DNA from: Brenneria alni | GTDB lineage: Bacteria; Pseudomonadota; Gammaproteobacteria; Enterobacterales; Enterobacteriaceae | DNA: 64,000 nt | Assembly (NCBI RefSeq): GCF_003666245.1 | Contig: NZ_MJLZ01000019.1 | Span: 1 to 64,000, forward strand | Direction of reading: 5' to 3' | Part shown: positions 1-64,000 of the stretch, in pieces | Numbering within the stretch: the stretch's first letter is position 1 | Layout of the letters: each line of letters opens with the position of its first letter | Notes under the pieces: model-generated | Database searches by the model: none | What the model saw: the letters and a program-made list of their open reading frames with translations, nothing else | What the model was told of the DNA's origin: nothing | Program-made: the position numbers and the translations under genes

Positions 1-988
1 GTTTCCAACTGGTATCATCAACGAAAATACCTTCTTCAATACGCTGCCGATATTTTTGTTTTTCCGGATCGCCCGGCAATAATAACTCCCCGTCATCACG
101 TGACTGACGAACCCAGGCTAATAAAGCGGGGATTTCCTGCTGATAAGTTTCAGCGCCGCCTAATCGTTGAGGGTCAATCAGAATAGACAGCATACTATTA
201 ATAATCTGTTTCTTTTCTCCTTTTACCGTGCGTTCCGTTCTGCCGCCGGTCAAGGCGGCCCCCAGCAACGAGCAGATAAGCGATAACCCCGCCCCTTTGT
301 GCTGACCAAACGGCAGGAGCGCTCCCAGCGGTTGCTCCATCAGCCAGCGCGGATCGACCGTTGGGTTCCCCTGACTATCGACAATGCAGCCGGGGGGCAA
401 TTGTTTACCTTCGTTCCAGGCAATACGCGCTTTATTACCGGCAATCACGCTGGTGGCGAAATCCAGAATCACCGGATCGCCCCCCGCTACCGGCACACCC
501 ACACAGAAAGGATTAGTACCGAACCGTGGCCGCTCCCCCTGCCACGGTAACACCACTGTAGAATGGACATTGGCGAAGTGCAGCGAAACCAGCCCGGCTT
601 CAGCCGCTTGTTCAGCCCAGGCGCCAATGCGCCCCAAATGGTGGGCATCCGCAAGACTGACGACCGCGACGCCATGAGCCTGAGCACGCGTAATCCCTTC
701 CGTTAACGCCTGTCTGGCAACCACCTGACCGAATCCCTGCTGGCCGTCAAAGGAAATCAGCGACCCGAAATCCAGGGTTTTTTCAGCATTGGCATCGGGA
801 GATAACCCGCCCTCCCTGATGGCCGCGATATAACGAGGCAGCATACTGACGCCGTGTGAATCATGCCCCTTAAGACTCGACTCCACCAAATTATCCGCCA
901 CGATCCCGGCTACACCGTCATCGACCTCAATATTCACTAATTGCGAGCGCAAATAATCGCGTAAAAAATGGTGACTAAATACCGGCAT
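1..988 (-). CDS. Ldh2/MDH2-family 2-hydroxyacid dehydrogenase, C-terminus cut by window edge
   Basis: The minus strand is open from an ATG at 988 to the window edge, about 329 codons. The protein begins MPVFSHHFLRDYLRSQ and carries family landmarks: GHDSHGVSMLPRY near residues 42-54, AHHLGRIGAWAEQ, RFGTNPFCVGVP and FGQHKGAGLSLI. This family (malate/L-lactate/ureidoglycolate/sulfolactate dehydrogenases, E. coli YbiC/HcxB) uses NAD(P)H to interconvert 2-oxo and 2-hydroxy acids in the cytoplasm. The layout is closest to YbiC, but substrate cannot be read from sequence. An AGAGGCG ribosome site precedes the ATG. It diverges from the ABC transporter operon starting at 1307, which suggests shared control and a shared substrate pathway. 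The last ~20-30 residues are probably missing. Confidence 0.85.
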   Translation of the reverse strand, partial: MPVFSHHFLRDYLRSQLVNIEVDDGVAGIVADNLVESSLKGHDSHGVSMLPRYIAAIREGGLSPDANAEKTLDFGSLISFDGQQGFGQVVARQALTEGITRAQAHGVAVVSLADAHHLGRIGAWAEQAAEAGLVSLHFANVHSTVVLPWQGERPRFGTNPFCVGVPVAGGDPVILDFATSVIAGNKARIAWNEGKQLPPGCIVDSQGNPTVDPRWLMEQPLGALLPFGQHKGAGLSLICSLLGAALTGGRTERTVKGEKKQIINSMLSILIDPQRLGGAETYQQEIPALLAWVRQSRDDGELLLPGDPEKQKYRQRIEEGIFVDDTSWK

Positions 989-1306
989 AATCGCCTCTGA
1001 ATACTGATTAAATAATGTAGGCAACACTATAACGCTGGCATTTTTATACCTAACTGAGAAATAAAACTATCGATAGCAAATAATGTGCTAAAGCAATCGC
1101 CATCTGATATTGAATTGATTTTCGATAAGAAGTAAAACATTTACTCTAAGTTATTCCAAAAAGGACTTTAGTAATAAATACAGAAGAAAATAGGATGCAA
1201 CAAGATTGTTGCCTTAAACCAGACGTATCAGAATCAAATTCAATTTATTTAGCTGCTTTGCGGGTAGTTCAAATAAAAATGATGTTTTGCTAAAAAAGAG
1301 AAGAAA
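989..1306. other. Divergent intergenic region between dehydrogenase and ABC importer
   Basis: This is 318 AT-rich bases between two divergent start codons, so promoters for both directions must lie here. An AAGAGAAG ribosome site precedes 1307. I see no clear operator; CysB/Cbl sites are too degenerate to call by eye. No open frame of note. Confidence 0.6.
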
Positions 1307-2326
1307 ATGAATAATCCTCCCAAAAATAACACACTCCGTCGCTTAACCCTCACGGCGACGCTGGCTTTCACGTTAGCCTCCTTTGGCGCAGGTGCGGAAG
1401 GGAACATCAGCATAGCCCAGCAGTTTGGTATCGGTTATCTGATCCTGGATGTGGTGCGCGATCAAAATTTGATCGAGAAACACGGTAAACAACAGGGGCT
1501 TGATATCAAGGTAGACTGGCGCACGCTTTCCGGCGCCACCGCCATCAATGAAGCACTGCTGTCCGGCGCGTTGGATGTCGCGTCAGCCGGTGTACCGCCG
1601 ATGCTGACGGTGTGGGATCGCACCCGCGGGCGCCAAAATGTCAAAGCTATTGCCTCGCTGGGATCGATGCCCAATTACCTGCTGAGTAATAATCCGGCGG
1701 TGAAAACCATTGGTGATTTAAGCGATAAGGATCGTATTGCCGTACCGGCGGCCGGCGTGGGATTCCAGTCCCGCACGTTGCAGATTGAAACCGCCAAACA
1801 ATACGGCGTGGACGACTTTAAACGCTTTGACAAAATCAGCGTGAGTCTGCCCCATCCCGACGCCAGCGCGGCGCTGATTGCCGGCGGTTCTGAAATCAAT
1901 GCTCACTTCTCCAGCCCTCCTTTCCAGTATCAAGCGCTGGAGCATAAGAACGTGCATAAAATTCTCAGCTCTTATGATGTGTTAGGCGGCCCGGCAACAT
2001 TCAACGTGCTGTACACCACCCAGAAATTTCACGATGAGAACCCCAAAACCTATCGCGCTTTTTACCATGCGTTGGCAGAAGCCGCTGAAATTATCAAAGC
2101 CGATAAGGCCGCCGCGGCTGAAACCTATATCCGGGTAGAAAAATCACGGCTCGACCCGGCGCTGGTTAAACGCATTGTGGAAGATCCTGAAATCGACTTC
2201 ACCGTCATCCCCCAGCGCACCTATATTTATGCCGAAAAATTACATCAGCTTGGGGTGCTGAAAAACAAAGCAGACTCCTGGAAAGATTACTTCTTTAGTG
2301 AGATCCATGACCAGCCGGGCAGCTAA
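1307..2326 (+). CDS. ABC transporter periplasmic substrate-binding protein, NitT/TauT (SsuA) type
   Basis: The 339-residue protein has a classic signal peptide: basic MNNPPKNNTLRR, a hydrophobic stretch, then probable cleavage after AGA near residue 30. The mature part reads like the NitT/TauT/SsuA binding proteins of nitrate, sulfonate and thiamine-precursor importers, with a two-lobed fold, GALDVASAGVPPML near residue 85 and IAVPAAGVGFQSRTLQ near 140. It would capture the ligand in the periplasm and deliver it to the permease at 3267. ATPase and permease follow in the same direction, making a complete importer. Ligand is unknown. The adjacent cbl regulator favours an aliphatic sulfonate, but no desulfonating monooxygenase (ssuD, tauD) is present. 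Confidence 0.85.
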   Translation: MNNPPKNNTLRRLTLTATLAFTLASFGAGAEGNISIAQQFGIGYLILDVVRDQNLIEKHGKQQGLDIKVDWRTLSGATAINEALLSGALDVASAGVPPMLTVWDRTRGRQNVKAIASLGSMPNYLLSNNPAVKTIGDLSDKDRIAVPAAGVGFQSRTLQIETAKQYGVDDFKRFDKISVSLPHPDASAALIAGGSEINAHFSSPPFQYQALEHKNVHKILSSYDVLGGPATFNVLYTTQKFHDENPKTYRAFYHALAEAAEIIKADKAAAAETYIRVEKSRLDPALVKRIVEDPEIDFTVIPQRTYIYAEKLHQLGVLKNKADSWKDYFFSEIHDQPGS

Positions 2327-2440
2327 CAACCGGGATCATCGTCTTGCCGAGGGTAACCAAACCAATTTGGTTGCCCGTATTTAACCTGCGCCACCGGCAA
2401 ACGTCACCGAATGACCAGATAATCACTCACAGGAGGATTT

Positions 2441-3307
2441 ATGGGTAACCCTAATAACGACACCTCAGCGCAGCCGCTATTGCAGATAGACGGCGTCGGG
2501 CTGGAATACCGCACCCGGCGCAGCCTGGTACGGGCAACGCATGACGTCAGTTTTGACGTGTTTCCCGCCGACCGTTTCGTGCTGCTGGGGCCGTCTGGAT
2601 GCGGTAAGTCCAGTCTGCTGAAGTCGATTGGCGGATTCTTGCCGCCGGTGAATGGCGAGATCCGTCTGGATGGTGAAACCGTCACTCAGCCAGGCCCAGA
2701 CCGCATCATGGTGTTTCAGGAGTTTGATCAGTTGCCGCCGTGGAAAACCGTGCTGGAAAACACGCTGTTCCCGCTGGTAGCCAGCCGTAAGGCCACTCGC
2801 AGCGAAGCACGGGACAGGGCAATGTATTTTCTTGAGAAAGTCGGGTTGGTGAAGTTTGCCGACGCCTATCCGCATACGCTGTCCGGTGGGATGAAGCAGC
2901 GGGTAGCGATCGCCAGAGCGCTGGTCATGCAGCCCAAAGTATTATTAATGGATGAGCCGTTCGCCGCACTGGATGCGCTGACCCGCCGTAAAATGCAGGA
3001 AGAGTTGCTGCTCTTGTGGGAAGAGGTTCGGTTTACGCTGCTGTTTGTCACTCACTCCATTGAGGAAGCCTTAATTGTTGGCAGTCGCGTGCTGCTGCTC
3101 TCCCCACATCCGGGACGGGTTCGTGCTGAAATCAACTGCCACCAGTTTGTCATGGCTGACCAGGGCAGCGAGGCTTTTCAGGCGACGGCCCAACGTATAC
3201 ACCATCTTCTCTTTCCGGCTGAAGGCACTATATCCACGCCAGCCGCAACGCATCAGGGTAAACATTATGAGCATCCAACCGCCCGTCCGGCCCGAGTATC
3301 AGCGTGA
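2441..3307 (+). CDS. ABC transporter ATP-binding protein, TauB/SsuB type
   Basis: 288 residues with a full nucleotide-binding domain: Walker [10 protein letters not shown] at about 50-58, Q-loop VFQEFDQLPPW, signature LSGGMKQRVAIARAL, Walker B VLLMDEPFAALD and switch His in VTHSIEEAL. The FQEFDQLPPWKTVLEN segment is typical of the nitrate/sulfonate/taurine subfamily. It hydrolyses ATP on the cytoplasmic face to drive import with the permease at 3267. A strong AGGAGG site precedes the ATG. About 115 bases separate it from the binding-protein gene, and its 3' end overlaps the permease start by 41 bases, so the two are translationally linked. The C-terminal ~30 residues after the domain are poorly conserved and partly lie in that overlap. 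Confidence 0.9.
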   Translation: MGNPNNDTSAQPLLQIDGVGLEYRTRRSLVRATHDVSFDVFPADRFVLLGPSGCGKSSLLKSIGGFLPPVNGEIRLDGETVTQPGPDRIMVFQEFDQLPPWKTVLENTLFPLVASRKATRSEARDRAMYFLEKVGLVKFADAYPHTLSGGMKQRVAIARALVMQPKVLLMDEPFAALDALTRRKMQEELLLLWEEVRFTLLFVTHSIEEALIVGSRVLLLSPHPGRVRAEINCHQFVMADQGSEAFQATAQRIHHLLFPAEGTISTPAATHQGKHYEHPTARPARVSA

Positions 3308-4133
3308 GCTGACGCCGCTTACCGATTTCACACTGGCACAGCCGCTGCCCCTGACAACCCGGTTGTGGAACCAGGCATGGGTGCGCAAGTTGGTCATTTT
3401 ACTGGCGCTGATTGTGCTTTGGGAAGTTGCCGCCCGCTGGCAGAAAAACGATTTGATGTTTCCCGGCTTTCTGCAAACTTTTCATGCCTTTAGCGCCGAT
3501 CTCGCCAGCGGTGAACTGCCGGAAAAAGTGATTATTTCGCTCGGTACACTGCTCAAGGGCTATATCATCGGCAGCCTGCTGGCGCTGGGACTTAGCGCGC
3601 TGGCGGTTTCAACCCGTACCGGGCGTGACCTGCTGGCGACATTAACCTCTATGTTCAACCCGTTACCCGCCATTGCCCTGCTACCGCTGGCGCTGCTGTG
3701 GTTTGGCCTGGGAGAAAAGAGCCTGATCTTTGTGCTTGTCCACTCCGTGATGTGGCCGATGGCGCTGAATACCTACTCTGGCTTTCTCGGCGTGTCGGAA
3801 ACGCTGCGGATGACCGGGCGGAACTATGGGTTAAAAGGCCGGCGCTACGTCACCGCTATTTTAATTCCCGCCGCACTCCCCTCCATTCTGTCCGGTCTGA
3901 AAATCGGCTGGGCGTTCGCCTGGCGTACACTGATTGCCGCCGAGCTGGTTTTCGGGGCATCAAGCGGTGGGGGCGGTCTGGGTTGGTATATTTTTCAGAA
4001 CCGCAATGAACTCTACACCGACCGTGTTTTCGCCGGTCTGGCATCCGTTATCATTATTGGTTTATTGGTGGAAGGTCTGATTTTTGCCACTATTGAAAAA
4101 ATAACGGTAAAACGCTGGGGAATGCAGCGGTAA
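3267..4133 (+). CDS. ABC transporter permease, TauC/SsuC type
   Basis: I start it at 3267 (MSIQPPVRPEYQRELT), giving 288 residues; an upstream in-frame extension to 3075 lies inside the ATPase gene and is unlikely. The protein has a cytoplasmic N-terminus, a first membrane helix at about residues 35-55 (VILLALIVLWEVAARW) and about five more. The EAA-type loop contacting the ATPase is the segment around MTGRNYGLKGRRYVTAILIPAALPSILSGLKIG. This is the binding-protein-dependent transport domain of the TauC/SsuC branch. It forms the channel for the substrate held by the 1307 protein. Ligand specificity cannot be determined here. Confidence 0.88.
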   Translation: MSIQPPVRPEYQRELTPLTDFTLAQPLPLTTRLWNQAWVRKLVILLALIVLWEVAARWQKNDLMFPGFLQTFHAFSADLASGELPEKVIISLGTLLKGYIIGSLLALGLSALAVSTRTGRDLLATLTSMFNPLPAIALLPLALLWFGLGEKSLIFVLVHSVMWPMALNTYSGFLGVSETLRMTGRNYGLKGRRYVTAILIPAALPSILSGLKIGWAFAWRTLIAAELVFGASSGGGGLGWYIFQNRNELYTDRVFAGLASVIIIGLLVEGLIFATIEKITVKRWGMQR

Positions 4134-4248
4134 ACCCCTGTGATAGAGCAATTTCATCCATGCAGTGCTGGAACTGTTCTTATGACCGCAGACTCTTCAC
4201 TATTATTACCGGATGTTGTGTTTTTCTAACGGCAGGAGCTACCGTGAC

Positions 4249-5352
4249 ATGATTGCAATTCAAGCACCACAAACCTATCTGAACCGTGATGGCATTATCG
4301 ATAATGTTGGTGAATATATTACGCCTTTCGCCAAAACCCTGCTGATCATTACCAGTCCGCAAGCCTGGCAGGCCACTGCTGAAAAGGTTGAACACAGCCT
4401 GGTTCAACACGGTCTCGCCTGGCGGATTGAATATCTGCCGGGCGACTGTACGCAGGCGGCCATTGATACGCTGGTTAGTCAGGCACGGAAACATGGCGCG
4501 GAATTGATTCTGGGCATCGGCGGTGGCCGGGTACTGGATGCGGCAAAAGCTACCGGAGAATATTTGGGGCAGTTGCCGGTGATTACCGTACCTACCATTG
4601 CCGCCACCTGTGCAGCCTGGTCGCCCATCAGCGTGATCTACGGGGATACGGGGGCGCATCAGGGGCCTTTGGCGCTGAAGCGGCTTCCAGTATGGGTATT
4701 GGTTGACAACAATGTGATAGCACAAAGCGACCCGCGTTACCTGAAAGCCGGTATCGTAGATGCACTGGCAAAGTGGTACGAATTTCTGCCTTACCTGCGC
4801 AATGGCGATGAGGGGCTGGCGCTGGCGTTAAAAGCGCAGGCCGCCAGACTGGCGGTGGATACGTTTAATACCTATGGCGTACAGGCCCTTGCCGATAACC
4901 AGCAAAAGCAGGTTACGCCAGCATTGCGCAAAGTCATTGATGCGGTGATAGCACTGGCCGGGATTGCCAACAGTATGAAAGACGACGTACCGCGCATTGG
5001 CGTCGCTCATGCCATTCACAACAGCATGACCCGTTTGCCGGAACTGCATCACTGGTTACACGGGGAAAAAGTAGGGTTCGGACTGGCGGCTCAGGCGATC
5101 CTTGAGTATGACAATGCCAGCGATAGAGAAGAACTGCTATTACAGCTTCTGCGTTACGGTAGCCCATTAACGCTGACTTTACTCGGTCTTGACGATCGGC
5201 CTGCGCAGATTGAGGAGATCGCCAAAAACGTAAAAATCAAACCCCACATCGCCGCATTACTGCCGTTCTCTGTAGAGCCTGAGCGCATTAAAAATGCGCT
5301 ATGGGCCACACAACAGCTAGCAGGATTCGCGGCTGATCACCAGGCGGCCTGA
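4249..5352 (+). CDS. Iron-type (GldA-like) dehydrogenase resembling YbdH/HcxA
   Basis: Start chosen at 4249 (MIAIQAPQTYLNRDG) because AGGAG lies ten bases upstream; an ATG at 4213 has no ribosome site. The 367-residue protein matches the glycerol-dehydrogenase branch of iron-containing alcohol dehydrogenases. It has a GIGGGRVLDAAKA dinucleotide loop, VPTIAATCAAWSPISV as in E. coli YbdH (HcxA), an Asp ligand in GIVDALAKWYE and His ligands in VAHAIHNSM and WLHGEKVGF. YbdH reduces 2-oxo acids to 2-hydroxy acids. Together with the Ldh2-type enzyme at the left edge, the locus pairs two non-homologous 2-hydroxyacid dehydrogenases with one importer. It is probably co-transcribed with the ABC genes. 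Substrate remains inference. Confidence 0.82.
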   Translation: MIAIQAPQTYLNRDGIIDNVGEYITPFAKTLLIITSPQAWQATAEKVEHSLVQHGLAWRIEYLPGDCTQAAIDTLVSQARKHGAELILGIGGGRVLDAAKATGEYLGQLPVITVPTIAATCAAWSPISVIYGDTGAHQGPLALKRLPVWVLVDNNVIAQSDPRYLKAGIVDALAKWYEFLPYLRNGDEGLALALKAQAARLAVDTFNTYGVQALADNQQKQVTPALRKVIDAVIALAGIANSMKDDVPRIGVAHAIHNSMTRLPELHHWLHGEKVGFGLAAQAILEYDNASDREELLLQLLRYGSPLTLTLLGLDDRPAQIEEIAKNVKIKPHIAALLPFSVEPERIKNALWATQQLAGFAADHQAA

Positions 5353-5354
5353 TC

Positions 5355-5386
5355 CCTTTTCCCCGGAAATTTTTCCGGGGAAAAGG
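5355..5386. terminator. Perfect 15-bp inverted repeat between convergent genes
   Basis: CCTTTTCCCCGGAAA at 5355-5369 pairs perfectly with TTTCCGGGGAAAAGG at 5372-5386, leaving a 2-base loop. It follows the dehydrogenase stop by two bases and lies downstream of convergent cbl, so it could end transcripts from both sides. It has no U-run after the stem on either strand, so it is not a textbook terminator. Confidence 0.55.
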
Positions 5387-5440
5387 TGGTAAGACAGAAT
5401 TTATCTGGCTGCTCAATCGGTTAGAAATCAAGGAAAGCGA

Positions 5441-6394
5441 TCAGATTTGGTAATCAATCACATTCTCGTCGTTCTCGGCAAACACCTTATCTTTAATCTC
5501 AGCCAGAGACAGCTCGGTGTTACACAATTGGATAAACTTCCAGGCATAGTTACGCTGTAACTGGTTCTTTTTTAACCCCAGCCACACGGTGTTCGCCTCA
5601 AACAGATGTTCAGCATTCAGCCTCACCAGCCCTTTATCACGCAGTGGATCGTAAGCCTTATCAGCCAGAATACCGACTCCCAGCCCCAATTCCACGTAGG
5701 TTTTGATGACATCGGAATCCTGGGCGCTCAAGGTAATCTCCGGCGACATGCCCGCAGCCTGAAAGGCCCGGTCCACACGGGAACGCCCGGTAATACCCTG
5801 ACGATAGGTAATCAACGGCGCCGCGTTAAGCATATCCAACGTCACCACTGGCTCCTGAGCCAGTGGATGATCCTCCGGCACGACAATCGAATGGTGCCAG
5901 CGGTAATAGGGGAAAGCCGCCAGCGAGGGATCATTAATCAGCCGTTCACTGGCAATGCCAATATCGGCTTCCCCAGAATGCAGCATCGCCACAATCTCGT
6001 CAGGCGTGCCTTGATTCAGCACCAGACGCACCTGCGGATAAAGTGCGCGGAACGCCTTGATCACTTGCGGCAAGCTATAACGCGCCTGAGTATGGGTGGT
6101 GGCAATCACCAGTTGCCCGGTATCATTGTTAGTAAATACGTTAGCTAACCGACGGATATTGCTGGCATCATTCAGGATACGTTCTGCCACAATCAGCAAC
6201 TCTTTACCCGGTTCGGTCATTCCCAGCAGACGTTTACCACGACGGACAAATATTTCAATCCCCAGTTCTTCTTCCAGCTCACGGATATGGCGACTCACTC
6301 CAGATTGAGAGGTAAACAGGGTATTCGCCACTTCGGTCAGATTGTAATTACACCGTGCTGATTCACGAATAATCTTCAATTGCTGAAAATTCAC
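5441..6394 (-). CDS. cbl: LysR-family regulator Cbl (CysB-like)
   Basis: 317 residues. The N-terminus MNFQQLKIIRESARCNYNLTEVANTLFTSQSG, the HTH recognition segment, and the C-terminus ENVIDYQI match E. coli Cbl rather than CysB. Cbl is a cytoplasmic activator of sulfonate-use genes (ssu, tau) during sulfate starvation and senses adenosine 5'-phosphosulfate. Residues 1-65 form the winged HTH; about 90-300 form the co-inducer domain (TTHTQARYSLPQVIKAF, TYRQGITGRSRVDRAF). The start is a GTG at 6394 with GGAG six bases upstream. In E. coli cbl lies beside nac; here it is convergent with the ABC importer locus, which is the main argument that the importer serves sulfur acquisition. Confidence 0.92.
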   Translation of the reverse strand: MNFQQLKIIRESARCNYNLTEVANTLFTSQSGVSRHIRELEEELGIEIFVRRGKRLLGMTEPGKELLIVAERILNDASNIRRLANVFTNNDTGQLVIATTHTQARYSLPQVIKAFRALYPQVRLVLNQGTPDEIVAMLHSGEADIGIASERLINDPSLAAFPYYRWHHSIVVPEDHPLAQEPVVTLDMLNAAPLITYRQGITGRSRVDRAFQAAGMSPEITLSAQDSDVIKTYVELGLGVGILADKAYDPLRDKGLVRLNAEHLFEANTVWLGLKKNQLQRNYAWKFIQLCNTELSLAEIKDKVFAENDENVIDYQI

Positions 6395-6782
6395 CCTTCA
6401 CTCCATCACTATTGCAACATTCATGTGTACCATTGATACGAAGGAATGGTGTCCGGGACAAATAAGGAAATGGATTTGATTATATTTTTTTATACTAAGA
6501 ACAGTTAACCTGAATCTTTCTGAAAGGAAGAAACGCGAACAAAACAATAACTCCACTGAATTCAATCAATTAAAAAACCAGTGAAAATAAACAATTTAGA
6601 CATCCATTGAACGATACTTCTTTTTGGTATTGGTTATAATCTCCAGATCTAACGAATCATACCCATGAATTTATGGTGGGCGGTTCTGCCCGCCGCAAGG
6701 CGGCAACTGAACGAATGGTCAGGAGCCTACACACCTGCAACTTGAAAGATGACGGGTATATAGTGAAAAAACAGGTTTCATC
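6395..6782. other. Intergenic region between cbl and EamA transporter
   Basis: 388 AT-rich bases between divergent starts. The first ~260 hold presumed promoters for cbl and show no clear motif. The distal part contains a diverged copy of the repeat described at 6659-6760. No supported gene. Confidence 0.6.
6659..6760. repeat. Diverged copy of a ~125-bp palindromic intergenic repeat
   Basis: Its right end, from GCCTACACACCTGCAACTTG through to GACGGGTATA at 6760, matches the right end of the element at 38963-39089 with only a few differences; the left end has the inverted ATACCC. The middle is rearranged (GGCGGTTCTGCCCGCC hairpin). Short elements with TATACCC/GGGTATA ends are common between genes in Pectobacterium, Yersinia and Serratia relatives. 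It stops 22 bases before the EamA gene start. Confidence 0.65.
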
Positions 6783-7760
6783 ATGCTAACCGGTATCCTC
6801 TTTGCCCTTTGCGCTGGATTAATGTGGGGATTAGTGTTTGTCGGCCCCCTGTTGGTGCCTGAATACCCAGCCGCACTGCAATCAACAGGCCGCTACCTGG
6901 CGTTCGGCCTGATCGCCTTGCCGCTGGCCTGGCTTGACCGACGTCGGCTACGTCGGTTAACCCGCCAGGACTGGTGGGAAGCCGCCAAATTAACCACCGT
7001 TGGCAACCTGCTCTACTACTTTTTTCTAGCCAGCGCCATTCAGCGCACCAGTGCGCCCGTTTCAACCATGATTATTGGCACATTACCGGTGGTGATTGCC
7101 GTAACGGCGAATCTGCTCTACTCCCAACGGGAGGGCCGGGTTTTGTGGCGTCAGTTGATACCGGCGCTGGCGCTGATCGTCGCAGGGCTTGTCTGTGTGA
7201 ATATCGCCGAATTGAAATCCTTATCGATAACGCTGGACGCCTGGCGCTATGTTAGCGGCATCATGCTGGCGTTGGTGTCAGTGATCTGCTGGACCTGGTA
7301 TCCGTTGCGTAATGCCCGCTGGCTGCGTGAACATACCGATCAAAACCCGATCACCTGGGCGACCGCACAGGGCGTTGTCACGCTGCCTTTAGCCTTGCTG
7401 GGATATATGTTGGTGTGCGGTCATCTTGCTTTCAGCCGTGAGGCGTTCGCCCTGCCGTTTGGCCCGCGCCCTGCGGTATTCATTTCACTGATGGTTGCCA
7501 TCGGTCTGTTTTGCTCCTGGCTGGGCACGCTCTGCTGGAATGAAGCCAGCCAGCGTTTGCCAACTGTGCTGCTCGGTCCGCTGATTGTATTCGAAACGCT
7601 GGCGGCGCTCAGTTACGCCTTTATGCTGCGGCAAAGCTGGCCGCCGATGCTGACGCTAGGCGGCGTAGGCTGTCTGGTAATTGGCGTGATTTATGCGATG
7701 AGAATCAAACCCAAACCGCTGGTGGTGCCGGTGGTGGTTTCGCCATCAGCAGGGAAGTAA
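6783..7760 (+). CDS. EamA/DMT-family inner-membrane transporter
   Basis: 325 residues, about ten predicted membrane helices in two repeated halves. It begins MLTGILFALCAGLMWGLVFVGPLLVPEYPA, the usual opening of the drug/metabolite transporter (EamA) superfamily, with the second repeat starting near residue 155 (GIMLALVSVICWTWYPLRNARW). Members export amino acids, purines or drugs by proton exchange; substrate cannot be assigned. It stands alone, divergent from cbl and convergent with the fet operon, with a short intergenic repeat just before it. Length is within the family's usual 290-330 range. The C-terminal tail is rich in proline and valine. Confidence 0.85.
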   Translation: MLTGILFALCAGLMWGLVFVGPLLVPEYPAALQSTGRYLAFGLIALPLAWLDRRRLRRLTRQDWWEAAKLTTVGNLLYYFFLASAIQRTSAPVSTMIIGTLPVVIAVTANLLYSQREGRVLWRQLIPALALIVAGLVCVNIAELKSLSITLDAWRYVSGIMLALVSVICWTWYPLRNARWLREHTDQNPITWATAQGVVTLPLALLGYMLVCGHLAFSREAFALPFGPRPAVFISLMVAIGLFCSWLGTLCWNEASQRLPTVLLGPLIVFETLAALSYAFMLRQSWPPMLTLGGVGCLVIGVIYAMRIKPKPLVVPVVVSPSAGK

Positions 7761-7778
7761 GTCGCTGTATATTGTATG

Positions 7779-8285
7779 TTAGCGGCCTCCCCCACCGGCA
7801 AGTTGCTCAAACAGCACGGTTAATTGCTGTTCATCTCTTGCGCCCTGGTGCTGTGCCATCACCTTACCGTCGCCGTCAATGATAAACGACGTGGGGGTGC
7901 CGATAACCTGATAACGTTCTTTGGTGATCCCCAGTTGGTCGCGGATAACCGGGTAGCTGATCTTTTGCTGCTCCAATAGCGGGGAAATATCCACGCCGTC
8001 CGGGTCGGTATTGACCGCCACCACCACCACGTTATCGCCATAGCGCTTATTGAGCGTTTCCAGCGTGGCCATTTCTGCCAGACAGCCACCACAGCCAGAA
8101 GACCAGAAATTCAGGTAAACGCGTTTCCCCTGCCAGCGGGTCAGATCAACCTGTTGACCGGTTAAATCATACGCGGCCAGCGCAGGCGCTTTCGCCCCGA
8201 CACTCACCTGTTCTTCCTTGCAGCCGCCAGACAACACCAGCATTGCCAGCAGGCAAGAGAGGGTTAACCCCTTACGCCACAGCAT
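7779..8285 (-). CDS. TlpA/ResA-like periplasmic thioredoxin, probable lipoprotein
   Basis: 168 residues starting at 8285 ([22 protein letters not shown]). The N-terminus is a signal sequence ending in a lipobox-like SGGC, so it is probably lipid-anchored on the periplasmic side, though the -3 residue is Ser rather than the preferred Leu. The thioredoxin fold follows, with redox-active CGGC in NFWSSGCGGCLAEM near residue 70 and a cis-Pro in VIGTPTSFIIDGDG. It is the last gene of the fet operon and overlaps the ATPase gene by 14 bases. In the related Campylobacter P19 locus, similar thioredoxin-like proteins end the cluster. A role in keeping operon proteins reduced is inference. Confidence 0.87.
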   Translation of the reverse strand: MLWRKGLTLSCLLAMLVLSGGCKEEQVSVGAKAPALAAYDLTGQQVDLTRWQGKRVYLNFWSSGCGGCLAEMATLETLNKRYGDNVVVVAVNTDPDGVDISPLLEQQKISYPVIRDQLGITKERYQVIGTPTSFIIDGDGKVMAQHQGARDEQQLTVLFEQLAGGGGR

Positions 8286-8988
8286 GATGATTAACCTCCT
8301 CACCGAAATATTTACCGTGCTGCAAACGAATAATGCGATCGGCAAATTTTCCCAGTTCAGGATTGTGCGTCACCATTACAATGGTGCGGCCCTGATGGTG
8401 TAAGCCTTTCAGCAGATCCAGTACCCGCTGTTCATTTTCTTCATCCAGATTGCCGGTCGGTTCATCGGCAAAGATGACCGGCGGCTCGTTCACCAGCGCA
8501 CGGGCAATACACACCCGCTGCTGCTCACCGCCGGAAAGCTGGCTGGGTAAATGGTCGATGCGGTGTTCCAGCCCCACTTGTTCCAGTACCCGCTTTGCGG
8601 CGGTTTCATCCACGATACTGTGATAATGCTGGGCCAGCATGATGTTTTCCAATGCAGTCAAAAAGGGGATCAGGTGGAATTGCTGGAACACCAGCCCGAT
8701 TTTATCCGCCCGGAATTTTCGCCGCCCTTCCTCATCCAGCGCTGCGGCATCAATACCATCCAGCAAAACCTGACCCTCACTGACCGTATCCAGACAGGTG
8801 AGGATATTCATCAGGGTGGTTTTGCCCGATCCCGATGCCCCCATAATGGCCACAAACTCGCCACGGGCAATGCGAATATTAATATTCTCCAGCGCGGTAA
8901 CCTGTCCAAAGCGTTTATATAGCCGACGCGTTTCAATCACCGCTTCTGGTGTCTGCCCCGCGCCCTGAATATTTATTGATGAGGACAT
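8272..8988 (-). CDS. ABC transporter ATP-binding protein of fet iron locus (MacB/LolD type)
   Basis: 238 residues from ATG 8988 ([19 protein letters not shown]), with AGGAG upstream; the frame remains open to 9183 but that part lies in the permease gene. Domain landmarks: Walker [11 protein letters not shown]-loop [15 protein letters not shown], signature [15 protein letters not shown], Walker [13 protein letters not shown] and MVTHNPELG. The TGNLD form is typical of the LolD/MacB/FtsE group, which powers mechanotransmission rather than import. It pairs with the two FtsX/MacB-like permeases encoded just upstream (8991-11409). Matching ATPase genes sit beside P19 in Campylobacter and beside fetMP in E. 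coli. Its exact role in iron uptake is not established. Confidence 0.9.
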
Positions 8989-8990
8989 CG

Positions 8991-10130
8991 TCACTCTCCT
9001 TTTAACACGTTGGCCGGTTCGACATAAATCGCTCGTCGGGTGGGAACAATGGCCGCGACTGCCGCGACCAACAGAGAGAGCGCCAGCGTCAGCGGGAAGA
9101 CGGGGACCCGCAGCGAGATCGTCGCGTTGAACACCGCCATTCCCAGTATCTGGGCCAGCAGATAACCCAGCAATGAACCACACACCACCGCGGCCAAAGC
9201 AATGATGCCGGTTTCCGCCAGCATCTGATAGACAATATCCCGCCCACTGGCGCCCAACGCTTTCTGTAAGGCAAACTCACGGGCGCGCTCACCGACAATC
9301 GCCATCAGAGTGGTATTAACGCACAGCGAGGACAGCACCAGTATTACTGCCGAAACCAGTCCCATCAGCCCTTTGATCTTATTCAACACCTGGCCTTCGG
9401 AGGCGGAAACCTTTAGGATCGGCCGAATTTCCAGTTGTGGATATTGCTGCTGTAATCGCCCGGCAAATTGATCCACCTGCCCCAGATCGTTGCTGACGCT
9501 GAACAGCGCATTACTGACCGTTCCCTCTTTATCCAGCCACTTCTGCGCCAGATCCAGATTTACGATCAGCATGTTGTCCGTGGCATCGCCAGATTCCACT
9601 ATGCCTTTAATCTGCAAACGCTGCTTGCTGCCATCGCCAACCAGCGTAATGTCGTCACCGACTTTAACGTTCAGCCGTTCCGCCAGCTTGACGCCTATCA
9701 TCGCATTGCGATCGTCAAAGCTGACGCCGATCCAGTTTCCCTTCACCTGCCAATACGGCGCGAGTGGGCGTAATGATTCAAACCACACGCCCATCAGCAC
9801 CACTTTCTCCAGTTCGGTCCGCGCCATGCCATAGAGATATGGGCTGGCGGCATTGATTAGCCCGGCTGGCGCATGATCAACAATCTGCTGAAAAGTCGGC
9901 TGGGGCAGCGAATTTCCACGCGCCGGACCGATGTAAAAGTTCGCGCCAAAGGTACGCAGTTCCTGGCTCATCTTGGCATTAATATCGAAATAGACGGCGG
10001 ACATGGCGGTGACAATCGCCGCGCCTACCGTCAGGGCGGCGAATACGACGCTGACCCGCTGCATCCGTAGCCGTAATGCGCGGATCACCAGCCGCCAGAA
10101 CATTCCATTCATCCAGGCATTAGCGGCCAT
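8991..10130 (-). CDS. FtsX/MacB-like ABC permease, second of the fet pair
   Basis: 379 residues from ATG 10130 (MAANAWMNGMFWRLVIRALRLRMQR), chosen because GGAGG lies six bases upstream; it overlaps the preceding permease gene by 11 bases. Topology is MacB-like: one N-terminal helix (VSVVFAALTVGAAIVTAMSAVYF), a large periplasmic domain of about 200 residues, then three helices near the C-terminus (GLMGLVSAVILVLSSLCVNTT onward). The GERAREFALQKALGASGRDIVYQML segment is the coupling motif of FtsX-type permeases. It probably forms a heterodimer with the 10120-11409 product. Function in the iron locus is inferred from neighbours only. Confidence 0.88.
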   Translation of the reverse strand: MAANAWMNGMFWRLVIRALRLRMQRVSVVFAALTVGAAIVTAMSAVYFDINAKMSQELRTFGANFYIGPARGNSLPQPTFQQIVDHAPAGLINAASPYLYGMARTELEKVVLMGVWFESLRPLAPYWQVKGNWIGVSFDDRNAMIGVKLAERLNVKVGDDITLVGDGSKQRLQIKGIVESGDATDNMLIVNLDLAQKWLDKEGTVSNALFSVSNDLGQVDQFAGRLQQQYPQLEIRPILKVSASEGQVLNKIKGLMGLVSAVILVLSSLCVNTTLMAIVGERAREFALQKALGASGRDIVYQMLAETGIIALAAVVCGSLLGYLLAQILGMAVFNATISLRVPVFPLTLALSLLVAAVAAIVPTRRAIYVEPANVLKGE

Positions 10131-11409
10131 ACAGCACCTCCACCGGATACAGTCTGGCAATACGCCGGGCCGGAAACCAGGTGCCAATCACGGCGATCAG
10201 CATCGAAATCATCAGCACGCAGGGGATAACAATCCAGGCAAAACTGAGTGGGACCCCAAATAACATCAGGCCAATGGCTTTCGCCAGCCCCCAGCCCGCC
10301 ACACAACCGGCAATACCGCCCAGCAAACCGCTCAATGCCGCTTCCAGATAAAACAGCAACATAATCTGCCACTGCCGCGCACCCAACGCTTTCATCAAGC
10401 CAATCTCTTTGGCTCTTTCCATAATGGTACTGGTCATCAGTGAGGCGATCCCCATAGCGGCGGCAATCAGTGCCGCAAAAGTGACCACGGCCAGCAACAA
10501 TTGGATTTTATCGATCACCACGCCCTCCGACGCCGCCACCTGCCAGATAGGACGAACTACCGAACCGGAAATGGCCTCCTCCAACTGGTGCGCGATCGAC
10601 GAGACATAAGCGGTGCAGTACCAGAGATCATATTCTTCGGCATTCAGCGCTTCCAGATTTTCACGCGCCCGGCGTGACAGATCATTCTCCGGCACCGTCA
10701 GCGCGGAAACACGAATCGCCTGTATTTTTCCTTCCAGCCCCAGCAATTGCTGCGCCAGCGCCAGCGGCATCACTAAACGGTTTTCTTCATCCCCGCCGCT
10801 GGTCAGAATGCCGCTTACCCGCACCGTGGCTGCCCCTTTCGGGCCATGCAGTTGTAGCTGACTGCCAACCTGCCAGCCATTCTGCTGTGCCAGTTGTTTT
10901 CCTGCCAGCGTCTCAGCGCTTCTTGCTGCGGAAACCGGCTCCTGCGGCCATTGACCCACAACCTGCCAGTAGGGACTGACGGTTATCTGCCCGGTGCGAT
11001 AATCTTCTTCGTCCGGCACCGCGACGGGTTGAGAGAAAAAGGTGCCCAATACCGCAACCGGCTGTCCGTTAATCTCGGCGTCGCCACTCAGCAACGGCGC
11101 AAATCCGACGATATTGTTGCGCCAGAAAATATCTTTGATGTTAGGCAGTTCCGCCTCATCCAGAAAATCCTGCCCTTCCAGCGGATTGCTGCGTTCACCA
11201 AACAAAGCCGGTAACGCCGCTTGTCCCGCCGGTTCAATCAGGATATTCGCGCCATAGGATTTCAATTCACGCGCCATTTTGTCGCCGATATCGATAGATA
11301 CCGCCAACAGGGCCGAAATCAGCCCCGCCGCCAAAAAGACCGTCAATACCGCCAGCGATTTACGCCGGACATTTCTGCGCCAGGATTGGCGTAACATGCG
11401 CCATAACAT
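10120..11409 (-). CDS. FtsX/MacB-like ABC permease, first of the fet pair
   Basis: 429 residues, with N-terminal helix LAVLTVFLAAGLISALLAVS, a periplasmic domain to about residue 300, and three C-terminal helices. It has the coupling segment MERAKEIGLMKALGARQWQIMLLFYLEAALSG. It is homologous to, but about 50 residues longer than, the following permease; both share a RELKSYGAN/QELRTFGAN motif after the first helix, which suggests an old duplication. Its start is 2 bases from the DUF2318 gene stop. In Campylobacter the equivalent pair lies directly after p19 and the DUF2318 gene. Confidence 0.88.
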   Translation of the reverse strand: MLWRMLRQSWRRNVRRKSLAVLTVFLAAGLISALLAVSIDIGDKMARELKSYGANILIEPAGQAALPALFGERSNPLEGQDFLDEAELPNIKDIFWRNNIVGFAPLLSGDAEINGQPVAVLGTFFSQPVAVPDEEDYRTGQITVSPYWQVVGQWPQEPVSAARSAETLAGKQLAQQNGWQVGSQLQLHGPKGAATVRVSGILTSGGDEENRLVMPLALAQQLLGLEGKIQAIRVSALTVPENDLSRRARENLEALNAEEYDLWYCTAYVSSIAHQLEEAISGSVVRPIWQVAASEGVVIDKIQLLLAVVTFAALIAAAMGIASLMTSTIMERAKEIGLMKALGARQWQIMLLFYLEAALSGLLGGIAGCVAGWGLAKAIGLMLFGVPLSFAWIVIPCVLMISMLIAVIGTWFPARRIARLYPVEVLYGR

Positions 11410-11411
11410 AA

Positions 11412-12809
11412 TTATTCCCCTTCCGCTTGATCGTCTGCCGCAGCCGTTGAGGTAACAAATTTTCCGGGGTTTTCGCGGAAACGGTTGTAGTTCGCTTCCG
11501 ATGAGAAGAAATAGGTTTTACCGCCGTATCGATACTTATGTTCAGCCTTCACGTTGGTGAGTGTGGAACCATCCACCGGATCGACAACGGCCAGCGATAC
11601 CACCGTGGTAAAATAGTTGGCGCCAGCCGCCAGTGATGTTCCGCTAATCAGCAGCTCATTTTCGTCATTGCTCCAGCCTTCGATCGGCACCGGGTTACAC
11701 CCACCGGCCTTACCGATGGAAGGAATAAAGATACGCACGTCGCAGGCCACGCAGATCACCTGATTGCCTTCCATCACATAGCCCTGATCGCCGCACAGCA
11801 GGCAGGCATCGAACACCACGCCCAGCCGCAACCGATCTGGATAACGATTAATGACAAAAAAGCGTACCGCTTTGCCATCATCGGCAATCCAGACAAACCG
11901 ATGCAGTTTGCCATCACGAATCTGTTCGATGGGAATATGCACCTTGCCATCTGCGGCAAGCGTCACCGGTAACGCCTCCGACAGCCGAGGCGGCTGCGAG
12001 GCAACCTTGTCCCAGTAAAGCTGACCCGATACGATCGCCAGCAGCGCAATCAGGGTGGCCAGCACCGTGCGACGCACATTGCGATAATCGGCGGTGGCCT
12101 TGCGTCTGGCAATGGGGTCGGTCTCGGCCTGCATCCGCTGGCGGGTGCGCAATAAAGTCGCCAGATAGCTGGCCGCCGCCACCGCCATCAACAGCGCACT
12201 GAGATAATTCAGCAAATAGGCGCTATTGGTGACCTGCGCCACATAGCTCAGGCGCGGCTTGGTCAGCCCCATCACTTGTAGCTTCATCAATAACAACAAC
12301 AGGTTGCCGCTTAACGGCAACAGCAATAACGCCACCAGCAAAATGAGCAGCGGCCAGCGCAACATGCGGATGCGCCGTACAATCATGCCGCACAGCGCGG
12401 CGCTGAACGCCAGCCAACCAATAGCCACCATCACCGCGCTGAAATTCAGCAGCAAGTCGGTATTCACCACATGCGTGGTGGTCAATGCGCTCAGGTTAGG
12501 ATCGATGCCCCAGTGGACCGCCGCACCGGCAACCAATATGGTCTGCCATAAATAACCGATACGTGAATGAGAGAAAAACTGACTGATAAGAAACAGCACC
12601 AGGACAATCGCCTGGATGCTCGTAATCCAGAGTTGGACTTGCTGGCCGTTGGGCAGGCGGATACCGACTAGCGTGCCCGCAATCAATGCCAGCAGGGTTG
12701 TCCAGACTAACGGCCTGATTTCAGGCGCGGGACGGTGACTCCAGTTCAACCCTAACAACAACGCCACCGGCAGAAAGGCCTGTAACGTAGTAACAAAGAA
12801 ATAACTCAT
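11412..12809 (-). CDS. DUF2318 Fe-S membrane protein with C-terminal YHS domain
   Basis: 465 residues from ATG 12809 (MSYFFVTTLQAFLPVALLLG); a GTG three codons upstream is the alternative. About eight membrane helices fill residues 1-290. A periplasmic part follows with the cysteine motifs of DUF2318: FDACLLCGDQG and VICVACDVRIFIP, then GGCNPVP. The last ~50 residues, KYRYGGKTYFFSSEANYNRF, form a YHS-like metal-binding motif, so this is a fusion of DUF2318 with YHS. The homologue in Campylobacter sits next to p19. The Cys pairs suggest a metal or Fe-S centre that passes electrons or iron between P19 and the FTR1 permease. That role is inference. Confidence 0.85.
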   Translation of the reverse strand: MSYFFVTTLQAFLPVALLLGLNWSHRPAPEIRPLVWTTLLALIAGTLVGIRLPNGQQVQLWITSIQAIVLVLFLISQFFSHSRIGYLWQTILVAGAAVHWGIDPNLSALTTTHVVNTDLLLNFSAVMVAIGWLAFSAALCGMIVRRIRMLRWPLLILLVALLLLPLSGNLLLLLMKLQVMGLTKPRLSYVAQVTNSAYLLNYLSALLMAVAAASYLATLLRTRQRMQAETDPIARRKATADYRNVRRTVLATLIALLAIVSGQLYWDKVASQPPRLSEALPVTLAADGKVHIPIEQIRDGKLHRFVWIADDGKAVRFFVINRYPDRLRLGVVFDACLLCGDQGYVMEGNQVICVACDVRIFIPSIGKAGGCNPVPIEGWSNDENELLISGTSLAAGANYFTTVVSLAVVDPVDGSTLTNVKAEHKYRYGGKTYFFSSEANYNRFRENPGKFVTSTAAADDQAEGE

Positions 12810-12919
12810 GACGCACACTCAGGCGAGAAAGCTCACGCCCCTGATGGCGATATTGACAGTATTACCGACAGAGGCGTGAACATTACCGCGATGATAAAAC
12901 AATCATCACGGACAGGGGA

Positions 12920-13447
12920 TCACTTGATGCCGACGTATTTAAAATCAAAGCTGACATCAAACGGTTTCCACCAGCGGCCAACACCGGTTTCACTGTCGGT
13001 ATGACGGTGCATCCCGGCTTTGGAAGGCGGGTCGATATGGTAGGTGACCTTATAGTTGCCCACGCCCATCATTTTGATGTTTGCGCCATAGTGCGGGCCA
13101 TCGCTTGCGACCATCGGCATAAAATTTCCTTCCTGCTTGGCGCCGGTATCGGTGTTGATCAGGGTGTAGGCGATAGTCAGATTCGGCATCCACTCACCGG
13201 CGCCAAATCCGTTTTTGTTACCTTCAACCGCGTGAATATCCGCTTCCAGATGGATATCCGATTTTGCCGCAGGCAGCCCCATGCCACGGGGTTCCATGTC
13301 GATCGGTTGCAGATAAACCGCAGCGATCTCCAGCTCATTGATGGTCACTGGTTCACCAGCCGGATACTCTTCAAACGCAAACACTGCCGGCACGGTGAAA
13401 ATGCCAGTGATTACCGCCCCAGCGATCAGACTTTTTTGCATATTCAT
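12920..13447 (-). CDS. fetP: P19-family periplasmic iron-binding protein FetP
   Basis: 175 residues from ATG 13447 (MNMQKSLIAGAVITGIFT), chosen for GAGG nine bases upstream; the frame is open to 13549 but that extends into fetM. A signal peptide ends near VPAVFAFEEYPAG. The mature part has the P19/Tp34 landmarks: MEPRGMGLPAAKSDIHLEADIHA (Met, His and acidic copper/iron ligands), YTLINTDTG, and a C-terminal MHRHTDSETGVGRWWKPF. FetP is a dimeric periplasmic protein binding copper and iron that supports FetM-dependent iron uptake at low iron, as reported for uropathogenic E. coli and Campylobacter P19. It lies just after fetM in the same operon. Confidence 0.93.
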   Translation of the reverse strand: MNMQKSLIAGAVITGIFTVPAVFAFEEYPAGEPVTINELEIAAVYLQPIDMEPRGMGLPAAKSDIHLEADIHAVEGNKNGFGAGEWMPNLTIAYTLINTDTGAKQEGNFMPMVASDGPHYGANIKMMGVGNYKVTYHIDPPSKAGMHRHTDSETGVGRWWKPFDVSFDFKYVGIK

Positions 13448-13515
13448 CAAACCCATCCTCGTATCATCAATGTAAAGACAATTTCTCGTTTTAGCGCTTT
13501 TCACTGCTTCCAATA

Positions 13516-15426
13516 TCAGATCGCCGAAGCTCTGCGACGCATGATCCAAAACGCTGCCAAGGCGGCGACTAACAATATCCCTTGCGGTATTAATGTCTCC
13601 ACATAAGGGTAAATACCCAACCCGCTGATTTCGGGTACGCCGGTCAGCAATGTCGGTTCAAACAATTTGCCTTCAATCAGTTCAAGCACCCCTTTACCGG
13701 CAAAGACAAACGCCATCAGATACATGAAACAGCCGGTAAACATAAAGAAAGGCTTAAGCGGAAGTTTAACCACAGTGAAACGCATGATCAGGTAGGCAAT
13801 AATCAGAATTACGCATCCGATGCCAAACCCCGCCAGAATGGAAAGATGACCGGCCAGGTTGTTCGCATCACCCACCAGCGCGTAGTAGAAAAGTACCGTT
13901 TCCGCCCCTTCCCGGTAAACCGCCAGAAAACTGGTCAGCCATAGTCCCACCATCGAACCGCTGCTCAAAGAATGGGACAATTTGCCTTCCAGATAGGCTT
14001 TCCAGTGCCGGGCTTCCACTTTTGACAGCAGCCAGTAGCTCATAAAGAACAGCATCACCACGGCAATCAGCATGGTAATGCCTTCCAGCAGTTCACGGCT
14101 GGCGCCGGAGTTGGTAAACAGTAATTGGAAAATAACGGCGGTAACGACGCTGCATAACAGCGCGACATACACCGACTGCCGGATGAGCGGTAGCTTATCG
14201 TGGTGATTGTTTTTCACCAGATAGGCGACAATCGCCGCCACAATCAGTAACGCTTCCAGACCTTCACGCACGATAATAAGCAGGCTATATATCAACAGGC
14301 TCCAGTGTGTCTCATTGCCCTCACCCAGCATGGTGGTGGCATTCATCAGATCCTGTTTCAACGCTTCGGCCTGAATCTGCAATTGTTCAACCGGTTGCCC
14401 GGCATTCATCAGGCTGACCAGACGGGTAAAATACCCTTCCAGCTTCGATTTGAACGCCGCATCACGGGAGCCGACTTTATTTTCCATCCCGGTGGCTTCA
14501 AACAGATCAAAGTAAGTGTCCTGCACGGCGATTATCGCCGGTTTGACCTGACCCTGCCGATACGTTTCTATTGCAGCAAGAATGGCCTGATTAATATCGT
14601 CAGATATTTTTGCCCAGTTAGCGTCCGGCACGTCATTGGCGCTGATTGGGTTATCACCTGCTGGCGTTGCCGTAACCGGCTGGGTGTCACGCGTGGTAGG
14701 CAACCCCGGCAACAGCTCTTCAATATCCTGCAATAGGGTTGTCACGCGATAAGCTACTTCGCTCATCTGATCAGGCTGGTTCGCCAAAGCGATCAGCGCA
14801 GAGAATTGTTGATTAATCGCGGCAGCCTGCTGCGAGGAGCGATTTTGCCGCACGGACATTTCCATCTCGGAATTTTTAAAACCCTGATAGTGCGCCTGCT
14901 GCACGCTTTGGCTGGCTTTTTTATAATCGCCGGACTGATATTCACTCACCGCCTGCGCCAGTTGGTCATCAATAATTTTAAAACTTTGCTGCCAGTACAG
15001 CGCAATCTCGTCATTGCCATAAGCGCCATGCTGCTCCTGCGCCACCAGCTTATGGCCGTCTGATAATGTGGGCAGAACGGCGTTCAGTTCCCCTTTCAGC
15101 CAGGACACTTTCGCCTGCACATCAGCCAGCGGTTTCCCTTCACCGATCATGCGCCGGATTTCACCGAAAGTTGCTTCCAATTGATAGCTTTTTTGCGCGG
15201 AGATATTGATGCGAATGGGGCCTTCAAGATTTTCGAATACCTCGAAATAGGCCATCTGTACTTCAGTACGGGCTTCATCCGGCTTCTGCTGCTCATACAA
15301 TTGAGCCGTTTTATCCAGTCTGGATTCGATATCCTGGATGAAAGCGGCGTAATCGGTCGCGGCTAAAACCAGAGAACTACTGACTAGCCAACACAACGAA
15401 AAGAAAATTTTTTGCCAGATAGACAT
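13516..15426 (-). CDS. fetM: FTR1-family iron permease FetM
   Basis: 636 residues. A signal peptide (MSIWQKIFFSLCWLVSSSLVLA) leads a ~330-residue periplasmic region containing repeated helical units (residues ~24-160 and ~260-360, each with IESRLDKTAQLYEQ- or INQAILAAIETYRQ-like starts and AYFEVFE/TYFDLFE motifs). The C-terminal ~250 residues hold seven helices with the two FTR1 iron-path motifs IIVREGLEALLIV and VYREGAETVLFYY (REGLE and REGAE). FTR1 permeases move iron across the inner membrane, Fe(III)-coupled in yeast; in bacteria they work with P19. A Fur box and FNR box lie immediately upstream. Length suits the FetM/Cj1658 type rather than the shorter EfeU. Confidence 0.93.
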   Translation of the reverse strand: MSIWQKIFFSLCWLVSSSLVLAATDYAAFIQDIESRLDKTAQLYEQQKPDEARTEVQMAYFEVFENLEGPIRINISAQKSYQLEATFGEIRRMIGEGKPLADVQAKVSWLKGELNAVLPTLSDGHKLVAQEQHGAYGNDEIALYWQQSFKIIDDQLAQAVSEYQSGDYKKASQSVQQAHYQGFKNSEMEMSVRQNRSSQQAAAINQQFSALIALANQPDQMSEVAYRVTTLLQDIEELLPGLPTTRDTQPVTATPAGDNPISANDVPDANWAKISDDINQAILAAIETYRQGQVKPAIIAVQDTYFDLFEATGMENKVGSRDAAFKSKLEGYFTRLVSLMNAGQPVEQLQIQAEALKQDLMNATTMLGEGNETHWSLLIYSLLIIVREGLEALLIVAAIVAYLVKNNHHDKLPLIRQSVYVALLCSVVTAVIFQLLFTNSGASRELLEGITMLIAVVMLFFMSYWLLSKVEARHWKAYLEGKLSHSLSSGSMVGLWLTSFLAVYREGAETVLFYYALVGDANNLAGHLSILAGFGIGCVILIIAYLIMRFTVVKLPLKPFFMFTGCFMYLMAFVFAGKGVLELIEGKLFEPTLLTGVPEISGLGIYPYVETLIPQGILLVAALAAFWIMRRRASAI

Positions 15427-15446
15427 AAACGAAGTGCAGCATTAAT

Positions 15447-15465
15447 GATATTTATTCTTATTATC
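15447..15465 (-). promoter_or_regulatory. Fur box overlapping fetM -10 element
   Basis: On the minus strand the sequence is GATAATAAGAATAAATATC, which matches the 19-base Fur consensus GATAATGATAATCATTATC at 15 positions. It starts 21 bases upstream of the fetM ATG. Its first six bases, GATAAT (15465-15460), also fit a -10 element, so Fur binding would block RNA polymerase when iron is sufficient. Confidence 0.75.
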
Positions 15466-15486
15466 ACCGTGATGAGCAGATATGTC

Positions 15487-15500
15487 TTGATTTACATCAC
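15487..15500 (-). promoter_or_regulatory. FNR box upstream of fetM
   Basis: TTGATTTACATCAC on the plus strand matches the FNR consensus TTGATnnnnATCAA at 9 of 10 fixed bases. Its centre lies about 41 bases upstream of the start site predicted from the GATAAT -10 element, the class II activator position. This predicts anaerobic activation of the fet operon. Confidence 0.65.
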
Positions 15501-15510
15501 GGAAAAAGAG

Positions 15511-15780
15511 TTATTGGCGCAAAAAAGATGTAACATCTTGTTCCACCTCTTCCATTTGCCGTAACGCATCGAGCGTGGCATGAGCTTCTTCTTCATCCAA
15601 ACGGCTCATGGCAAAGCCAACATGAACCAATATCCAACAGCCGATCAGCTGCTTACTGTCCACCCCATCCGTGACCAGCGCAATGTTCACCTCGCGCCGG
15701 ACGCCGCAGACATCGACCCATGCAAGTTGCCGCTCGGCAGAGGCCAGCTCAATAATCTTTCCCGGAATGCCCAGACACAT
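15511..15780 (-). CDS. hypC: Hydrogenase maturation chaperone HypC
   Basis: 89 residues from ATG 15780, beginning MCLGIPGKIIELASAER, the invariant HypC/HybG/HupF opening in which Cys2 binds the Fe(CN)2CO precursor and the large-subunit precursor. The WVDVCGVRREVNIALV and LIGCWILVHVGFAMSRLDEEEAHATLDAL segments complete the family pattern. HypC works with HypD in the cytoplasm to build the active-site iron and hand it to the hydrogenase large subunit. The C-terminus EVEQDVTSFLRQ is HypC-like rather than HybG-like. It is divergent from hyfA, is not beside the other hyp genes, and has its own sigma-54 promoter at 15819-15834, so it is tuned to the hydrogenase in this window. Confidence 0.93.
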   Translation of the reverse strand: MCLGIPGKIIELASAERQLAWVDVCGVRREVNIALVTDGVDSKQLIGCWILVHVGFAMSRLDEEEAHATLDALRQMEEVEQDVTSFLRQ

Positions 15781-15818
15781 AGTGACTCTTCGCGTATATT
15801 TAACCAGTAACGATGTTA

Positions 15819-15834
15819 TGCAATTTTTATGCCA
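15819..15834 (-). promoter_or_regulatory. Sigma-54 (-24/-12) promoter of hypC
   Basis: The minus strand reads TGGCATAAAAATTGCA from 15834 to 15819, matching TGGCAyrN4TTGCW with exact GG-to-GC spacing. Transcription should start near 15808, about 28 bases before the hypC ATG. Confidence 0.75.
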
Positions 15835-15967
15835 AAATAAAAAAATCAAACGCAATAATATCACCAACGCCGGGGCAAACTGAAGTTTCTTTACATTAAC
15901 ATCTATTAAATTTACATAATTCGCCTGTTTTTCATCCACAAAAATTCCGGTTTTGCGTTTTCTTTGC

Positions 15968-16020
15968 TGTCGTCAAAAGTGTCGACTCGCTCTGGATACC
16001 TACTGTCGACACTAATGTCG
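15968..16020. promoter_or_regulatory. Two paired TGTCG repeats, probable FhlA/HyfR enhancer shared by hypC and hyfA
   Basis: TGTCG occurs at 15968, 15980, 16004 and 16016. Within each pair the copies are 12 bases apart (TGTCGTCAAAAGTGTCGAC and TGTCGACACTAATGTCGAG) and the pairs are 36 bases apart. The array lies about 135 bases from the hypC -24 element and 87 bases from the hyfA -24 element, a normal distance for a sigma-54 activator. Attribution to FhlA or HyfR is inference from the gene set. Confidence 0.6.
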
Positions 16021-16106
16021 AGCACCACGGCGTCACCAGCATTTTCGATAAGTCCTTTCTGCTCAATCCTTTATCTCACGCGGTCTGCCATCCGGATCTT
16101 ATGACG

Positions 16107-16122
16107 TGGCACGAAATATGCT
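16107..16122 (+). promoter_or_regulatory. Sigma-54 (-24/-12) promoter of hyf operon
   Basis: TGGCACGAAATATGCT matches TGGCACGN4TTGCT except for one base, with correct GG-GC spacing. The start site would be near 16133, about 33 bases before hyfA. Confidence 0.8.
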
Positions 16123-16165
16123 TTACGGAGCCAACCTTAGCAGAATCACCCCGGAGGGTATGGCT

Positions 16166-16792
16166 ATGAACCGCTTCGTCATTGCGGAGCCTAAACGCTG
16201 TATCGGATGCAATACCTGCATGGCGGCCTGTACGCAGGTACACCGCCGTCAGGGATTGCAGACGCATCCGCGGCTGACGGTGGAGCGCGACATCACCGGC
16301 ACCGCGCCCGTGTTATGCCGACATTGTGAAGATGCGCCTTGCGCCAGGGTCTGTCCGGTCAATGCCATTACCCATCAGGATCAGGCGGTGGTATTAAACG
16401 AAAACACCTGCATCGGCTGCAAGCTGTGCGCCATTGCCTGTCCCTTTGGTGCAATTACACCATCAGGCAGTAAGCCGTTGGCCATCCCGGAAACCTTTCG
16501 CCAGCATATTCCTTTATCCAGGCTCTCTGATGTGCCGGTCAGCATGTCCTCCATCAACCCTTTCCTGTCCTGGAATGCCGGGGTACGCAGTGTGGCCGTG
16601 AAGTGCGATTTGTGTGCCTTTCAGGATCAGGGGCCGGAATGTGTTCGCGTTTGCCCGACAAAAGCCCTGTTGATTATCGACGATCGACAGCTCGAACGCG
16701 CGGCTGCCGTAAAGCGCCTACACGCCATGACGTGGCCTGCTGGCGATAACTCTTTCCCCCTCGCCGAGACCGATCGGGAGCATAAATTATGA
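16166..16792 (+). CDS. hyfA: Hydrogenase-4 polyferredoxin subunit HyfA
   Basis: 208 residues from ATG 16166 (MNRFVIAEPKRCIGCNTC); the GGAGGG ribosome site at 16153-16158 is seven bases upstream, while the ATG at 16160 is too close to it. Four [4Fe-4S] motifs are visible: Cys12/15/18/22, Cys51/54/59/63, Cys82/85/88/92, and KCDLC...CVRVC further on. HyfA is a cytoplasmic electron carrier of the formate hydrogenlyase-2 complex, linking formate dehydrogenase to the hydrogenase module. It is the first gene of an eleven-gene operon and overlaps hyfB by four bases (ATGA). It shares its N-terminal pattern with HydN in the same window. Confidence 0.93.
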   Translation: MNRFVIAEPKRCIGCNTCMAACTQVHRRQGLQTHPRLTVERDITGTAPVLCRHCEDAPCARVCPVNAITHQDQAVVLNENTCIGCKLCAIACPFGAITPSGSKPLAIPETFRQHIPLSRLSDVPVSMSSINPFLSWNAGVRSVAVKCDLCAFQDQGPECVRVCPTKALLIIDDRQLERAAAVKRLHAMTWPAGDNSFPLAETDREHKL

Positions 16793-18807
16793 TGACGTCA
16801 CTGGAATGGTTGGCATGGGCGCTGACGCTTTATTCGGTTGGCGCATTACTGTCGTTGTGTCTGTCCCGGTTTGAGTCGCTGGCTATTCTGTTGAGCGGTA
16901 TCAGCGCCGCCCTCGGCGGACTGTGCGGCATTGCCGCCGCCCTGCCGGTATTACTCAACGGTCAGCGGCTGACCGCCACGATTGAAGGGCCATTTGCCGC
17001 CTTTGCCCATTTAACCCTGCGGATGGATGCGCTGGCCGCCTTTATGGTACTGGTCATTTCACTGCTGGTGGTGGTTACCTCACTCTACTCGCTGGCTTAT
17101 TTACAGGAATATCGCGGGCGCGCCGGGGCGATGGGGTTCTTTATGAACCTGTTTATCGCCTCTATGGTGGCGCTGGTGGTCACCGATAACGCTTTCTATT
17201 TCATTATTCTCTTTGAAGTGATGTCGCTCAGTTCCTATTTCCTGGTGATTTCCGATCAGGATGAAGAGGCGATTAATGCCGGGCTGCTTTACTTTTTAAT
17301 CGCCCATGCCGGATCTGTGCTGATCATGATCGCTTTCTTTCTGCTATACCGCTACAGCAACAGCCTCGACTTCGCCGATTTCCGACAGGCGGCCCTCTCT
17401 GCGCCGCAGGCGTCCACGGTGTTCCTGCTGGCTTTCTTTGGTTTTGGCGCCAAAGCCGGGATGCTGCCGCTGCACGGCTGGCTGCCGCGCGCGCACCCGG
17501 CCGCACCGTCCCACGCCTCGGCATTAATGTCCGGCGTGATGGTGAAAATCGGTATCTTCGGCATCATCAAAGTGGGGATCGACTTGCTGGGCGCCGCTGA
17601 AGCCTGGTGGGGCGTGGTGGTGCTGGCGTTCGGCGCTGTTTCGTCGGTTCTAGGCGTCCTCTATGCGCTGGCTGAACACGATCTCAAACGTTTACTGGCT
17701 TACCATACCGTTGAAAATATCGGCATCATCCTGATGGGCGTGGGTGTCGGGATGATCGGCATGGCTACCCATCACCCGCTGCTGGCGGTACTGGGCCTGC
17801 TGGGCGGGCTGTATCACCTGCTGAATCATGCCATCTTTAAAGGATTACTGTTTCTTGGCGCCGGTGCGGTGATTTACCGTCTGCACACCAAAGATATGGA
17901 GAAGATGGGGGGCCTCGCACGTTTGATGCCTTATACCGCGCTGGCTTTTCTGATCGGCTGTATGGCCATTTCCGCCCTGCCGCCGCTAAACGGTTTTGTC
18001 AGCGAATGGTTTACCTACCAGTCGCTGTTTACCCTCAGCCACGAGGGCGGCTTTTCCCTTCGTCTTGTTGCGCCAATCGCCATCGTCATGCTGGCGATTA
18101 CCGGCGCGCTGGCGGCAATGTGCTTCGTTAAGGTCTATGGGATTAGCTTCTCTGGCGCGCCGCGCAGCGAGAAAGCCGCACAGGCGCGGGAAGTTCCCTG
18201 GCCGATGACCTCCGCCATGCTGCTGCTGGCGCTGTTATGTGTGGTGCTTGGCGTAGGAGCCAGCGAGGTTTCCCCGATAATTACCCAGGTTGCCGTCAGC
18301 CTGACGGAAAGCGCCACGCCAGTCGTGGCGCACGGCATACTGGTCTTTCCCGGCAACCCCGGCCAAACCACGTTGTCTACGCCGTTGATTTTCATTCTGC
18401 TGCTGGCCTTGCCGGTCCTGCCGTTACTGCTTTATGTCGGCTGCAAAGGCGGTCGTCTGAATTTCCGTCAGCATGGTACGCCGTGGGCCTGCGGCTATGC
18501 CTATGAAGCCCGGATGGCGGCTTCCGCCGCCAGTTTTACCCAGCCGTTACGCGTGATGTTCGCCCCTTTGTACCGGATACGCAAAACACTGGATCCCGCC
18601 CCCATGATGCAAAACGCGCTGGAACAAACCACGCTGGCCGCCGGGCGGGCAGAACCGTTCTGGGATACGCGCCTCGTCATGCCGCTGGTAAACGTGGTTC
18701 AGCGCGCCAGCCGGGCAGTTCAATGGATTCAGCATGGCGACTTCCGGCTCTACTGTCTGTATGTGGTGGCCGCCCTGGTGATCCTGCTGCTGGCGACGAT
18801 GGTCTGA
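16789..18807 (+). CDS. hyfB: Hydrogenase-4 membrane subunit HyfB
   Basis: 672 residues with about 15-16 membrane helices, of the Nuo-L/Mrp antiporter-like family. The conserved antiporter core lies at about residues 110-420, with Lys in FGFGAKAGMLPLHGWLPRAHPAAPSHASALMSG and EHDLKRLLAYHTVENIG. The last helix near residue 650 follows an amphipathic segment. In formate hydrogenlyase-2, HyfB is one of three antiporter-like proteins thought to move protons or other ions, as in respiratory Complex I. It overlaps hyfA and is 7 bases from hyfC. Length equals that of E. coli HyfB. Confidence 0.93.
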   Translation: MMTSLEWLAWALTLYSVGALLSLCLSRFESLAILLSGISAALGGLCGIAAALPVLLNGQRLTATIEGPFAAFAHLTLRMDALAAFMVLVISLLVVVTSLYSLAYLQEYRGRAGAMGFFMNLFIASMVALVVTDNAFYFIILFEVMSLSSYFLVISDQDEEAINAGLLYFLIAHAGSVLIMIAFFLLYRYSNSLDFADFRQAALSAPQASTVFLLAFFGFGAKAGMLPLHGWLPRAHPAAPSHASALMSGVMVKIGIFGIIKVGIDLLGAAEAWWGVVVLAFGAVSSVLGVLYALAEHDLKRLLAYHTVENIGIILMGVGVGMIGMATHHPLLAVLGLLGGLYHLLNHAIFKGLLFLGAGAVIYRLHTKDMEKMGGLARLMPYTALAFLIGCMAISALPPLNGFVSEWFTYQSLFTLSHEGGFSLRLVAPIAIVMLAITGALAAMCFVKVYGISFSGAPRSEKAAQAREVPWPMTSAMLLLALLCVVLGVGASEVSPIITQVAVSLTESATPVVAHGILVFPGNPGQTTLSTPLIFILLLALPVLPLLLYVGCKGGRLNFRQHGTPWACGYAYEARMAASAASFTQPLRVMFAPLYRIRKTLDPAPMMQNALEQTTLAAGRAEPFWDTRLVMPLVNVVQRASRAVQWIQHGDFRLYCLYVVAALVILLLATMV

Positions 18808-18814
18808 GGAGAAG

Positions 18815-19798
18815 ATGATGATCAGTTCAATCACAGAAACCCTGGTTACAGCAGGCGTAACCCCGATCTCCACCCTGATTGTCTGTGCCTTCCTTCAGGC
18901 ATTGTGCTTGCTGGCTATTGCCCCGCTGATGTCGGGTATGGCGCGGGTTATCCGCGCCAAAATGCATTCACGGCGAGGACCGGGATTGTTGCAGGACTAT
19001 CGTGACATTTTCAAACTACTCAAGCGTCAGGATGTATCGCCCCAATACGCAGGCGGAGTTTTTCGCCTGATGCCTTACATCCTGATCGGTACGATGCTGC
19101 TGGTCGCCATGACGTTGCCTATCGTGACGTGGGTATCACCGTTCGGCTCAGGTGGCGATGTTATTACCCTGCTCTATCTGTTTGCCCTGTTCCGTTTCTT
19201 CTTTTCTCTGGCAGGTCTGGACTCCGGCAGTTCTTTTGCCGGCATCGGGGCCAGCCGCGAGCTAACGCTTGGCATTCTGGTGGAACCGATCCTGATTTTG
19301 GCTTTGCTGGTTGTCGCACTGATTGCTGGCTCCACCAACATCGGCAATATCAGCACTATGCTGGCAAGCCGTCCCTGGCTATCCCCTACCGCCACCCTGA
19401 TGGCACTACTGGCCTGCGCTTTCGCCGCTTTTATCGAAATGGGAAAAATTCCGTTCGACGTGGCGGAAGCCGAACAGGAATTACAGGAAGGCCCGTTGAC
19501 GGAATATTCCGGGGCCGGACTGGCGCTGGTGAAATGGGGCATCAGTCTGAAACAGGTGGTGGTTGCCGCCCTGTTTCTTTCTATCTTCATCCCGTTTGGT
19601 AAGGCTGAAACCTTTACGCTGGCGGCGCTGGCATGGGGATCGCTCGCGTTTCTCATCAAGCTGACCGGGGTGTTTTTTGTCGCCGCCTTGATTGAGAACA
19701 GCCTGGCGCGCGGGCGCTTTCTGCTGACCGGGCATGTTACCTGGTTAGGCTTCGGCGTTGCCGCGCTGGCGTTCGTTTTTTATCTTACCGGTCTATAA
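18815..19798 (+). CDS. hyfC: Hydrogenase-4 membrane subunit HyfC (NuoH-like)
   Basis: 327 residues, about eight helices. The family pattern is clear: IRAKMHSRRGPGLLQDYRDIFKLLKRQ after the first helix, FAGIGASRELTLGILVEPILIL, and the long EMGKIPFDVAEAEQELQEGPLTEYSGAGLALVKWG loop carrying the acidic residues of NuoH. HyfC anchors the hydrogenase catalytic subunits to the membrane and forms the start of the ion path. GAGGAGAAG precedes two possible ATG starts at 18815 and 18818. Confidence 0.93.
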   Translation: MMISSITETLVTAGVTPISTLIVCAFLQALCLLAIAPLMSGMARVIRAKMHSRRGPGLLQDYRDIFKLLKRQDVSPQYAGGVFRLMPYILIGTMLLVAMTLPIVTWVSPFGSGGDVITLLYLFALFRFFFSLAGLDSGSSFAGIGASRELTLGILVEPILILALLVVALIAGSTNIGNISTMLASRPWLSPTATLMALLACAFAAFIEMGKIPFDVAEAEQELQEGPLTEYSGAGLALVKWGISLKQVVVAALFLSIFIPFGKAETFTLAALAWGSLAFLIKLTGVFFVAALIENSLARGRFLLTGHVTWLGFGVAALAFVFYLTGL

Positions 19799-19814
19799 GG
19801 AGTAAGCATTCATC

Positions 19815-21269
19815 ATGGAGACGTTTACTACAGAGAATGTTGCCCTTGCGACCATCCTGTTGCCATTCATTGGCGCACTGTTGATCGCCATCCTGCCACA
19901 GCGGCAGGCTAAATGGTTTTGCTGCCTGTTTGCTCTACTGACGACACTCGGTATGGCATGGCTGGCGTATGACTATTTCGCTGGCGGTAAAAAGGACATG
20001 ACCTATACCTTATACCGCTATGGTCAGACCGAGCTGTTTGGGTTTCTGTTCGACAGAATCAGCCTGTTGATTGGTTTTGCCGTGGTATTCCTCGGCCTGT
20101 TGGTCAGCATCTATTCCACCGGTTACCTGACGTCAGGCAACCGGGAGCACCCGCATGAAGGCACTAACCGTTATTATGCCTTTCTGTTGGTGTTTATTGG
20201 CGCTATGGCCGGGTTAACACTGTCATCCACCTTGCTTGGACAACTGCTGTTTTTTGAAATTACCGGTGGCTGCTCGTGGGCATTAATCGGTTACTACCAG
20301 CAACCCAAGTCGTTGCGTTCAGCGCTGAAAGCCCTGCTGGTGACGCACATTGCCTCCATCGGGCTGTATCTGGCGGCGGCCTGGCTGTTTGTTAATACCG
20401 GTACGTTTGCCCTGAGTGCGCTGGCGCAGTTGAATACCGACGGTAAAATCATCGTGTTTGGCGGTATTCTGTTCGCCGCCTGGGGGAAATCAGCGCAAAT
20501 CCCCCTGCATATGTGGCTACCCGACGCAATGGAAGCGCCAACGCCGGTCAGCGCTTATCTGCACGCGGCCTCAATGGTGAAAGTCGGCGTCTATATATTC
20601 GCCAGGGCGATTTTGTCCGCCGATCGGGTGCCGCACATTATTGGCGCCGTCGGTCTGGTGATGGCGACCATCACGCTGGTTTATGGCTTTATCATGTATC
20701 TGCCGCAAAAAGACATGAAGCGCTTACTGGCCTACTCCACCATTACCCAGCTTTCCTATATCTTTTTTACCTTGTCGCTGGCGACGTTCGGCTCGCGTAT
20801 GGCGTTTGAAGCGGGTGTGGCTTACATCTTCAACCATGCTTTCGCCAAAAGCCTGTTTTTCCTGGTGGCTGGCGCACTCAGCTACAGTTGCGGAACCCGT
20901 ATGTTGCCAAAACTTAAAGGTATGATGCGGAAAATGCCGCTGCTGGGCGTCGGATTCTGTGTCGCCGCGCTGGCCATTACCGGCGTACCGCCGTTTAACG
21001 GTTTCTTCAGCAAGTTCCCACTGTTTGCCGCCGGGTTTGCGCTGTCGCGGGAATACGTCTGGCTACTGCCTCTGCTTATCATCACGCTGATTGAGTCGGT
21101 CGCCAGTTTTGCCTGGTTCCTCTACTGGTTTGGCCGCACCGTGCCGGGAGCGCCATCCGAAGAAATTGCTGCCGCCACGCCGGTTCCCTGGGCAATGCAG
21201 GGGGTGCTGATCGTGCTGATCGTCATGTCGGTATGTTCAAGCGTGATCGCTTCCATCTGGCTGAACTGA
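19815..21269 (+). CDS. hyfD: Hydrogenase-4 membrane subunit HyfD (antiporter-like)
   Basis: 484 residues, about 14 helices, of the NuoM/N antiporter family. Landmarks: FFEITGGCSWALIGYYQQP (conserved Glu), FAAWGKSAQIPLHMWLPDAMEAPTPVSAYLHAASMVKVG (conserved Lys and the discontinuous helix), and [23 protein letters not shown]. HyfD has no counterpart in the smaller hydrogenase-3 complex, so together with HyfE and HyfF it marks this as hydrogenase-4. GGAG lies in the short gap after hyfC. Confidence 0.93.
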   Translation: METFTTENVALATILLPFIGALLIAILPQRQAKWFCCLFALLTTLGMAWLAYDYFAGGKKDMTYTLYRYGQTELFGFLFDRISLLIGFAVVFLGLLVSIYSTGYLTSGNREHPHEGTNRYYAFLLVFIGAMAGLTLSSTLLGQLLFFEITGGCSWALIGYYQQPKSLRSALKALLVTHIASIGLYLAAAWLFVNTGTFALSALAQLNTDGKIIVFGGILFAAWGKSAQIPLHMWLPDAMEAPTPVSAYLHAASMVKVGVYIFARAILSADRVPHIIGAVGLVMATITLVYGFIMYLPQKDMKRLLAYSTITQLSYIFFTLSLATFGSRMAFEAGVAYIFNHAFAKSLFFLVAGALSYSCGTRMLPKLKGMMRKMPLLGVGFCVAALAITGVPPFNGFFSKFPLFAAGFALSREYVWLLPLLIITLIESVASFAWFLYWFGRTVPGAPSEEIAAATPVPWAMQGVLIVLIVMSVCSSVIASIWLN

Positions 21270-21281
21270 GGATTATTAACA

Positions 21282-21932
21282 ATGACTGGTTCCCTTATCA
21301 TTAATAACCTGGCCGGGTTGCTGATTATTACTTCCCTGCTGGTGATCGCCGCCAGACGCCCAACGGTTTCAGCCTGGCTATATGCCTTGCAGTCTCTGGT
21401 TCTGGTGCTGATTTTTGTCTCGCTGGCCGATCTGCTACAGGCCCCTCAGCTCTATATATGGTCGCTGAGTGCGTTCATTACCAAAGTCATACTGGTTCCC
21501 CTGATCATGTACCGGGCGTTTCGCAAACTGGACGATCCGCAGGCTGATGGCGGCGTGGTCAGCCCGGTAGTCATCATGCTGCTGGCAACGCTCATTGTGG
21601 TGCTGTGCTACTTCGTGGTGGAACCGGTTAAATTACCGATGGTCAGCACCCTGAAACCGGCGCTGGCGGTGTCGCTGGGGCACTTTATGATCGGTCTGCT
21701 GTGCATTGTCACCCAGCGCAATATTCTCAAACAGGTATTCGGCTATTGCCTGATGGAAAACGGTGCGCACCTCACACTGGCGCTGCTGGCGAACCGGGCG
21801 CCCGAATTAGTGGAAATCGGTATTGCGACCGATGCAATTTTCGCGGTGATTGTCATGGCATTAATGGCCCGCAAAATCTACCGCACGCTCAACACGCTGG
21901 ATGTGCAACAACTGACCGCGCTGAAAGGGTGA
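21282..21932 (+). CDS. hyfE: Hydrogenase-4 membrane subunit HyfE (NuoK-like)
   Basis: 216 residues with about seven helices. The C-terminal half resembles NuoK/MrpC, with conserved Glu in [41 protein letters not shown]. It begins [27 protein letters not shown]. Its length equals E. coli HyfE. It sits 12 bases after hyfD and 5 bases before hyfF, which indicates tight co-translation. It belongs to the membrane arm; work on the Pectobacterium homologue reported that most membrane-arm genes are dispensable for hydrogen output. Confidence 0.93.
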
Positions 21933-21937
21933 ATAAC

Positions 21938-23569
21938 ATGACCAATACTGACCTGCTTCTCACCCTGCTGGGTACGCCGCTCATTACCGCGCTGCTTGCT
22001 TTCGCATGTCGGTTCGCCGCCAGTCAGGCCCGCATGCTGGTGAGCATCATCCATCTGCTGGGGATCACTGTTCTGCTGATTGTTTCACTGTCGCTGGTCT
22101 GGCTGGTGTACCAGAACGGGGAAATTCTGTCCGTCCATAATTGGCTGCATCTCGACAGCCTCAGCGCTCTGTTTCTGGCGATCCTCGGCATTATCGGCTT
22201 TATTACCGGGCTTTACTCCCTCGGTTATATGCGTCACGAAGTGAATAGCGGCGAAATCACGGTTAAAACACTGTGTTACTACTATGGTTTCTTCCATCTT
22301 TTTCTGTTCACCATGCTGCTGGTCATCACCAGTAACAATCTGATTTTAATGTGGGCCGCCATTGAAGCCACCACGCTGAGTTCCGCTTTTTTGGTCGGGC
22401 TATACGGGCAGCGCTCTTCGCTGGAAGCCGCCTGGAAATACATCATTATCTGTACGGTAGGGGTGGCGTTTGGACTATATGGCACCGTACTGGTGTATGC
22501 CAACGCGGCCAGCGTCATGGTTGAGCCAGGAAACGCCATCTTCTGGACGGAAGTGCTGAAACACGCGGACGAACTGGACAGCACGTTGATGCATCTGGCG
22601 TTTATCTTCATCATCATTGGCTTTGGCACTAAAACCGGTCTGTTTCCGATGCACGCCTGGCTGCCGGACGCGCACAGCGAAGCCCCAAGCCCCACCAGCG
22701 CGCTGTTATCCGCAGTATTGCTGAACTGCGCCCTGTTGGTCATCGTGCGCTATTACATCATCGTCAGCGCTGCCATCGGTTCCGAATTTCCCCGCACGTT
22801 ACTGCTGGTTTTCGGCATGATGTCCGTGGCGGTGGCCGCTTTCCTGATCCTGGTTCAGCGCGATATGAAACGCCTGCTGGCCTATTCCAGCGTCGAAAAT
22901 ATGGGTCTGATTGCCGTAGCGCTGGGGATTGGCGGGCCGTTGGGCATTCTCGCCGCCTTGCTGCATACCCTGAATCACAGCCTGGCCAAAACGCTGTTGT
23001 TCTGTGGTTCCGGTAACGTCCTGCTGAAATACGGTACACGCGATATGGATGCGGTGAAAGGGATCATGCGTGTCACCCCGCTCACCGGGGCGTTGCTGGC
23101 TGGCGGCGCGCTGGCGCTGGGCGGGATGCCGCCTTTCAATATTTTTCTTAGTGAATTCATGACCGTGAGCGCCGGAATCAGCGCCGGGTATTTGTGGCTG
23201 GTGATTAGCTTGCTGATACTGCTGACCATTGTGCTGGCCGGGTTAGTCAGAATGGTTGCCGGTACGGTGCTCGGCAGTAGCCCGGAGGCGGTAAGCAAAG
23301 GGGAACTGGGCGTTATGACCACCGCGCCGATGGTTGTGCTGCTGCTCCTGATGCTGGTGATGGGGACACATATTCCACAGCCGGTCATCCGGCTGCTGGA
23401 AAACGCCACCACTATCGTTCAAAACCCGGAAACCGACGACGCATCCCTGGATCGACGACGCCAGATGTCCTGGCTGCGCCCCGAATCCGTGACCGTCAAA
23501 AACCCCGTATCACCCATTGCTGAACGCTCAGTGTTAACCCCTTTCCGTCAGGAGATGCACCGTGATTAA
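21938..23569 (+). CDS. hyfF: Hydrogenase-4 membrane subunit HyfF (antiporter-like)
   Basis: Start set at 21938 ([20 protein letters not shown]), giving 543 residues; the frame is open back to 21701 but that part lies inside hyfE. About 13-14 helices, with antiporter core motifs [63 protein letters not shown] and [27 protein letters not shown]. It is slightly longer than the E. coli protein because of a polar C-terminal tail ([19 protein letters not shown] onward). The final 8 bases overlap hyfG. Confidence 0.92.
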
Positions 23570-25301
23570 TGAACTCCCTGTTTCCAGCCAGGTATCCCAT
23601 GTGGACAAACTCGGCACCGGTTATGCCGCCCAGATCAGAAAAAAGTTCCCGGCGGCCATTCTGGAAGAGGAGTGGCAGACAGCGAATCAGCTCACCCTGA
23701 CCGTCAAACTGAACACACTGCCAGAGGTCGTTGAATGCCTTTACTACCAACAGGGGGGATGGTTGTCAGTACTCTTTGGTAATGATGAACGTTCACTAAA
23801 TGGCTATTTCGCCATTTACTACGTGCTGTCAATGGAAGAGGGAGAAAAGTGCTGGGTGATTGTGAAAGCGCTGGTCAACCCGGATAACCCGGAGTTTCCC
23901 TCGGTCACGCCCCGCGTACCGGCCGCCGTCTGGGGCGAGCGTGAAGTGCGCGATATGTATGGGCTGATCCCGGTCGGCTTGCCCGACGAGCGGCGGCTGG
24001 TATTGCCGGACGACTGGCCGGACGATCTTTATCCGCTGCGTAAAGACGCTATGGATTATCGCCAGCGCCCTGCCCCCACCCGTGATGAAGAGTCTTACTC
24101 GTTCATCAGCGAAGCCAGCGGCGAGGCCCGCATCGTACCGATTGGGCCGTTACACATCACCTCTGATGAGCCGGGGCATTTCCGCCTGTTCGTAGACGGA
24201 GAACAGATTATTGATGCTGACTACCGACTGTTCTATGTGCATCGTGGCATGGAAAAGCTGGCGGAAACGCGTATGGGTTATAACGAAGTCACCTTCCTGT
24301 CTGACCGGGTGTGCGGCATCTGCGGCTTTACCCACAGCGTTGCGTATACCTCATCCATTGAAAATGCGTTAGGGATTGTCGTACCGCCGCGAGCGCACAG
24401 TATCCGCAGCCTGTTGCTGGAAGTGGAAAGGCTGCACAGCCATTTGTTGAATCTGGGGCTTTCCAGCCATTTCGCCGGTTTCGATACCGGGTTTATGCAG
24501 TTCTTTCGTATCCGTGAGAAGTCGATGACTATCGCTGAGATCCTGACCGGCGCCCGTAAAACCTATGGGCTGAACCTGATTGGCGGCATCCGCCGCGATA
24601 TTCTGAAAGACGACCGGTTAAAAACCATCAAGCTGATTCGGGAGATGCGCACCGACATTGCGCAGCTTTCCGACATGCTGCTCAACACCCCCAATATGCT
24701 ACAGCGAACCCAGGGGATTGGTATTCTCGACAAGCAAGTCGCCCGCGATTACAGCCCGGTCGGCCCGATGATCCGCGCCAGCGGCTTCAAGCGGGATATG
24801 CGCATCGATCATCCTTATGCGGGTTATCTGAACCTGCCGATGGAACTACATCATCTGGATGCGGGCGACGTCTATTCCCGCGTACTGGTTCGAGTACGCG
24901 AAGTGTTCACCTCAATGGCGATGATTGAATACGGTCTGGACAACCTGCCGGAAGGCCCGCTGCTTAACGAAGATTTCACTTATCAACCGCACAAGTTTGC
25001 GCTGGGCTTTGCGGAAGCGCCACGCGGTGAAGACATTCACTGGAGCATGACTGGCGACAACCAGAAACTGTTCCGCTGGCGTTGTCGCGCCGCCACCTAC
25101 GCCAATTGGCCGGTGTTGCGCTATATGCTGCGCGGCAACACCGTTTCCGATGCCCCGCTGATTATCGGCAGTCTGGACCCCTGCTACTCCTGTACCGACC
25201 GGGTTACGCTTATTGATGTGCGCAAACAGAAAATCACCACGGTGCCTTATAAAGAAATGGAACGTTACGGCCTGGAACGTACATATTCGCCGCTCAAATA
25301 G
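23562..25301 (+). CDS. hyfG: Hydrogenase-4 [NiFe] large subunit HyfG
   Basis: 579 residues, a NuoC-NuoD fusion as in HycE. Residues ~1-170 are the NuoC-like part ([12 protein letters not shown]); ~185-547 are the NuoD-like catalytic part. Nickel ligands are visible in [13 protein letters not shown] (Cys251, Cys254) and DPCYSCTDR (Cys541, Cys544). After Arg547 a 32-residue tail ([20 protein letters not shown] and on to RTYSPLK) remains, the size of the C-terminal peptide that HycI removes from E. coli HycE after nickel insertion. The hycI gene is four genes downstream. The enzyme reduces protons to H2 on the cytoplasmic side of the complex. Confidence 0.95.
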
Positions 25302-25312
25302 GGGGATGAATC

Positions 25313-25888
25313 ATGTTGAAACTGTTTAAAACCATCCTGAAAGCAGGCAGCCACTGTACGGTGCAATATCCGTTTAAACCGCTGGAGGTATCGGCAGGGT
25401 TTCGCGGCAAACCACAATACGACGCCACGCAATGTATTGCCTGCGCCGCCTGCACGATGGTATGCCCGGCCAATGCGCTGACGATGGAAACCGATGTCAC
25501 CGGCGGCACCCGAACCTGGCAGCTCTTCCTCGGACGCTGTATCTTCTGCGGGCGCTGCGAGGAAGTCTGCCCGACACGCGCTATCGTGCTGTCACAGGAG
25601 TTTGAAATGGCGGTCAGCAGTAAGGCAGACCTTTACCAGCGAGCCACCTTTACCTTGCTGGACTGCCATGTTTGTCACCGCCCTTTTGCCCCGCAAAAAG
25701 AGGTGGACTATGCCATGAAGCTGTTAATGCAGTCTGGTTTGTCCGAAGAAACGGTTGAATCACAACGACCTCATTTTGAAACCTGCCCGGAATGTAAACG
25801 GAAGCAGAACATGAACCACCAGGGCAATGTGATGTTGAGCCAGTATATTTCCCCGCCTTCCACTTCTGTTAAAGGGAGCAAGCCATGA
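25313..25888 (+). CDS. hyfH: Hydrogenase-4 ferredoxin-like subunit HyfH (NuoI-like)
   Basis: 191 residues with two adjacent [4Fe-4S] motifs, [16 protein letters not shown] (about residues 40-55) and [16 protein letters not shown] (about 78-93), typical of NuoI/HycF. Further Cys pairs occur at DCHVCHRPF and CPECKRKQN, also seen in HycF/HyfH, perhaps a structural metal site. It transfers electrons between HyfA-type carriers and the small subunit HyfI. Start ATG at 25313 has GGGG nearby, and the 3' end overlaps hyfI by four bases. Confidence 0.93.
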
Positions 25889-26676
25889 GCACCCTGCCTG
25901 CTGGCGCCGATCACTACCGGCCCACGCCGATTGTATTGGATGAACCGGCGCAAAAACTCAAACAAACGCTGCTGAAAGATATCAAACGTTCGGCTTACGT
26001 TTACCGCGTCGACTGCGGCGGCTGCAACGGCTGTGAAATAGAAATTTTTGCCGCCATTACCCCGCTGTTCGACGCCGAACGCTTTGGTATCAAGGTGGTG
26101 GCCTCACCTCGTCATGCCGATATTTTATTGTTCACCGGGGCGGTTACCCGCGCCATGCGAACACCGGCGCTACGCGCCTACCAATCCGCCCCCGACCCGA
26201 AAATCTGCATCTCTTACGGCGCCTGCGGCTGCGGCGGCGGGATCTTCCACGATCTGTATTGCGTCTGGGGCGGCAGCGATACCATTGTACCGATAGACGT
26301 TTATATTCCCGGCTGTCCGCCGACTCCCGCCGCCACCCTCTATGGCTTTGCCGTCGCGCTTGGCCTTCTGGAGCAGAAACTGCACAGCGGCGATCATCAG
26401 CAGACAGAGCATGAAAAGGCCGCTTTGATTCATCCTGACCTCCCGTTGGATCTACGTGTTCTGCTGGAACGGGAAGCCCGGCGCATGGCGGGATATCGTC
26501 AGGGGAGGGAAATCAGCGACGCCTTTTTGGCGCGACTGGAAAATCAAACGTTGGACGGTCTGGATCAGCGTATTGCCGACTGGCTGCAACAGCATAACGA
26601 TCCGCGTTTGAATGAGATTGTCGGGCGGTTACAGCAGATCTATCTCGCGCTGTTGAATGGGGAAAGATATCGATGA
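25885..26676 (+). CDS. hyfI: Hydrogenase-4 small subunit HyfI (NuoB-like)
   Basis: 263 residues. The single proximal [4Fe-4S] cluster ligands lie in [14 protein letters not shown] (about residues 48-61), [14 protein letters not shown] and [15 protein letters not shown], as in HycG/NuoB. There is no twin-arginine signal, as expected for a cytoplasm-facing group 4 hydrogenase. After residue ~165 an additional ~95-residue charged C-terminal region ([20 protein letters not shown] onward) is present, as in E. coli HyfI and absent from the shorter NuoB. GGGAG precedes the ATG, which overlaps the hyfH stop. Confidence 0.93.
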
Positions 26677-27077
26677 GCGCACAGGTGATTTTCTATGCCC
26701 TGAGCCAGAAATTTCTCGACACCAAAGATAAGGTGCCGGAGCAGGCTCAACAGGTGATGTATTACTCATTGGCGATTGGTCACCACGTTGGCGTTATCGA
26801 CTGCCTGAAGCGGGTGTTGGTCTGCCCGCAGGCAGACTATCAACGTTGGATCGGGCAATTGGCAGAAGGTGAGGCAAAACGCAAAATGGCAGGCTTACTG
26901 AAATTTGGCGAGATCACCATTGACAGCGGTCATACCCAGTTACTGGGGCGTGCTTTTGGTTCATTGCCTGCCGGGCAGGATAACTATCCTGACTGGACCA
27001 AAACCCTACTGGACTATCTGGCGGCCATTGAACAGGAAACGGCGCTCTACTTAATGGTGAAACGAGTTGATGACTGA
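26673..27077 (+). CDS. hyfJ: Formate hydrogenlyase accessory protein HyfJ (HycH family)
   Basis: 134 residues with HycH/HyfJ family features: [42 protein letters not shown] at the N-terminus and [21 protein letters not shown] centrally. HycH is a small cytoplasmic protein required for assembly of active formate hydrogenlyase but not part of the final complex. The ATGA start overlaps hyfI, and the 3' end overlaps hycI by 11 bases. Confidence 0.9.
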
Positions 27078-27564
27078 GCAAATCGAGCATAACGGAAAGG
27101 TTGTCGCTAATGAAAATATAGTGCTGACCGTCGGCAATAGCATGATGGGCGATGATGGCGCCGGGCCGCGGCTGGCCGAACATATGACGCAAAACCCGGT
27201 CGCTGGCTGGTCAGTGATTGATGGCGGCGCCATTCCCGAAAACGCAGCCCACAGGTTGCGCACCCTGCGGCCTAAAAGACTATTGGTAGTGGATGCCGCC
27301 GATATGGGTTTAGCGCCCGGCGAAATACGCATTGTTGATCCGCAACGGATTGCCGAAGACCTGTTGATGAACACCCATAATCTGCCGCTGAACTTTCTTA
27401 TCGAACAGTTGCAGCAAGATATTCCTGAGGTAATTTTTATCGGTATTCAGCCTGCGCTGGTGGCGTTCTATTACCCCCTCAGCGCGGAAGTCGAGCAGGC
27501 GGTGGATCTCATTCATCAGCGGCTGGCGGGCTGGCAGGGAAATGGCGGCTTTCAAAGGCTATAG
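27067..27564 (+). CDS. hycI: Hydrogenase maturation endopeptidase HycI
   Basis: 165 residues. The family signatures are LTVGNSMMGDDGAGPRLAEHM near residue 20 (with the nickel-binding Asp), VIDGGAIPENAAHRLR, and LVVDAADMGLAPGEIRI (second Asp). It recognises nickel in the immature large subunit and removes the C-terminal peptide; the likely target here is the HyfG 32-residue tail. In E. coli hycI closes the hyc operon and the hyf operon lacks its own copy, so its place after hyfJ makes this locus self-sufficient for that step. No hyfR or focB follows. The N-terminal ~15 residues are less conserved; an internal ATG is possible. Confidence 0.9.
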   Translation: MMTEQIEHNGKVVANENIVLTVGNSMMGDDGAGPRLAEHMTQNPVAGWSVIDGGAIPENAAHRLRTLRPKRLLVVDAADMGLAPGEIRIVDPQRIAEDLLMNTHNLPLNFLIEQLQQDIPEVIFIGIQPALVAFYYPLSAEVEQAVDLIHQRLAGWQGNGGFQRL

Positions 27565-27623
27565 CCTGGTCATATGCCATTGAGCAAAAAATCCACCATC
27601 CCCAAATATACAGAGACAGGCTG

Positions 27624-29306
27624 TCAGAATTTTTCCCAACCGTCGTTACTGTGGCTGCTGGCCGTCAACAGGGGCGAACTCCCCCTCATTACCGCAGGAC
27701 GTTTCACAACCGTATTCATGGCGTTGTACTGTTCTGTACCCGGAAGACAATCATCACCCCCAAGCTGGAAAACATCGACTGCCGCCGATAGCTCGCTCGT
27801 CTGTTCGTCCAATTTAGAGGCAGCTTCTGCCGACTGTAGTACCAGAGCGGCGTTCTGCTGCGTCACGCCATCTATTTCATGGATCGCCTGACTAATCTGG
27901 CTGATGCCGTGGGTTTGTTCATCGGTAGCGGCGGCGATTTCACCAATCAGATCGTTGACATGATCAATGGCGGCAATGATGACCGCCATCGATTCACTGG
28001 ACTGCCTCACCTGTCCCGCCCCGTCGGAAACACGGGATACCGACTCGGCGATCAGCGCTTCGATCTCCCTGGCGGCCTGAGCGCTGCGCTGCGCCAGATT
28101 GCGAACTTCACCGGCCACCACCGCAAATCCTCTGCCCTGTTCTCCGGCCCTGGCAGCTTCAACTGCCGCATTAAGCGCCAGGATATTGGTCTGGAAAGCA
28201 ATACTATTAATCACCGTGGTGATATCAGAAATTTTGCGCGAACTGGCGCTAATGTTATCCATCGTTTCCATAACGTTATTGCCGATTTCTCCCCCTTTTT
28301 TCGCGGCGTCTGAGGCTTCCTGCGCCAGTCCTCGCGCCTGATGGACATTCTCCGCAGTTTGTTTCACCGTTGAACTGATCTGCTCCATGCTGGCTGCCGT
28401 TTGCTGCAATGCGGCAGCTTGTTGTTCTGTCCGGCTGGAAAGATCGTCATTGCCATCCCTGATATTGGTGGTTCCGAGATCAATTTCCATCGCGCTATGA
28501 CGAATCGTCATGACGGTATCACGTAAACTTTTCTGCAACCGTTTAATATCAGGAATCAACCTCCCCGCACAGTTTTGGCCAAACTCCGCCAGATCGCATC
28601 CCAGGCGACCCGCCGTCAATTGCGCCAGATGTGATTTAATCACGCCAATCGGTATAACCAGATAATTTCTCAGATAGTATTCCGTAAATAACAAAATCAG
28701 GATACCAACCAGCATGACTGCAATCAGTGCATTTCGATTATAAATATTGTACTCATTCACCACCGGAATAAATTCCGAGGCGGTAATTTGATCGGTGTAT
28801 TGTTTAAGATCCCCACCAAAAGCCAAACTGATCGGCGGATAAACCCCACGGAATACCTGACGAAACGCCTCCGCATTATTCTGCTGTAACGCGCTATTCA
28901 TGGGATCAATGGCCACGGATATTAACCGTGACCAATTATCGGTAATAGAACTAAGGGTCGAGTTTTCTACCCCGATATGTTCCGCTGTTTTAAATTTTTC
29001 CAACGCCTCTTTAGTGTTTTTTATCGCTATTTGCGCCATTTCCAGCGTCTTCTTCGCATTTTCCGCATCGTTATTCTGTAAATAATCCATCGTTCGTTCC
29101 ATGCGGGTAACAGCCCGGAAATACTGATCGCTGCCATACACCAGATAAGAGTAGGTTTTTCGCTGCGTTTCATTTTTATTAATTAAATCATTGGCTTGAT
29201 AGAGGGAATAAAGACTGTAGCCCGATGCAATACCCCAAATGACCAACAAGAACGCCACAATAATTAGCACCATAATTCTTATGCTGATATTCTTTAGAAA
29301 GATCAT
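27624..29306 (-). CDS. Methyl-accepting chemotaxis protein
   Basis: 560 residues from ATG 29306 ([20 protein letters not shown]), chosen because GAGG lies six bases upstream; in-frame ATGs at 29318 and 29345 lack this. Membrane helices lie at about 10-30 and 180-200, flanking a four-helix-bundle periplasmic sensor of ~150 residues. A HAMP region follows ([15 protein letters not shown]), then the signalling coiled coil with the conserved hairpin [38 protein letters not shown]. The extreme C-terminus, GWEKF, resembles the NWETF docking site for CheR and CheB. Ligand unknown. Its place downstream of the hydrogenase operon, on the opposite strand, might be chance. Confidence 0.9.
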
Positions 29307-29647
29307 AATAAACCTCATAAAGTTATCAAATATCTTCCACGCCAAACATAAACATGGAGGATATTCGTTTTTTGATCATTACTGTGTCGTCCCTACATTG
29401 CACATCGACAGGACAACGAACCCACAGGCGCATCGGAATGCCCGATTCGAAAGTCATGCAACAGAAAACCGAAGATATCCCAAAGATTGGTTAAAAAAGT
29501 AAACGCGCCTCTCTCACTCTTGGTTTGAGATAAATAAAGTATAGGCACGAATAGGTAAAGATGGAGAGTAATAGGCGCATCAACTTGTGAAACCGGAATA
29601 TCCGGATGCCTGACCACTGGAAAGGAGTAAAGAGGCAGGCGCAGATG
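29307..29647. other. Intergenic region between waaY-like gene and chemoreceptor
   Basis: 341 bases of low GC, upstream of the chemoreceptor and downstream of the kinase-like gene. One weak flagellar-type promoter is noted separately at 29430-29456. Short open frames on the plus strand have no ribosome sites and I do not support any gene. Confidence 0.5.
29430..29456 (-). promoter_or_regulatory. Possible sigma-28 (FliA) promoter for chemoreceptor
   Basis: The minus strand reads TGACTTTC, an 11-base spacer, then TCCGATGC. This keeps the spacing of the FliA consensus TAAAGTTT-N11-GCCGATAA, but the -35 half matches only four of eight bases. It is about 120 bases upstream of the ATG. Confidence 0.3.
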
Positions 29648-30373
29648 CTACGATCTGCTGCGCATTTTTCTGGACCAGACTCTGAATTTGTTGCGCATTC
29701 CAACCAGCTGATAAGCCAACGTATGTATATCCAACTCGATGTTATAAAAGCGTTTCAACGCATACGCGTCATTAGCCTGACAAATCCCCTGATGACCTTT
29801 ATCTGACAGATCAATAATACGCAATCCATTGTCGGTAAAAATAATATTCCCCGGATGAATATCGTTGGATGCTAACCGGTGATGATGCAACTCTTCGACA
29901 CAGGCTTTGATTTCAGCTTTGTAAGGAGATAAATCACGCAATTCGGCCAGCGGCGTACCTTCAATGTATTCAGACAGAATATAGGTTTCCACGGCTTCAC
30001 GATGTCTGACCTTCTCCGCAACGGCATAAATATCCGCAATCCGAGTACACCCTTGTTTACGCGCCTCTGCCACACGGTATATAAGTCTGGAGTAATAAGG
30101 GCCATAGATAAAGCGCGATATCCGTTTTTCCAGCCGGGGATCTAATTCCCGCTCCCGTTTCAGCACATACTTCGTTCCGTTAACTTCAACCAGATAGACT
30201 TTACGCTCTTTGCTACCGCTATTTAGTAACTTATAACCGATTTTACCCTGGTGAAAATCAGCTAAAATTTGTACATAAGTTCCACAACCAGATTTTTCAT
30301 AAACATGAAAGCCGTTTATTTCTCTTCTGACTATGTTGCCTATAGCGTTGATGGTAAAGGTGGTGTCTAACAT
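29648..30373 (-). CDS. WaaY/RfaY-like LPS core heptose kinase
   Basis: 241 residues from ATG 30373 (MLDTTFTINAIGNIVRREING), with AGGGATT upstream. The C-terminal two thirds is a minimal protein-kinase-like fold: Lys in VNGTKYVLKRERELD, catalytic loop SNDIHPGNIIF (D, N) and metal-binding DLSD. Pattern and length fit RfaY/WaaY, which phosphorylates inner-core heptose II of lipopolysaccharide on the cytoplasmic face. Here it is isolated from any waa cluster, between a chemoreceptor and hydN, and has a lower GC content than the flanking hydrogenase genes, so it may be an insertion. Another small-molecule or lipid kinase of the same fold cannot be excluded. Confidence 0.75.
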   Translation of the reverse strand: MLDTTFTINAIGNIVRREINGFHVYEKSGCGTYVQILADFHQGKIGYKLLNSGSKERKVYLVEVNGTKYVLKRERELDPRLEKRISRFIYGPYYSRLIYRVAEARKQGCTRIADIYAVAEKVRHREAVETYILSEYIEGTPLAELRDLSPYKAEIKACVEELHHHRLASNDIHPGNIIFTDNGLRIIDLSDKGHQGICQANDAYALKRFYNIELDIHTLAYQLVGMRNKFRVWSRKMRSRS

Positions 30374-30494
30374 GATAATCCCTGCCGTAACTATCTGTAG
30401 TACAGGCCGAAATATACGCCTCAAAAGAGTCGTTTTTTGACATAAATTGTCATTGGCGCCGCCATAATTCTGATTATTTGCTTGATCTCATATT

Positions 30495-30534
30495 TATCGT
30501 CAAATCTGCCGAAACCCCCTTTTCTCTGTCGTCA
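30495..30534. promoter_or_regulatory. TGTCG-type activator sites upstream of hydN
   Basis: TATCGTCAAATCTGCCGAA at 30495-30513 matches the hyf site TGTCGTCAAAAGTGTCGAC at 14 of 19 positions, keeping the 12-base half-site spacing. A further half-site TGTCGTCA lies at 30527-30534, about 90 bases from the -24 element, nearly the distance seen before hyfA. Confidence 0.5.
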
Positions 30535-30619
30535 TCCTCGGCATTCAAGCCGTGAAATCACGCGATACAAACAGAAAAAGTATTTATTATTCAATTAATT
30601 AAATAACCACACTTTTTGT

Positions 30620-30635
30620 TGGCATAAACCCTGCT
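30620..30635 (+). promoter_or_regulatory. Sigma-54 (-24/-12) promoter of hydN-fdhF
   Basis: TGGCATAAACCCTGCT fits TGGCAyrN4yTGCT with correct spacing. Transcription should begin near 30646, about 70 bases before hydN. Confidence 0.75.
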
Positions 30636-30715
30636 TTATCGGGAAGTGGTGTGTCATTTTTTAGCTACGTCGACACAACGGTTTTTTCACCTGAACCCAG
30701 GTCGGAGACGATGTC

Positions 30716-31258
30716 ATGAACCGGTTCGTTATTGCAGATTCCAGGAAATGTATTGGCTGTCGCACGTGCGAAGTCGCCTGTGTGCTGGCTCACAGCGACG
30801 GTAAAACGTCCTCATTATCCCCAGAACACTTTTCGCCACGCCTCAGAGTGGTCAAAAGTCTGAATGTCAGTACCACTATTCAGTGTCGCCAGTGTGAGGA
30901 TGCGCCATGCGCCAATGTGTGCCCAAATGGCGCCATTACCCATGCGAATGCATGTATTCAGGTACAGCAGAAAAAATGTATCGGCTGTAAGACCTGTGTC
31001 GTGGCTTGTCCTTATGGCGCCATGACCGTGGTCAGTAAACCGGTTGCCCGTATCAGCCACCATCAGATGCTGGGTAACGGTATAAAAGCCGAGGCGCAGA
31101 AATGTGATCTTTGCGATGGGCGCGCAGCAGGCCCGGCCTGTATTGGGTTTTGTCCAACGAAGGCATTACGGATGATAGGCCATGATGATATCCAGGCCAT
31201 GATCCAACAAAAACAACGGCGTGCGGCGCTTGATGAAGCCGCAGGAATGCAGTTCTGA
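30716..31258 (+). CDS. hydN: Four-cluster ferredoxin HydN, electron carrier for formate dehydrogenase H
   Basis: 180 residues with four [4Fe-4S] motifs: CIGCRTCEVAC (Cys12/15/18/22), CRQCEDAPCANVC, CIGCKTCVVAC and CDLC...CIGFC. It is homologous to HyfA/HycB. HydN is needed for full formate-dehydrogenase-H activity and probably carries its electrons in the cytoplasm. GGAGACG precedes the ATG. It is followed after 39 bases by fdhF, and both lie behind a sigma-54 promoter, so it is co-regulated with hyf. In E. coli hydN instead precedes hypF. Confidence 0.92.
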   Translation: MNRFVIADSRKCIGCRTCEVACVLAHSDGKTSSLSPEHFSPRLRVVKSLNVSTTIQCRQCEDAPCANVCPNGAITHANACIQVQQKKCIGCKTCVVACPYGAMTVVSKPVARISHHQMLGNGIKAEAQKCDLCDGRAAGPACIGFCPTKALRMIGHDDIQAMIQQKQRRAALDEAAGMQF

Positions 31259-31297
31259 ACGGTGCCATTCAAGGCACGCTGAAGGAGAATAATCATC

Positions 31298-33448
31298 ATG
31301 CGGAAAGTGATCACTGTCTGTCCATATTGCGGGTCAGGCTGCAAAATTAACCTGCTGGTTGAAAACGGTAAAGTGGTTGGCGCTGAAGGCGCCAACGGCG
31401 TCACCAACGAAGGTGAGTTGTGCCTTAAAGGTTATTATGGTTGGGATTTTCTTAACGACACCAAATTACTCACGCCACGCCTGAAACAACCGCTGATTCG
31501 GCGTCAAAAAGGGGCGCCGTTTGAGGCGGTGTCCTGGGATGTCGCTATCGAGTTCGCCAGTTCCCGCCTGAAAGCCATTAAAGAGAAATATGGCGCGGAA
31601 TCCATTATGCACACCGGTTCTTCCCGCGGCCCCGGCAACGAAACCAACTATGTCATGCAGAAATTCGCCCGTGCGGTGACCGGCAACAACAACGTCGACT
31701 GCTGCGCCCGCGTGTGTCACGGCCCGTCCGTCGCCGGTTTGCAGGTCACGCTGGGCAATGGGGCCATGAGTAACTCCATCTGCGAAATTGAGCATACGGA
31801 ATGCATCCTGGTATTCGGTTATAACGCCGCCGACTCCCACCCCATCGTTGCCCGCCGGATCCTGAAAGCCAAAGAGCGCGGCGCAAAAATCATTGTGTGC
31901 GATCCACGCCACATTGAAACCGCCCGCATTGCCGACCTGTGGCTGCCGCTGAAAAATGGCTCCAATATGGCGCTGGTCAACGCCTTTGCCAACGTGCTGA
32001 TTAATGAAGGCCTCTACCATAAAGACTATGTGGCCCGTCATACGGAAGGGTTTGAGGAATATAGCCGGATCGTCGCCAAATATACCCCGGAATATGTTGC
32101 AGACATTACCGGTTTGTCGCCACAGCTGATCCGTGAAGCAATGCGTATGTATGCCGCCGCTCCGTCCGCCACCATTTTATGGGGCATGGGCGTGACTCAA
32201 TGGGGTCAGGGGGTCGACGTGGTAAAAGGCCTGTCCGGGCTGGCGTTGATGACCGGCAATCTGGGGCGTCCGAACGTGGGCGTCGGCCCGGTGCGTGGTC
32301 AAAACAACGTACAGGGTGCCTGCGATATGGGTGCCCTGCCAAACATGTACCCCGGCTATCAACCCGTTACCGATAAGGAAACGCTGGCTAAATTTGCCAA
32401 AGCCTGGGGTGTAGCGGACTTATCCGACAAAATCGGCTATTCCCTTACCGATGTGCCACACAAAATCAAAGAAGGAAAAATCAAAGCAAACTATGTGATG
32501 GGAGAAGATCCGCTACAAACCGAACCGGATCTGTCCATGATGCGGGAAGCGTTCAGCGAACTGGAATTGCTGATCGTGCAGGATATCTTTATGACCAAAA
32601 CCGCATCGGTAGCCGATGTTATTCTGCCGGCGACATCCTGGGGTGAGCATGAAGGGGTATACTCCGCCGCCGACCGTGGCTTCCAGCGTTTTTACAAGGC
32701 TGTTGAACCTCATGGCGACGTCAAACCCGACTGGGAAATCATCAGCCTGATGGCAACCGCACTCGGCTATCCGATGCACTACAACAATACGCAGGAAATC
32801 TGGGATGAACTGCGTCATTTATGTCCGCTGTACTACGGCGCAACCTACGAAAAAATGTCGGGGCTGGGTTATGTTCCGTGGCCGTGTACCACGGAAGACA
32901 GCCCAGGCACGCCGTGGCTATACAAAGGAAATGAGTTCGACCGTCCCGGCGGTAAAGGCCTGTTGTTTGCCACCGAGTGGCGACCGCCGATGGAGTTGGT
33001 AGATGAAAGTTATCCGCTGGTGCTGTGTACCGTACGAGAAGTGGGTCATTATTCCTGCCGTTCGATGACCGGGAACTGTACGGCTTTACAAACGCTGGCC
33101 GATGAACCTGGTTACGTACAGGTCAACCCTGAAGATGCTGAACGTCTGGGGCTCAGAGATCAGCAACTGACCTGGGTTTCCTCACGCCGCGGCAAAGTGA
33201 TAACCCGTGTTGCCGTCAGTGAGCGGGTTAATAAAGGTGCGGTTTATATGACCTATCAATGGTGGATTGGCGCCTGCAACGAACTGACGCTGGATCACCT
33301 CGATCCCATTTCCAAAACGCCGGAATACAAATATTGCGCAGTTAAACTGGAAGCTATCGAGAATCAGCAGTGGGCGGAAGATTATGTCCAGCATGAATAC
33401 AGCCAGTTGAAAGCCCATCTGCGTAAAAGCGCGGAAGAGGTGAATTAG
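31298..33448 (+). CDS. fdhF: Formate dehydrogenase H, cysteine (selenium-free) form
   Basis: 716 residues of the molybdopterin oxidoreductase family. The N-terminal [4Fe-4S] ligands are Cys8, Cys11, Cys15 and Cys42 (CPYCGSGC...ELCLKGYYGWDF). The active-site stretch DCCARVCHGPSVAGL has TGT (31715-31717) coding Cys140 exactly where E. coli FdhF has Sec140, followed by the catalytic His141. Further landmarks: VRGQNNVQGACDMGALPN, STVREVGHYSCRSMTGNC-like end, and the molybdopterin-binding C-terminal domain. It oxidises formate to CO2 in the cytoplasm and feeds electrons to the hydrogenase-4 module. A selenium-free partner for hydrogenase-4 is known in Pectobacterium atrosepticum. No stop codon or SECIS is needed. 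Confidence 0.95.
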   Translation: MRKVITVCPYCGSGCKINLLVENGKVVGAEGANGVTNEGELCLKGYYGWDFLNDTKLLTPRLKQPLIRRQKGAPFEAVSWDVAIEFASSRLKAIKEKYGAESIMHTGSSRGPGNETNYVMQKFARAVTGNNNVDCCARVCHGPSVAGLQVTLGNGAMSNSICEIEHTECILVFGYNAADSHPIVARRILKAKERGAKIIVCDPRHIETARIADLWLPLKNGSNMALVNAFANVLINEGLYHKDYVARHTEGFEEYSRIVAKYTPEYVADITGLSPQLIREAMRMYAAAPSATILWGMGVTQWGQGVDVVKGLSGLALMTGNLGRPNVGVGPVRGQNNVQGACDMGALPNMYPGYQPVTDKETLAKFAKAWGVADLSDKIGYSLTDVPHKIKEGKIKANYVMGEDPLQTEPDLSMMREAFSELELLIVQDIFMTKTASVADVILPATSWGEHEGVYSAADRGFQRFYKAVEPHGDVKPDWEIISLMATALGYPMHYNNTQEIWDELRHLCPLYYGATYEKMSGLGYVPWPCTTEDSPGTPWLYKGNEFDRPGGKGLLFATEWRPPMELVDESYPLVLCTVREVGHYSCRSMTGNCTALQTLADEPGYVQVNPEDAERLGLRDQQLTWVSSRRGKVITRVAVSERVNKGAVYMTYQWWIGACNELTLDHLDPISKTPEYKYCAVKLEAIENQQWAEDYVQHEYSQLKAHLRKSAEEVN

Positions 33449-33474
33449 CGCCATTCCCGTGATAGCTCCCCATA

Positions 33475-33518
33475 GCTGTCTCTTAGTGACGATTTTCCTA
33501 TGCGCACTAAGAGACAGC
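33475..33518. repeat. 44-bp perfect-arm palindrome downstream of fdhF
   Basis: GCTGTCTCTTAGTG (33475-33488) pairs perfectly with CACTAAGAGACAGC (33505-33518) around a 16-base loop. It could end fdhF transcription although no U-run follows. The outer bases CTGTCTCTTA resemble the inverted-repeat ends of IS4/Tn5-type elements, so a relic of a small mobile element is possible. Confidence 0.5.
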
Positions 33519-33602
33519 AAACAAGGGGGCGGTTATTAACCACAAGACGCCGAACTACTTTACCTACAGTCTGATCGGTAAAATAGCCCTCGCCACGGCA
33601 AA

Positions 33603-34988
33603 TTATTTACGCCGCCAGACCGTCCCATGCGGGCCATCTTCCAGAATAATACCCATATCATTCAGCCGGTCGCGCGCCTCATCCGCCAGCGCCCAGTCTT
33701 TTGCCTGACGTGCATCCTTGCGCTGTTTAATCAACTCTTCGATTTTTTTAACTTCATCATCGTCTGCCTGCGCACCGCTTTGCAGGAACAGTTCCGGGTC
33801 CTGCTCCAGCAAGCCAAGTACTTTTGCCAGATTTCGCAGCGCCGACGCCAGTTGATTGGCCGCACATGGATCTTCCGCTTTCAGGCGATTCACATCCCGC
33901 GCCATATCGAACAAAACGGAGTAGGCTTCCGGGGTATTGAAATCATCGTTCATCGCTTCACGGAAACGGGCTTCAAATAACTCTCCGCCCTTCGCTTCCA
34001 CGCTGTCGTCCGTACCTCGTAACGCCGTATATAAACGCTCCAGCGCTGAACGAGCCTGCTTCAGGTTTTCTTCACTGTAGTTCAATTGGCTACGATAGTG
34101 ACCCGACATCAGGAAATAGCGCACAGTTTCAGGATCGTAATAGGCCAATACATCCCGCACGGTGAAGAAGTTATTAAGCGATTTTGACATTTTTTCCCGG
34201 TCAACCATCACCATGCCGGAATGCATCCAATAGTTCACATAGGGGCCGTCGTGCGCGCTGGTGGATTGGGCAATCTCGTTTTCATGATGCGGGAACATTA
34301 AATCTGAACCGCCGCCGTGGATATCAAAATGTTCACCCAACCGTTTGCAGTTCATTGCCGAACATTCAATATGCCAGCCGGGACGTCCTTCCCCCCACGG
34401 GGAAGACCAATGTGGTTCGCCTGGTTTGGACATTTTCCACAATACGAAGTCCATCGGGTTGCGTTTAACTTCCGTAATCTCTACCCGCGCACCTGCCTGA
34501 AGCTGATCCAGATCCTGACGCGACAGCACACCATAGCCCGGAGCGGTATCAACGGAGAACATGACATCACCGTTGGACGCGACATAGGCATGGCGCCTGG
34601 CAATCAGTTTTTCAACCAGTTCAATGATTTCAGCGATATGATGGGTGGCGCGTGGCTCCTCATCCGGACGCAAAATATTTAATGCATCAAAGTCGACATG
34701 CATTTCCGCGATCATCCGCGCCGTCAGCTGATCGCAGGTTTCACCCTTTTCCGCCGCACGTTTAATGATTTTATCGTCAATATCGGTAATATTGCGTACG
34801 TATTTCAGCGAATATCCCAAATACCGTAAATACCGCGCCACCACATCAAATGCAACGAAAGTACGCCCGTGACCAATATGACACAGGTCATAAACGGTGA
34901 TCCCACACACATACATCCCCACATGACCAGCGTGGATAGGTTTGAATTCCTCTTTTTGGCGACTCAGCGTATTAAAAATCTTTAGCAT
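33603..34988 (-). CDS. cysS: Cysteine--tRNA ligase
   Basis: 461 residues from ATG 34988 ([21 protein letters not shown]), matching E. coli CysRS in length; the frame is open to 35072 but the extension is not conserved. Class I signatures: HIGH-type [18 protein letters not shown] and KMSKS in [16 protein letters not shown]. Zinc ligands include Cys in [20 protein letters not shown] and the HHENE segment. It charges tRNA-Cys with cysteine in the cytoplasm. It is divergent from ppiB as in E. coli, but here a DoxX-family gene lies between them. Confidence 0.97.
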
Positions 34989-35226
34989 CAGGGCATTCCA
35001 TGGTATTCGCAGGATAGGTGAATCATCGTTCGCTGTAAGCGTGAGTAACATCAATTTGCTAAGGGTTTTCAACCCTAACGGCGTATTGAAACCTGAACCC
35101 TGTGCTATTGCAAGACTGATACGGCGGAATAAGCAGATAATCGATAAGGAATAAACATAAAAAGGCCCGGAATTATCCGGGCTTCAGACTATTGACAAAG
35201 TTCCTTATTAGGGAGAGCGAACTGAA
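34989..35226. other. Intergenic region upstream of cysS
   Basis: 238 bases containing the cysS promoter region and, on the minus strand, the terminator of the DoxX-family gene at 35159-35184. No other element recognised. Confidence 0.5.
35159..35184 (-). terminator. Rho-independent terminator after DoxX-family gene
   Basis: On the minus strand GCCCGGATAATTCCGGGC forms a 6-7 bp GC-rich stem directly followed by CTTTTT. It begins about 45 bases after the end of the DoxX-family reading frame. Confidence 0.75.
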
Positions 35227-35629
35227 TTAGCGCCAGCGAGGATTAGGCATCACCGAATATTTACCACTGCCAAGCAGGGCGATAGCCAGACCGGCAAAGA
35301 AGAACACCGCCGCCGGTTTTCGCCAGCGTGAATAAACCGTGTGGATTTGCCAGCCAGGCGGCAACCGCCATCGTGAAAGAGAAAATCAGTGCGGCCGGAC
35401 GGGTAAAAATGCCCAGAATCATCAGAACCGGCATCGCCACTTCACCGACGTAGACGCCGTAGCCGACAAAAGCCGGCATCCCCACTTCAGTAAGCATTTT
35501 TTCAATGCCGCCGATACCGCCCTGCACTTTATGCCAACCGTGAAGCAACATCAGGATACTGAAAGACAAGCGAAGCAATAGCTTGCCAAAATCGGGCTTA
35601 TCTAATACTCGATTAATATACGCCAACAT
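35227..35629 (-). pseudogene. DoxX-family membrane protein gene with C-terminal frameshift
   Basis: The start-proximal frame (ATG 35629) codes for MLAYINRVLDKPDFGKLLLRLSFSILMLLHG and later GVYVGEVAMPVLMILGIFTRPAALIFSFTMAVAAWL, three of the four DoxX-family helices. It then runs into KTGGGVLLCRSGYRPAWQW and stops at 35261. In the neighbouring frame, from 35307 to the stop at 35227, the sequence VFFFAGLAIALLGSGKYSVM plus PNPRWR is the expected fourth helix and tail of this family. A small indel near 35308-35322, within GGCGGCGG, therefore separates the parts. DoxX proteins are small inner-membrane proteins linked to redox stress. A sequencing error or a genuine mutation are both possible. Confidence 0.75.
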
Positions 35630-35922
35630 AATTCACCTATACCTCCGGGGAAATAAGAACTGTTCCCAGATTAATCCAAGTTATTATCAAAGAGTACCTA
35701 TTTATTCAACGCATTGATCTGATGTAATAAATATGTTTCACCTCGCACTTAAATAATTGAGAGGCCTTGTTGAATGCTGAACGTAGTAACGCCATACCTG
35801 GCGATTCTGCCCCCGCCTATGCTGACTCAGCAGGCCAGTTATGTTATAAGAGCGCTCTTGATTGTTCACCACATTTGGTGAGCATTGTTCCCCATTACTA
35901 TGGCTATGTAGGGTTCATTACT
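35630..35922. other. Intergenic region between DoxX-family gene and ppiB
   Basis: 293 bases between divergent genes. An in-frame extension of ppiB begins at 35767 but is not conserved in the family. A small CACCA-CATT-TGGTG hairpin lies near 35869-35882. No motif recognised beyond presumed promoters. Confidence 0.5.
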
Positions 35923-36417
35923 ATGATCACGTTTCATACAAACCACGGCGATATCGTTATTAACACCTTTGCAGACAAAGCGCCTGTCACCGTAGAAAAC
36001 TTTCTGAATTACTGCCGCAGCGGTTTTTACGATAACACCATTTTTCACCGTGTTATCAATGGGTTTATGATCCAGGGCGGTGGTTTTACGCCGGGTATGC
36101 AGCAAAAAGAGACCAACGCCGCAATTAAAAATGAAGCCAACAACGGCCTGAAAAACACTCGCGGTACGCTGGCAATGGCGCGTACTAACGATCCGCATTC
36201 CGCTACCGCACAATTCTTTATTAATCTGGTAGATAATGATTTCCTGAACTTCCGTTCAGAACGGGCTGACGGCTGGGGCTACTGTGTTTTTGCTGAAGTT
36301 ACTGAAGGTATGGACGTGGTTGATAAAATCAAAGGCGTGGCCACGGGCCGCAGCGGTATGCATCAGGATGTCCCTAAAGAAGACGTCGTGATCACCGGCG
36401 TTACCGTTAGCGAATAA
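35923..36417 (+). CDS. ppiB: Cytoplasmic peptidyl-prolyl cis-trans isomerase B (cyclophilin)
   Basis: 164 residues from ATG 35923 ([16 protein letters not shown]), matching the E. coli start and length; AGGG lies ten bases upstream. Cyclophilin active-site residues are visible in [14 protein letters not shown] (Arg and Phe), [20 protein letters not shown] (Gln, Phe) and [20 protein letters not shown]. It speeds proline isomerisation during folding in the cytoplasm. There is no signal peptide, which separates it from PpiA. It lies 10 bases before lpxH, as in E. coli, and the genes are probably co-transcribed. Confidence 0.95.
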
Positions 36418-36427
36418 TTGCGGCAGC

Positions 36428-37150
36428 ATGGCGACACTATTTATTGCCGACCTGCATTTAAGTCTTCATGAACCGGCGATCACCGCCGGTTTTCTGCGTT
36501 TTTTACGCCATGAAGCCGTGAAGGCGGATGCCCTCTATATTCTGGGTGATCTGTTTGATGCCTGGATCGGCGATGACGATCCGCACCCCCTGCATACGAC
36601 AATCGCCAATGCCTTGCTGGCATTACATCAGCAAGGTATTCCCTGCTATTTCGTGCATGGCAATCGCGACTTTCTGCTCGGCAAGCATTTCGCCAGACAA
36701 AGCGGGCTAACGCTGTTACCCGCAGAAAATGTGCTCGACCTTTATGGTCGGCGGATACTTATTTTACATGGCGACACGCTGTGTACTGACGATCTTGACT
36801 ATCAGAAATTTCGTCGCCGGGTACACCATCCACTGATACAGCGTCTTTTTCTGCTTTTACCTTTACGTTTCCGGCTGCGTATCGCTGAAAAAATGCGCTC
36901 GGCCAGCCAGCACGCCAACCAGCATAAACCGCAGGACATTATGGATGTTAATCCTGAGCAGGTTATCGAACGCCTGCAACATTATCAGGTACACACCATG
37001 ATCCACGGACACACTCATCGTCCGGCGATTCATCAAATCATTGCGGGTAATGTCAGCGCGCAGCGCATGGTGCTGGGAGCCTGGCATCAGCAAGGTTCGA
37101 TGATCAAGGTGACGGCACAGGATATCGAGCTGATTTCTTTCCCGTTGTGA
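36428..37150 (+). CDS. lpxH: UDP-2,3-diacylglucosamine diphosphatase LpxH
   Basis: 240 residues. A calcineurin-like metallophosphatase with metal ligands in [12 protein letters not shown] (DxH), [15 protein letters not shown] (GDxxD), [11 protein letters not shown] (GNRD), [10 protein letters not shown] and [12 protein letters not shown] (GHTH). It hydrolyses UDP-2,3-diacylglucosamine to lipid X, step four of lipid A synthesis, at the inner face of the inner membrane. Dimanganese site expected. The gene starts 10 bases after ppiB. Confidence 0.95.
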
Positions 37151-37197
37151 TCTCTTTTCTTCCCCGCAGCTTATCGCCGCAGGGACTTTTCGACCCT

Positions 37198-37213
37198 ACG
37201 CAACCGTTTTCCT
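37198..37213 (+). promoter_or_regulatory. PurR operator of purEK
   Basis: ACGCAACCGTTTTCCT fits the PurR box ANGCAANCGNTTNCNT at all fixed positions. It lies about 103 bases before purE, consistent with repression of purEK by PurR with hypoxanthine or guanine. Confidence 0.8.
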
Positions 37214-37315
37214 CGCCATAAGGGCGTGATATGCTCTACGCCCTCAACGCCAGAGCACCTTCTAACTGGCCGATGCGACACCACCATCAGGTAAATTCAC
37301 AGGAGCTTTACAGGC

Positions 37316-37825
37316 ATGTCATCCAACGCTGCCCCGGCTAAAATCGCCATCGTCATGGGTTCAAAGAGTGACTGGGCCACAATGCAGTTTGCGGCGGAAA
37401 TTCTCACTACGCTGAATATCCCCTTTCATGTGGAAGTTGTCTCCGCCCACCGAACACCCGATAAGCTGTTCAGTTTCGCAGAGCAAGCCACACAGAACGG
37501 TTTTGAGGTGATTATTGCGGGCGCAGGCGGGGCAGCGCATTTGCCTGGTATGTTGGCGGCCAAGACACTGGTGCCGGTATTGGGCGTGCCGGTACAAAGC
37601 GCCGCGCTGAGTGGCATCGACAGCCTTTATTCGATTGTGCAGATGCCTCGCGGTATACCGGTAGGCACGCTGGCCATTGGCAAAGCAGGCGCAGCCAATG
37701 CCGCGCTGCTGGCCGCACAGATTCTGGCATTGCATGATAGTGCTATCACCACACGTTTGACTGACTGGCGGCAAAGCCAGACTGATGAGGTGTTATCCAA
37801 CCCCGACCCGCGGGAGGAAGCATGA
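37316..37825 (+). CDS. purE: 5-(carboxyamino)imidazole ribonucleotide mutase PurE
   Basis: 169 residues, class I PurE. Catalytic and binding motifs: [30 protein letters not shown] (active-site His) and [27 protein letters not shown]. It converts N5-CAIR to CAIR in purine synthesis, using the product of PurK. The 3' end overlaps purK by four bases (ATGA), so the two are translationally coupled behind the PurR box at 37198. Confidence 0.96.
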
Positions 37826-38892
37826 AACCGGTCTGCGTTTTAGGCGATGGTCAGTTGGGAAGAATGTTACGCCAGGCGGGTGAACCCTTGGGGATCGCGG
37901 TTTACCCTGTCGGGCTGGACGCGGAGCCTGAGTCGGTTCCTTTCCACAACAGTGTCATTACCGCTGAAATTGAGCGCTGGCCAGAAACCGCACTTACGCG
38001 TGAACTGGCGGCCCATACCGCGTTTGTTAATCGTGATATTTTCCCGCGTCTGGCTGATCGTCTGACGCAAAAACAATTACTGGATTCGCTAAATCTGGCA
38101 ACGGCGCCCTGGCAACTGCTTGCCAATGAGGAAGAGTGGCCGCAGGTTTTTACCCGGCTTGGCGAGCTTGCCATTGTTAAGCGGCGTGTGGGCGGTTATG
38201 ACGGACGTGGGCAGTGGCGTTTTCGCGCCGGTGAGCAGCCTACGTTACCCGCAGACTGCTATGGCGAATGCATAGTTGAACAAGGCATCAATTTTTCCGG
38301 TGAGGTATCGCTGGTCGGTGCGCGCAACATTCACGGGGACTGCGTCTTCTACCCGCTGACGCATAATCTGCATCAGGACGGTATTCTGCGCGCCAGCGTT
38401 GCCCTGCCCCATCCAGCGCCACATTTGCAGCAACAGGCAGAACAAATGCTGTCTGCCATTATGAATGAATTGAGCTACGTTGGCGTCATGGCTATGGAGT
38501 GTTTCATTGTCGGCAATCGTCTGTTGATTAATGAACTCGCTCCGCGTGTACATAACAGCGGTCACTGGACACAAAATGGCGCGTCTATCAGCCAGTTTGA
38601 ATTGCATCTGCGGGCGATTTTAGATCTGCCGATGCCAGTACCGGTGGCCAGTGACGCATCGGTGATGGTCAATCTGATCGGGACTGACGTCAACACGGAC
38701 TGGCTGTCACTGCCGCTGGTACATTTGCACTGGTATGAAAAAGACGTGCGTCCAGGGCGGAAAGTTGGACATCTGAATATTCATGCACAGGATACCGATC
38801 AGCTTCGGCAAACATTACAATCGCTGGCAACCATGCTGACCGACGAATACCAAAATGGTCTGGTGTGGGCGCAGGAAAAACTGCCTGTCTGA
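37822..38892 (+). CDS. purK: 5-(carboxyamino)imidazole ribonucleotide synthase PurK
   Basis: 356 residues, ATP-grasp family. It begins [24 protein letters not shown] (nucleotide-fold start), followed by ATP-grasp features: [36 protein letters not shown] and [28 protein letters not shown]. It uses ATP and bicarbonate to make N5-CAIR from AIR. Length is close to the E. coli enzyme. A weak hairpin (GGCATAC/GTATGCC) lies just after the stop. Confidence 0.96.
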
Positions 38893-39479
<587 letters not shown>

Positions 39480-40763
39480 ATGAGCACAATTCAAGATAAC
39501 AGCCAAGTATTAGCGCAGACTTCAGGCTGGCGTAAAAGCGATACGGTCTGGATGCTGGGACTCTACGGTACAGCCATTGGCGCCGGTGTGTTATTTCTGC
39601 CGATAAATGCGGGTATCGGCGGTCTTATACCTTTAATTATCATGGCTATTATTGCTTTCCCGATGACCTATTTTTCTCACCGTGCGCTATGCCGTTTTGT
39701 ATTATCTGGTAAAAAAGGTGGGGAAGATATTACAGAAGTGGTTGAAGAACATTTCGGCGTTGGTGCTGGTAAATTAATCACATTGCTGTATTTTTTTGCA
39801 ATTTACCCCATCCTGTTGGTTTACAGCGTGGCGATTACCAATACGGTAGATAGCTTTATTACTCACCAAATGCATTTACCTTCTCCTCCGCGAGCAGTGC
39901 TGTCATTAATATTGATCCTGGGATTAATGTTTATTGTCCGCTTTGGTGAAGCCATGATTGTTAAAGCAATGAGCATTCTGGTTTATCCTTTTGTGGTTGT
40001 TTTAATGATGCTGGCCTTGTATTTAGTGCCACACTGGAATACCTCTGTTTTTGAAAATATTTCTTTAGCCGACAACGTGGCCGGGAATGGTTTACTGGCT
40101 ACCTTATGGCTGGCGATCCCGGTTATGGTTTTCTCATTCAACCATTCACCGATTATCTCCTCTTTTGCCGTTGCCAAACGTAAAGAGTATGGCGACGAAG
40201 CAGAGAAGAAATGCGCCCGCATTCTGTCTTACAGCCATATCATGATGGTGATTACCGTGATGTTCTTCGTGTTCAGCTGCGTACTGAGCCTGTCTCCTGC
40301 TGAACTGATGGAAGCCAAAGCGCAGAACATCTCTATTCTGTCTTATCTGGCCAATCACTTTAATAACCCGATGATGGGTTATCTGGCGCCGGTTATTGCC
40401 ACTATCGCTATTTCCAAATCTTTCCTCGGTCATTATCTGGGAGCAGGCGAAGGTTTCAATGGCATGATGGTGAAATCGCTGCGCAGCAAAGGTAAAACCC
40501 TCTCCAGAACCAAACTGAACCGCATTACCGCGTTGTTCATGCTGGTGACGACCTGGATTGTAGCCACGCTGAACCCAAGCATTCTGGGCATGATTGAAAC
40601 CCTGGGCGGCCCGATTATTGCCTGTCTGCTGTTCCTGATGCCGATGTACGCCATCCAGAAAGTCCCGGCGATGAAAAAATACAGCGGCCATATCAGCAAC
40701 GTGTTCGTCACCATTATGGGCCTGATCGCTATCTCCGCTATCGTTTATAGCTTGTTCGGTTAA
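39480..40763 (+). CDS. sdaC: Serine/proton symporter SdaC
   Basis: 427 residues, 11 predicted helices, HAAAP family. Landmarks: [33 protein letters not shown] at the first helix and [20 protein letters not shown] near residue 310. It is highly similar to E. coli SdaC, which imports L-serine with protons at the inner membrane. GGAG precedes the ATG. The next gene, sdaB, deaminates serine, so the pair forms a catabolic operon. A stem with a U-run sits between them. Confidence 0.95.
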
Positions 40764-40791
40764 AATCCCAACGTCATTAGTTATCCATTTC

Positions 40792-40829
40792 AACGCCGGT
40801 AACGTTATTTCGCCTGTCGGCGTTTTTTT
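40792..40829 (+). terminator. Terminator-like hairpin between sdaC and sdaB
   Basis: AACGCCG (40792-40798) pairs with CGGCGTT (40818-40824) around a 19-base loop and is followed by more T residues to 40829. Partial termination would make sdaC message more abundant than sdaB. Confidence 0.65.
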
Positions 40830-40842
40830 AAAGGAAGTCGCT

Positions 40843-42210
40843 ATGGTCAGCGTATTTGAAATTTTCAAAATTGGTATCGGCCCTTCCAGTTCACATACCG
40901 TTGGTCCAATGAAAGCTGGCAATATGTTCACGGATGATTTGGTCAGTCAATCGCTTATTTCATCGGTAACACGAATCGTTGTTGACGTTTATGGCTCTCT
41001 GTCTCTGACGGGCAAAGGCCACCATACCGATATCGCCATTATTATGGGATTGGCCGGCAATTTGCCGGGTAGCGTTGACATCGACAGTATTCCGGCTTTT
41101 ATCCAGCAGGTAAAAGAAACGCACAGATTATCAATGCTAAACGGTCAATATGAAGTCAGCTTCCCGTTGGCGACTGCCCTGCGTTTTCAACCGGAAAACC
41201 TTCCGCTGCATGAAAACGGTATGATAATCCGTGCGTACCACCAGCAGGAGCTGATTTACAGTAAAACCTATTATTCTATTGGCGGCGGCTTTGTTGTCGA
41301 TCAGGAGAATTTCGGAAAAACCATTGTGACGGCAGAAAATGTCCCTTTCCCGTTCTTTTCCGCACAAAAATTATTGAAGCATTGCCAGGATAATTGCCTT
41401 TCCCTATCCGCGATCGTTATGAAAAACGAAATCGCCCTGCATGGTCGTGAGGCGATAGAACAGTATTTTGCCGAGGTCTGGCAGACCATGCAAAACGGCA
41501 TTCATCGCGGCATCAATACGGAAGGAGTACTGCCCGGCCCACTGAGAGTACCTCGTCGCGCTTCTGCCCTGCACCGCCTGTTATCCATTAACGACCGCTT
41601 TTCCAACGATCCCATGAATGCGATGGATCGGGTCAATATGTTTGCGATGGCGGTCGCTGAAGAAAACGCAGCCGGTGGGCGGGTGGTAACCGCACCAACA
41701 AACGGCGCCTGCGGTATTATCCCTGCCGTATTGGCCTATTATGACCACTACATTCAGCCAGTTACCCCTGAATCCTATTTACGTTACTTTTTAGCTGCCG
41801 GGGCCATTGGTCTGCTCTATAAAATGAATGCGTCCATTTCCGGCGCCGAAGTCGGTTGCCAGGGTGAAGTCGGTGTGGCCTGCTCCATGGCCGCGGCAGG
41901 CCTGGCTGAATTACTCGGCGCGAATCCGGTGCAGGTTTGTATCGCCGCGGAAATCGGTATGGAACACAATCTGGGGCTGACATGCGATCCCGTTGCCGGC
42001 CAGGTTCAGGTCCCCTGTATTGAACGCAATGCCATCGCATCCGTTAAAGCGATTAACGCTGCCCGAATGGCAATGCGCCGTACCAGCGAACCACGCGTTT
42101 CATTAGATAAAGTCATCGAGACGATGTACGAAACCGGTAAAGATATGAATGCCAAATATCGCGAAACATCACGGGGTGGGTTAGCCATTAAAGTCGTATT
42201 GTGTGAATAA
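40843..42210 (+). CDS. sdaB: L-serine ammonia-lyase, iron-sulfur dependent
   Basis: 455 residues, beginning [26 protein letters not shown]. The single-chain SdaA/SdaB form has an N-terminal beta domain (~1-155) and a C-terminal alpha domain with [4Fe-4S] cysteines in [22 protein letters not shown] and [19 protein letters not shown]. It converts L-serine to pyruvate and ammonia in the cytoplasm; the cluster is oxygen-sensitive. AAGGAAG precedes the ATG. Its place after sdaC marks it as the sdaB-type rather than sdaA. Confidence 0.95.
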
Positions 42211-42237
42211 GGGTTTGTTGCTGTACTAACGTTGCTT

Positions 42238-42277
42238 ATCGGTTAATAAGCTTACCGGGTTATTAACCGATATTTAT
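42238..42277 (+). terminator. Terminator of sdaCB
   Basis: ATCGGTTAATAA (42238-42249) pairs perfectly with TTATTAACCGAT (42260-42271), 12 bp around a 10-base loop, followed by ATTTATTT. The stem is AT-rich but long. Confidence 0.65.
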
Positions 42278-42333
42278 TTGAGTATCCGATAAATAAAAAT
42301 CAAAACAAGATATTACCCATTGAATTAAAATGA

Positions 42334-42756
42334 TTATTTCTTCTCACTGTCCGGCCAGGACCAGATAATATTATTTTCAGCGGCTGAGATATACCAGTCG
42401 ACGGTGCTGGTGGCGGGTTTTTTCACACTTTCATGCTTGGCCAGTGTTTTAGCAGGAAAGGCAGCCGCTTTCTTGCGGATACGCAGAGGCGTATGTTTTT
42501 TCTCACCGCTCACCTGCGCATTAAATGATTCAACTTCAGCATCAAATAAAATACCGTCTAAATGATGCAGACGATTAAGCCCGCGCAAAATACACAATAA
42601 GCTGCTGAGTGTTATCGACTCGCCCATTTCTGCGCGCTTGATGGTGGCAATCCCTAAACCAGCCCGCTCAGCAAGATCAACCTGAGATAAACGTTGCTGG
42701 ATTCGAGCGTTTTTTATTCTCCGGCAAAGTTCGGTAACAATCTCGCTTTCATTCAT
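42334..42756 (-). CDS. Cro/C1-type helix-turn-helix regulator
   Basis: 140 residues from ATG 42756 (MNESEIVTELCRRIKNARIQQ); starts at 42771 or 42783 are possible. A typical HTH_3 domain fills residues ~8-65 (RLSQVDLAERAGLGIATIKRAEMGESITLSSLLCILRGLNRL). A basic linker follows (RIRKKAAAFPAKTLAKHESVKK), then a Trp-rich end (VDWYISAAENNIIWSWPDSEKK). The HTH resembles those of HipB-like antitoxins and their solitary relatives, but no hipA or other toxin gene adjoins it. It is convergent with sdaB and upstream, in the same direction, of nothing obvious in the window. Target unknown. Confidence 0.75.
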   Translation of the reverse strand: MNESEIVTELCRRIKNARIQQRLSQVDLAERAGLGIATIKRAEMGESITLSSLLCILRGLNRLHHLDGILFDAEVESFNAQVSGEKKHTPLRIRKKAAAFPAKTLAKHESVKKPATSTVDWYISAAENNIIWSWPDSEKK

Positions 42757-42877
42757 TGTGTTAAATCTCATTTTACCCGCCATTTGCCAGTGCCATTAAA
42801 CTGCCTGCAGTTTATCATCCATTTTTCTTATGGCACGAACAATTGATAACCAGTCTTCTGAACCTTGATCAATCCCA

Positions 42878-42905
42878 TAAAAACGAGGTGACAGGCGGTC
42901 ACCTC
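42878..42905 (-). terminator. Terminator of pstCAB operon
   Basis: On the minus strand GAGGTGAC-CGCCT-GTCACCTC forms an 8-bp stem and is followed by GTTTTTATG. The first arm overlaps the last bases of pstB, including its stop codon. Confidence 0.8.
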
Positions 42906-43719
42906 AACCGAAACGGCCAGTAATGTAATCTTCTGTTCGCCGTTGAGTGGGGGAGGTAAATAAATCATCCGTGAGATTGTATTCTATTAACTTACCCTGA
43001 TGGATGAACGCCGTGTAATCAGAGACGCGCGCCGCCTGCTGCATGTTATGCGTCACCAGCACCAACGTAAAATAGTGCTTCAGCGTGCCGATCAACTCTT
43101 CAATAACCAGCGTTGAAATGGGATCCAGCGCTGAGGTGGGTTCATCGAGCAACAGCACTTCCGGCTTGATGGCAATCGCCCGGGCAATCACCAATCGCTG
43201 CTGCTGGCCGCTGGAAAGCGTCAGCGCGTTGTCACTTAACCGATCTTTTACTTCGTGCCACAACGCCGCAGCGCGCAACGCCTGTTCCACCGCATCATCC
43301 AGTAAACGCCTGTCCCGTAAACCCTGTAGTCTCAGGCCATAAATAACATTGTCATAAATCGACTTGGGAAAAGGATTAGGACGCTGGAAAACCATTCCCA
43401 CCCGTCGGCGTAGCATAGCCACATCCAGTTGTGGATCGGTGATCGACATCCCATCCAGCCAGATATTCCCTTCGGTACGGCAGTTATCCACCAGATCGTT
43501 CATGCGGTTAAAGCAACGCAGCAACGTCGATTTACCGCAGCCGGATGGACCAATCAACGCCGTAACCTGATTTTTGGCAATACACAGGGAAATATCATTC
43601 AGCGCCTGTTTATCACCGTAATACAAATTCAGATGCTTCACGGCCAGCGCTGTCTGTTCCTCACTAAACGGCTGTGCATCCATAGCCGGTAACGCCTCCT
43701 CCTTTCTCATAAAACCCAT
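42904..43719 (-). CDS. pstB: Phosphate ABC importer ATP-binding protein PstB
   Basis: 271 residues. ATP-binding landmarks: Walker [15 protein letters not shown]-loop [16 protein letters not shown], Walker [16 protein letters not shown], and [17 protein letters not shown], all typical of PstB. The family C-terminus [10 protein letters not shown] is present. The ABC signature reads LSSGQQQR instead of the usual LSGGQQQR. The start at 43719 has GGA seven bases upstream. It powers phosphate import through the PstC-PstA channel and is the last gene of the minus-strand operon, 15 bases after pstA. Confidence 0.94.
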
Positions 43720-43734
43720 GACTTCATCCTACAT

Positions 43735-45417
43735 TCAAAGTAACAGCTTACGATATTTTTCACGCAGCACATGGCGAATGCCAATCGCCGCAAGATTCAG
43801 CCCCGCAACAATCAACACCAACAACAGGGCGGTGATACAGACCAGTGGCCGTACCGCCTCAACATCCGGGCTCTGAAACGCCAGATCGTAAATCTGGAAT
43901 CCCAGATGCATAAATTTTCGCTCCAGGTGAAGATAAGGGAAAACATCATCAACCGGCAGCACCGGGACAGATTTCACCACGCCCACCAGCATCAGCGGCG
44001 CGGTTTCCCCCGCCGCCCGCGCAACGGCAAGGATCAGCCCGGTCATCATGGCCGGCACCGCCATTGGCAGCACCACATGCCATAACGTTTCAGCTTTGGT
44101 AGCCCCCAGCGCCAGCGAACCATAGCGCACCGACAGGGGGATGCTTGATAATCCCTCTTCTGTGGCGACTATCACCACCGGCAGCGTCAGTAACGCCAAC
44201 GTCAACGACGCCCACAGTAAACCCGGTGTGCCAAACGTCGGATTTGGCAACGCTTCGGCATAAAAAAACTCATCCAGCGTGGCGCCTATCAGATAAACGA
44301 AAAATCCCAGACCAAATACGCCATAGACAATCGATGGCACGCCCGCCAGATTGGCCACGGCAATTCTGACCCAACGCGTCAGCGCATTTTTACCCGCATA
44401 CTCATGTAAATACACCGCCGCCACGACACCAAGCGGCATAACGATGATCGACATCAGCACCACCATCAGTACCGTGCCGAAAATCGCCGGAAACAAATGC
44501 CCGGCACTATTGCTGTCAGGTGCGTAGTGCGCCAGCAGATATCTGACCTGCCCGCCCCAATGCCTGATTTTCTGGCTCAGACTCATTACATTGGGATACC
44601 AGGCCTGTTCAATGTCTTTGAGTGGCAACAGGTGGAGGGCGCCGTTCGCATCGCGCAGTTGAAGCGTATCGCGGTTAATTTCCTGATTAAGTATGGTTAA
44701 CTGCTGTGACAGTTCATCAAAATGTCGTTGCAGTTTGGTTCGTTCGGCCTGAATGTGCGCCTGTGTTCGACTGTCCAGCGTGTTTGACTGCTGTCGCCTT
44801 TTCTCTTCCAGACGCAACGCTTCAAACTGCTGATTGATTTTTGCCATTTCGCCCAGCCGGATGTCCTGAGCCATCCTCAGCAATCCCTGAACCTGCATTA
44901 CCCGGCGCTGTAATGTTGCGGGCAAATTATCAGCCAGCAACGGTTGACCGTCTTCCAGCATTCCTGCCAGATAACCATATGCGGTGCCATTATTCACGTG
45001 CTTAAGTACCAGAATATCGGCGGGTTTGCTGAGGTGGGCAATATCGCGGGATAGCAGAGTACGAAAACTCTGCCCATAGATTTCGCGCTGACCCGTTTTG
45101 ATCAGGTAACGGGTGACAGATTCATCTTTTGATAAGGGCGACAACAGACCGGCGTCCCTGAGCTGTTGTGCCGACAACGTTTGCTCATTATAAATCTCGC
45201 CGATCAACACACGGCTTTCCTCTGCCTTATGCGGTAACACCTCATTTTTCAAAGCTTCTTGTTTCAGAGTAATGAACCACACCGGTTGCGGCCACAAATA
45301 GCGCATCCCCTGACCGGCCAGCAGAACGAAAATAGCCAGCATCGCCAGCAGGCTGATGCTAATGGATGATGCCGTCAGCCACACCCACGGCCTTCCTGAG
45401 CGGAACCAACGCCTCAC
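43735..45417 (-). CDS. pstA: Phosphate ABC importer permease PstA, long form
   Basis: 560 residues, about twice E. coli PstA. After the first helix (ISISLLAMLAIFVLLAGQGM) comes a ~270-residue extracytoplasmic region with a probable coiled coil (INQQFEALRLEEKRRQQSNT through LQRHFDELSQQLTILNQEIN). The remaining helices form the usual PstA permease, with the EAA loop SLALGATKAETLWHVVLPMAVPAMMTG. The start is GTG overlapping the pstC stop (GTGA). Long PstA proteins also occur in Pseudomonas and Vibrio. The role of the extra domain is unknown; it may contact PstS or the enlarged PstC. Confidence 0.9.
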   Translation of the reverse strand: MRRWFRSGRPWVWLTASSISISLLAMLAIFVLLAGQGMRYLWPQPVWFITLKQEALKNEVLPHKAEESRVLIGEIYNEQTLSAQQLRDAGLLSPLSKDESVTRYLIKTGQREIYGQSFRTLLSRDIAHLSKPADILVLKHVNNGTAYGYLAGMLEDGQPLLADNLPATLQRRVMQVQGLLRMAQDIRLGEMAKINQQFEALRLEEKRRQQSNTLDSRTQAHIQAERTKLQRHFDELSQQLTILNQEINRDTLQLRDANGALHLLPLKDIEQAWYPNVMSLSQKIRHWGGQVRYLLAHYAPDSNSAGHLFPAIFGTVLMVVLMSIIVMPLGVVAAVYLHEYAGKNALTRWVRIAVANLAGVPSIVYGVFGLGFFVYLIGATLDEFFYAEALPNPTFGTPGLLWASLTLALLTLPVVIVATEEGLSSIPLSVRYGSLALGATKAETLWHVVLPMAVPAMMTGLILAVARAAGETAPLMLVGVVKSVPVLPVDDVFPYLHLERKFMHLGFQIYDLAFQSPDVEAVRPLVCITALLLVLIVAGLNLAAIGIRHVLREKYRKLLL

Positions 45418-47582
45418 GCATTCTCCCCTTCATCACGATAACGTTGGCGCAGACGCTGGCAAATGGCTTCAGCCAATGTATTCACCACAAAAGTGAAGAC
45501 AAATAACGTTAGAGCAGTCAGAAACAATACCCGGTAGTGGCCGCTATTGATCGCGGCTTCCGGCATTTCAATGGCAATATTGGCGGCCATCGAGCGCAAC
45601 CCCTGTAGCAACCCTGCATCCATAATCGGCGTATTGCCCGTCGCCATTAAAACGATCATGGTTTCCCCTACTGCGCGACCAAAACTCAGCATCAGCGCAG
45701 CGAATATCCCGGCGCTCGCCGAAGGCAACACCACCCGCCACAGGGTTTGCCACGGCGTTGCCCCCAATGCCAGCGACCCCTGGCTTAAACGGGAAGGGAC
45801 ATTGAACAAGGCGTCTTCCGCCAGAGAAAAAATCAGCGGGATCAAGGCGAAACCTAATGCCACACCAACCACCAGCGTATTACGCTGCACAAAATCATCC
45901 CCCAGCCATTGATACAAAGGCTGACCCAGCGCCCACACTTCCAGTATCGGCGCCAGCCAGCAACCCGCCATCAGGGTCAGCAAGATGCTGGGCAATAAAA
46001 ACAGCGCATCCCAACCCGCAGGAAAACGGCTGCGCCAGTTGGCAGGCAAACATTCCACCAACCAGCCGCTGCCGAGCACGGCCAACATCCATAATACCGG
46101 CATAACTAAAACGGCGGACAGATAGGTAGCGAAATAGGGCGCCAGCCAGATCGCGGCAATAAGCCCGATGACCACCGTCGGCAAGGCCCCCATAATTTCC
46201 AGCACAGGCTTGATCCAGCCTCGCAAAGCCGGTGACATGAAACAGGCGGTATAAACGGCGGCAGATAGAGCCAGCGGCGTGGCAAAAAGCATTGCGTAAA
46301 CCGCCGCTTTTAGCGTTCCCAGCATCAACGGCATCATGCTGAACTTTGCCTGATAGTTGTCATCCGCTGACGCAGACTGCCAGACATATCCGGGTTCAGG
46401 GTAATTTTCATACCACAGCTTTTGCCATAGCCCCTGCCCGCCGATATCCGGGTAGGGATTATCCACGTTATACACCTGCCAGCTTTTTTCCGTTTCTACC
46501 AGCATGGCGGAGCCACGCGGTGAAAATGCCAGCAACTGCGCATTTTGCGGTAATTTTTTGCTCAACAACGCGCCCGATTGTTTACTGGCGAACAGGGACA
46601 AATCACCCTGAGGCGTCAGGGTGGCAAACACCCTCCGCCGCTCCTCACTGGCTAACAAGGCGATTGACTCGGCAACCGGCGGGAATTGTCGGATCTCCGT
46701 CAGCCGCATCCCCTTTGCAGTCGGCACGTCAAACCACTGGCTAATGTGTCCGTCGGCAGATTGAACCAGGAGTGAGCGGCCACCAGACAGCAAGGCTAAA
46801 TGTAACGATCCCCGCCCGGCCAACGACACGGTTTCCCGCCGTATCCATGTCTGGGCATCTGACTGCCACACGCTGAGTTCCCTACCATTGAGGAGATAAA
46901 TCTGCCGCCCATCGGGCGTTAGCAGTAGCTGGTCAACCGCCTTTTCAGGGAGATCGACCCGTGCCTTTTGCTGTACGCCACTCTGCCCTATCTCGCTGAC
47001 GATCAGCCGGTGATCCTGTGTGACGACAGCCACTATCAGCCGTTTTTCCGCCACCGCCGCCACCGCCATACGGCGCAAGGGTTGCGCAGGCAATCCTAAC
47101 GACAGCGGTTGTTCGCCAAAAGGGTATTGCCATTGCGGGGGAAGATTACCGGTCGGCTGCATCAGCGGCTGTACAATGCTGATTCTGCCGTCAGCCTGAC
47201 TAAGCGCATAAATCTGACGATCGCGGTGAGTTTCCGCCAGCAAGCCTACGGATGGCGCAAGCGGAATGCGCGCTTCAGGCTGGCCGGAAGAAAGTGAAAT
47301 AAATTCGCCATAGCCTTGCCTGTCAATACGAAAACCCACCTGACCGTTATCGCTGATGCCAACCGCCAGCGCCGGGGCAACGGCATTCAGCGGCACCGCC
47401 TTCTGTTCGCTGATGGAGGGAGAAAGGAAAAGCGGCGTCACCACATACAGCAGATAGAAGAAAATCAATAACAACGCCATCAGTACCAGTAAACCGCTGC
47501 CCGCCACAATGCGGTGCGTCAGGCGATCCATCAATGCCCGCCAGCGATCTCGATACTGTAATCTGTTGCCTGTATTTTCCAT
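45414..47582 (-). CDS. pstC: Phosphate ABC importer permease PstC, long form
   Basis: 722 residues against about 320 in E. coli. Helix one (IVAGSGLLVLMALLLIFFYLLYVV) is followed by a ~350-residue periplasmic region (about 45-400) rich in short beta-strand repeats such as DQLLLTPDGRQIYLLNGREL and LLAFSPRGSAMLVE, suggestive of a beta-propeller. The C-terminal ~310 residues are the permease, with EAA loop SLALGATPWQTLWRVVLPSASAGIFAA and phosphate-transport residues in SFGRAVGETMIVLMATGN. It forms the channel with PstA. No pstS, phoU or phoBR gene adjoins it. It diverges from ppk, which suits joint phosphate control. Confidence 0.9.
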   Translation of the reverse strand: MENTGNRLQYRDRWRALMDRLTHRIVAGSGLLVLMALLLIFFYLLYVVTPLFLSPSISEQKAVPLNAVAPALAVGISDNGQVGFRIDRQGYGEFISLSSGQPEARIPLAPSVGLLAETHRDRQIYALSQADGRISIVQPLMQPTGNLPPQWQYPFGEQPLSLGLPAQPLRRMAVAAVAEKRLIVAVVTQDHRLIVSEIGQSGVQQKARVDLPEKAVDQLLLTPDGRQIYLLNGRELSVWQSDAQTWIRRETVSLAGRGSLHLALLSGGRSLLVQSADGHISQWFDVPTAKGMRLTEIRQFPPVAESIALLASEERRRVFATLTPQGDLSLFASKQSGALLSKKLPQNAQLLAFSPRGSAMLVETEKSWQVYNVDNPYPDIGGQGLWQKLWYENYPEPGYVWQSASADDNYQAKFSMMPLMLGTLKAAVYAMLFATPLALSAAVYTACFMSPALRGWIKPVLEIMGALPTVVIGLIAAIWLAPYFATYLSAVLVMPVLWMLAVLGSGWLVECLPANWRSRFPAGWDALFLLPSILLTLMAGCWLAPILEVWALGQPLYQWLGDDFVQRNTLVVGVALGFALIPLIFSLAEDALFNVPSRLSQGSLALGATPWQTLWRVVLPSASAGIFAALMLSFGRAVGETMIVLMATGNTPIMDAGLLQGLRSMAANIAIEMPEAAINSGHYRVLFLTALTLFVFTFVVNTLAEAICQRLRQRYRDEGENA

Positions 47583-47651
47583 TGCTCTTTCGCCGTCAGG
47601 GAGGTTTCATTTATTATTCCCGTAAGGAACGCGGGTAGCATATGTTGCCTT

Positions 47652-47717
47652 TACGTCCATAATATGACAATGGTAAGTCCGTCTGCAGATTGGATTTTAT
47701 CGTCATTAACGCGCCAT
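47652..47717. promoter_or_regulatory. Possible Pho boxes between pstC and ppk
   Basis: The 188-base divergent gap has, on the minus strand, TTGTCATATTATGGACGT (47670 down to 47653), one good CTGTCAT-like half and a weak second half, about 70 bases before pstC. On the plus strand TCGTCATTAACGCGCCAT (47700-47717) is a weaker candidate for ppk. PhoB control is expected for such genes but these matches alone are not decisive. Confidence 0.35.
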
Positions 47718-47770
47718 AATGTTGTTGGATATTGGATAAACCTTCAGCACACTAGTTTAACGGAGTAACA

Positions 47771-49843
47771 ATGAGTCAGGACAAACTCTACATTGAAAAA
47801 GAGTTAAGTTGGTTATCCTTTAATGAACGGGTACTCCAGGAAGCCGCAGACAAAAGCAATCCTCTGATCGAACGGATGCGTTTTCTTGGCATCTATTCCA
47901 GCAATCTCGATGAGTTTTACAAGGTCCGTTTTGCCGATCTGAAAAGACGTATTCTAATTAATGAAGAGCAAGGTTTAGACGGCAACTTACGCTACCTTCT
48001 GGGAAAAATTCAGGCGCGCGTCCTGAAAACCGACCAGATATTCGATAATCTTTATAATGAGTTACTGCTTGAAATGGCGCGTAACCAGATTTTTCTGGTT
48101 AATGAACGTCAGGTTTCCCCAAACCAGCAGGATTGGCTGAGGGAATATTTTAAACAGCATTTACGTCCGCATATCACGCCGATACTTATCCTGCGCGACA
48201 CCAACCTGGTGCAGTTCCTGAAAGATAACTACACCTATCTGGCGGTCGAAATTATTCATGGCGACGAGATTAATTACGCACTGCTGGAAATTCCCTCAGA
48301 CAAGGTTCCCCGTTTTGTTAACCTGCCGGCAGAAGCGCCGCGCCGCCGCAAAACCATGATTTTGATCGATAACATCCTGCGCTATTGCCTGAATGACATC
48401 TTCAAAGGCTTTTTTGATTACGACGCCCTTAACGCCTACTCGATGAAAATGACGCGTGATGCCGAGTACGATCTGGTAACCGAAATGGAATCCAGCTTGT
48501 TGGAACTGATGTCTTCCAGTCTGAAGCAGCGCTTAACGGCGGAGCCGGTGCGGTTTGTTTATCAGCGTGATATGCCGGATGCGATGGTCACCATATTGCA
48601 GGAAAAACTGGGGATTTCCTCTTACGACTCCGTGATACCCGGTGGCCGTTACCATAACTTTAAAGACTTCATCAGCTTCCCGAACGTGGGTAGAGCCAAT
48701 CTGGTCAATAAGGCGCTGCCGCGCCTGCGTCACGCCTGGTTCAACAATTTCCGCAATGGTTTCGATGCCATCCGTGATCGTGATGTATTGCTTTACTACC
48801 CCTACCACACGTTCGAACATGTACTGGAACTGCTGCGTCAGGCCTCTTTTGATCCCAACGTGCTGGCGATCAAAATCAATATTTACCGTGTAGCCAAAGA
48901 TTCGCGCATCATCACCTCGATGATCCATGCGGCGCACAACGGCAAAAAAGTCACCGTGGTGGTGGAGTTACAGGCACGTTTTGACGAAGAGGCCAACATC
49001 CAATGGGCCAAACGGCTGACCGAAGCCGGCGTCCATGTGATTTTCTCGGTGCCGGGGCTGAAAATTCACGCCAAACTCTTTTTAATTTCCCGCCGGGAAG
49101 GGAACGACATCGTGCGTTATGCCCACATCGGCACCGGCAACTTCAATGAAAAAACGGCCCGGCTCTATACCGACTACTCGTTGATTACTGCGGATGAACG
49201 TATTACCAATGAAGTACGCCGGGTGTTTAATTTTATTGAAAACCCCTATCGCCCCGTGTCCTTTGAGTACCTGTTGGTTTCGCCCCAGAACTCGCGCGAT
49301 AGGCTTTATGAGTTGATTGACAAAGAAATCGAGAATGCGCTGGCTAATATTGATGCAGGAATTACGCTTAAGGTAAATAATCTGGTGGATAAAGGGCTGG
49401 CGGACAAACTGTATCAAGCCTCTGCCGCTGGCGTGAAAATCAATCTGTTAGTTCGTGGAATGTGCTCACTGATCCCTAATTTACCGGGGATCAGTGAAAA
49501 TATTCAGGTAATGAGTATCGTCGATCGCTATCTGGAGCATGACCGTGTATATGTCTTCCATAACGGGGGGGACAAGAAAGTCTACCTCTCATCTGCCGAC
49601 TGGATGACGCGTAACATTGATTATCGTATTGAAGTCGCGGTCGAAGTGCTCGATCCCATTTTGAAAAATCGCATTCTGGACATTCTTGATATTCTGTTCA
49701 GCGATACCGTGAAAGCCCGCGTGATCGATAAAGAGCTGAGTAATCGTTATGTATTGCGCGGCAACCGCCGTAAAGTACGTGCGCAAAATGCCATTTATGA
49801 TTATATCAAGGTGCTTGAGCAACCCGGAGATAGACCTGAATAA
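47771..49843 (+). CDS. ppk: Polyphosphate kinase 1
   Basis: 690 residues, the size of E. coli PPK1. It begins [22 protein letters not shown] (N-terminal domain), followed by the head and two catalytic phospholipase-D-like domains. The phosphorylated His lies in [18 protein letters not shown], and the second in [22 protein letters not shown]. It builds polyphosphate from ATP reversibly at the membrane face. The stop TAATG overlaps the ppx start by one base, so ppk and ppx form an operon. Confidence 0.96.
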
Positions 49844-51378
49844 TGCCACTAATCAACAAAGATGACGAAGTAGTAAAACCCCAGGAATTCGCCGCTGTCG
49901 ACCTGGGGTCCAATAGCTTTCATATGGTGATAGCCCGTGTGGTAAACGGCGCGCTTCAGGTGCTTAGTCGTTTAAAGCAGCGTGTTCATCTGGCAGACGG
50001 ACTGGACAGCCGCAACATGCTCAGTGAAGAATCAATGGAGCGTGGTTTGAGTTGCCTGGCGTTGTTTGCTGAACGGTTACAGGGGTTCTCTGCGCCGAAC
50101 GTCTCCATTGTCGGCACCCATGCTCTGCGTCAGGCGGTCAACGCAGAGGAGTTTCTGCGCCGGGCGGCTGAAATCATTCCCTATCCGATTGAAATCATTT
50201 CCGGTCATGAAGAGGCACGCTTAATTTTCATGGGGGTAGAGCACACGCAGCCGGAAAAGGGCCGTAAGCTGGTGATCGACATTGGCGGCGGCTCCACCGA
50301 GCTGGTTATCGGTGAAGACTTTGAGCCGATGCTGGTCGAAAGCCGCCGTATGGGCTGCGTCAGCTTCGCCCAGCAGTTTTTTCCCAATGGCGAAATCAGC
50401 GAGATCAATTTTAAACGCGCCCGGCTGGCTGCGGCCCAGAAACTGGAAACACTGGCCTGGGAATACCGTATCTACGGCTGGAAATATGCACTGGGGGCGT
50501 CCGGCACCATTAAAGCCACCCATGAAATTCTGGTGGAAATGGGTGAGAAAGATGGCCTGATTACCCCGGAACGCCTGGAAATGTTGCGCGAGCAAATTCT
50601 GCGGTTTAAGTCTTTCAAATCGCTGAGTCTGCCGGGGCTGCCGGAAGACAGGCAGTCGGTGCTGGTACCCGGCGTCGCGATTCTGTGCGGCATTTTCGAT
50701 GTGCTGGCGATCAAAGAACTTCGCCTGTCTGACGGTGCGCTGCGTGAAGGGGTGTTGTATGAAATGGAAGGGCGTTTCCGCCATCAGGATATCCGTATCC
50801 GCACTGCCCTAAGCCTTGCCAGCCATTACAATATCGATCGCGAACAGGCTCGCCGGGTGCGGGAAACCACCGCGTTGCTGTATGCCCAATGGGCAGAGAA
50901 AAATCCCAATCTGGTTCACCCGCAGCTTGAAGCGATTCTGAATTGGGCCTCTATGCTGCATGAGGTCGGGCTGGGGATAAACCACAGCGGTATGCACCGC
51001 CACTCGGCCTATATTCTGCAAAACACCAACCTGCCCGGTTTCAATCAGGAACAACAGTTGCTGCTTGCCCTGATAGTGCGTTTACATCGCAAGGCCATCA
51101 GGCTGGAAGAGTTTCCGCGTCTGAACCTGTTCAAAAAGAAACAGTATTTACCTATGGTTCAGCTATTGCGCCTTGCCACCCTGCTGAATAATCAGCGGCA
51201 GGCCACCACATCCCCCGCAACACTGCGGTTGCTCACTGACGATAATCAGTGGACGCTGGTATTCCCACAGGGCTTTTTCGCCCAGAATACCCTTGTTCAG
51301 CTCGATTTAGAGCGGGAGCAGGAGTACTGGCATGATGTCACGGGCTGGAAACTGAATATCGAAGAAGAGAAAGCCTGA
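49843..51378 (+). CDS. ppx: Exopolyphosphatase
   Basis: 511 residues of the Ppx/GppA family (ASKHA fold). Motifs: [49 protein letters not shown] and [18 protein letters not shown]. The C-terminal ~200 residues form an HD-like helical domain ([26 protein letters not shown]). It releases phosphate from polyphosphate chain ends and opposes ppk. Length fits Ppx rather than the longer-linker GppA. A hairpin (GCCGATAACG/CGTTATCGGC, 51386-51427) without a U-run follows the gene. Confidence 0.96.
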
Positions 51379-51385
51379 TCCCTGT

Positions 51386-51427
51386 GCCGATAACGCTGAG
51401 GAAATATAACGCCTCCCCGTTATCGGC
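51386..51427 (+). terminator. Hairpin after ppx
   Basis: GCCGATAACG (51386-51395) pairs with CGTTATCGGC (51418-51427) around a 22-base loop. No U-run follows, so termination strength is uncertain. Confidence 0.45.
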
Positions 51428-51603
51428 TTACCGACCCCATCACGGACGCTGGCGCCGATTGAAAAAAGACGCAATTCTTTTACTGATGGTGCGAAAACGG
51501 CCTCCGCATTTCATCTTTTTCATCCCGATAGATTGACCTACCCTGACGCTTGTGCCTAAATAAACAACAGCGAATGTTCGCTTCCACAGGAGATTTTACG
51601 GTA

Positions 51604-51819
51604 ATGTCCACGCTTACCCATAAACGACGATTATCAATGCGCCCGCGACGAAGTAGTTCACGCATTGCCCGTGCCGTTTTACTGATCAGTTTTATTATCC
51701 TCTTAGGCCGTTTCGCCTACTCCACAATTAGCGCATTTGCCTATCATCAGAACAAACAGCTACAGCTTGTTGAGCAATCCCTCACCGCATCCGATGTGCA
51801 GATCAATAAGAAAGAATAG
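51604..51819 (+). CDS. yfgG: YfgG-family small membrane protein (DUF2633)
   Basis: 71 residues from ATG 51604 (MSTLTHKRRLSMRPRRSSSR), with AGGAG eleven bases upstream; the frame is open to 51550 but lacks a ribosome site. A basic N-terminus leads one helix, IARAVLLISFIILLGRFAYSTISAFAY, closely matching E. coli YfgG, which also follows ppx. YfgG has been tied to nickel and cobalt stress tolerance in E. coli; the mechanism is unknown. It is probably a single-pass inner-membrane protein. Confidence 0.8.
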   Translation: MSTLTHKRRLSMRPRRSSSRIARAVLLISFIILLGRFAYSTISAFAYHQNKQLQLVEQSLTASDVQINKKE

Positions 51820-52054
51820 CGCTGGCTTATTATTTTTATTGCCGTCTATTTTATGCCGTTGATTCCAGGTCATAGGTGTTTTGTCGTATTTTATTCCCTC
51901 TTTTCAACACACTCGGGCATTGTTCCGTAAACCGTCCTATTCTTAATTCACTGATTTTGCGCTATGTTGAGTGATGGACATCCAGCACCAAGTCGTTACG
52001 CATCATCAGGATAAAACACTGCGGGAACGAAACCATATCGAGCATAAGAAACCC

Positions 52055-53479
52055 ATGTCGAATGTCAAAACACTCACCGCCATTAGGCGTCGTATTTCTC
52101 TTTTACTTTTAGAAAACAAGGAATTGGTTGCCGACATTATTAACACGCAACCACGTGATAGCGAAACAGGCAAGAAAAACCTGCTCGACCAGACCGCTGA
52201 AATCAGCCAGTTAATCACCGATCTGCACGCTGCCGACCTGGCCGATCTGCTGGAGTCACTGCCTCATGATGAACGTCTGGCGCTCTGGCGGCTGATCCCC
52301 ATCAGTAAGCGTGGACGCGTGCTGATCGAAGTCTCCGACAGCATTTCAGACGATCTCATTAGCGATATGCGGGATAAAGAGATTCTGAAAGCGGTTCGCG
52401 TGTTGGACGTTGACGAACAGGCCCAGCTTTCCCGATTGCTGCCCCGCCATCTGCTGGGCCGGATACTGACCTCGCTGGAGCCGAAACAACGGGCACAGTT
52501 GCGTGGGGCGATCAATTATGACGAAGATTGCATCGGCCACATCATGGATTTCAAACTCATCACGATACGTGCTGATGTTACCCTCGCCACCGTACAACGT
52601 TACCTGCGCTATCGAAAAGTCATTCCTGACTCCACCGATAAGCTGTTCGTCACCGATCGCAAAAACACGCTGATTGGGGAGCTATCTCTGGCCGACATAT
52701 TGCTTAATGCGCCGGGAACGTCGGTGGCAGCCATTATGGATAAACAGCCAACGATGTTTCAGCCGGAAGATCAGGTAGCAGACGCCGCGGGCGCTTTTGA
52801 ACGTTATAATCTGATCTCCGCCGCCGTGGTCGACAGCAAAGGCAAGTTAATGGGCCGCCTGACGGTGGAAGATATCGTGAATGTCGTCAATAAAGAAAGC
52901 GATAACCATCTGCGTCGTTCCGGCGGGTTAACGCCCTCTGAAGATGTCTATGCGCCGGTCTATAAAGCTGTGCGTAACCGCTGGGCCTGGCTGGCTATCA
53001 ACCTATGTACTGCGCTGATCGCGTCACGCGTCATCGGTCTGTTCGAAAATACGCTGTCACACCTGGTCGCGCTGGCCACCCTGATGCCGATAGTGGCGGG
53101 AATTGGCGGGAATACCGGCAACCAGACCATTACCATGATTGTACGTGCGCTGGCGTTACATCAGTTGGAACACGGCAGGAAATCCTATCTGCTGTTGAAA
53201 GAACTGGGGGTGGCGCTGGTCAACGGCCTGATATGGGGCACCGTTATGGGCCTTATCACCTTCGCGCTGTATGGCAGCCCGGCGATGGGCGGCGTCATGA
53301 TGCTGGCCATACTGCTGAACCTGCTGCTGGCGGCGCTGATGGGGGTGTTGATCCCGCTGGTCATGGTACAGTTTGGCCGCGATCCCGCCATTGGTTCCAG
53401 CGTGATGATTACTTCCATCACCGATACCGGCGGATTTTTTATCTTCCTGGGGCTGGCGACGCTGTTTTTGCTGCCGTAG
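52055..53479 (+). CDS. mgtE: Magnesium transporter MgtE
   Basis: 474 residues from ATG 52055 (MSNVKTLTAIRRRISLLLLE); starts at 51971 or 51974 would add 27-28 polar residues, and no candidate has a strong ribosome site. Domain order: cytoplasmic N domain (~30-140, HAADLADLLESLPHDERLALWRLI), two CBS repeats (~145-265, IMDKQPTMFQPEDQVADAAG), the plug helix, then five helices. The selectivity segment is MPIVAGIGGNTGNQTITMIVRALAL, and the end ITSITDTGGFFIFLGLATLFLL fits the dimeric channel. It is a Mg2+-gated Mg2+ channel of the inner membrane. It is not beside other transport genes; the 235-base gap upstream has no recognisable riboswitch. Confidence 0.92.
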   Translation: MSNVKTLTAIRRRISLLLLENKELVADIINTQPRDSETGKKNLLDQTAEISQLITDLHAADLADLLESLPHDERLALWRLIPISKRGRVLIEVSDSISDDLISDMRDKEILKAVRVLDVDEQAQLSRLLPRHLLGRILTSLEPKQRAQLRGAINYDEDCIGHIMDFKLITIRADVTLATVQRYLRYRKVIPDSTDKLFVTDRKNTLIGELSLADILLNAPGTSVAAIMDKQPTMFQPEDQVADAAGAFERYNLISAAVVDSKGKLMGRLTVEDIVNVVNKESDNHLRRSGGLTPSEDVYAPVYKAVRNRWAWLAINLCTALIASRVIGLFENTLSHLVALATLMPIVAGIGGNTGNQTITMIVRALALHQLEHGRKSYLLLKELGVALVNGLIWGTVMGLITFALYGSPAMGGVMMLAILLNLLLAALMGVLIPLVMVQFGRDPAIGSSVMITSITDTGGFFIFLGLATLFLLP

Positions 53480-53500
53480 TCAGCCAGTTGTTGCGCCCAC

Positions 53501-54676
53501 CTACAGGATCTGGTCGTTCAGTTGCCCTGCGCCATCGGACGGTTGACAGAGATATATTGACGGCTGCAATCCGCTGCGGACCGGGTATTCACGTTCAAGC
53601 ATCCGGCAAACGTTGTCGGTTAGCGCGGTAGGGATCAAAGACACCACGCAACCGCCAAAGCCGCCGCCCGTCATTCTGGCGCCGCCTTGCTCACCCACGT
53701 ATGTCTGGATCAGGTCCACCAGCGTATCAATCTGAGCAACAGTGATCTCGAAATCGTCACGCATCGAAACATGAGACTCGGCCATCAGGGTAAACAGGCG
53801 CTTGGCATCCTGCCGGGCAAGGGCATCCGCCGCTTCCAGCGTACGGCTGTTTTCCGTAATGACGTGGCGGGCGCGCCTTACCACCAGCGAATCCAATCCC
53901 GCCATGCCCGCTTCAAACTGTGGCAATGAAAGATCGCGCAACGCCTTGACGCCAAAATGGCGTGCCGCCGCTTCACACTGAAGACGGCGAATATTGTACT
54001 CACTGTCCACCAGCCCCCGGCGAACATTGGAATTCACAATCAAGATATCGAACCCTGCCAGCATACGCACCGCACGTCCCTCCAGTGATCGGCAATCAAT
54101 CAACAACGCGTGACCTGCTTGACCCTGCGCCGCAATAAACTGATCCATGATGCCGCAGCGACAGCCGACAAAGTCATTCTCGGCCTGCTGGCCGACGAGC
54201 GCCAAATCCAACTGGCTGATATCCAGACGATTAAGCGTCTTGAAGGTTTGTCCGATAGCAACCTCAAGGGAGGCCGATGAGCTTAACCCCGCGCCAGACG
54301 GCACATTGCCCGAAATCACCATGTTCATACCGCTGAGAGGCAACCCACGCGCCAGCAAAAACGTTACCGTGCCGCGCACATAGTTGGCCCAGGCGTATTC
54401 AGGGTGCGGTTCAATCGCCTTCGTCAGATCAAACTCATCCTGCTGGTTGTCGAAATTTGCCGCCACCACCCGAACCAGACTGTCTTGCCGGGTCGCAGCG
54501 CTGATCACCGTCTGGTAATCAATAGCACAGGGTAAGACAAAACCATCGTTATAGTCGGTGTGCTCACCGATCAGATTCACCCGTCCCGGTGATTGAATCG
54601 CTGCCTGCGGCGCGTAGCCAAATTCACCTTTAAATATCGACCCGGCAGACTGTCGCAAGTCATCAATACGGCTCAT
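53501..54676 (-). CDS. galK: Galactokinase
   Basis: 391 residues from ATG 54676 ([20 protein letters not shown]); the frame is open to 54715 but would overlap galT. GHMP kinase motifs: [25 protein letters not shown] near the start (galactose site), [21 protein letters not shown] (phosphate loop) and [15 protein letters not shown] near the end. It phosphorylates D-galactose at C1 with ATP in the cytoplasm. It lies 10 bases after galT, and both are read from the GalR-controlled promoter upstream of galT. Confidence 0.96.
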
Positions 54677-54686
54677 AAAAATGCCC

Positions 54687-55736
54687 TCAAATTTGCTCAA
54701 GAAAATGGATATCACTGACGCCCCGCAGGCGTTCGGCGGCCTGCTCTGCCGTCAGGTCACGCTGGGCTTCCGCCAACATTTCGTAACCAACCATAAACTT
54801 GCGAACGCTGGCAGAGCGTAGTAGCGGCGGATAGAAGTGGGCGTGCAGTTGCCAATGGGGATTCTCTTCACCGTTAAACGGCGCACCATGCCACCCCATA
54901 GAATAGGGAAACGAACAGCGAAACAGGTTGTCGTAACGGCTGGTCAATTTTTTCAGGGCCAGAGCCAAATCTTCGCGTTGAGGATCACTCAGTTGCGGCA
55001 ACTGCCGGACGGCAAACTTTGGCAACAGCAGTGTTTCAAACGGCCAGGATGCCCAATAGGGCACCACGGCCAGCCAATGCTCGGTTTCCACTACCAACCG
55101 GCTACCGTCCGCCTGCTCACGCTGCACATAATCAAGCAGTAAAGAAGCACCATAACGTTCAAAATAGGCCTGCTGTTCGCGGTCTTCACGCTGTATTTCA
55201 TTCGGTAAAAAATCGTTGGCCCATACCTGCCCATGCGGGTGTGGATTGGAACACCCCATCATGGCGCCTTTGTTTTCAAAAACCTGTATCCAGGGGTAGC
55301 GTTGCCCCAAATCCGAAGTCTGCTCACTCCAGGTGTCGATCACCATTTTCAGCGTGGACAACGGCAATTCAGGCAGGCTCTTGCTATGATCGGGCGAAAA
55401 ACAGATCACCCGGCTGATCCCTCTGGCGCTTTGTATCCGAAACAGCGGATCTGCACTGGGCGATACCGCCGGGGTATCTTCCATCAGTGCTGAAAAGTCA
55501 TTGGTGAACACAAAGGTTCCCTGATATGACGGATTCACATCCCCGGTAATGCGCTTATTACCGGCACACAGATAACAGGTTGGATCATGCGATGGCGGCG
55601 TATCGTGGTCGGGTTCTTCCTTTTGTCCTTGCCACGGTCGCCTGGCCCGATGCGGGGAAACCAGCACCCATTCCCCTTTCAGCGGGTTGAAACGGCGGTG
55701 CGGATGCTCTGTTGGTTCAAATAGTATAGGGGTCAT
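54687..55736 (-). CDS. galT: Galactose-1-phosphate uridylyltransferase
   Basis: 349 residues of the class I GalT family. The catalytic HPHPH stretch is in [16 protein letters not shown], zinc ligands include Cys pairs in [20 protein letters not shown], and the second half has [20 protein letters not shown] and [14 protein letters not shown]. It exchanges UMP between UDP-glucose and galactose-1-phosphate (Leloir pathway). It is the first gene of a galTK operon. galE and galM, which adjoin galTK in E. coli, are not in this window. The start ATG is at 55736, with the GalR operator about 22 bases upstream. Confidence 0.96.
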
Positions 55737-55757
55737 TTTTTTCAGCTTACTATTTTA

Positions 55758-55773
55758 GTGTAACCGGTTACCC
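55758..55773. promoter_or_regulatory. GalR operator between galT and galR
   Basis: GTGTAACCGGTTACCC matches the 16-base GalR/GalS operator GTGTAANCGNTTACAC at nearly all fixed positions and is largely palindromic. It sits just upstream of galT. A second, imperfect candidate, GTGTCACTCAGTAACAC, lies at 55954-55970 just before galR. Confidence 0.75.
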
Positions 55774-55988
55774 TAAATCTAAACCGCAAGATGACCTTTG
55801 GGAAGCGCTCCGTTATCCTTGATAGTGATATCGATCACATAAGCGCCGTCTGCATAGCGCTGATGAAAGGATGAATAGGTAACATTTGCAGAAAACCTGT
55901 AGATTTATGAATCTAAATAACCCATACGTTAACCGAGAAAACATAAAACTTTTGTGTCACTCAGTAACACCGTTTTCAGGAACCCTAC

Positions 55989-56999
55989 ATGGCTACAATA
56001 AAGGATGTCGCTCGTTTGTCAGGTGTATCGGTCGCGACGGTTTCACGAGTCATCAACGATTCGCCTAAAGCCAGCAGTGCGTCACGTAAAGCCGTGCATA
56101 AGGCAATGGCTGAATTGCAGTATCATCCTAATGCCAACGCCAGAGCCCTTGCTCATCAGAGTGCGGAAACGCTGGGTCTGGTGGTTGCCGATGTTTCCGA
56201 TCCTTTCTTCGGAACGATGGTGAAATCGGTGGAGCAAATAGCCCAGGCGACAGGAAATTTTTTACTCATCGGCAACGGTTACCATAATGCTGAACAAGAG
56301 AAAAAAGCGATTGAGCAGTTAATTCGTCACCGCTGCGCCGGGCTGGTGGTTCATGCCAAAATGATTTCAGATCAGGATCTGGCCGCGTTGATGAGCCACA
56401 TTCCCGATATGGTGCTGATTAACCGCACGCTGCCGGGCTATGAAACCCGCTGTGTGGCGCTGGACGACCGCTATGGCTCCTGGCTGGCGACCCGGCACCT
56501 GATTCAGGAAGGCCATAAGAAGATCGGTTTTCTCTGCTCGAATCACCCGATTTCTGACGCGTTCGATCGTCTGCAAGGCTACATTGATGCATTGAATGAA
56601 TACGGACTGTCGGTCAATGAGAGACTGATTGCCCGAGCATCCCCGGATGAAGTGGGTGGCGAATCGGCCATGACCGAACTACTGAGCCGCGGCGGCGGTA
56701 TGACGGCCATCGTTTGTTACAATGACCCTATGGCGGCGGGCGCGCTGTCTGTTCTCAGCGATAACAGTATTCATGTCCCTCAGGATATGTCGGTAGTTGG
56801 GTTTGATGATGTGTTGATCGCCCGTTATCTTCGTCCCCGCCTCACCACGGTGCATTACCCCGTTTCAGCCATGGCGATACAGGCGGCCGAACTGGCCATA
56901 GCCTTGTCTCATGGTAAGCCATTAAAAGAAACGACAAATATGTTCAGCCCGACGCTGGTTCGCCGTCACTCCGTCAGCCCCCCGGCTCCAAAAAAATGA
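55989..56999 (+). CDS. galR: Galactose repressor GalR
   Basis: 336 residues of the LacI family. The N-terminal HTH and hinge (MATIKDVARLSGVSVATVSRVINDSPKASSASR) match E. coli GalR almost fully, and the ligand domain shares LVVADVSDPFFGTMVKSVEQ, LIGNGYHNAEQEKKAIEQLI, HRCAGLVVHAKMI and FSPTLVRRHSVS. It fits GalR more closely than GalS. It binds galactose in the cytoplasm and releases its operators. In E. coli galR is unlinked to galETK; here it diverges from galTK across the operator at 55758, so local and autogenous control is likely. Confidence 0.94.
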   Translation: MATIKDVARLSGVSVATVSRVINDSPKASSASRKAVHKAMAELQYHPNANARALAHQSAETLGLVVADVSDPFFGTMVKSVEQIAQATGNFLLIGNGYHNAEQEKKAIEQLIRHRCAGLVVHAKMISDQDLAALMSHIPDMVLINRTLPGYETRCVALDDRYGSWLATRHLIQEGHKKIGFLCSNHPISDAFDRLQGYIDALNEYGLSVNERLIARASPDEVGGESAMTELLSRGGGMTAIVCYNDPMAAGALSVLSDNSIHVPQDMSVVGFDDVLIARYLRPRLTTVHYPVSAMAIQAAELAIALSHGKPLKETTNMFSPTLVRRHSVSPPAPKK

Positions 57000-57016
57000 C
57001 GCTTTTATCTTTCCTC

Positions 57017-57034
57017 CGCCCGACACGTCGGGCG
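57017..57034 (+). terminator. Hairpin downstream of galR
   Basis: CGCCCGA (57017-57023) pairs with TCGGGCG (57028-57034) around CACG. GC-rich and 17 bases after the galR stop, but without a U-run. Confidence 0.45.
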
Positions 57035-57266
57035 CGGCATTGATTCATCTGGTTGCTTTCTTGTACTTCCCTTACTCCGCCATACCGTCTTTTATCATCC
57101 ATCATTTTCCTGCCGCCAGTGAAACCGATTACACAGCATACTCGCCGCAGATGTAAGCCATCCATTGCACGGTGTCACCCCGCCGGGAATCTACCAGATC
57201 ACCGGTAATAACGCTGATTCGTGCCTTCATTTTTTATCGCCCTCAGGCAACGATAGGAAAGAAAAA

Positions 57267-57315
57267 ATTCGCACATAGAAGCGAATATGAACATTATTCG
57301 TATATAGAGGCGAAT
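57267..57315. repeat. Two tandem 20-bp inverted repeats upstream of nupC
   Basis: ATTCGCACATAGAAGCGAAT (57267-57286) and ATTCGTATATAGAGGCGAAT (57296-57315) differ at three bases. Each has inverted ATTCG/CGAAT arms, their centres are 29 bases apart, and both are followed by AT. The arrangement resembles paired binding sites for a dimeric regulator, but I cannot name one. Confidence 0.6.
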
Positions 57316-57610
57316 ATTATTCAGCTAACGTGGCCCGCCGGACGGCGCAATGAAAGGCGTTTTTATATATACCAGGACTACGCCTGGCAAAATCATGCGT
57401 CCCCCCAAATACCCATTGATGAAAATACCGCCGTTAAAAGGTGGTATCAAAATAATGAATGGATAAAAGGGGGAAATAACAAGATGCGCCATTTAGTTTA
57501 GGCATTATTCCAAGATATAATTGCGCTTTTGTGTTCTTCATCTCATTTTTAGTGCGCTTGTTACATAGAATGACGTGGAAAACTTGGCCAGCCTCATATT
57601 TGGAGCACTC

Positions 57611-58807
57611 ATGTCCCTGTCACATATTGCGCAATTTGCGTTAGCGTTGGTTGTTGTTGCGGTTCTGGCGTTACTCCTCTGCCGCGACCGTAAGAGCATA
57701 CGCATCCGGTTTATCATCCAACTGCTGGTCATTGAAATTCTGCTCGCTTATTTTTTCCTTTACTCGAATATCGGGTTAGGGGTGGTAACCGGGTTTGCCA
57801 GCGTATTTGATAAATTACTCGGGTTTGCCGGTCAGGGAACCGACTTCGTATTTGGCGATATGGTCAACAGCGAGAAAAATCTGATCTCTTTCTTCTTTAA
57901 AGTGCTTTGCCCCATCGTCTTTATTTCCGCTCTGATCGGGATTCTGCAATACATTAAGGTGTTGCCGATTGTCATCCGCCTGATCGGCACCCTACTTTCC
58001 AAAGTGAACGGTATGGGTAGGCTGGAGTCGTTTAACGCTGTCAGTTCACTGATCCTCGGGCAGTCTGAAAACTTCATCGCTTATAAAGATATCCTGGGCA
58101 AGATGTCCGAAAAACGCATGTACACTATGGCGGCAACCGCGATGTCGACGGTTTCCATGTCAATTGTCGGCGCTTATATGTCCATGCTGGATGCCAAATT
58201 CGTGGTTGCCGCGCTGATACTGAATATGTTCAGTACCTTTATTGTGCTATCGCTCATCAACCCATACACCGTGGACGACGAGCCGGAATTACAGCTTGGT
58301 GATCTGCATGCAGGCCAGAGCTTTTTTGAAATGCTGGGAGAATATATTCTGGCGGGCTTTAAAGTCGCGGTTATCGTTGCGGCTATGCTGATTGGTTTTA
58401 TCGCTTTGATTGCCGCCATCAACGCCATTTTCAGCGCGATTTTCGGCGTGAGCTTTCAGGAAATTCTCGGTTACGTGTTCTATCCGTTTGCCTGGATTAT
58501 GGGTATTCCGTCCCATGAAGCATTACAGGTTGGCAGCATTATGGCGACCAAACTGGTTTCTAACGAGTTTGTGGCCATGCTGGAACTGCAAAAAATCGCC
58601 GGGGAGCTTTCACCACGCAGCGTCGGGATCCTCTCCGTATTTCTGGTTTCTTTTGCCAACTTCTCTTCTATCGGCATTATTGCCGGCGCGATCAAAGGTC
58701 TGAATGAGCATCAGGGAAACGTGGTTTCCCGCTTTGGCCTGAAGCTGGTTTATGGTTCAACATTGGTCAGTATTCTTTCGGCCTCCATTGCCGGGCTGGT
58801 GCTGTAA
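57611..58807 (+). CDS. nupC: Nucleoside/proton symporter NupC
   Basis: 398 residues from ATG 57611 ([20 protein letters not shown]), with GGAG five bases upstream; a start at 57575 would add 12 residues. It is a CNT-family protein nearly collinear with E. coli Nup[75 protein letters not shown] (nucleoside and Na+/H+ site) and [22 protein letters not shown]. It imports pyrimidine and adenine nucleosides at the inner membrane. In E. coli its gene is controlled by CytR and CRP; no clear site was found here. The ACAGCCCG/CGGGCTGT hairpin at 58812-58840 probably ends it. Confidence 0.95.
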
Positions 58808-58811
58808 GCAG

Positions 58812-58840
58812 ACAGCCCGGTTCACAGAGAATCGGGCTGT
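58812..58840 (+). terminator. Probable terminator of nupC
   Basis: ACAGCCCG (58812-58819) pairs with CGGGCTGT (58833-58840) around a 13-base loop, four bases after the stop codon. TTAAT follows, a weak U-tract. Confidence 0.6.
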
Positions 58841-59094
58841 TAATACCTCGATAAGAAAATAATACATGCGATCATGATGGGGCCAATGCCGCCTTGCCAC
58901 CTGCCCTGCCAGGATCAGGCGTCATTTCTGCTTTCGGGTATAATATTTCCGCCCTGCGTCTACACTCCCTGACACATCTTCCATATTTCCTTCATTTTTG
59001 TCCGGTACTAACTGTTTAAACTAGTATGATAAAGCGCATCGTTTCAAGGACTCGTGCCGTTCCCCGCGCAATATGGAGAAATTAACCGATTACC
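58841..59094. other. Intergenic region upstream of mdtA
   Basis: 254 bases before the efflux operon. TATAAT at 58939-58944 could be a -10 element, but no convincing -35 lies upstream. BaeR control is known for E. coli mdtABC; no clear BaeR site was seen. GGAG precedes the mdtA ATG. Confidence 0.4.
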
Positions 59095-60318
59095 ATGAAT
59101 GCCAAACGCCTCACATGTCTGTTGATATTTGTTGCCGCCGTCGCCATTGCCCTGCTGCTCTGGCGTCATTTCACTCAACCACCCGCGACTGCCGGCCAGA
59201 GCGTAAATCAGGCTGCTCCGCAGTCACGCGCCGGTAATGGAAACGGTCGTCGTGCCGCCATGAATATATTGCCACCCGTTCAGGCCGCACGGACGCAATC
59301 AGCGTCGGTGCCCTACTATCTGTCCGGGCTTGGCACCGTCATGGCCGCTAATACCGTGACCCTCCGCAGCCGGGTGAACGGTGAACTGATGGCCCTGCAT
59401 TTTCAGGAAGGGCAACAGGTCAACTCGGGCGACCTGCTGGCGGAGATTGATCCACGGCCTTATCAGGTAGAACTGACGCAGGCGCAGGGGCAGTTGGCAA
59501 AAGATCAGGCGATACTCGCCAACGCCCGGCAGGATTTAGCCCGCTATCAGCAATTGGTGAAAACCAATCTGATCTCGCGTCAGGAGCTGGATGCGCAGCA
59601 GGGGTTGGTTCGCCAGTCGGAAGGCAGCATAAAAGCGGATGAAGGGGCGGTTGCCAGCGCCGAACTACAGTTGGCCTATAGCAAAATTACCGCCCCCATC
59701 AGCGGAAGAGTGGGCTTAAAACAGGTTGATGTGGGGAATTACATCACCAGCAGCGATACTAACGGTATCGTGGTTATCACCCAGACACATCCGATCGATG
59801 TCGTTTTTACCGTACCGGAAGGTGAGATCGCCACCATTCTTAAGGCCCAAAAATCCGATCAGTCGCCGATAGTTGAAGCATGGGATCGCGCCAATCAGCA
59901 GAAACTGTCGCAGGGCAGCCTGCTCAGTATGGATAACCAGATCGACGCCACCACCGGCACCATTAAACTTAAAGCTCGCTTTGAAAATAGCGACGACGCC
60001 CTGTTCCCCAATCAATTTGTTAACATCCGTATGAAGGTTGATACGCTGCAGAATGCGGTCGTCGCCCCCGCTGCCGCAGTACAAATGGGAAATGAGAGCC
60101 GCTTTGTCTGGATACTGAATGATAAACATGAGGTCAGTAAACGCCAGGTCACCACCGGTATTCAGTACGGTCAGCAAATCGTGATTACTGCGGGCCTGAG
60201 CGCCGATGTACTGGTCGTCACCGACGGCATCGACCGCCTGACCGAAGGCGCCAAAGTTGAAGTACTGCCCTCTGCCGCGACGGAGAAAACACCGGTCATC
60301 ACCGGGGAGAAGCCCTGA
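59095..60318 (+). CDS. mdtA: RND efflux periplasmic adaptor MdtA
   Basis: 407 residues. An N-terminal helix ([18 protein letters not shown]) anchors it in the inner membrane. The membrane-fusion pattern follows: barrel-sandwich [39 protein letters not shown], helical hairpin with coiled coil ([24 protein letters not shown]), then [25 protein letters not shown]. It bridges the MdtBC pump and the TolC channel in the periplasm. Its stop shares a base with the mdtB start, and the order mdtA-mdtB-mdtC is as in E. coli. Confidence 0.94.
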
Positions 60319-63300
60319 TGCAGGATACCGTTCCAGCTAGTGGCGGCGGGCCATCACGGCTTTTCATACTGCGTCCGGTGGCGACCACCCTGTTAATGGT
60401 CGCCATCTTGCTGGCGGGTATCATTGGCTACCGCGCCCTGCCGGTTTCAGCGTTACCGGAGGTTGACTACCCCACCATTCAGGTTGTCACGCTCTATCCC
60501 GGCGCCAGCCCCGAAGTAATTACCTCGGCCATTACCGCCCCGCTGGAACGCCAGTTCGGACAGATGTCCGGGCTGAAACAGATGTCAGCCCAAAGCTCCG
60601 GCGGCGCATCGGTCATTACGCTGCAATTTCAGCTTGAACTGTCACTGGATATTGCGGAACAAGACGTACAGGCGGCAATCAACGCCGCCGCCAACCTGCT
60701 GCCCGGCGATCTGCCCTATCCACCAACCTACAGTAAAGTTAACCCGGCTGATCCGCCGATTATGACGCTGGCCGTCACCTCCAGCGCCATGCCGATGACG
60801 CAGGTTCAGGACATGGTCGATAACCGTATCGCGCAGAAAATCTCGCAGGTGGCGGGCGTCGGCCTGGTTTCGCTGGCAGGCGGACAGCGCCCGGCGGTTC
60901 GGGTAAAACTGAATGCCCCGGCGCTGGCGGCTTACGAACTGACCAGCGAAGCCGTCCGTACCGCCATTACCGCAGCCAACGTCAATTCCGCCAAAGGGAG
61001 CCTTGACGGCCCCACCCGATCGGTGACGCTGTCTGCCAACGATCAAATGAAATCCGTTGAGGATTATCGTCAATTGATCGTCGCCTGGCGTAATGACGCC
61101 CCGGTGCGCCTGCGTGATGTCGCCACGATTGAACAGGCGGCGGAAAACACCCATCTGGCTGCCTGGGCCAATCGTCAGCAGGCCATTATCATCAACGTTC
61201 AGCGCCAGCCGGGCGCCAACGTGATTACCACCACCGACAGCATCCGCCAGATGTTGCCCGGCTTAACCGCCAGCCTGCCTAAATCGGTTGAGGTCTCCAC
61301 CCTGACCGACCGGACCAATAGCATTCGAGCATCGGTAAAAGACGTGCAGTTTGAATTGCTGCTGGCTATCGCGCTGGTGGTGATGGTGATTTACCTGTTT
61401 CTGCGTAATGCCGTCGCTACGCTTATCCCCAGCATTGCGGTGCCGCTTTCACTGATTGGTACATTTGCCGTCATGTATTTGCTCGGCTTCTCCATCAATA
61501 ACCTGACGCTGATGGCGCTCACCATCGCCACCGGGTTTGTGGTAGATGACGCCATCGTGGTGATTGAAAATATCTCCCGCTATATCGAAAAAGGCGAGAA
61601 ACCGCTCAATGCCGCGCTGAAAGGCGCCGGTGAAATCGGTTTCACCATCATTTCGCTGACCTTTTCATTGATTGCGGTGCTTATCCCCCTGCTATTTATG
61701 GGGGACATCATTGGCCGGTTGTTCCGTGAATTCGCCATCACGCTGGCCGTCGCCATTCTGATTTCCGCCGTGGTGTCGCTCACGCTCACGCCGATGATGT
61801 GCGCCCGTCTCCTTAGTCATCAGTCATTACGCAAGCAAAACCGTTTTACCCACGCCAGCGAGCGCTTTTTTACCCGTGTGGTTGATGGTTACGCTATCTG
61901 GTTGCGTAAGGTGCTGAACCACCCGTGGCTAACGCTGGGCGTGGCTTTAGGCACGCTATTGCTGACCATTCTGCTGTATTTGTGGATACCCAAAGGATTC
62001 TTCCCGGTTCAGGACAACAGCATTATTCAGGGAACGGTGCAAGCGCCGCAGTCAGTATCATTCAGTAACATGGCGGATCGCCAGCAGCAGGTGACGTCCA
62101 TCATTATGAAAGATCCGTCGGTACAGAGCGTGTCCTCTTTTGTTGGCGTTGACGGCACCAATGGCGCGCTCAACAGCGGGCGATTGCAAATCAACCTGAA
62201 ACCGCTCAGTGAACGCAGCGAACGTATTCCTGAAATCATTACCCGGCTGCAACAACAAACCGCGCAGATCCCCGGCATACAGCTTTATTTGCAACCGGTA
62301 CAGGATCTCACGATTGATACCCAGATCAGCCGGACGCAATATCAGTTCACGTTACAGGCTATGTCGCTGGATGAACTGAGTGTGTGGGTGCCTCAATTAA
62401 TGAGTGAGCTACAGAAGCTGCCGCAACTGGAGGATGTCAGCAGTGACTGGCAGGACAAAGCCGCCGTCGCTTATGTGAAGGTCAACCGTGACAGCGCCAG
62501 CCGTCTGGGTATCAGCATGTCGGAGGTGGATAGCGCGCTTTATAACGCTTTTGGTCAGCGCCTGATCTCCACCATCTATACTCAGTCCAGCCAGTACCGA
62601 GTGGTGCTCGAACACGATACCAGCAACAACAACGGTCTGGATGCATTGAACGATGTGCGTTTAATCAGCAGCGACGGCGGAACCATTCCGCTGAACAGTA
62701 TCGCCACCATTGAGGAGCGTCTGGGGCCGCTGGCAATCAATCATCTCGATCAATTCCCCTCGACCACCCTCTCTTTTAATGTCGCCAGCGGGTATTCGCT
62801 GGGTGAAGCGGTAGACGCCATCACGCAGGCAGAACAGCAAATGAACCTGCCTGCCGATATCACCACCCGTTTTCAGGGCAGTACACTGGCCTTCCAGTCG
62901 GCGCTGGGCAGCACGGTATGGCTGATTGTGGCTGCGGTAGTCGCAATGTACATCGTCCTCGGCGTACTGTATGAAAGTTTCATTCATCCGGTGACCATCC
63001 TCTCGACCCTGCCGACGGCGGGGGTAGGTGCGTTGCTGGCGCTGATGATGGCGGGCAACGAACTGGATGTGATTGCCATTATCGGCATCATTTTACTGAT
63101 CGGCATTGTGAAGAAAAATGCCATCATGATGATCGACTTCGCGCTGGCCGCCGAACGCGAACAGGGCATGGCGCCGTATGACGCCATTTACCAGGCCTGT
63201 TTGTTACGTTTCCGTCCGATTCTGATGACCACCCTGGCGGCGTTGCTCAGTGCGCTGCCGCTGATGTTGAGCACCGGCGTCGGCGCCGAATTACGCCAGC

Positions 63301-63440
63301 CTTTAGGCATTTGTATGGTCGGCGGTCTGATCATGAGCCAGATATTAACCCTGTTTACCACCCCGGTGATTTATCTGCTGTTTGATCGGCTGGCGCAACG
63401 TGTCCGTCGCGCCCCGCGTCAGGAGGAAGAAACCGAGTGA
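60318..63440 (+). CDS. mdtB: RND efflux pump subunit MdtB
   Basis: 1040 residues, the full RND length. Twelve helices and two large periplasmic loops. Landmarks: [41 protein letters not shown] at the N-terminus, [29 protein letters not shown] (proton-relay Asp pair in helix 4) and [18 protein letters not shown] near the end. MdtB and MdtC form a mixed trimer that, with MdtA and TolC, expels bile salts, novobiocin and other compounds using the proton gradient. The TGATG-type junctions on both sides show translational coupling; the 3' end overlaps mdtC by four bases. Confidence 0.95.
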
Positions 63441-64000
63441 AGTTCTTCGCCCTGTTCATCCATCGGCCTGTTGCCACCATCCTGCTGACCGTGGCGATTG
63501 CCCTCTGTGGCGCAATGGGGTTTCGGCTGCTGCCGGTTTCCCCCTTGCCGCAGGTGGACTTTCCGGTGATATCGGTCAGCGCCTCGCTGTCCGGCGCTTC
63601 GCCGGAAACTATGGCATCATCGGTTGCCACCCCGCTGGAAAGGGCGTTAGGCCGGATCGCCGGCGTCAGTGAAATGACCTCGACGAGTTCGTTGGGCAGT
63701 ACGCGCATTATTCTGATGTTTAATCTCGACAGAGATATCAACGGCGCGGCACGAGATGTTCAGGCAGCCATTAATGCCGCGCAGAATCTGCTGCCGTCCG
63801 GTATGTCCAGCCGTCCGACTTATCGAAAAATGAACCCTTCCGATGCCCCGATCATGATCCTGACGCTGACATCGGATACTTACAACCAGGGGCAACTGTA
63901 TGACTATGCCTCCACCCGGCTGGCGCAGAAAATTTCCCAGATGACCGGCGTGGGTGATGTCTCCATCGGGGGTAGCTCGCTGCCTGCCGTGCGCGTGGCT
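63437..64000 (+). CDS. mdtC: RND efflux pump subunit MdtC, N-terminal part (cut by window edge)
   Basis: 188 codons to the window end. The start is a GTG at 63437 overlapping the mdtB stop (GTGA), preceded by AGGAGG. The sequence [40 protein letters not shown] and [13 protein letters not shown]-like stretch match the MdtC opening. About 840 residues remain outside the window. It partners MdtB in the heterotrimeric pump. Confidence 0.93.

Follow-up and report, generated by a model that had tools for sequence, protein, structure and literature searches.

The closest described counterpart of the locus analysed here is the hycABCDEFGHI-hypABCDE region of Escherichia coli and Salmonella, where divergent -24/-12 promoters flank an FhlA-type site, with hydrogenase genes on one side and maturation genes on the other. 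Divergent NtrA (sigma-54)-dependent promoters are said to have been described for hyc-hyp of E. coli by Lutz and co-workers in 1990. Sigma-54 promoters require an activator, and activators of the FhlA type work through distance-tolerant enhancers. In E. coli, FhlA is activated by the formate of anaerobic fermentation (PMC11841067, available part of the text), and the scaffold that HypC forms with HypD passes Fe(CN)2CO on to the large subunit of the hydrogenase (PMC9002611, likewise in its available part). For Salmonella, the accessible text of PMC3844500 records sigma-54 binding at hycA and hypA and lists both operons under FhlA. Scored with a matrix of 186 sigma-54 promoters (PMC7658346, Table 2; maximum 21.4 bits), which underlies the sigma-54 scores given here, the 211-bp hycA-hypA interval of E. 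coli K-12 holds elements of 14.9 bits for hycA (minus strand) and 18.6 bits for hypA (plus strand), together with a site of 16.1 bits by an FhlA matrix. This matrix derives, according to the available part of the same paper, from 13 E. coli FhlA-dependent promoters and describes a 14-bp dyad with TGWCR/TGWCA half-sites around 4 bp (PMC7658346).

Other described loci share single parts of the arrangement. At hyfA of E. coli, GCGACACGGGTGTCGA lies upstream of a sigma-54 element that is weaker (12.0 bits) than the one found here, and there is no divergent gene, bcp preceding hyfA on the same strand. Work by Skibinski from 2002 is said to concern FhlA and HyfR at E. coli hyf. For hyf of Proteus mirabilis, the accessible text of PMC7658346 gives a sigma-54 element with predicted FhlA sites, and a promoter activity that is reduced in fhlA and rpoN mutants. 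ACGTCA-N4-TGTCGA lies upstream of that operon, but in Proteus loci no hypC diverges from hyf in the available upstream sequence of up to 3 kb. Loci of Dickeya and Prodigiosinella have a lone divergent hypC, both sigma-54 elements and one or two palindromes at up to one mismatch; their palindromes are 80 or 91 bp apart, or single, whereas those described below are 36 bp apart.

The window, that is, the whole analysed stretch of 64,000 nucleotides from Brenneria alni, belongs to contig C19 of a 4.13-Mb genome. Its hypC-hyf region is a close variant of the E. coli arrangement, reduced to a single chaperone gene. The enzyme partner is hyf in Brenneria and hyc in E. coli hyc-hyp, and the maturation partner is hypC alone instead of hypABCDE(-fhlA). 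In contrast to E. coli, the fhlA gene of the window genome is found on contig C43, outside the hyp cluster (contig C63). The sites also differ, since the FhlA-matrix site of the E. coli hycA-hypA interval has another form, and that interval contains no TCGWCA-N4-TGWCGA, the palindrome of the Brenneria locus, even with two mismatches.

The hypC-hyf locus and its two sigma-54 elements

The minus strand at 15511..15780 encodes an 89-aa [NiFe]-hydrogenase maturation chaperone of the HypC type (Pfam HupF_HypC, 4.4e-24), beside which hypA, hypB, hypD, hypE and hypF are absent. Its product scores 115.3 bits with the NCBIfam HybG model (cut-off 115), 90.3 bits with the HypC/HybG subfamily model TIGR00074 (cut-off 48) and 91.8 bits with the model for E. 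coli-type HypC (cut-off 136). On the plus strand, hyfA (16160..16792, with its ATG at 16160 or 16166), recognised from its translation as the 4Fe-4S protein of hydrogenase-4, is followed by hyfB from 16789 (hydrogenase 4 subunit B, 905 bits). By ORF order and NCBIfam matches, the hyf operon runs from hyfA to a HycI-type protease gene (16160..27564); the matches are to HyfB, NuoH-like, NuoB-like, HycH and HycI proteins, the intervening genes having been scanned in part. Two small ORFs beyond the operon, up to 28313, have no NCBIfam match.

Beyond hypC, on the same strand, lies an iron-uptake set (8272-15426) consisting of an FTR1 permease, a Fe2+ transport protein, an FtrD-like protein, two FtsX-type permeases and an ABC ATPase. 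The intergenic stretch of 84 bp that separates hypC from the FTR1 gene (15427-15510) carries an FNR-like box on the minus strand, GTGATGTAAATCAA, with GATAAT at -10 distance. This box recurs with a varying spacer in eight of nine Brenneria genomes, the ninth having GTGACG, and a stretch that by eye resembles a Fur box follows it. It is the FNR-like box nearest to the hypC-hyf interval, within which none was found at up to one mismatch.

Near-consensus -24/-12 elements had been proposed for hypC and hyfA in the sequence-only reading, and both are borne out: TGGCATAAAAATTGCA at 15819..15834 on the minus strand scores 16.6 of 21.4 bits, and TGGCACGAAATATGCT at 16107..16122 on the plus strand 16.0 bits. 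Each has GG at -24, GC at -12 and the fixed spacing of TGGCAYR-N4-TTGCW. They are two of the three matches of at least 16 bits in the 64-kb window, and constitute its only divergent pair with at least 14 bits each and starts 50-500 bp apart. Matches to the plain consensus, with two mismatches allowed, show no enrichment, the window having 34 of them where 44.9 would be expected, so that the case is carried by pairing and conservation and not by the motif itself. As to conservation, both elements recur in all nine Brenneria genomes searched; in the eight congeners and genomes G022 and G030, they score 12.9-17.4 bits on the hypC side and 14.3-16.4 bits on the hyf side. Among the best 80 of 568 hyfA-like loci, 65 have a plus-strand element of at least 12 bits no more than 150 bp upstream of hyfA. 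RpoN itself is encoded on contig C3 (Sigma54_DBD, 1.1e-69). With sigma-54 transcription starting about 12 nt past the -12 GC, that of hypC would be expected to begin near 15808, which would leave a leader of about 28 nt, and that of hyf near 16133.

Two further features lie between the promoters. A direct repeat of TTTACAT, with copies 21 bp apart (15890..15919), separates the hypC promoter from the candidate enhancer sites. As a wider regulon motif this repeat was rejected, having one perfect copy in the genome and counts at control level with up to two mismatches; it corresponds to no recognised regulator site. Between the enhancer sites and the hyf promoter, an IHF-like core TCAA-N4-TTR is present on the plus strand (16063..16073), and such a core is found 104-105 bp before the hyfA start in six of nine Brenneria intervals; in the interval of the window only the core occurs, not the full IHF consensus.

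Form and spread of the palindromic site

Four TGTCG copies in two pairs, noted in the sequence-only reading, are present between the promoters (starts at 15968, 15980, 16004 and 16016; 12 bp within pairs and 36 bp between them). As the repeating unit, however, TGTCG fails, because its left-hand copy is poorly conserved. The conserved unit, obtained by aligning ten hypC-hyf intervals (the long G030 interval being omitted) and inspecting eleven, is the 16-bp palindrome TCGWCA-N4-TGWCGA. In the window, it occurs as candidate enhancer site 1 (15970..15985, TCGTCA-AAAG-TGTCGA) and candidate enhancer site 2 (16006..16021, TCGACA-CTAA-TGTCGA), both perfect and with centres 36 bp apart; the interval has no further copy within one mismatch. 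A search of the eleven intervals that allowed up to one mismatch returned 19 palindromes, all of them perfect, and the site 1 sequence, TCGTCAAAARTGTCGA, is found in the hypC-hyf interval of nine out of nine Brenneria genomes.

The left-hand TGTCG accompanies 6 of these 19 palindromes, two of the six being in the window. It was found at 15 of 76 sites at hyfA loci (13 of 70 outside Brenneria; best 80 of 568 loci) and at the hydN palindrome of one Brenneria genome in nine. Such counts start from the palindrome, and thus test the additional TG and not the palindrome itself. TGTCG-N12-TGTCG at up to two mismatches, a spacing other than that originally described, occurs 57 times in the window against 54.8 expected, which is chance level, and the exact spacing TGTCG-N7-TGTCG occurs 18 times genome-wide against 28 in the reversed control. 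Direct TGTCG repeats were rejected as the functional unit on account of these chance-level counts and the poor conservation.

The perfect palindrome has only two copies in the 4.13-Mb genome, both in the hypC-hyf interval. Each Brenneria genome holds it in 2-6 places, compared with 0-4 in the reversed control; with counts this near the control, the motif alone is not specific, and it is its place that is telling. That place was followed, over the 400 bp upstream of hyfA, in the 80 best of 568 hyfA-like loci on genome contigs. They cannot count as independent, Yersinia, Proteus, Providencia and Morganella being over-represented. A perfect palindrome is found upstream of hyfA at 45 of the 80 loci and one within a single mismatch at 66, and at 65 the latter stands 50-220 bp upstream of a plus-strand sigma-54 element. 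Within the same set, the 4-bp spacer gives 45 loci while spacers of 0-3 and 5-8 bp give 0-1. Out of 359 half-site permutations searched without mismatches, only TCGACW (7 loci) and WCGTCA (6 loci), which overlap the true half-site, exceed one locus. Among the 14 loci lacking the palindrome in this selection, record names place 12 in the alpha- or beta-proteobacteria; the others are L127 (Serratia sp. H1w) and L174 (Necropsobacter).

A third palindrome of the window, TCGTCAAATCTGCCGA (30497..30512, one mismatch), precedes the hydN-fdhF sigma-54 element TGGCATAAACCCTGCT (30620..30635, plus strand, 14.8 bits) by 123 bp from start to start. Downstream of this element are a HydN-like gene (30716-31258; 245 bits, below the model cut-off of 260) and a gene for a molybdopterin oxidoreductase of the formate-dehydrogenase type (31298-33448). 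The latter is an uninterrupted ORF of 716 aa, and therefore has no in-frame TGA for selenocysteine. The same palindromic site is found in nine of nine Brenneria genomes and a hydN sigma-54 element of at least 12 bits in six; the other three elements, read by eye, are TGGCATAAAGCCTGCT at L196 and sequences ending in TGCC at L199 and L200. Within the hydN leader, 3' of the sigma-54 element (about 30668-30676), GTCGACA is present in all five Brenneria loci compared, and four of them have TGTCGACA.

Given its place upstream of hyfA (66 of the best 80 of 568 loci) and of hydN-fdhF (nine of nine Brenneria genomes), TCGWCA-N4-TGWCGA is taken, by context, as the hyf-type FhlA/HyfR site of the formate regulon. 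The E. coli FhlA matrix scores the two window sites at only 8.7 and 8.3 of 17.1 bits while agreeing with them in dyad layout, so the assignment to an FhlA/HyfR-type activator is made from context and not from the matrix. It draws as well on the E. coli K-12 hyfA site, which is one mismatch from the palindrome.

Activator, proposed sharing of sites and competing explanations

The activator gene had been placed outside the window, and this agrees with the genome: fhlA is encoded at L070:310-2490, whose product passes the FhlA model NF011958 with 850.7 bits (cut-off 830). Eight strong matches to enhancer-binding proteins are present in the genome, plus three weak ones, and one passes the FhlA cut-off. 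Others among the strong matches pass the cut-offs for GlrR, NifA, TyrR, NtrC and PspF, while L072 and L075 pass no NCBIfam cut-off. NifA was rejected as the activator of the locus, since the interval has no TGT-N10-ACA, the NifA-type site. The NifA gene (L069, contig C24 of genome G000; 694 bits, cut-off 529) indicates that nitrogen fixation genes may be present.

A single FhlA/HyfR-type site cluster flanked by two divergent sigma-54 promoters, as originally proposed, is conserved in related species: the arrangement is found in the window, in its eight congeners and in G022. In the window, the centre of site 2 is 94.5 bp from the hyf -24 GG, and the centre of site 1 is 144.5 bp from the hypC -24. 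In 15 of 17 intervals, the last palindrome stands 91.5-95.5 bp from the hyf -24 GG. The two exceptions, Brenneria salicis and Brenneria izbisi, have 106.5 and 107.5 bp; in both, the usual distance is regained through a palindrome with two mismatches that lies 12 bp nearer to hyf. Across the same 17 intervals, the hypC -24 lies anywhere between 104.5 and 1099.5 bp from the palindromes. The sites are thus anchored to hyf, and hypC could depend on them only if they act as a distance-tolerant enhancer.

The promoter on the hypC side follows the gene. In the best 80 of 568 hyfA loci, a minus-strand sigma-54 element lies no more than 600 bp from hyfA at 21 of the 26 loci where hypC diverges at a distance of up to 3 kb from hyfA (a few loci having less than 3 kb of upstream sequence) and at none of the 54 loci without a divergent hypC (Fisher 6.5e-15, a value inflated by relatedness). 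Among the exceptions, L105, L107 and L109 have the element farther out, near hypC; at L127, it lies beside hypA-hypC, and a hydN-like gene precedes the hyfA match; and L174 (Necropsobacter) has hypC divergent from hyfA with neither sigma-54 element nor palindrome. Conversely, at L108 the hyf promoter and a one-mismatch site are present, and no hypC diverges from hyfA within 3 kb. At L105 (labelled Serratia marcescens) and L107 (Symbiopectobacterium), enhancer and hypC promoter are separated by an ORF, of 283 or 299 aa; the L109 interval is of similar length. This ORF, at about -1200 to -300 relative to hyfA, offers a natural test of long-range activation. In genomes G002 and G007 (L045 and L046), the intervals are longer by 200-300 bp; the added sequence, which contains inverted stretches resembling repeats, lies exclusively on the hypC side of the enhancer.

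The preferred explanation, to which we give a probability of about 0.75, is that FhlA at the two palindromes drives both hyf and hypC, the interval being a two-way, formate-responsive control region of the FhlA regulon. When formate accumulates, FhlA would be the protein that binds 15970-15985 and 16006-16021. Probably by DNA looping, it would then, very likely, activate the sigma-54 polymerase at the hyf promoter, and from the same sites it would presumably also act on the other side, at the hypC promoter. In this way, the hyf operon would rise together with a chaperone of the type known for supplying the large subunit with Fe(CN)2CO.

The step to hypC is where an alternative may enter. The palindromes could be the enhancer of hyf alone, with a genuine sigma-54 promoter at hypC that is activated from elsewhere, be it by another enhancer-binding protein, through an unrecognised site such as the TTTACAT repeat, or by FhlA from solution. 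This would fit the nearly fixed spacing between sites and hyf, which has no equivalent on the hypC side, and it could call on the two activators, L072 and L075, that pass no NCBIfam cut-off. The TTTACAT repeat, too, would fit, lying some 80-110 bp upstream of where hypC transcription is expected to begin; with small variations it is kept in eight of nine Brenneria intervals (copies 20 bp apart in two). It is missing, however, from G004 and from two Dickeya intervals, all of which keep the hypC promoter, and a NifA-type site is absent from the interval. That the minus-strand promoter appears only where hypC is divergent also speaks against separate activation, as does the listing of both flanking operons under FhlA in Salmonella, in the accessible text of PMC3844500. 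Activation of hypC from elsewhere is accordingly regarded as unlikely.

A still less probable alternative would have hypC transcribed mainly from an anaerobic sigma-70 promoter of the FNR or ArcA type, its sigma-54 element being left over from a hypABC(D) operon that has been lost. The presence of hypABC(D) or hypA-hypC at this position in relatives does suggest gene loss, and there is an FNR-like box just downstream of hypC. But this box is placed for the next gene, a simple sigma-70 consensus scan of the minus strand of 15500-16300 found no promoter for hypC, and the sigma-54 element is kept in nine of nine Brenneria genomes and in other genera. Least credible of all is the original version in which the activator binds four direct TGTCG repeats in two pairs. 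The copies and their spacing are real, and chains of half-sites 12 bp apart do occur, as overlapping palindromes in G004 and Brenneria roseae and as a perfect plus a two-mismatch palindrome in B. salicis and B. izbisi; the scarcity of the left-hand TGTCG at interval palindromes, hyfA loci and hydN sites weighs against it.

Copies of hypC and proposed reduction of the maturation operon

All nine Brenneria genomes encode two HypC-type chaperones and one HypD. The second hypC of the window genome belongs to a hyb-hypABCDEF cluster on contig C63. This cluster has no palindrome within one mismatch, one with two mismatches inside it, and three weak sigma-54 matches (12.1-13.1 bits), none of which lies in the 324 bp upstream of hybO. 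With the other Hyp proteins (A, B, D, E and F) coming from this cluster without the palindrome, it is only the HypC-type chaperone whose production would be coupled to that of Hyf, not maturation as a whole. By profile, the lone HypC resembles HybG more than E. coli-type HypC, and the hyb-linked copy is nearer still to HybG (136.5 bits, against 87.9 for HypC). A tree built from 39 HypC rows, each about 90 aa long, groups the nine hyb-linked copies of Brenneria in a single clade (100/98) that excludes the hyf-linked ones. Support for joining this clade to E. coli HybG is weak (81/73), and with 17 of the 36 inner branches open, the lone hypC is not claimed as an ortholog of either HypC or HybG of E. 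coli.

The divergent partner was compared at 16 loci, with HypA, HypB and HypD judged by eye from ORF starts. It is hypA-hypB-hypC-hypD at L151 (labelled Martelella), in Acerihabitans, in an Enterobacterales bin and in Gilliamella, at least hypA-hypB-hypC in Sodalis, hypA-hypC in two Yersinia and in Serratia H1w, and hypC alone in Brenneria, Dickeya, Prodigiosinella and the Symbiopectobacterium group. Loci with a longer operon (L124, L126, L151 and L153) likewise have two palindromes 36 bp apart. The series suggests that the Brenneria region arose by reduction of an ancestral hyf/hypABCD(E) region. Beside hypA-hypC at L127, an ORF of 688 aa with a start that by eye is of the FhlA/HyfR type lies at about -3858 to -1792 relative to the hyfA match.

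Two named Dickeya genomes (G060 and G061) have two HypC copies each, and expression has been recorded in Dickeya dadantii 3937. According to the available part of PMC3349551 (Table 1), anaerobic growth raises hypC (ABF-0020729) 21.1-fold, hyfA-hyfJ 10.9-32.2-fold, hypB 5.8-fold and hypD 3.6-fold. In the same accessible text, the number of ABF-0020729 does not fall between those of hypB and hypD, as might be expected of the lone gene, but neither does it fall beside that of hyfA, and a figure footnote gives the ortholog as 'located elsewhere' (PMC3349551). Since it is ambiguous which copy this is, the D. dadantii expression is not counted as support.

The lone hypC might, tentatively, be a formate-gated switch: raised together with Hyf, its product would shift the single HypD from Hyb, the uptake enzyme, to Hyf, the hydrogen-producing one. 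Taking Hyf rather than Hyb as the client of the lone HypC is conjecture, and the profile of this HypC, being nearer to HybG, does not help the client argument. If true, such a switch would explain why a client-specific chaperone has been kept beside the enhancer along the series hypABC(D), hypA-hypC, hypC.

The basic divergent design was already published for E. coli in 1990, and the Dickeya gene order may well be in print through the cluster drawing of D. dadantii (PMC3349551, Figure 3). A search of the open-licence literature found no naming of a lone hypC beside hyf or of the region in Brenneria, and neither the palindrome definition, nor its spread, nor the reduction to hypC alone was found there. 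What the region adds is a testable definition, TCGWCA-N4-TGWCGA, of the hyf-type formate-regulon site, to which the published FhlA matrix of E. coli gives low scores. In addition, it offers natural spacing variants, with sites 36, 12 or 80-108 bp apart and the second promoter 104 to 1100 bp away, for examining how a single bacterial enhancer may serve two promoters. With the partner reduced to hypC, finally, the question arises whether the choice of hydrogenase for maturation is made through the level of the chaperone only.
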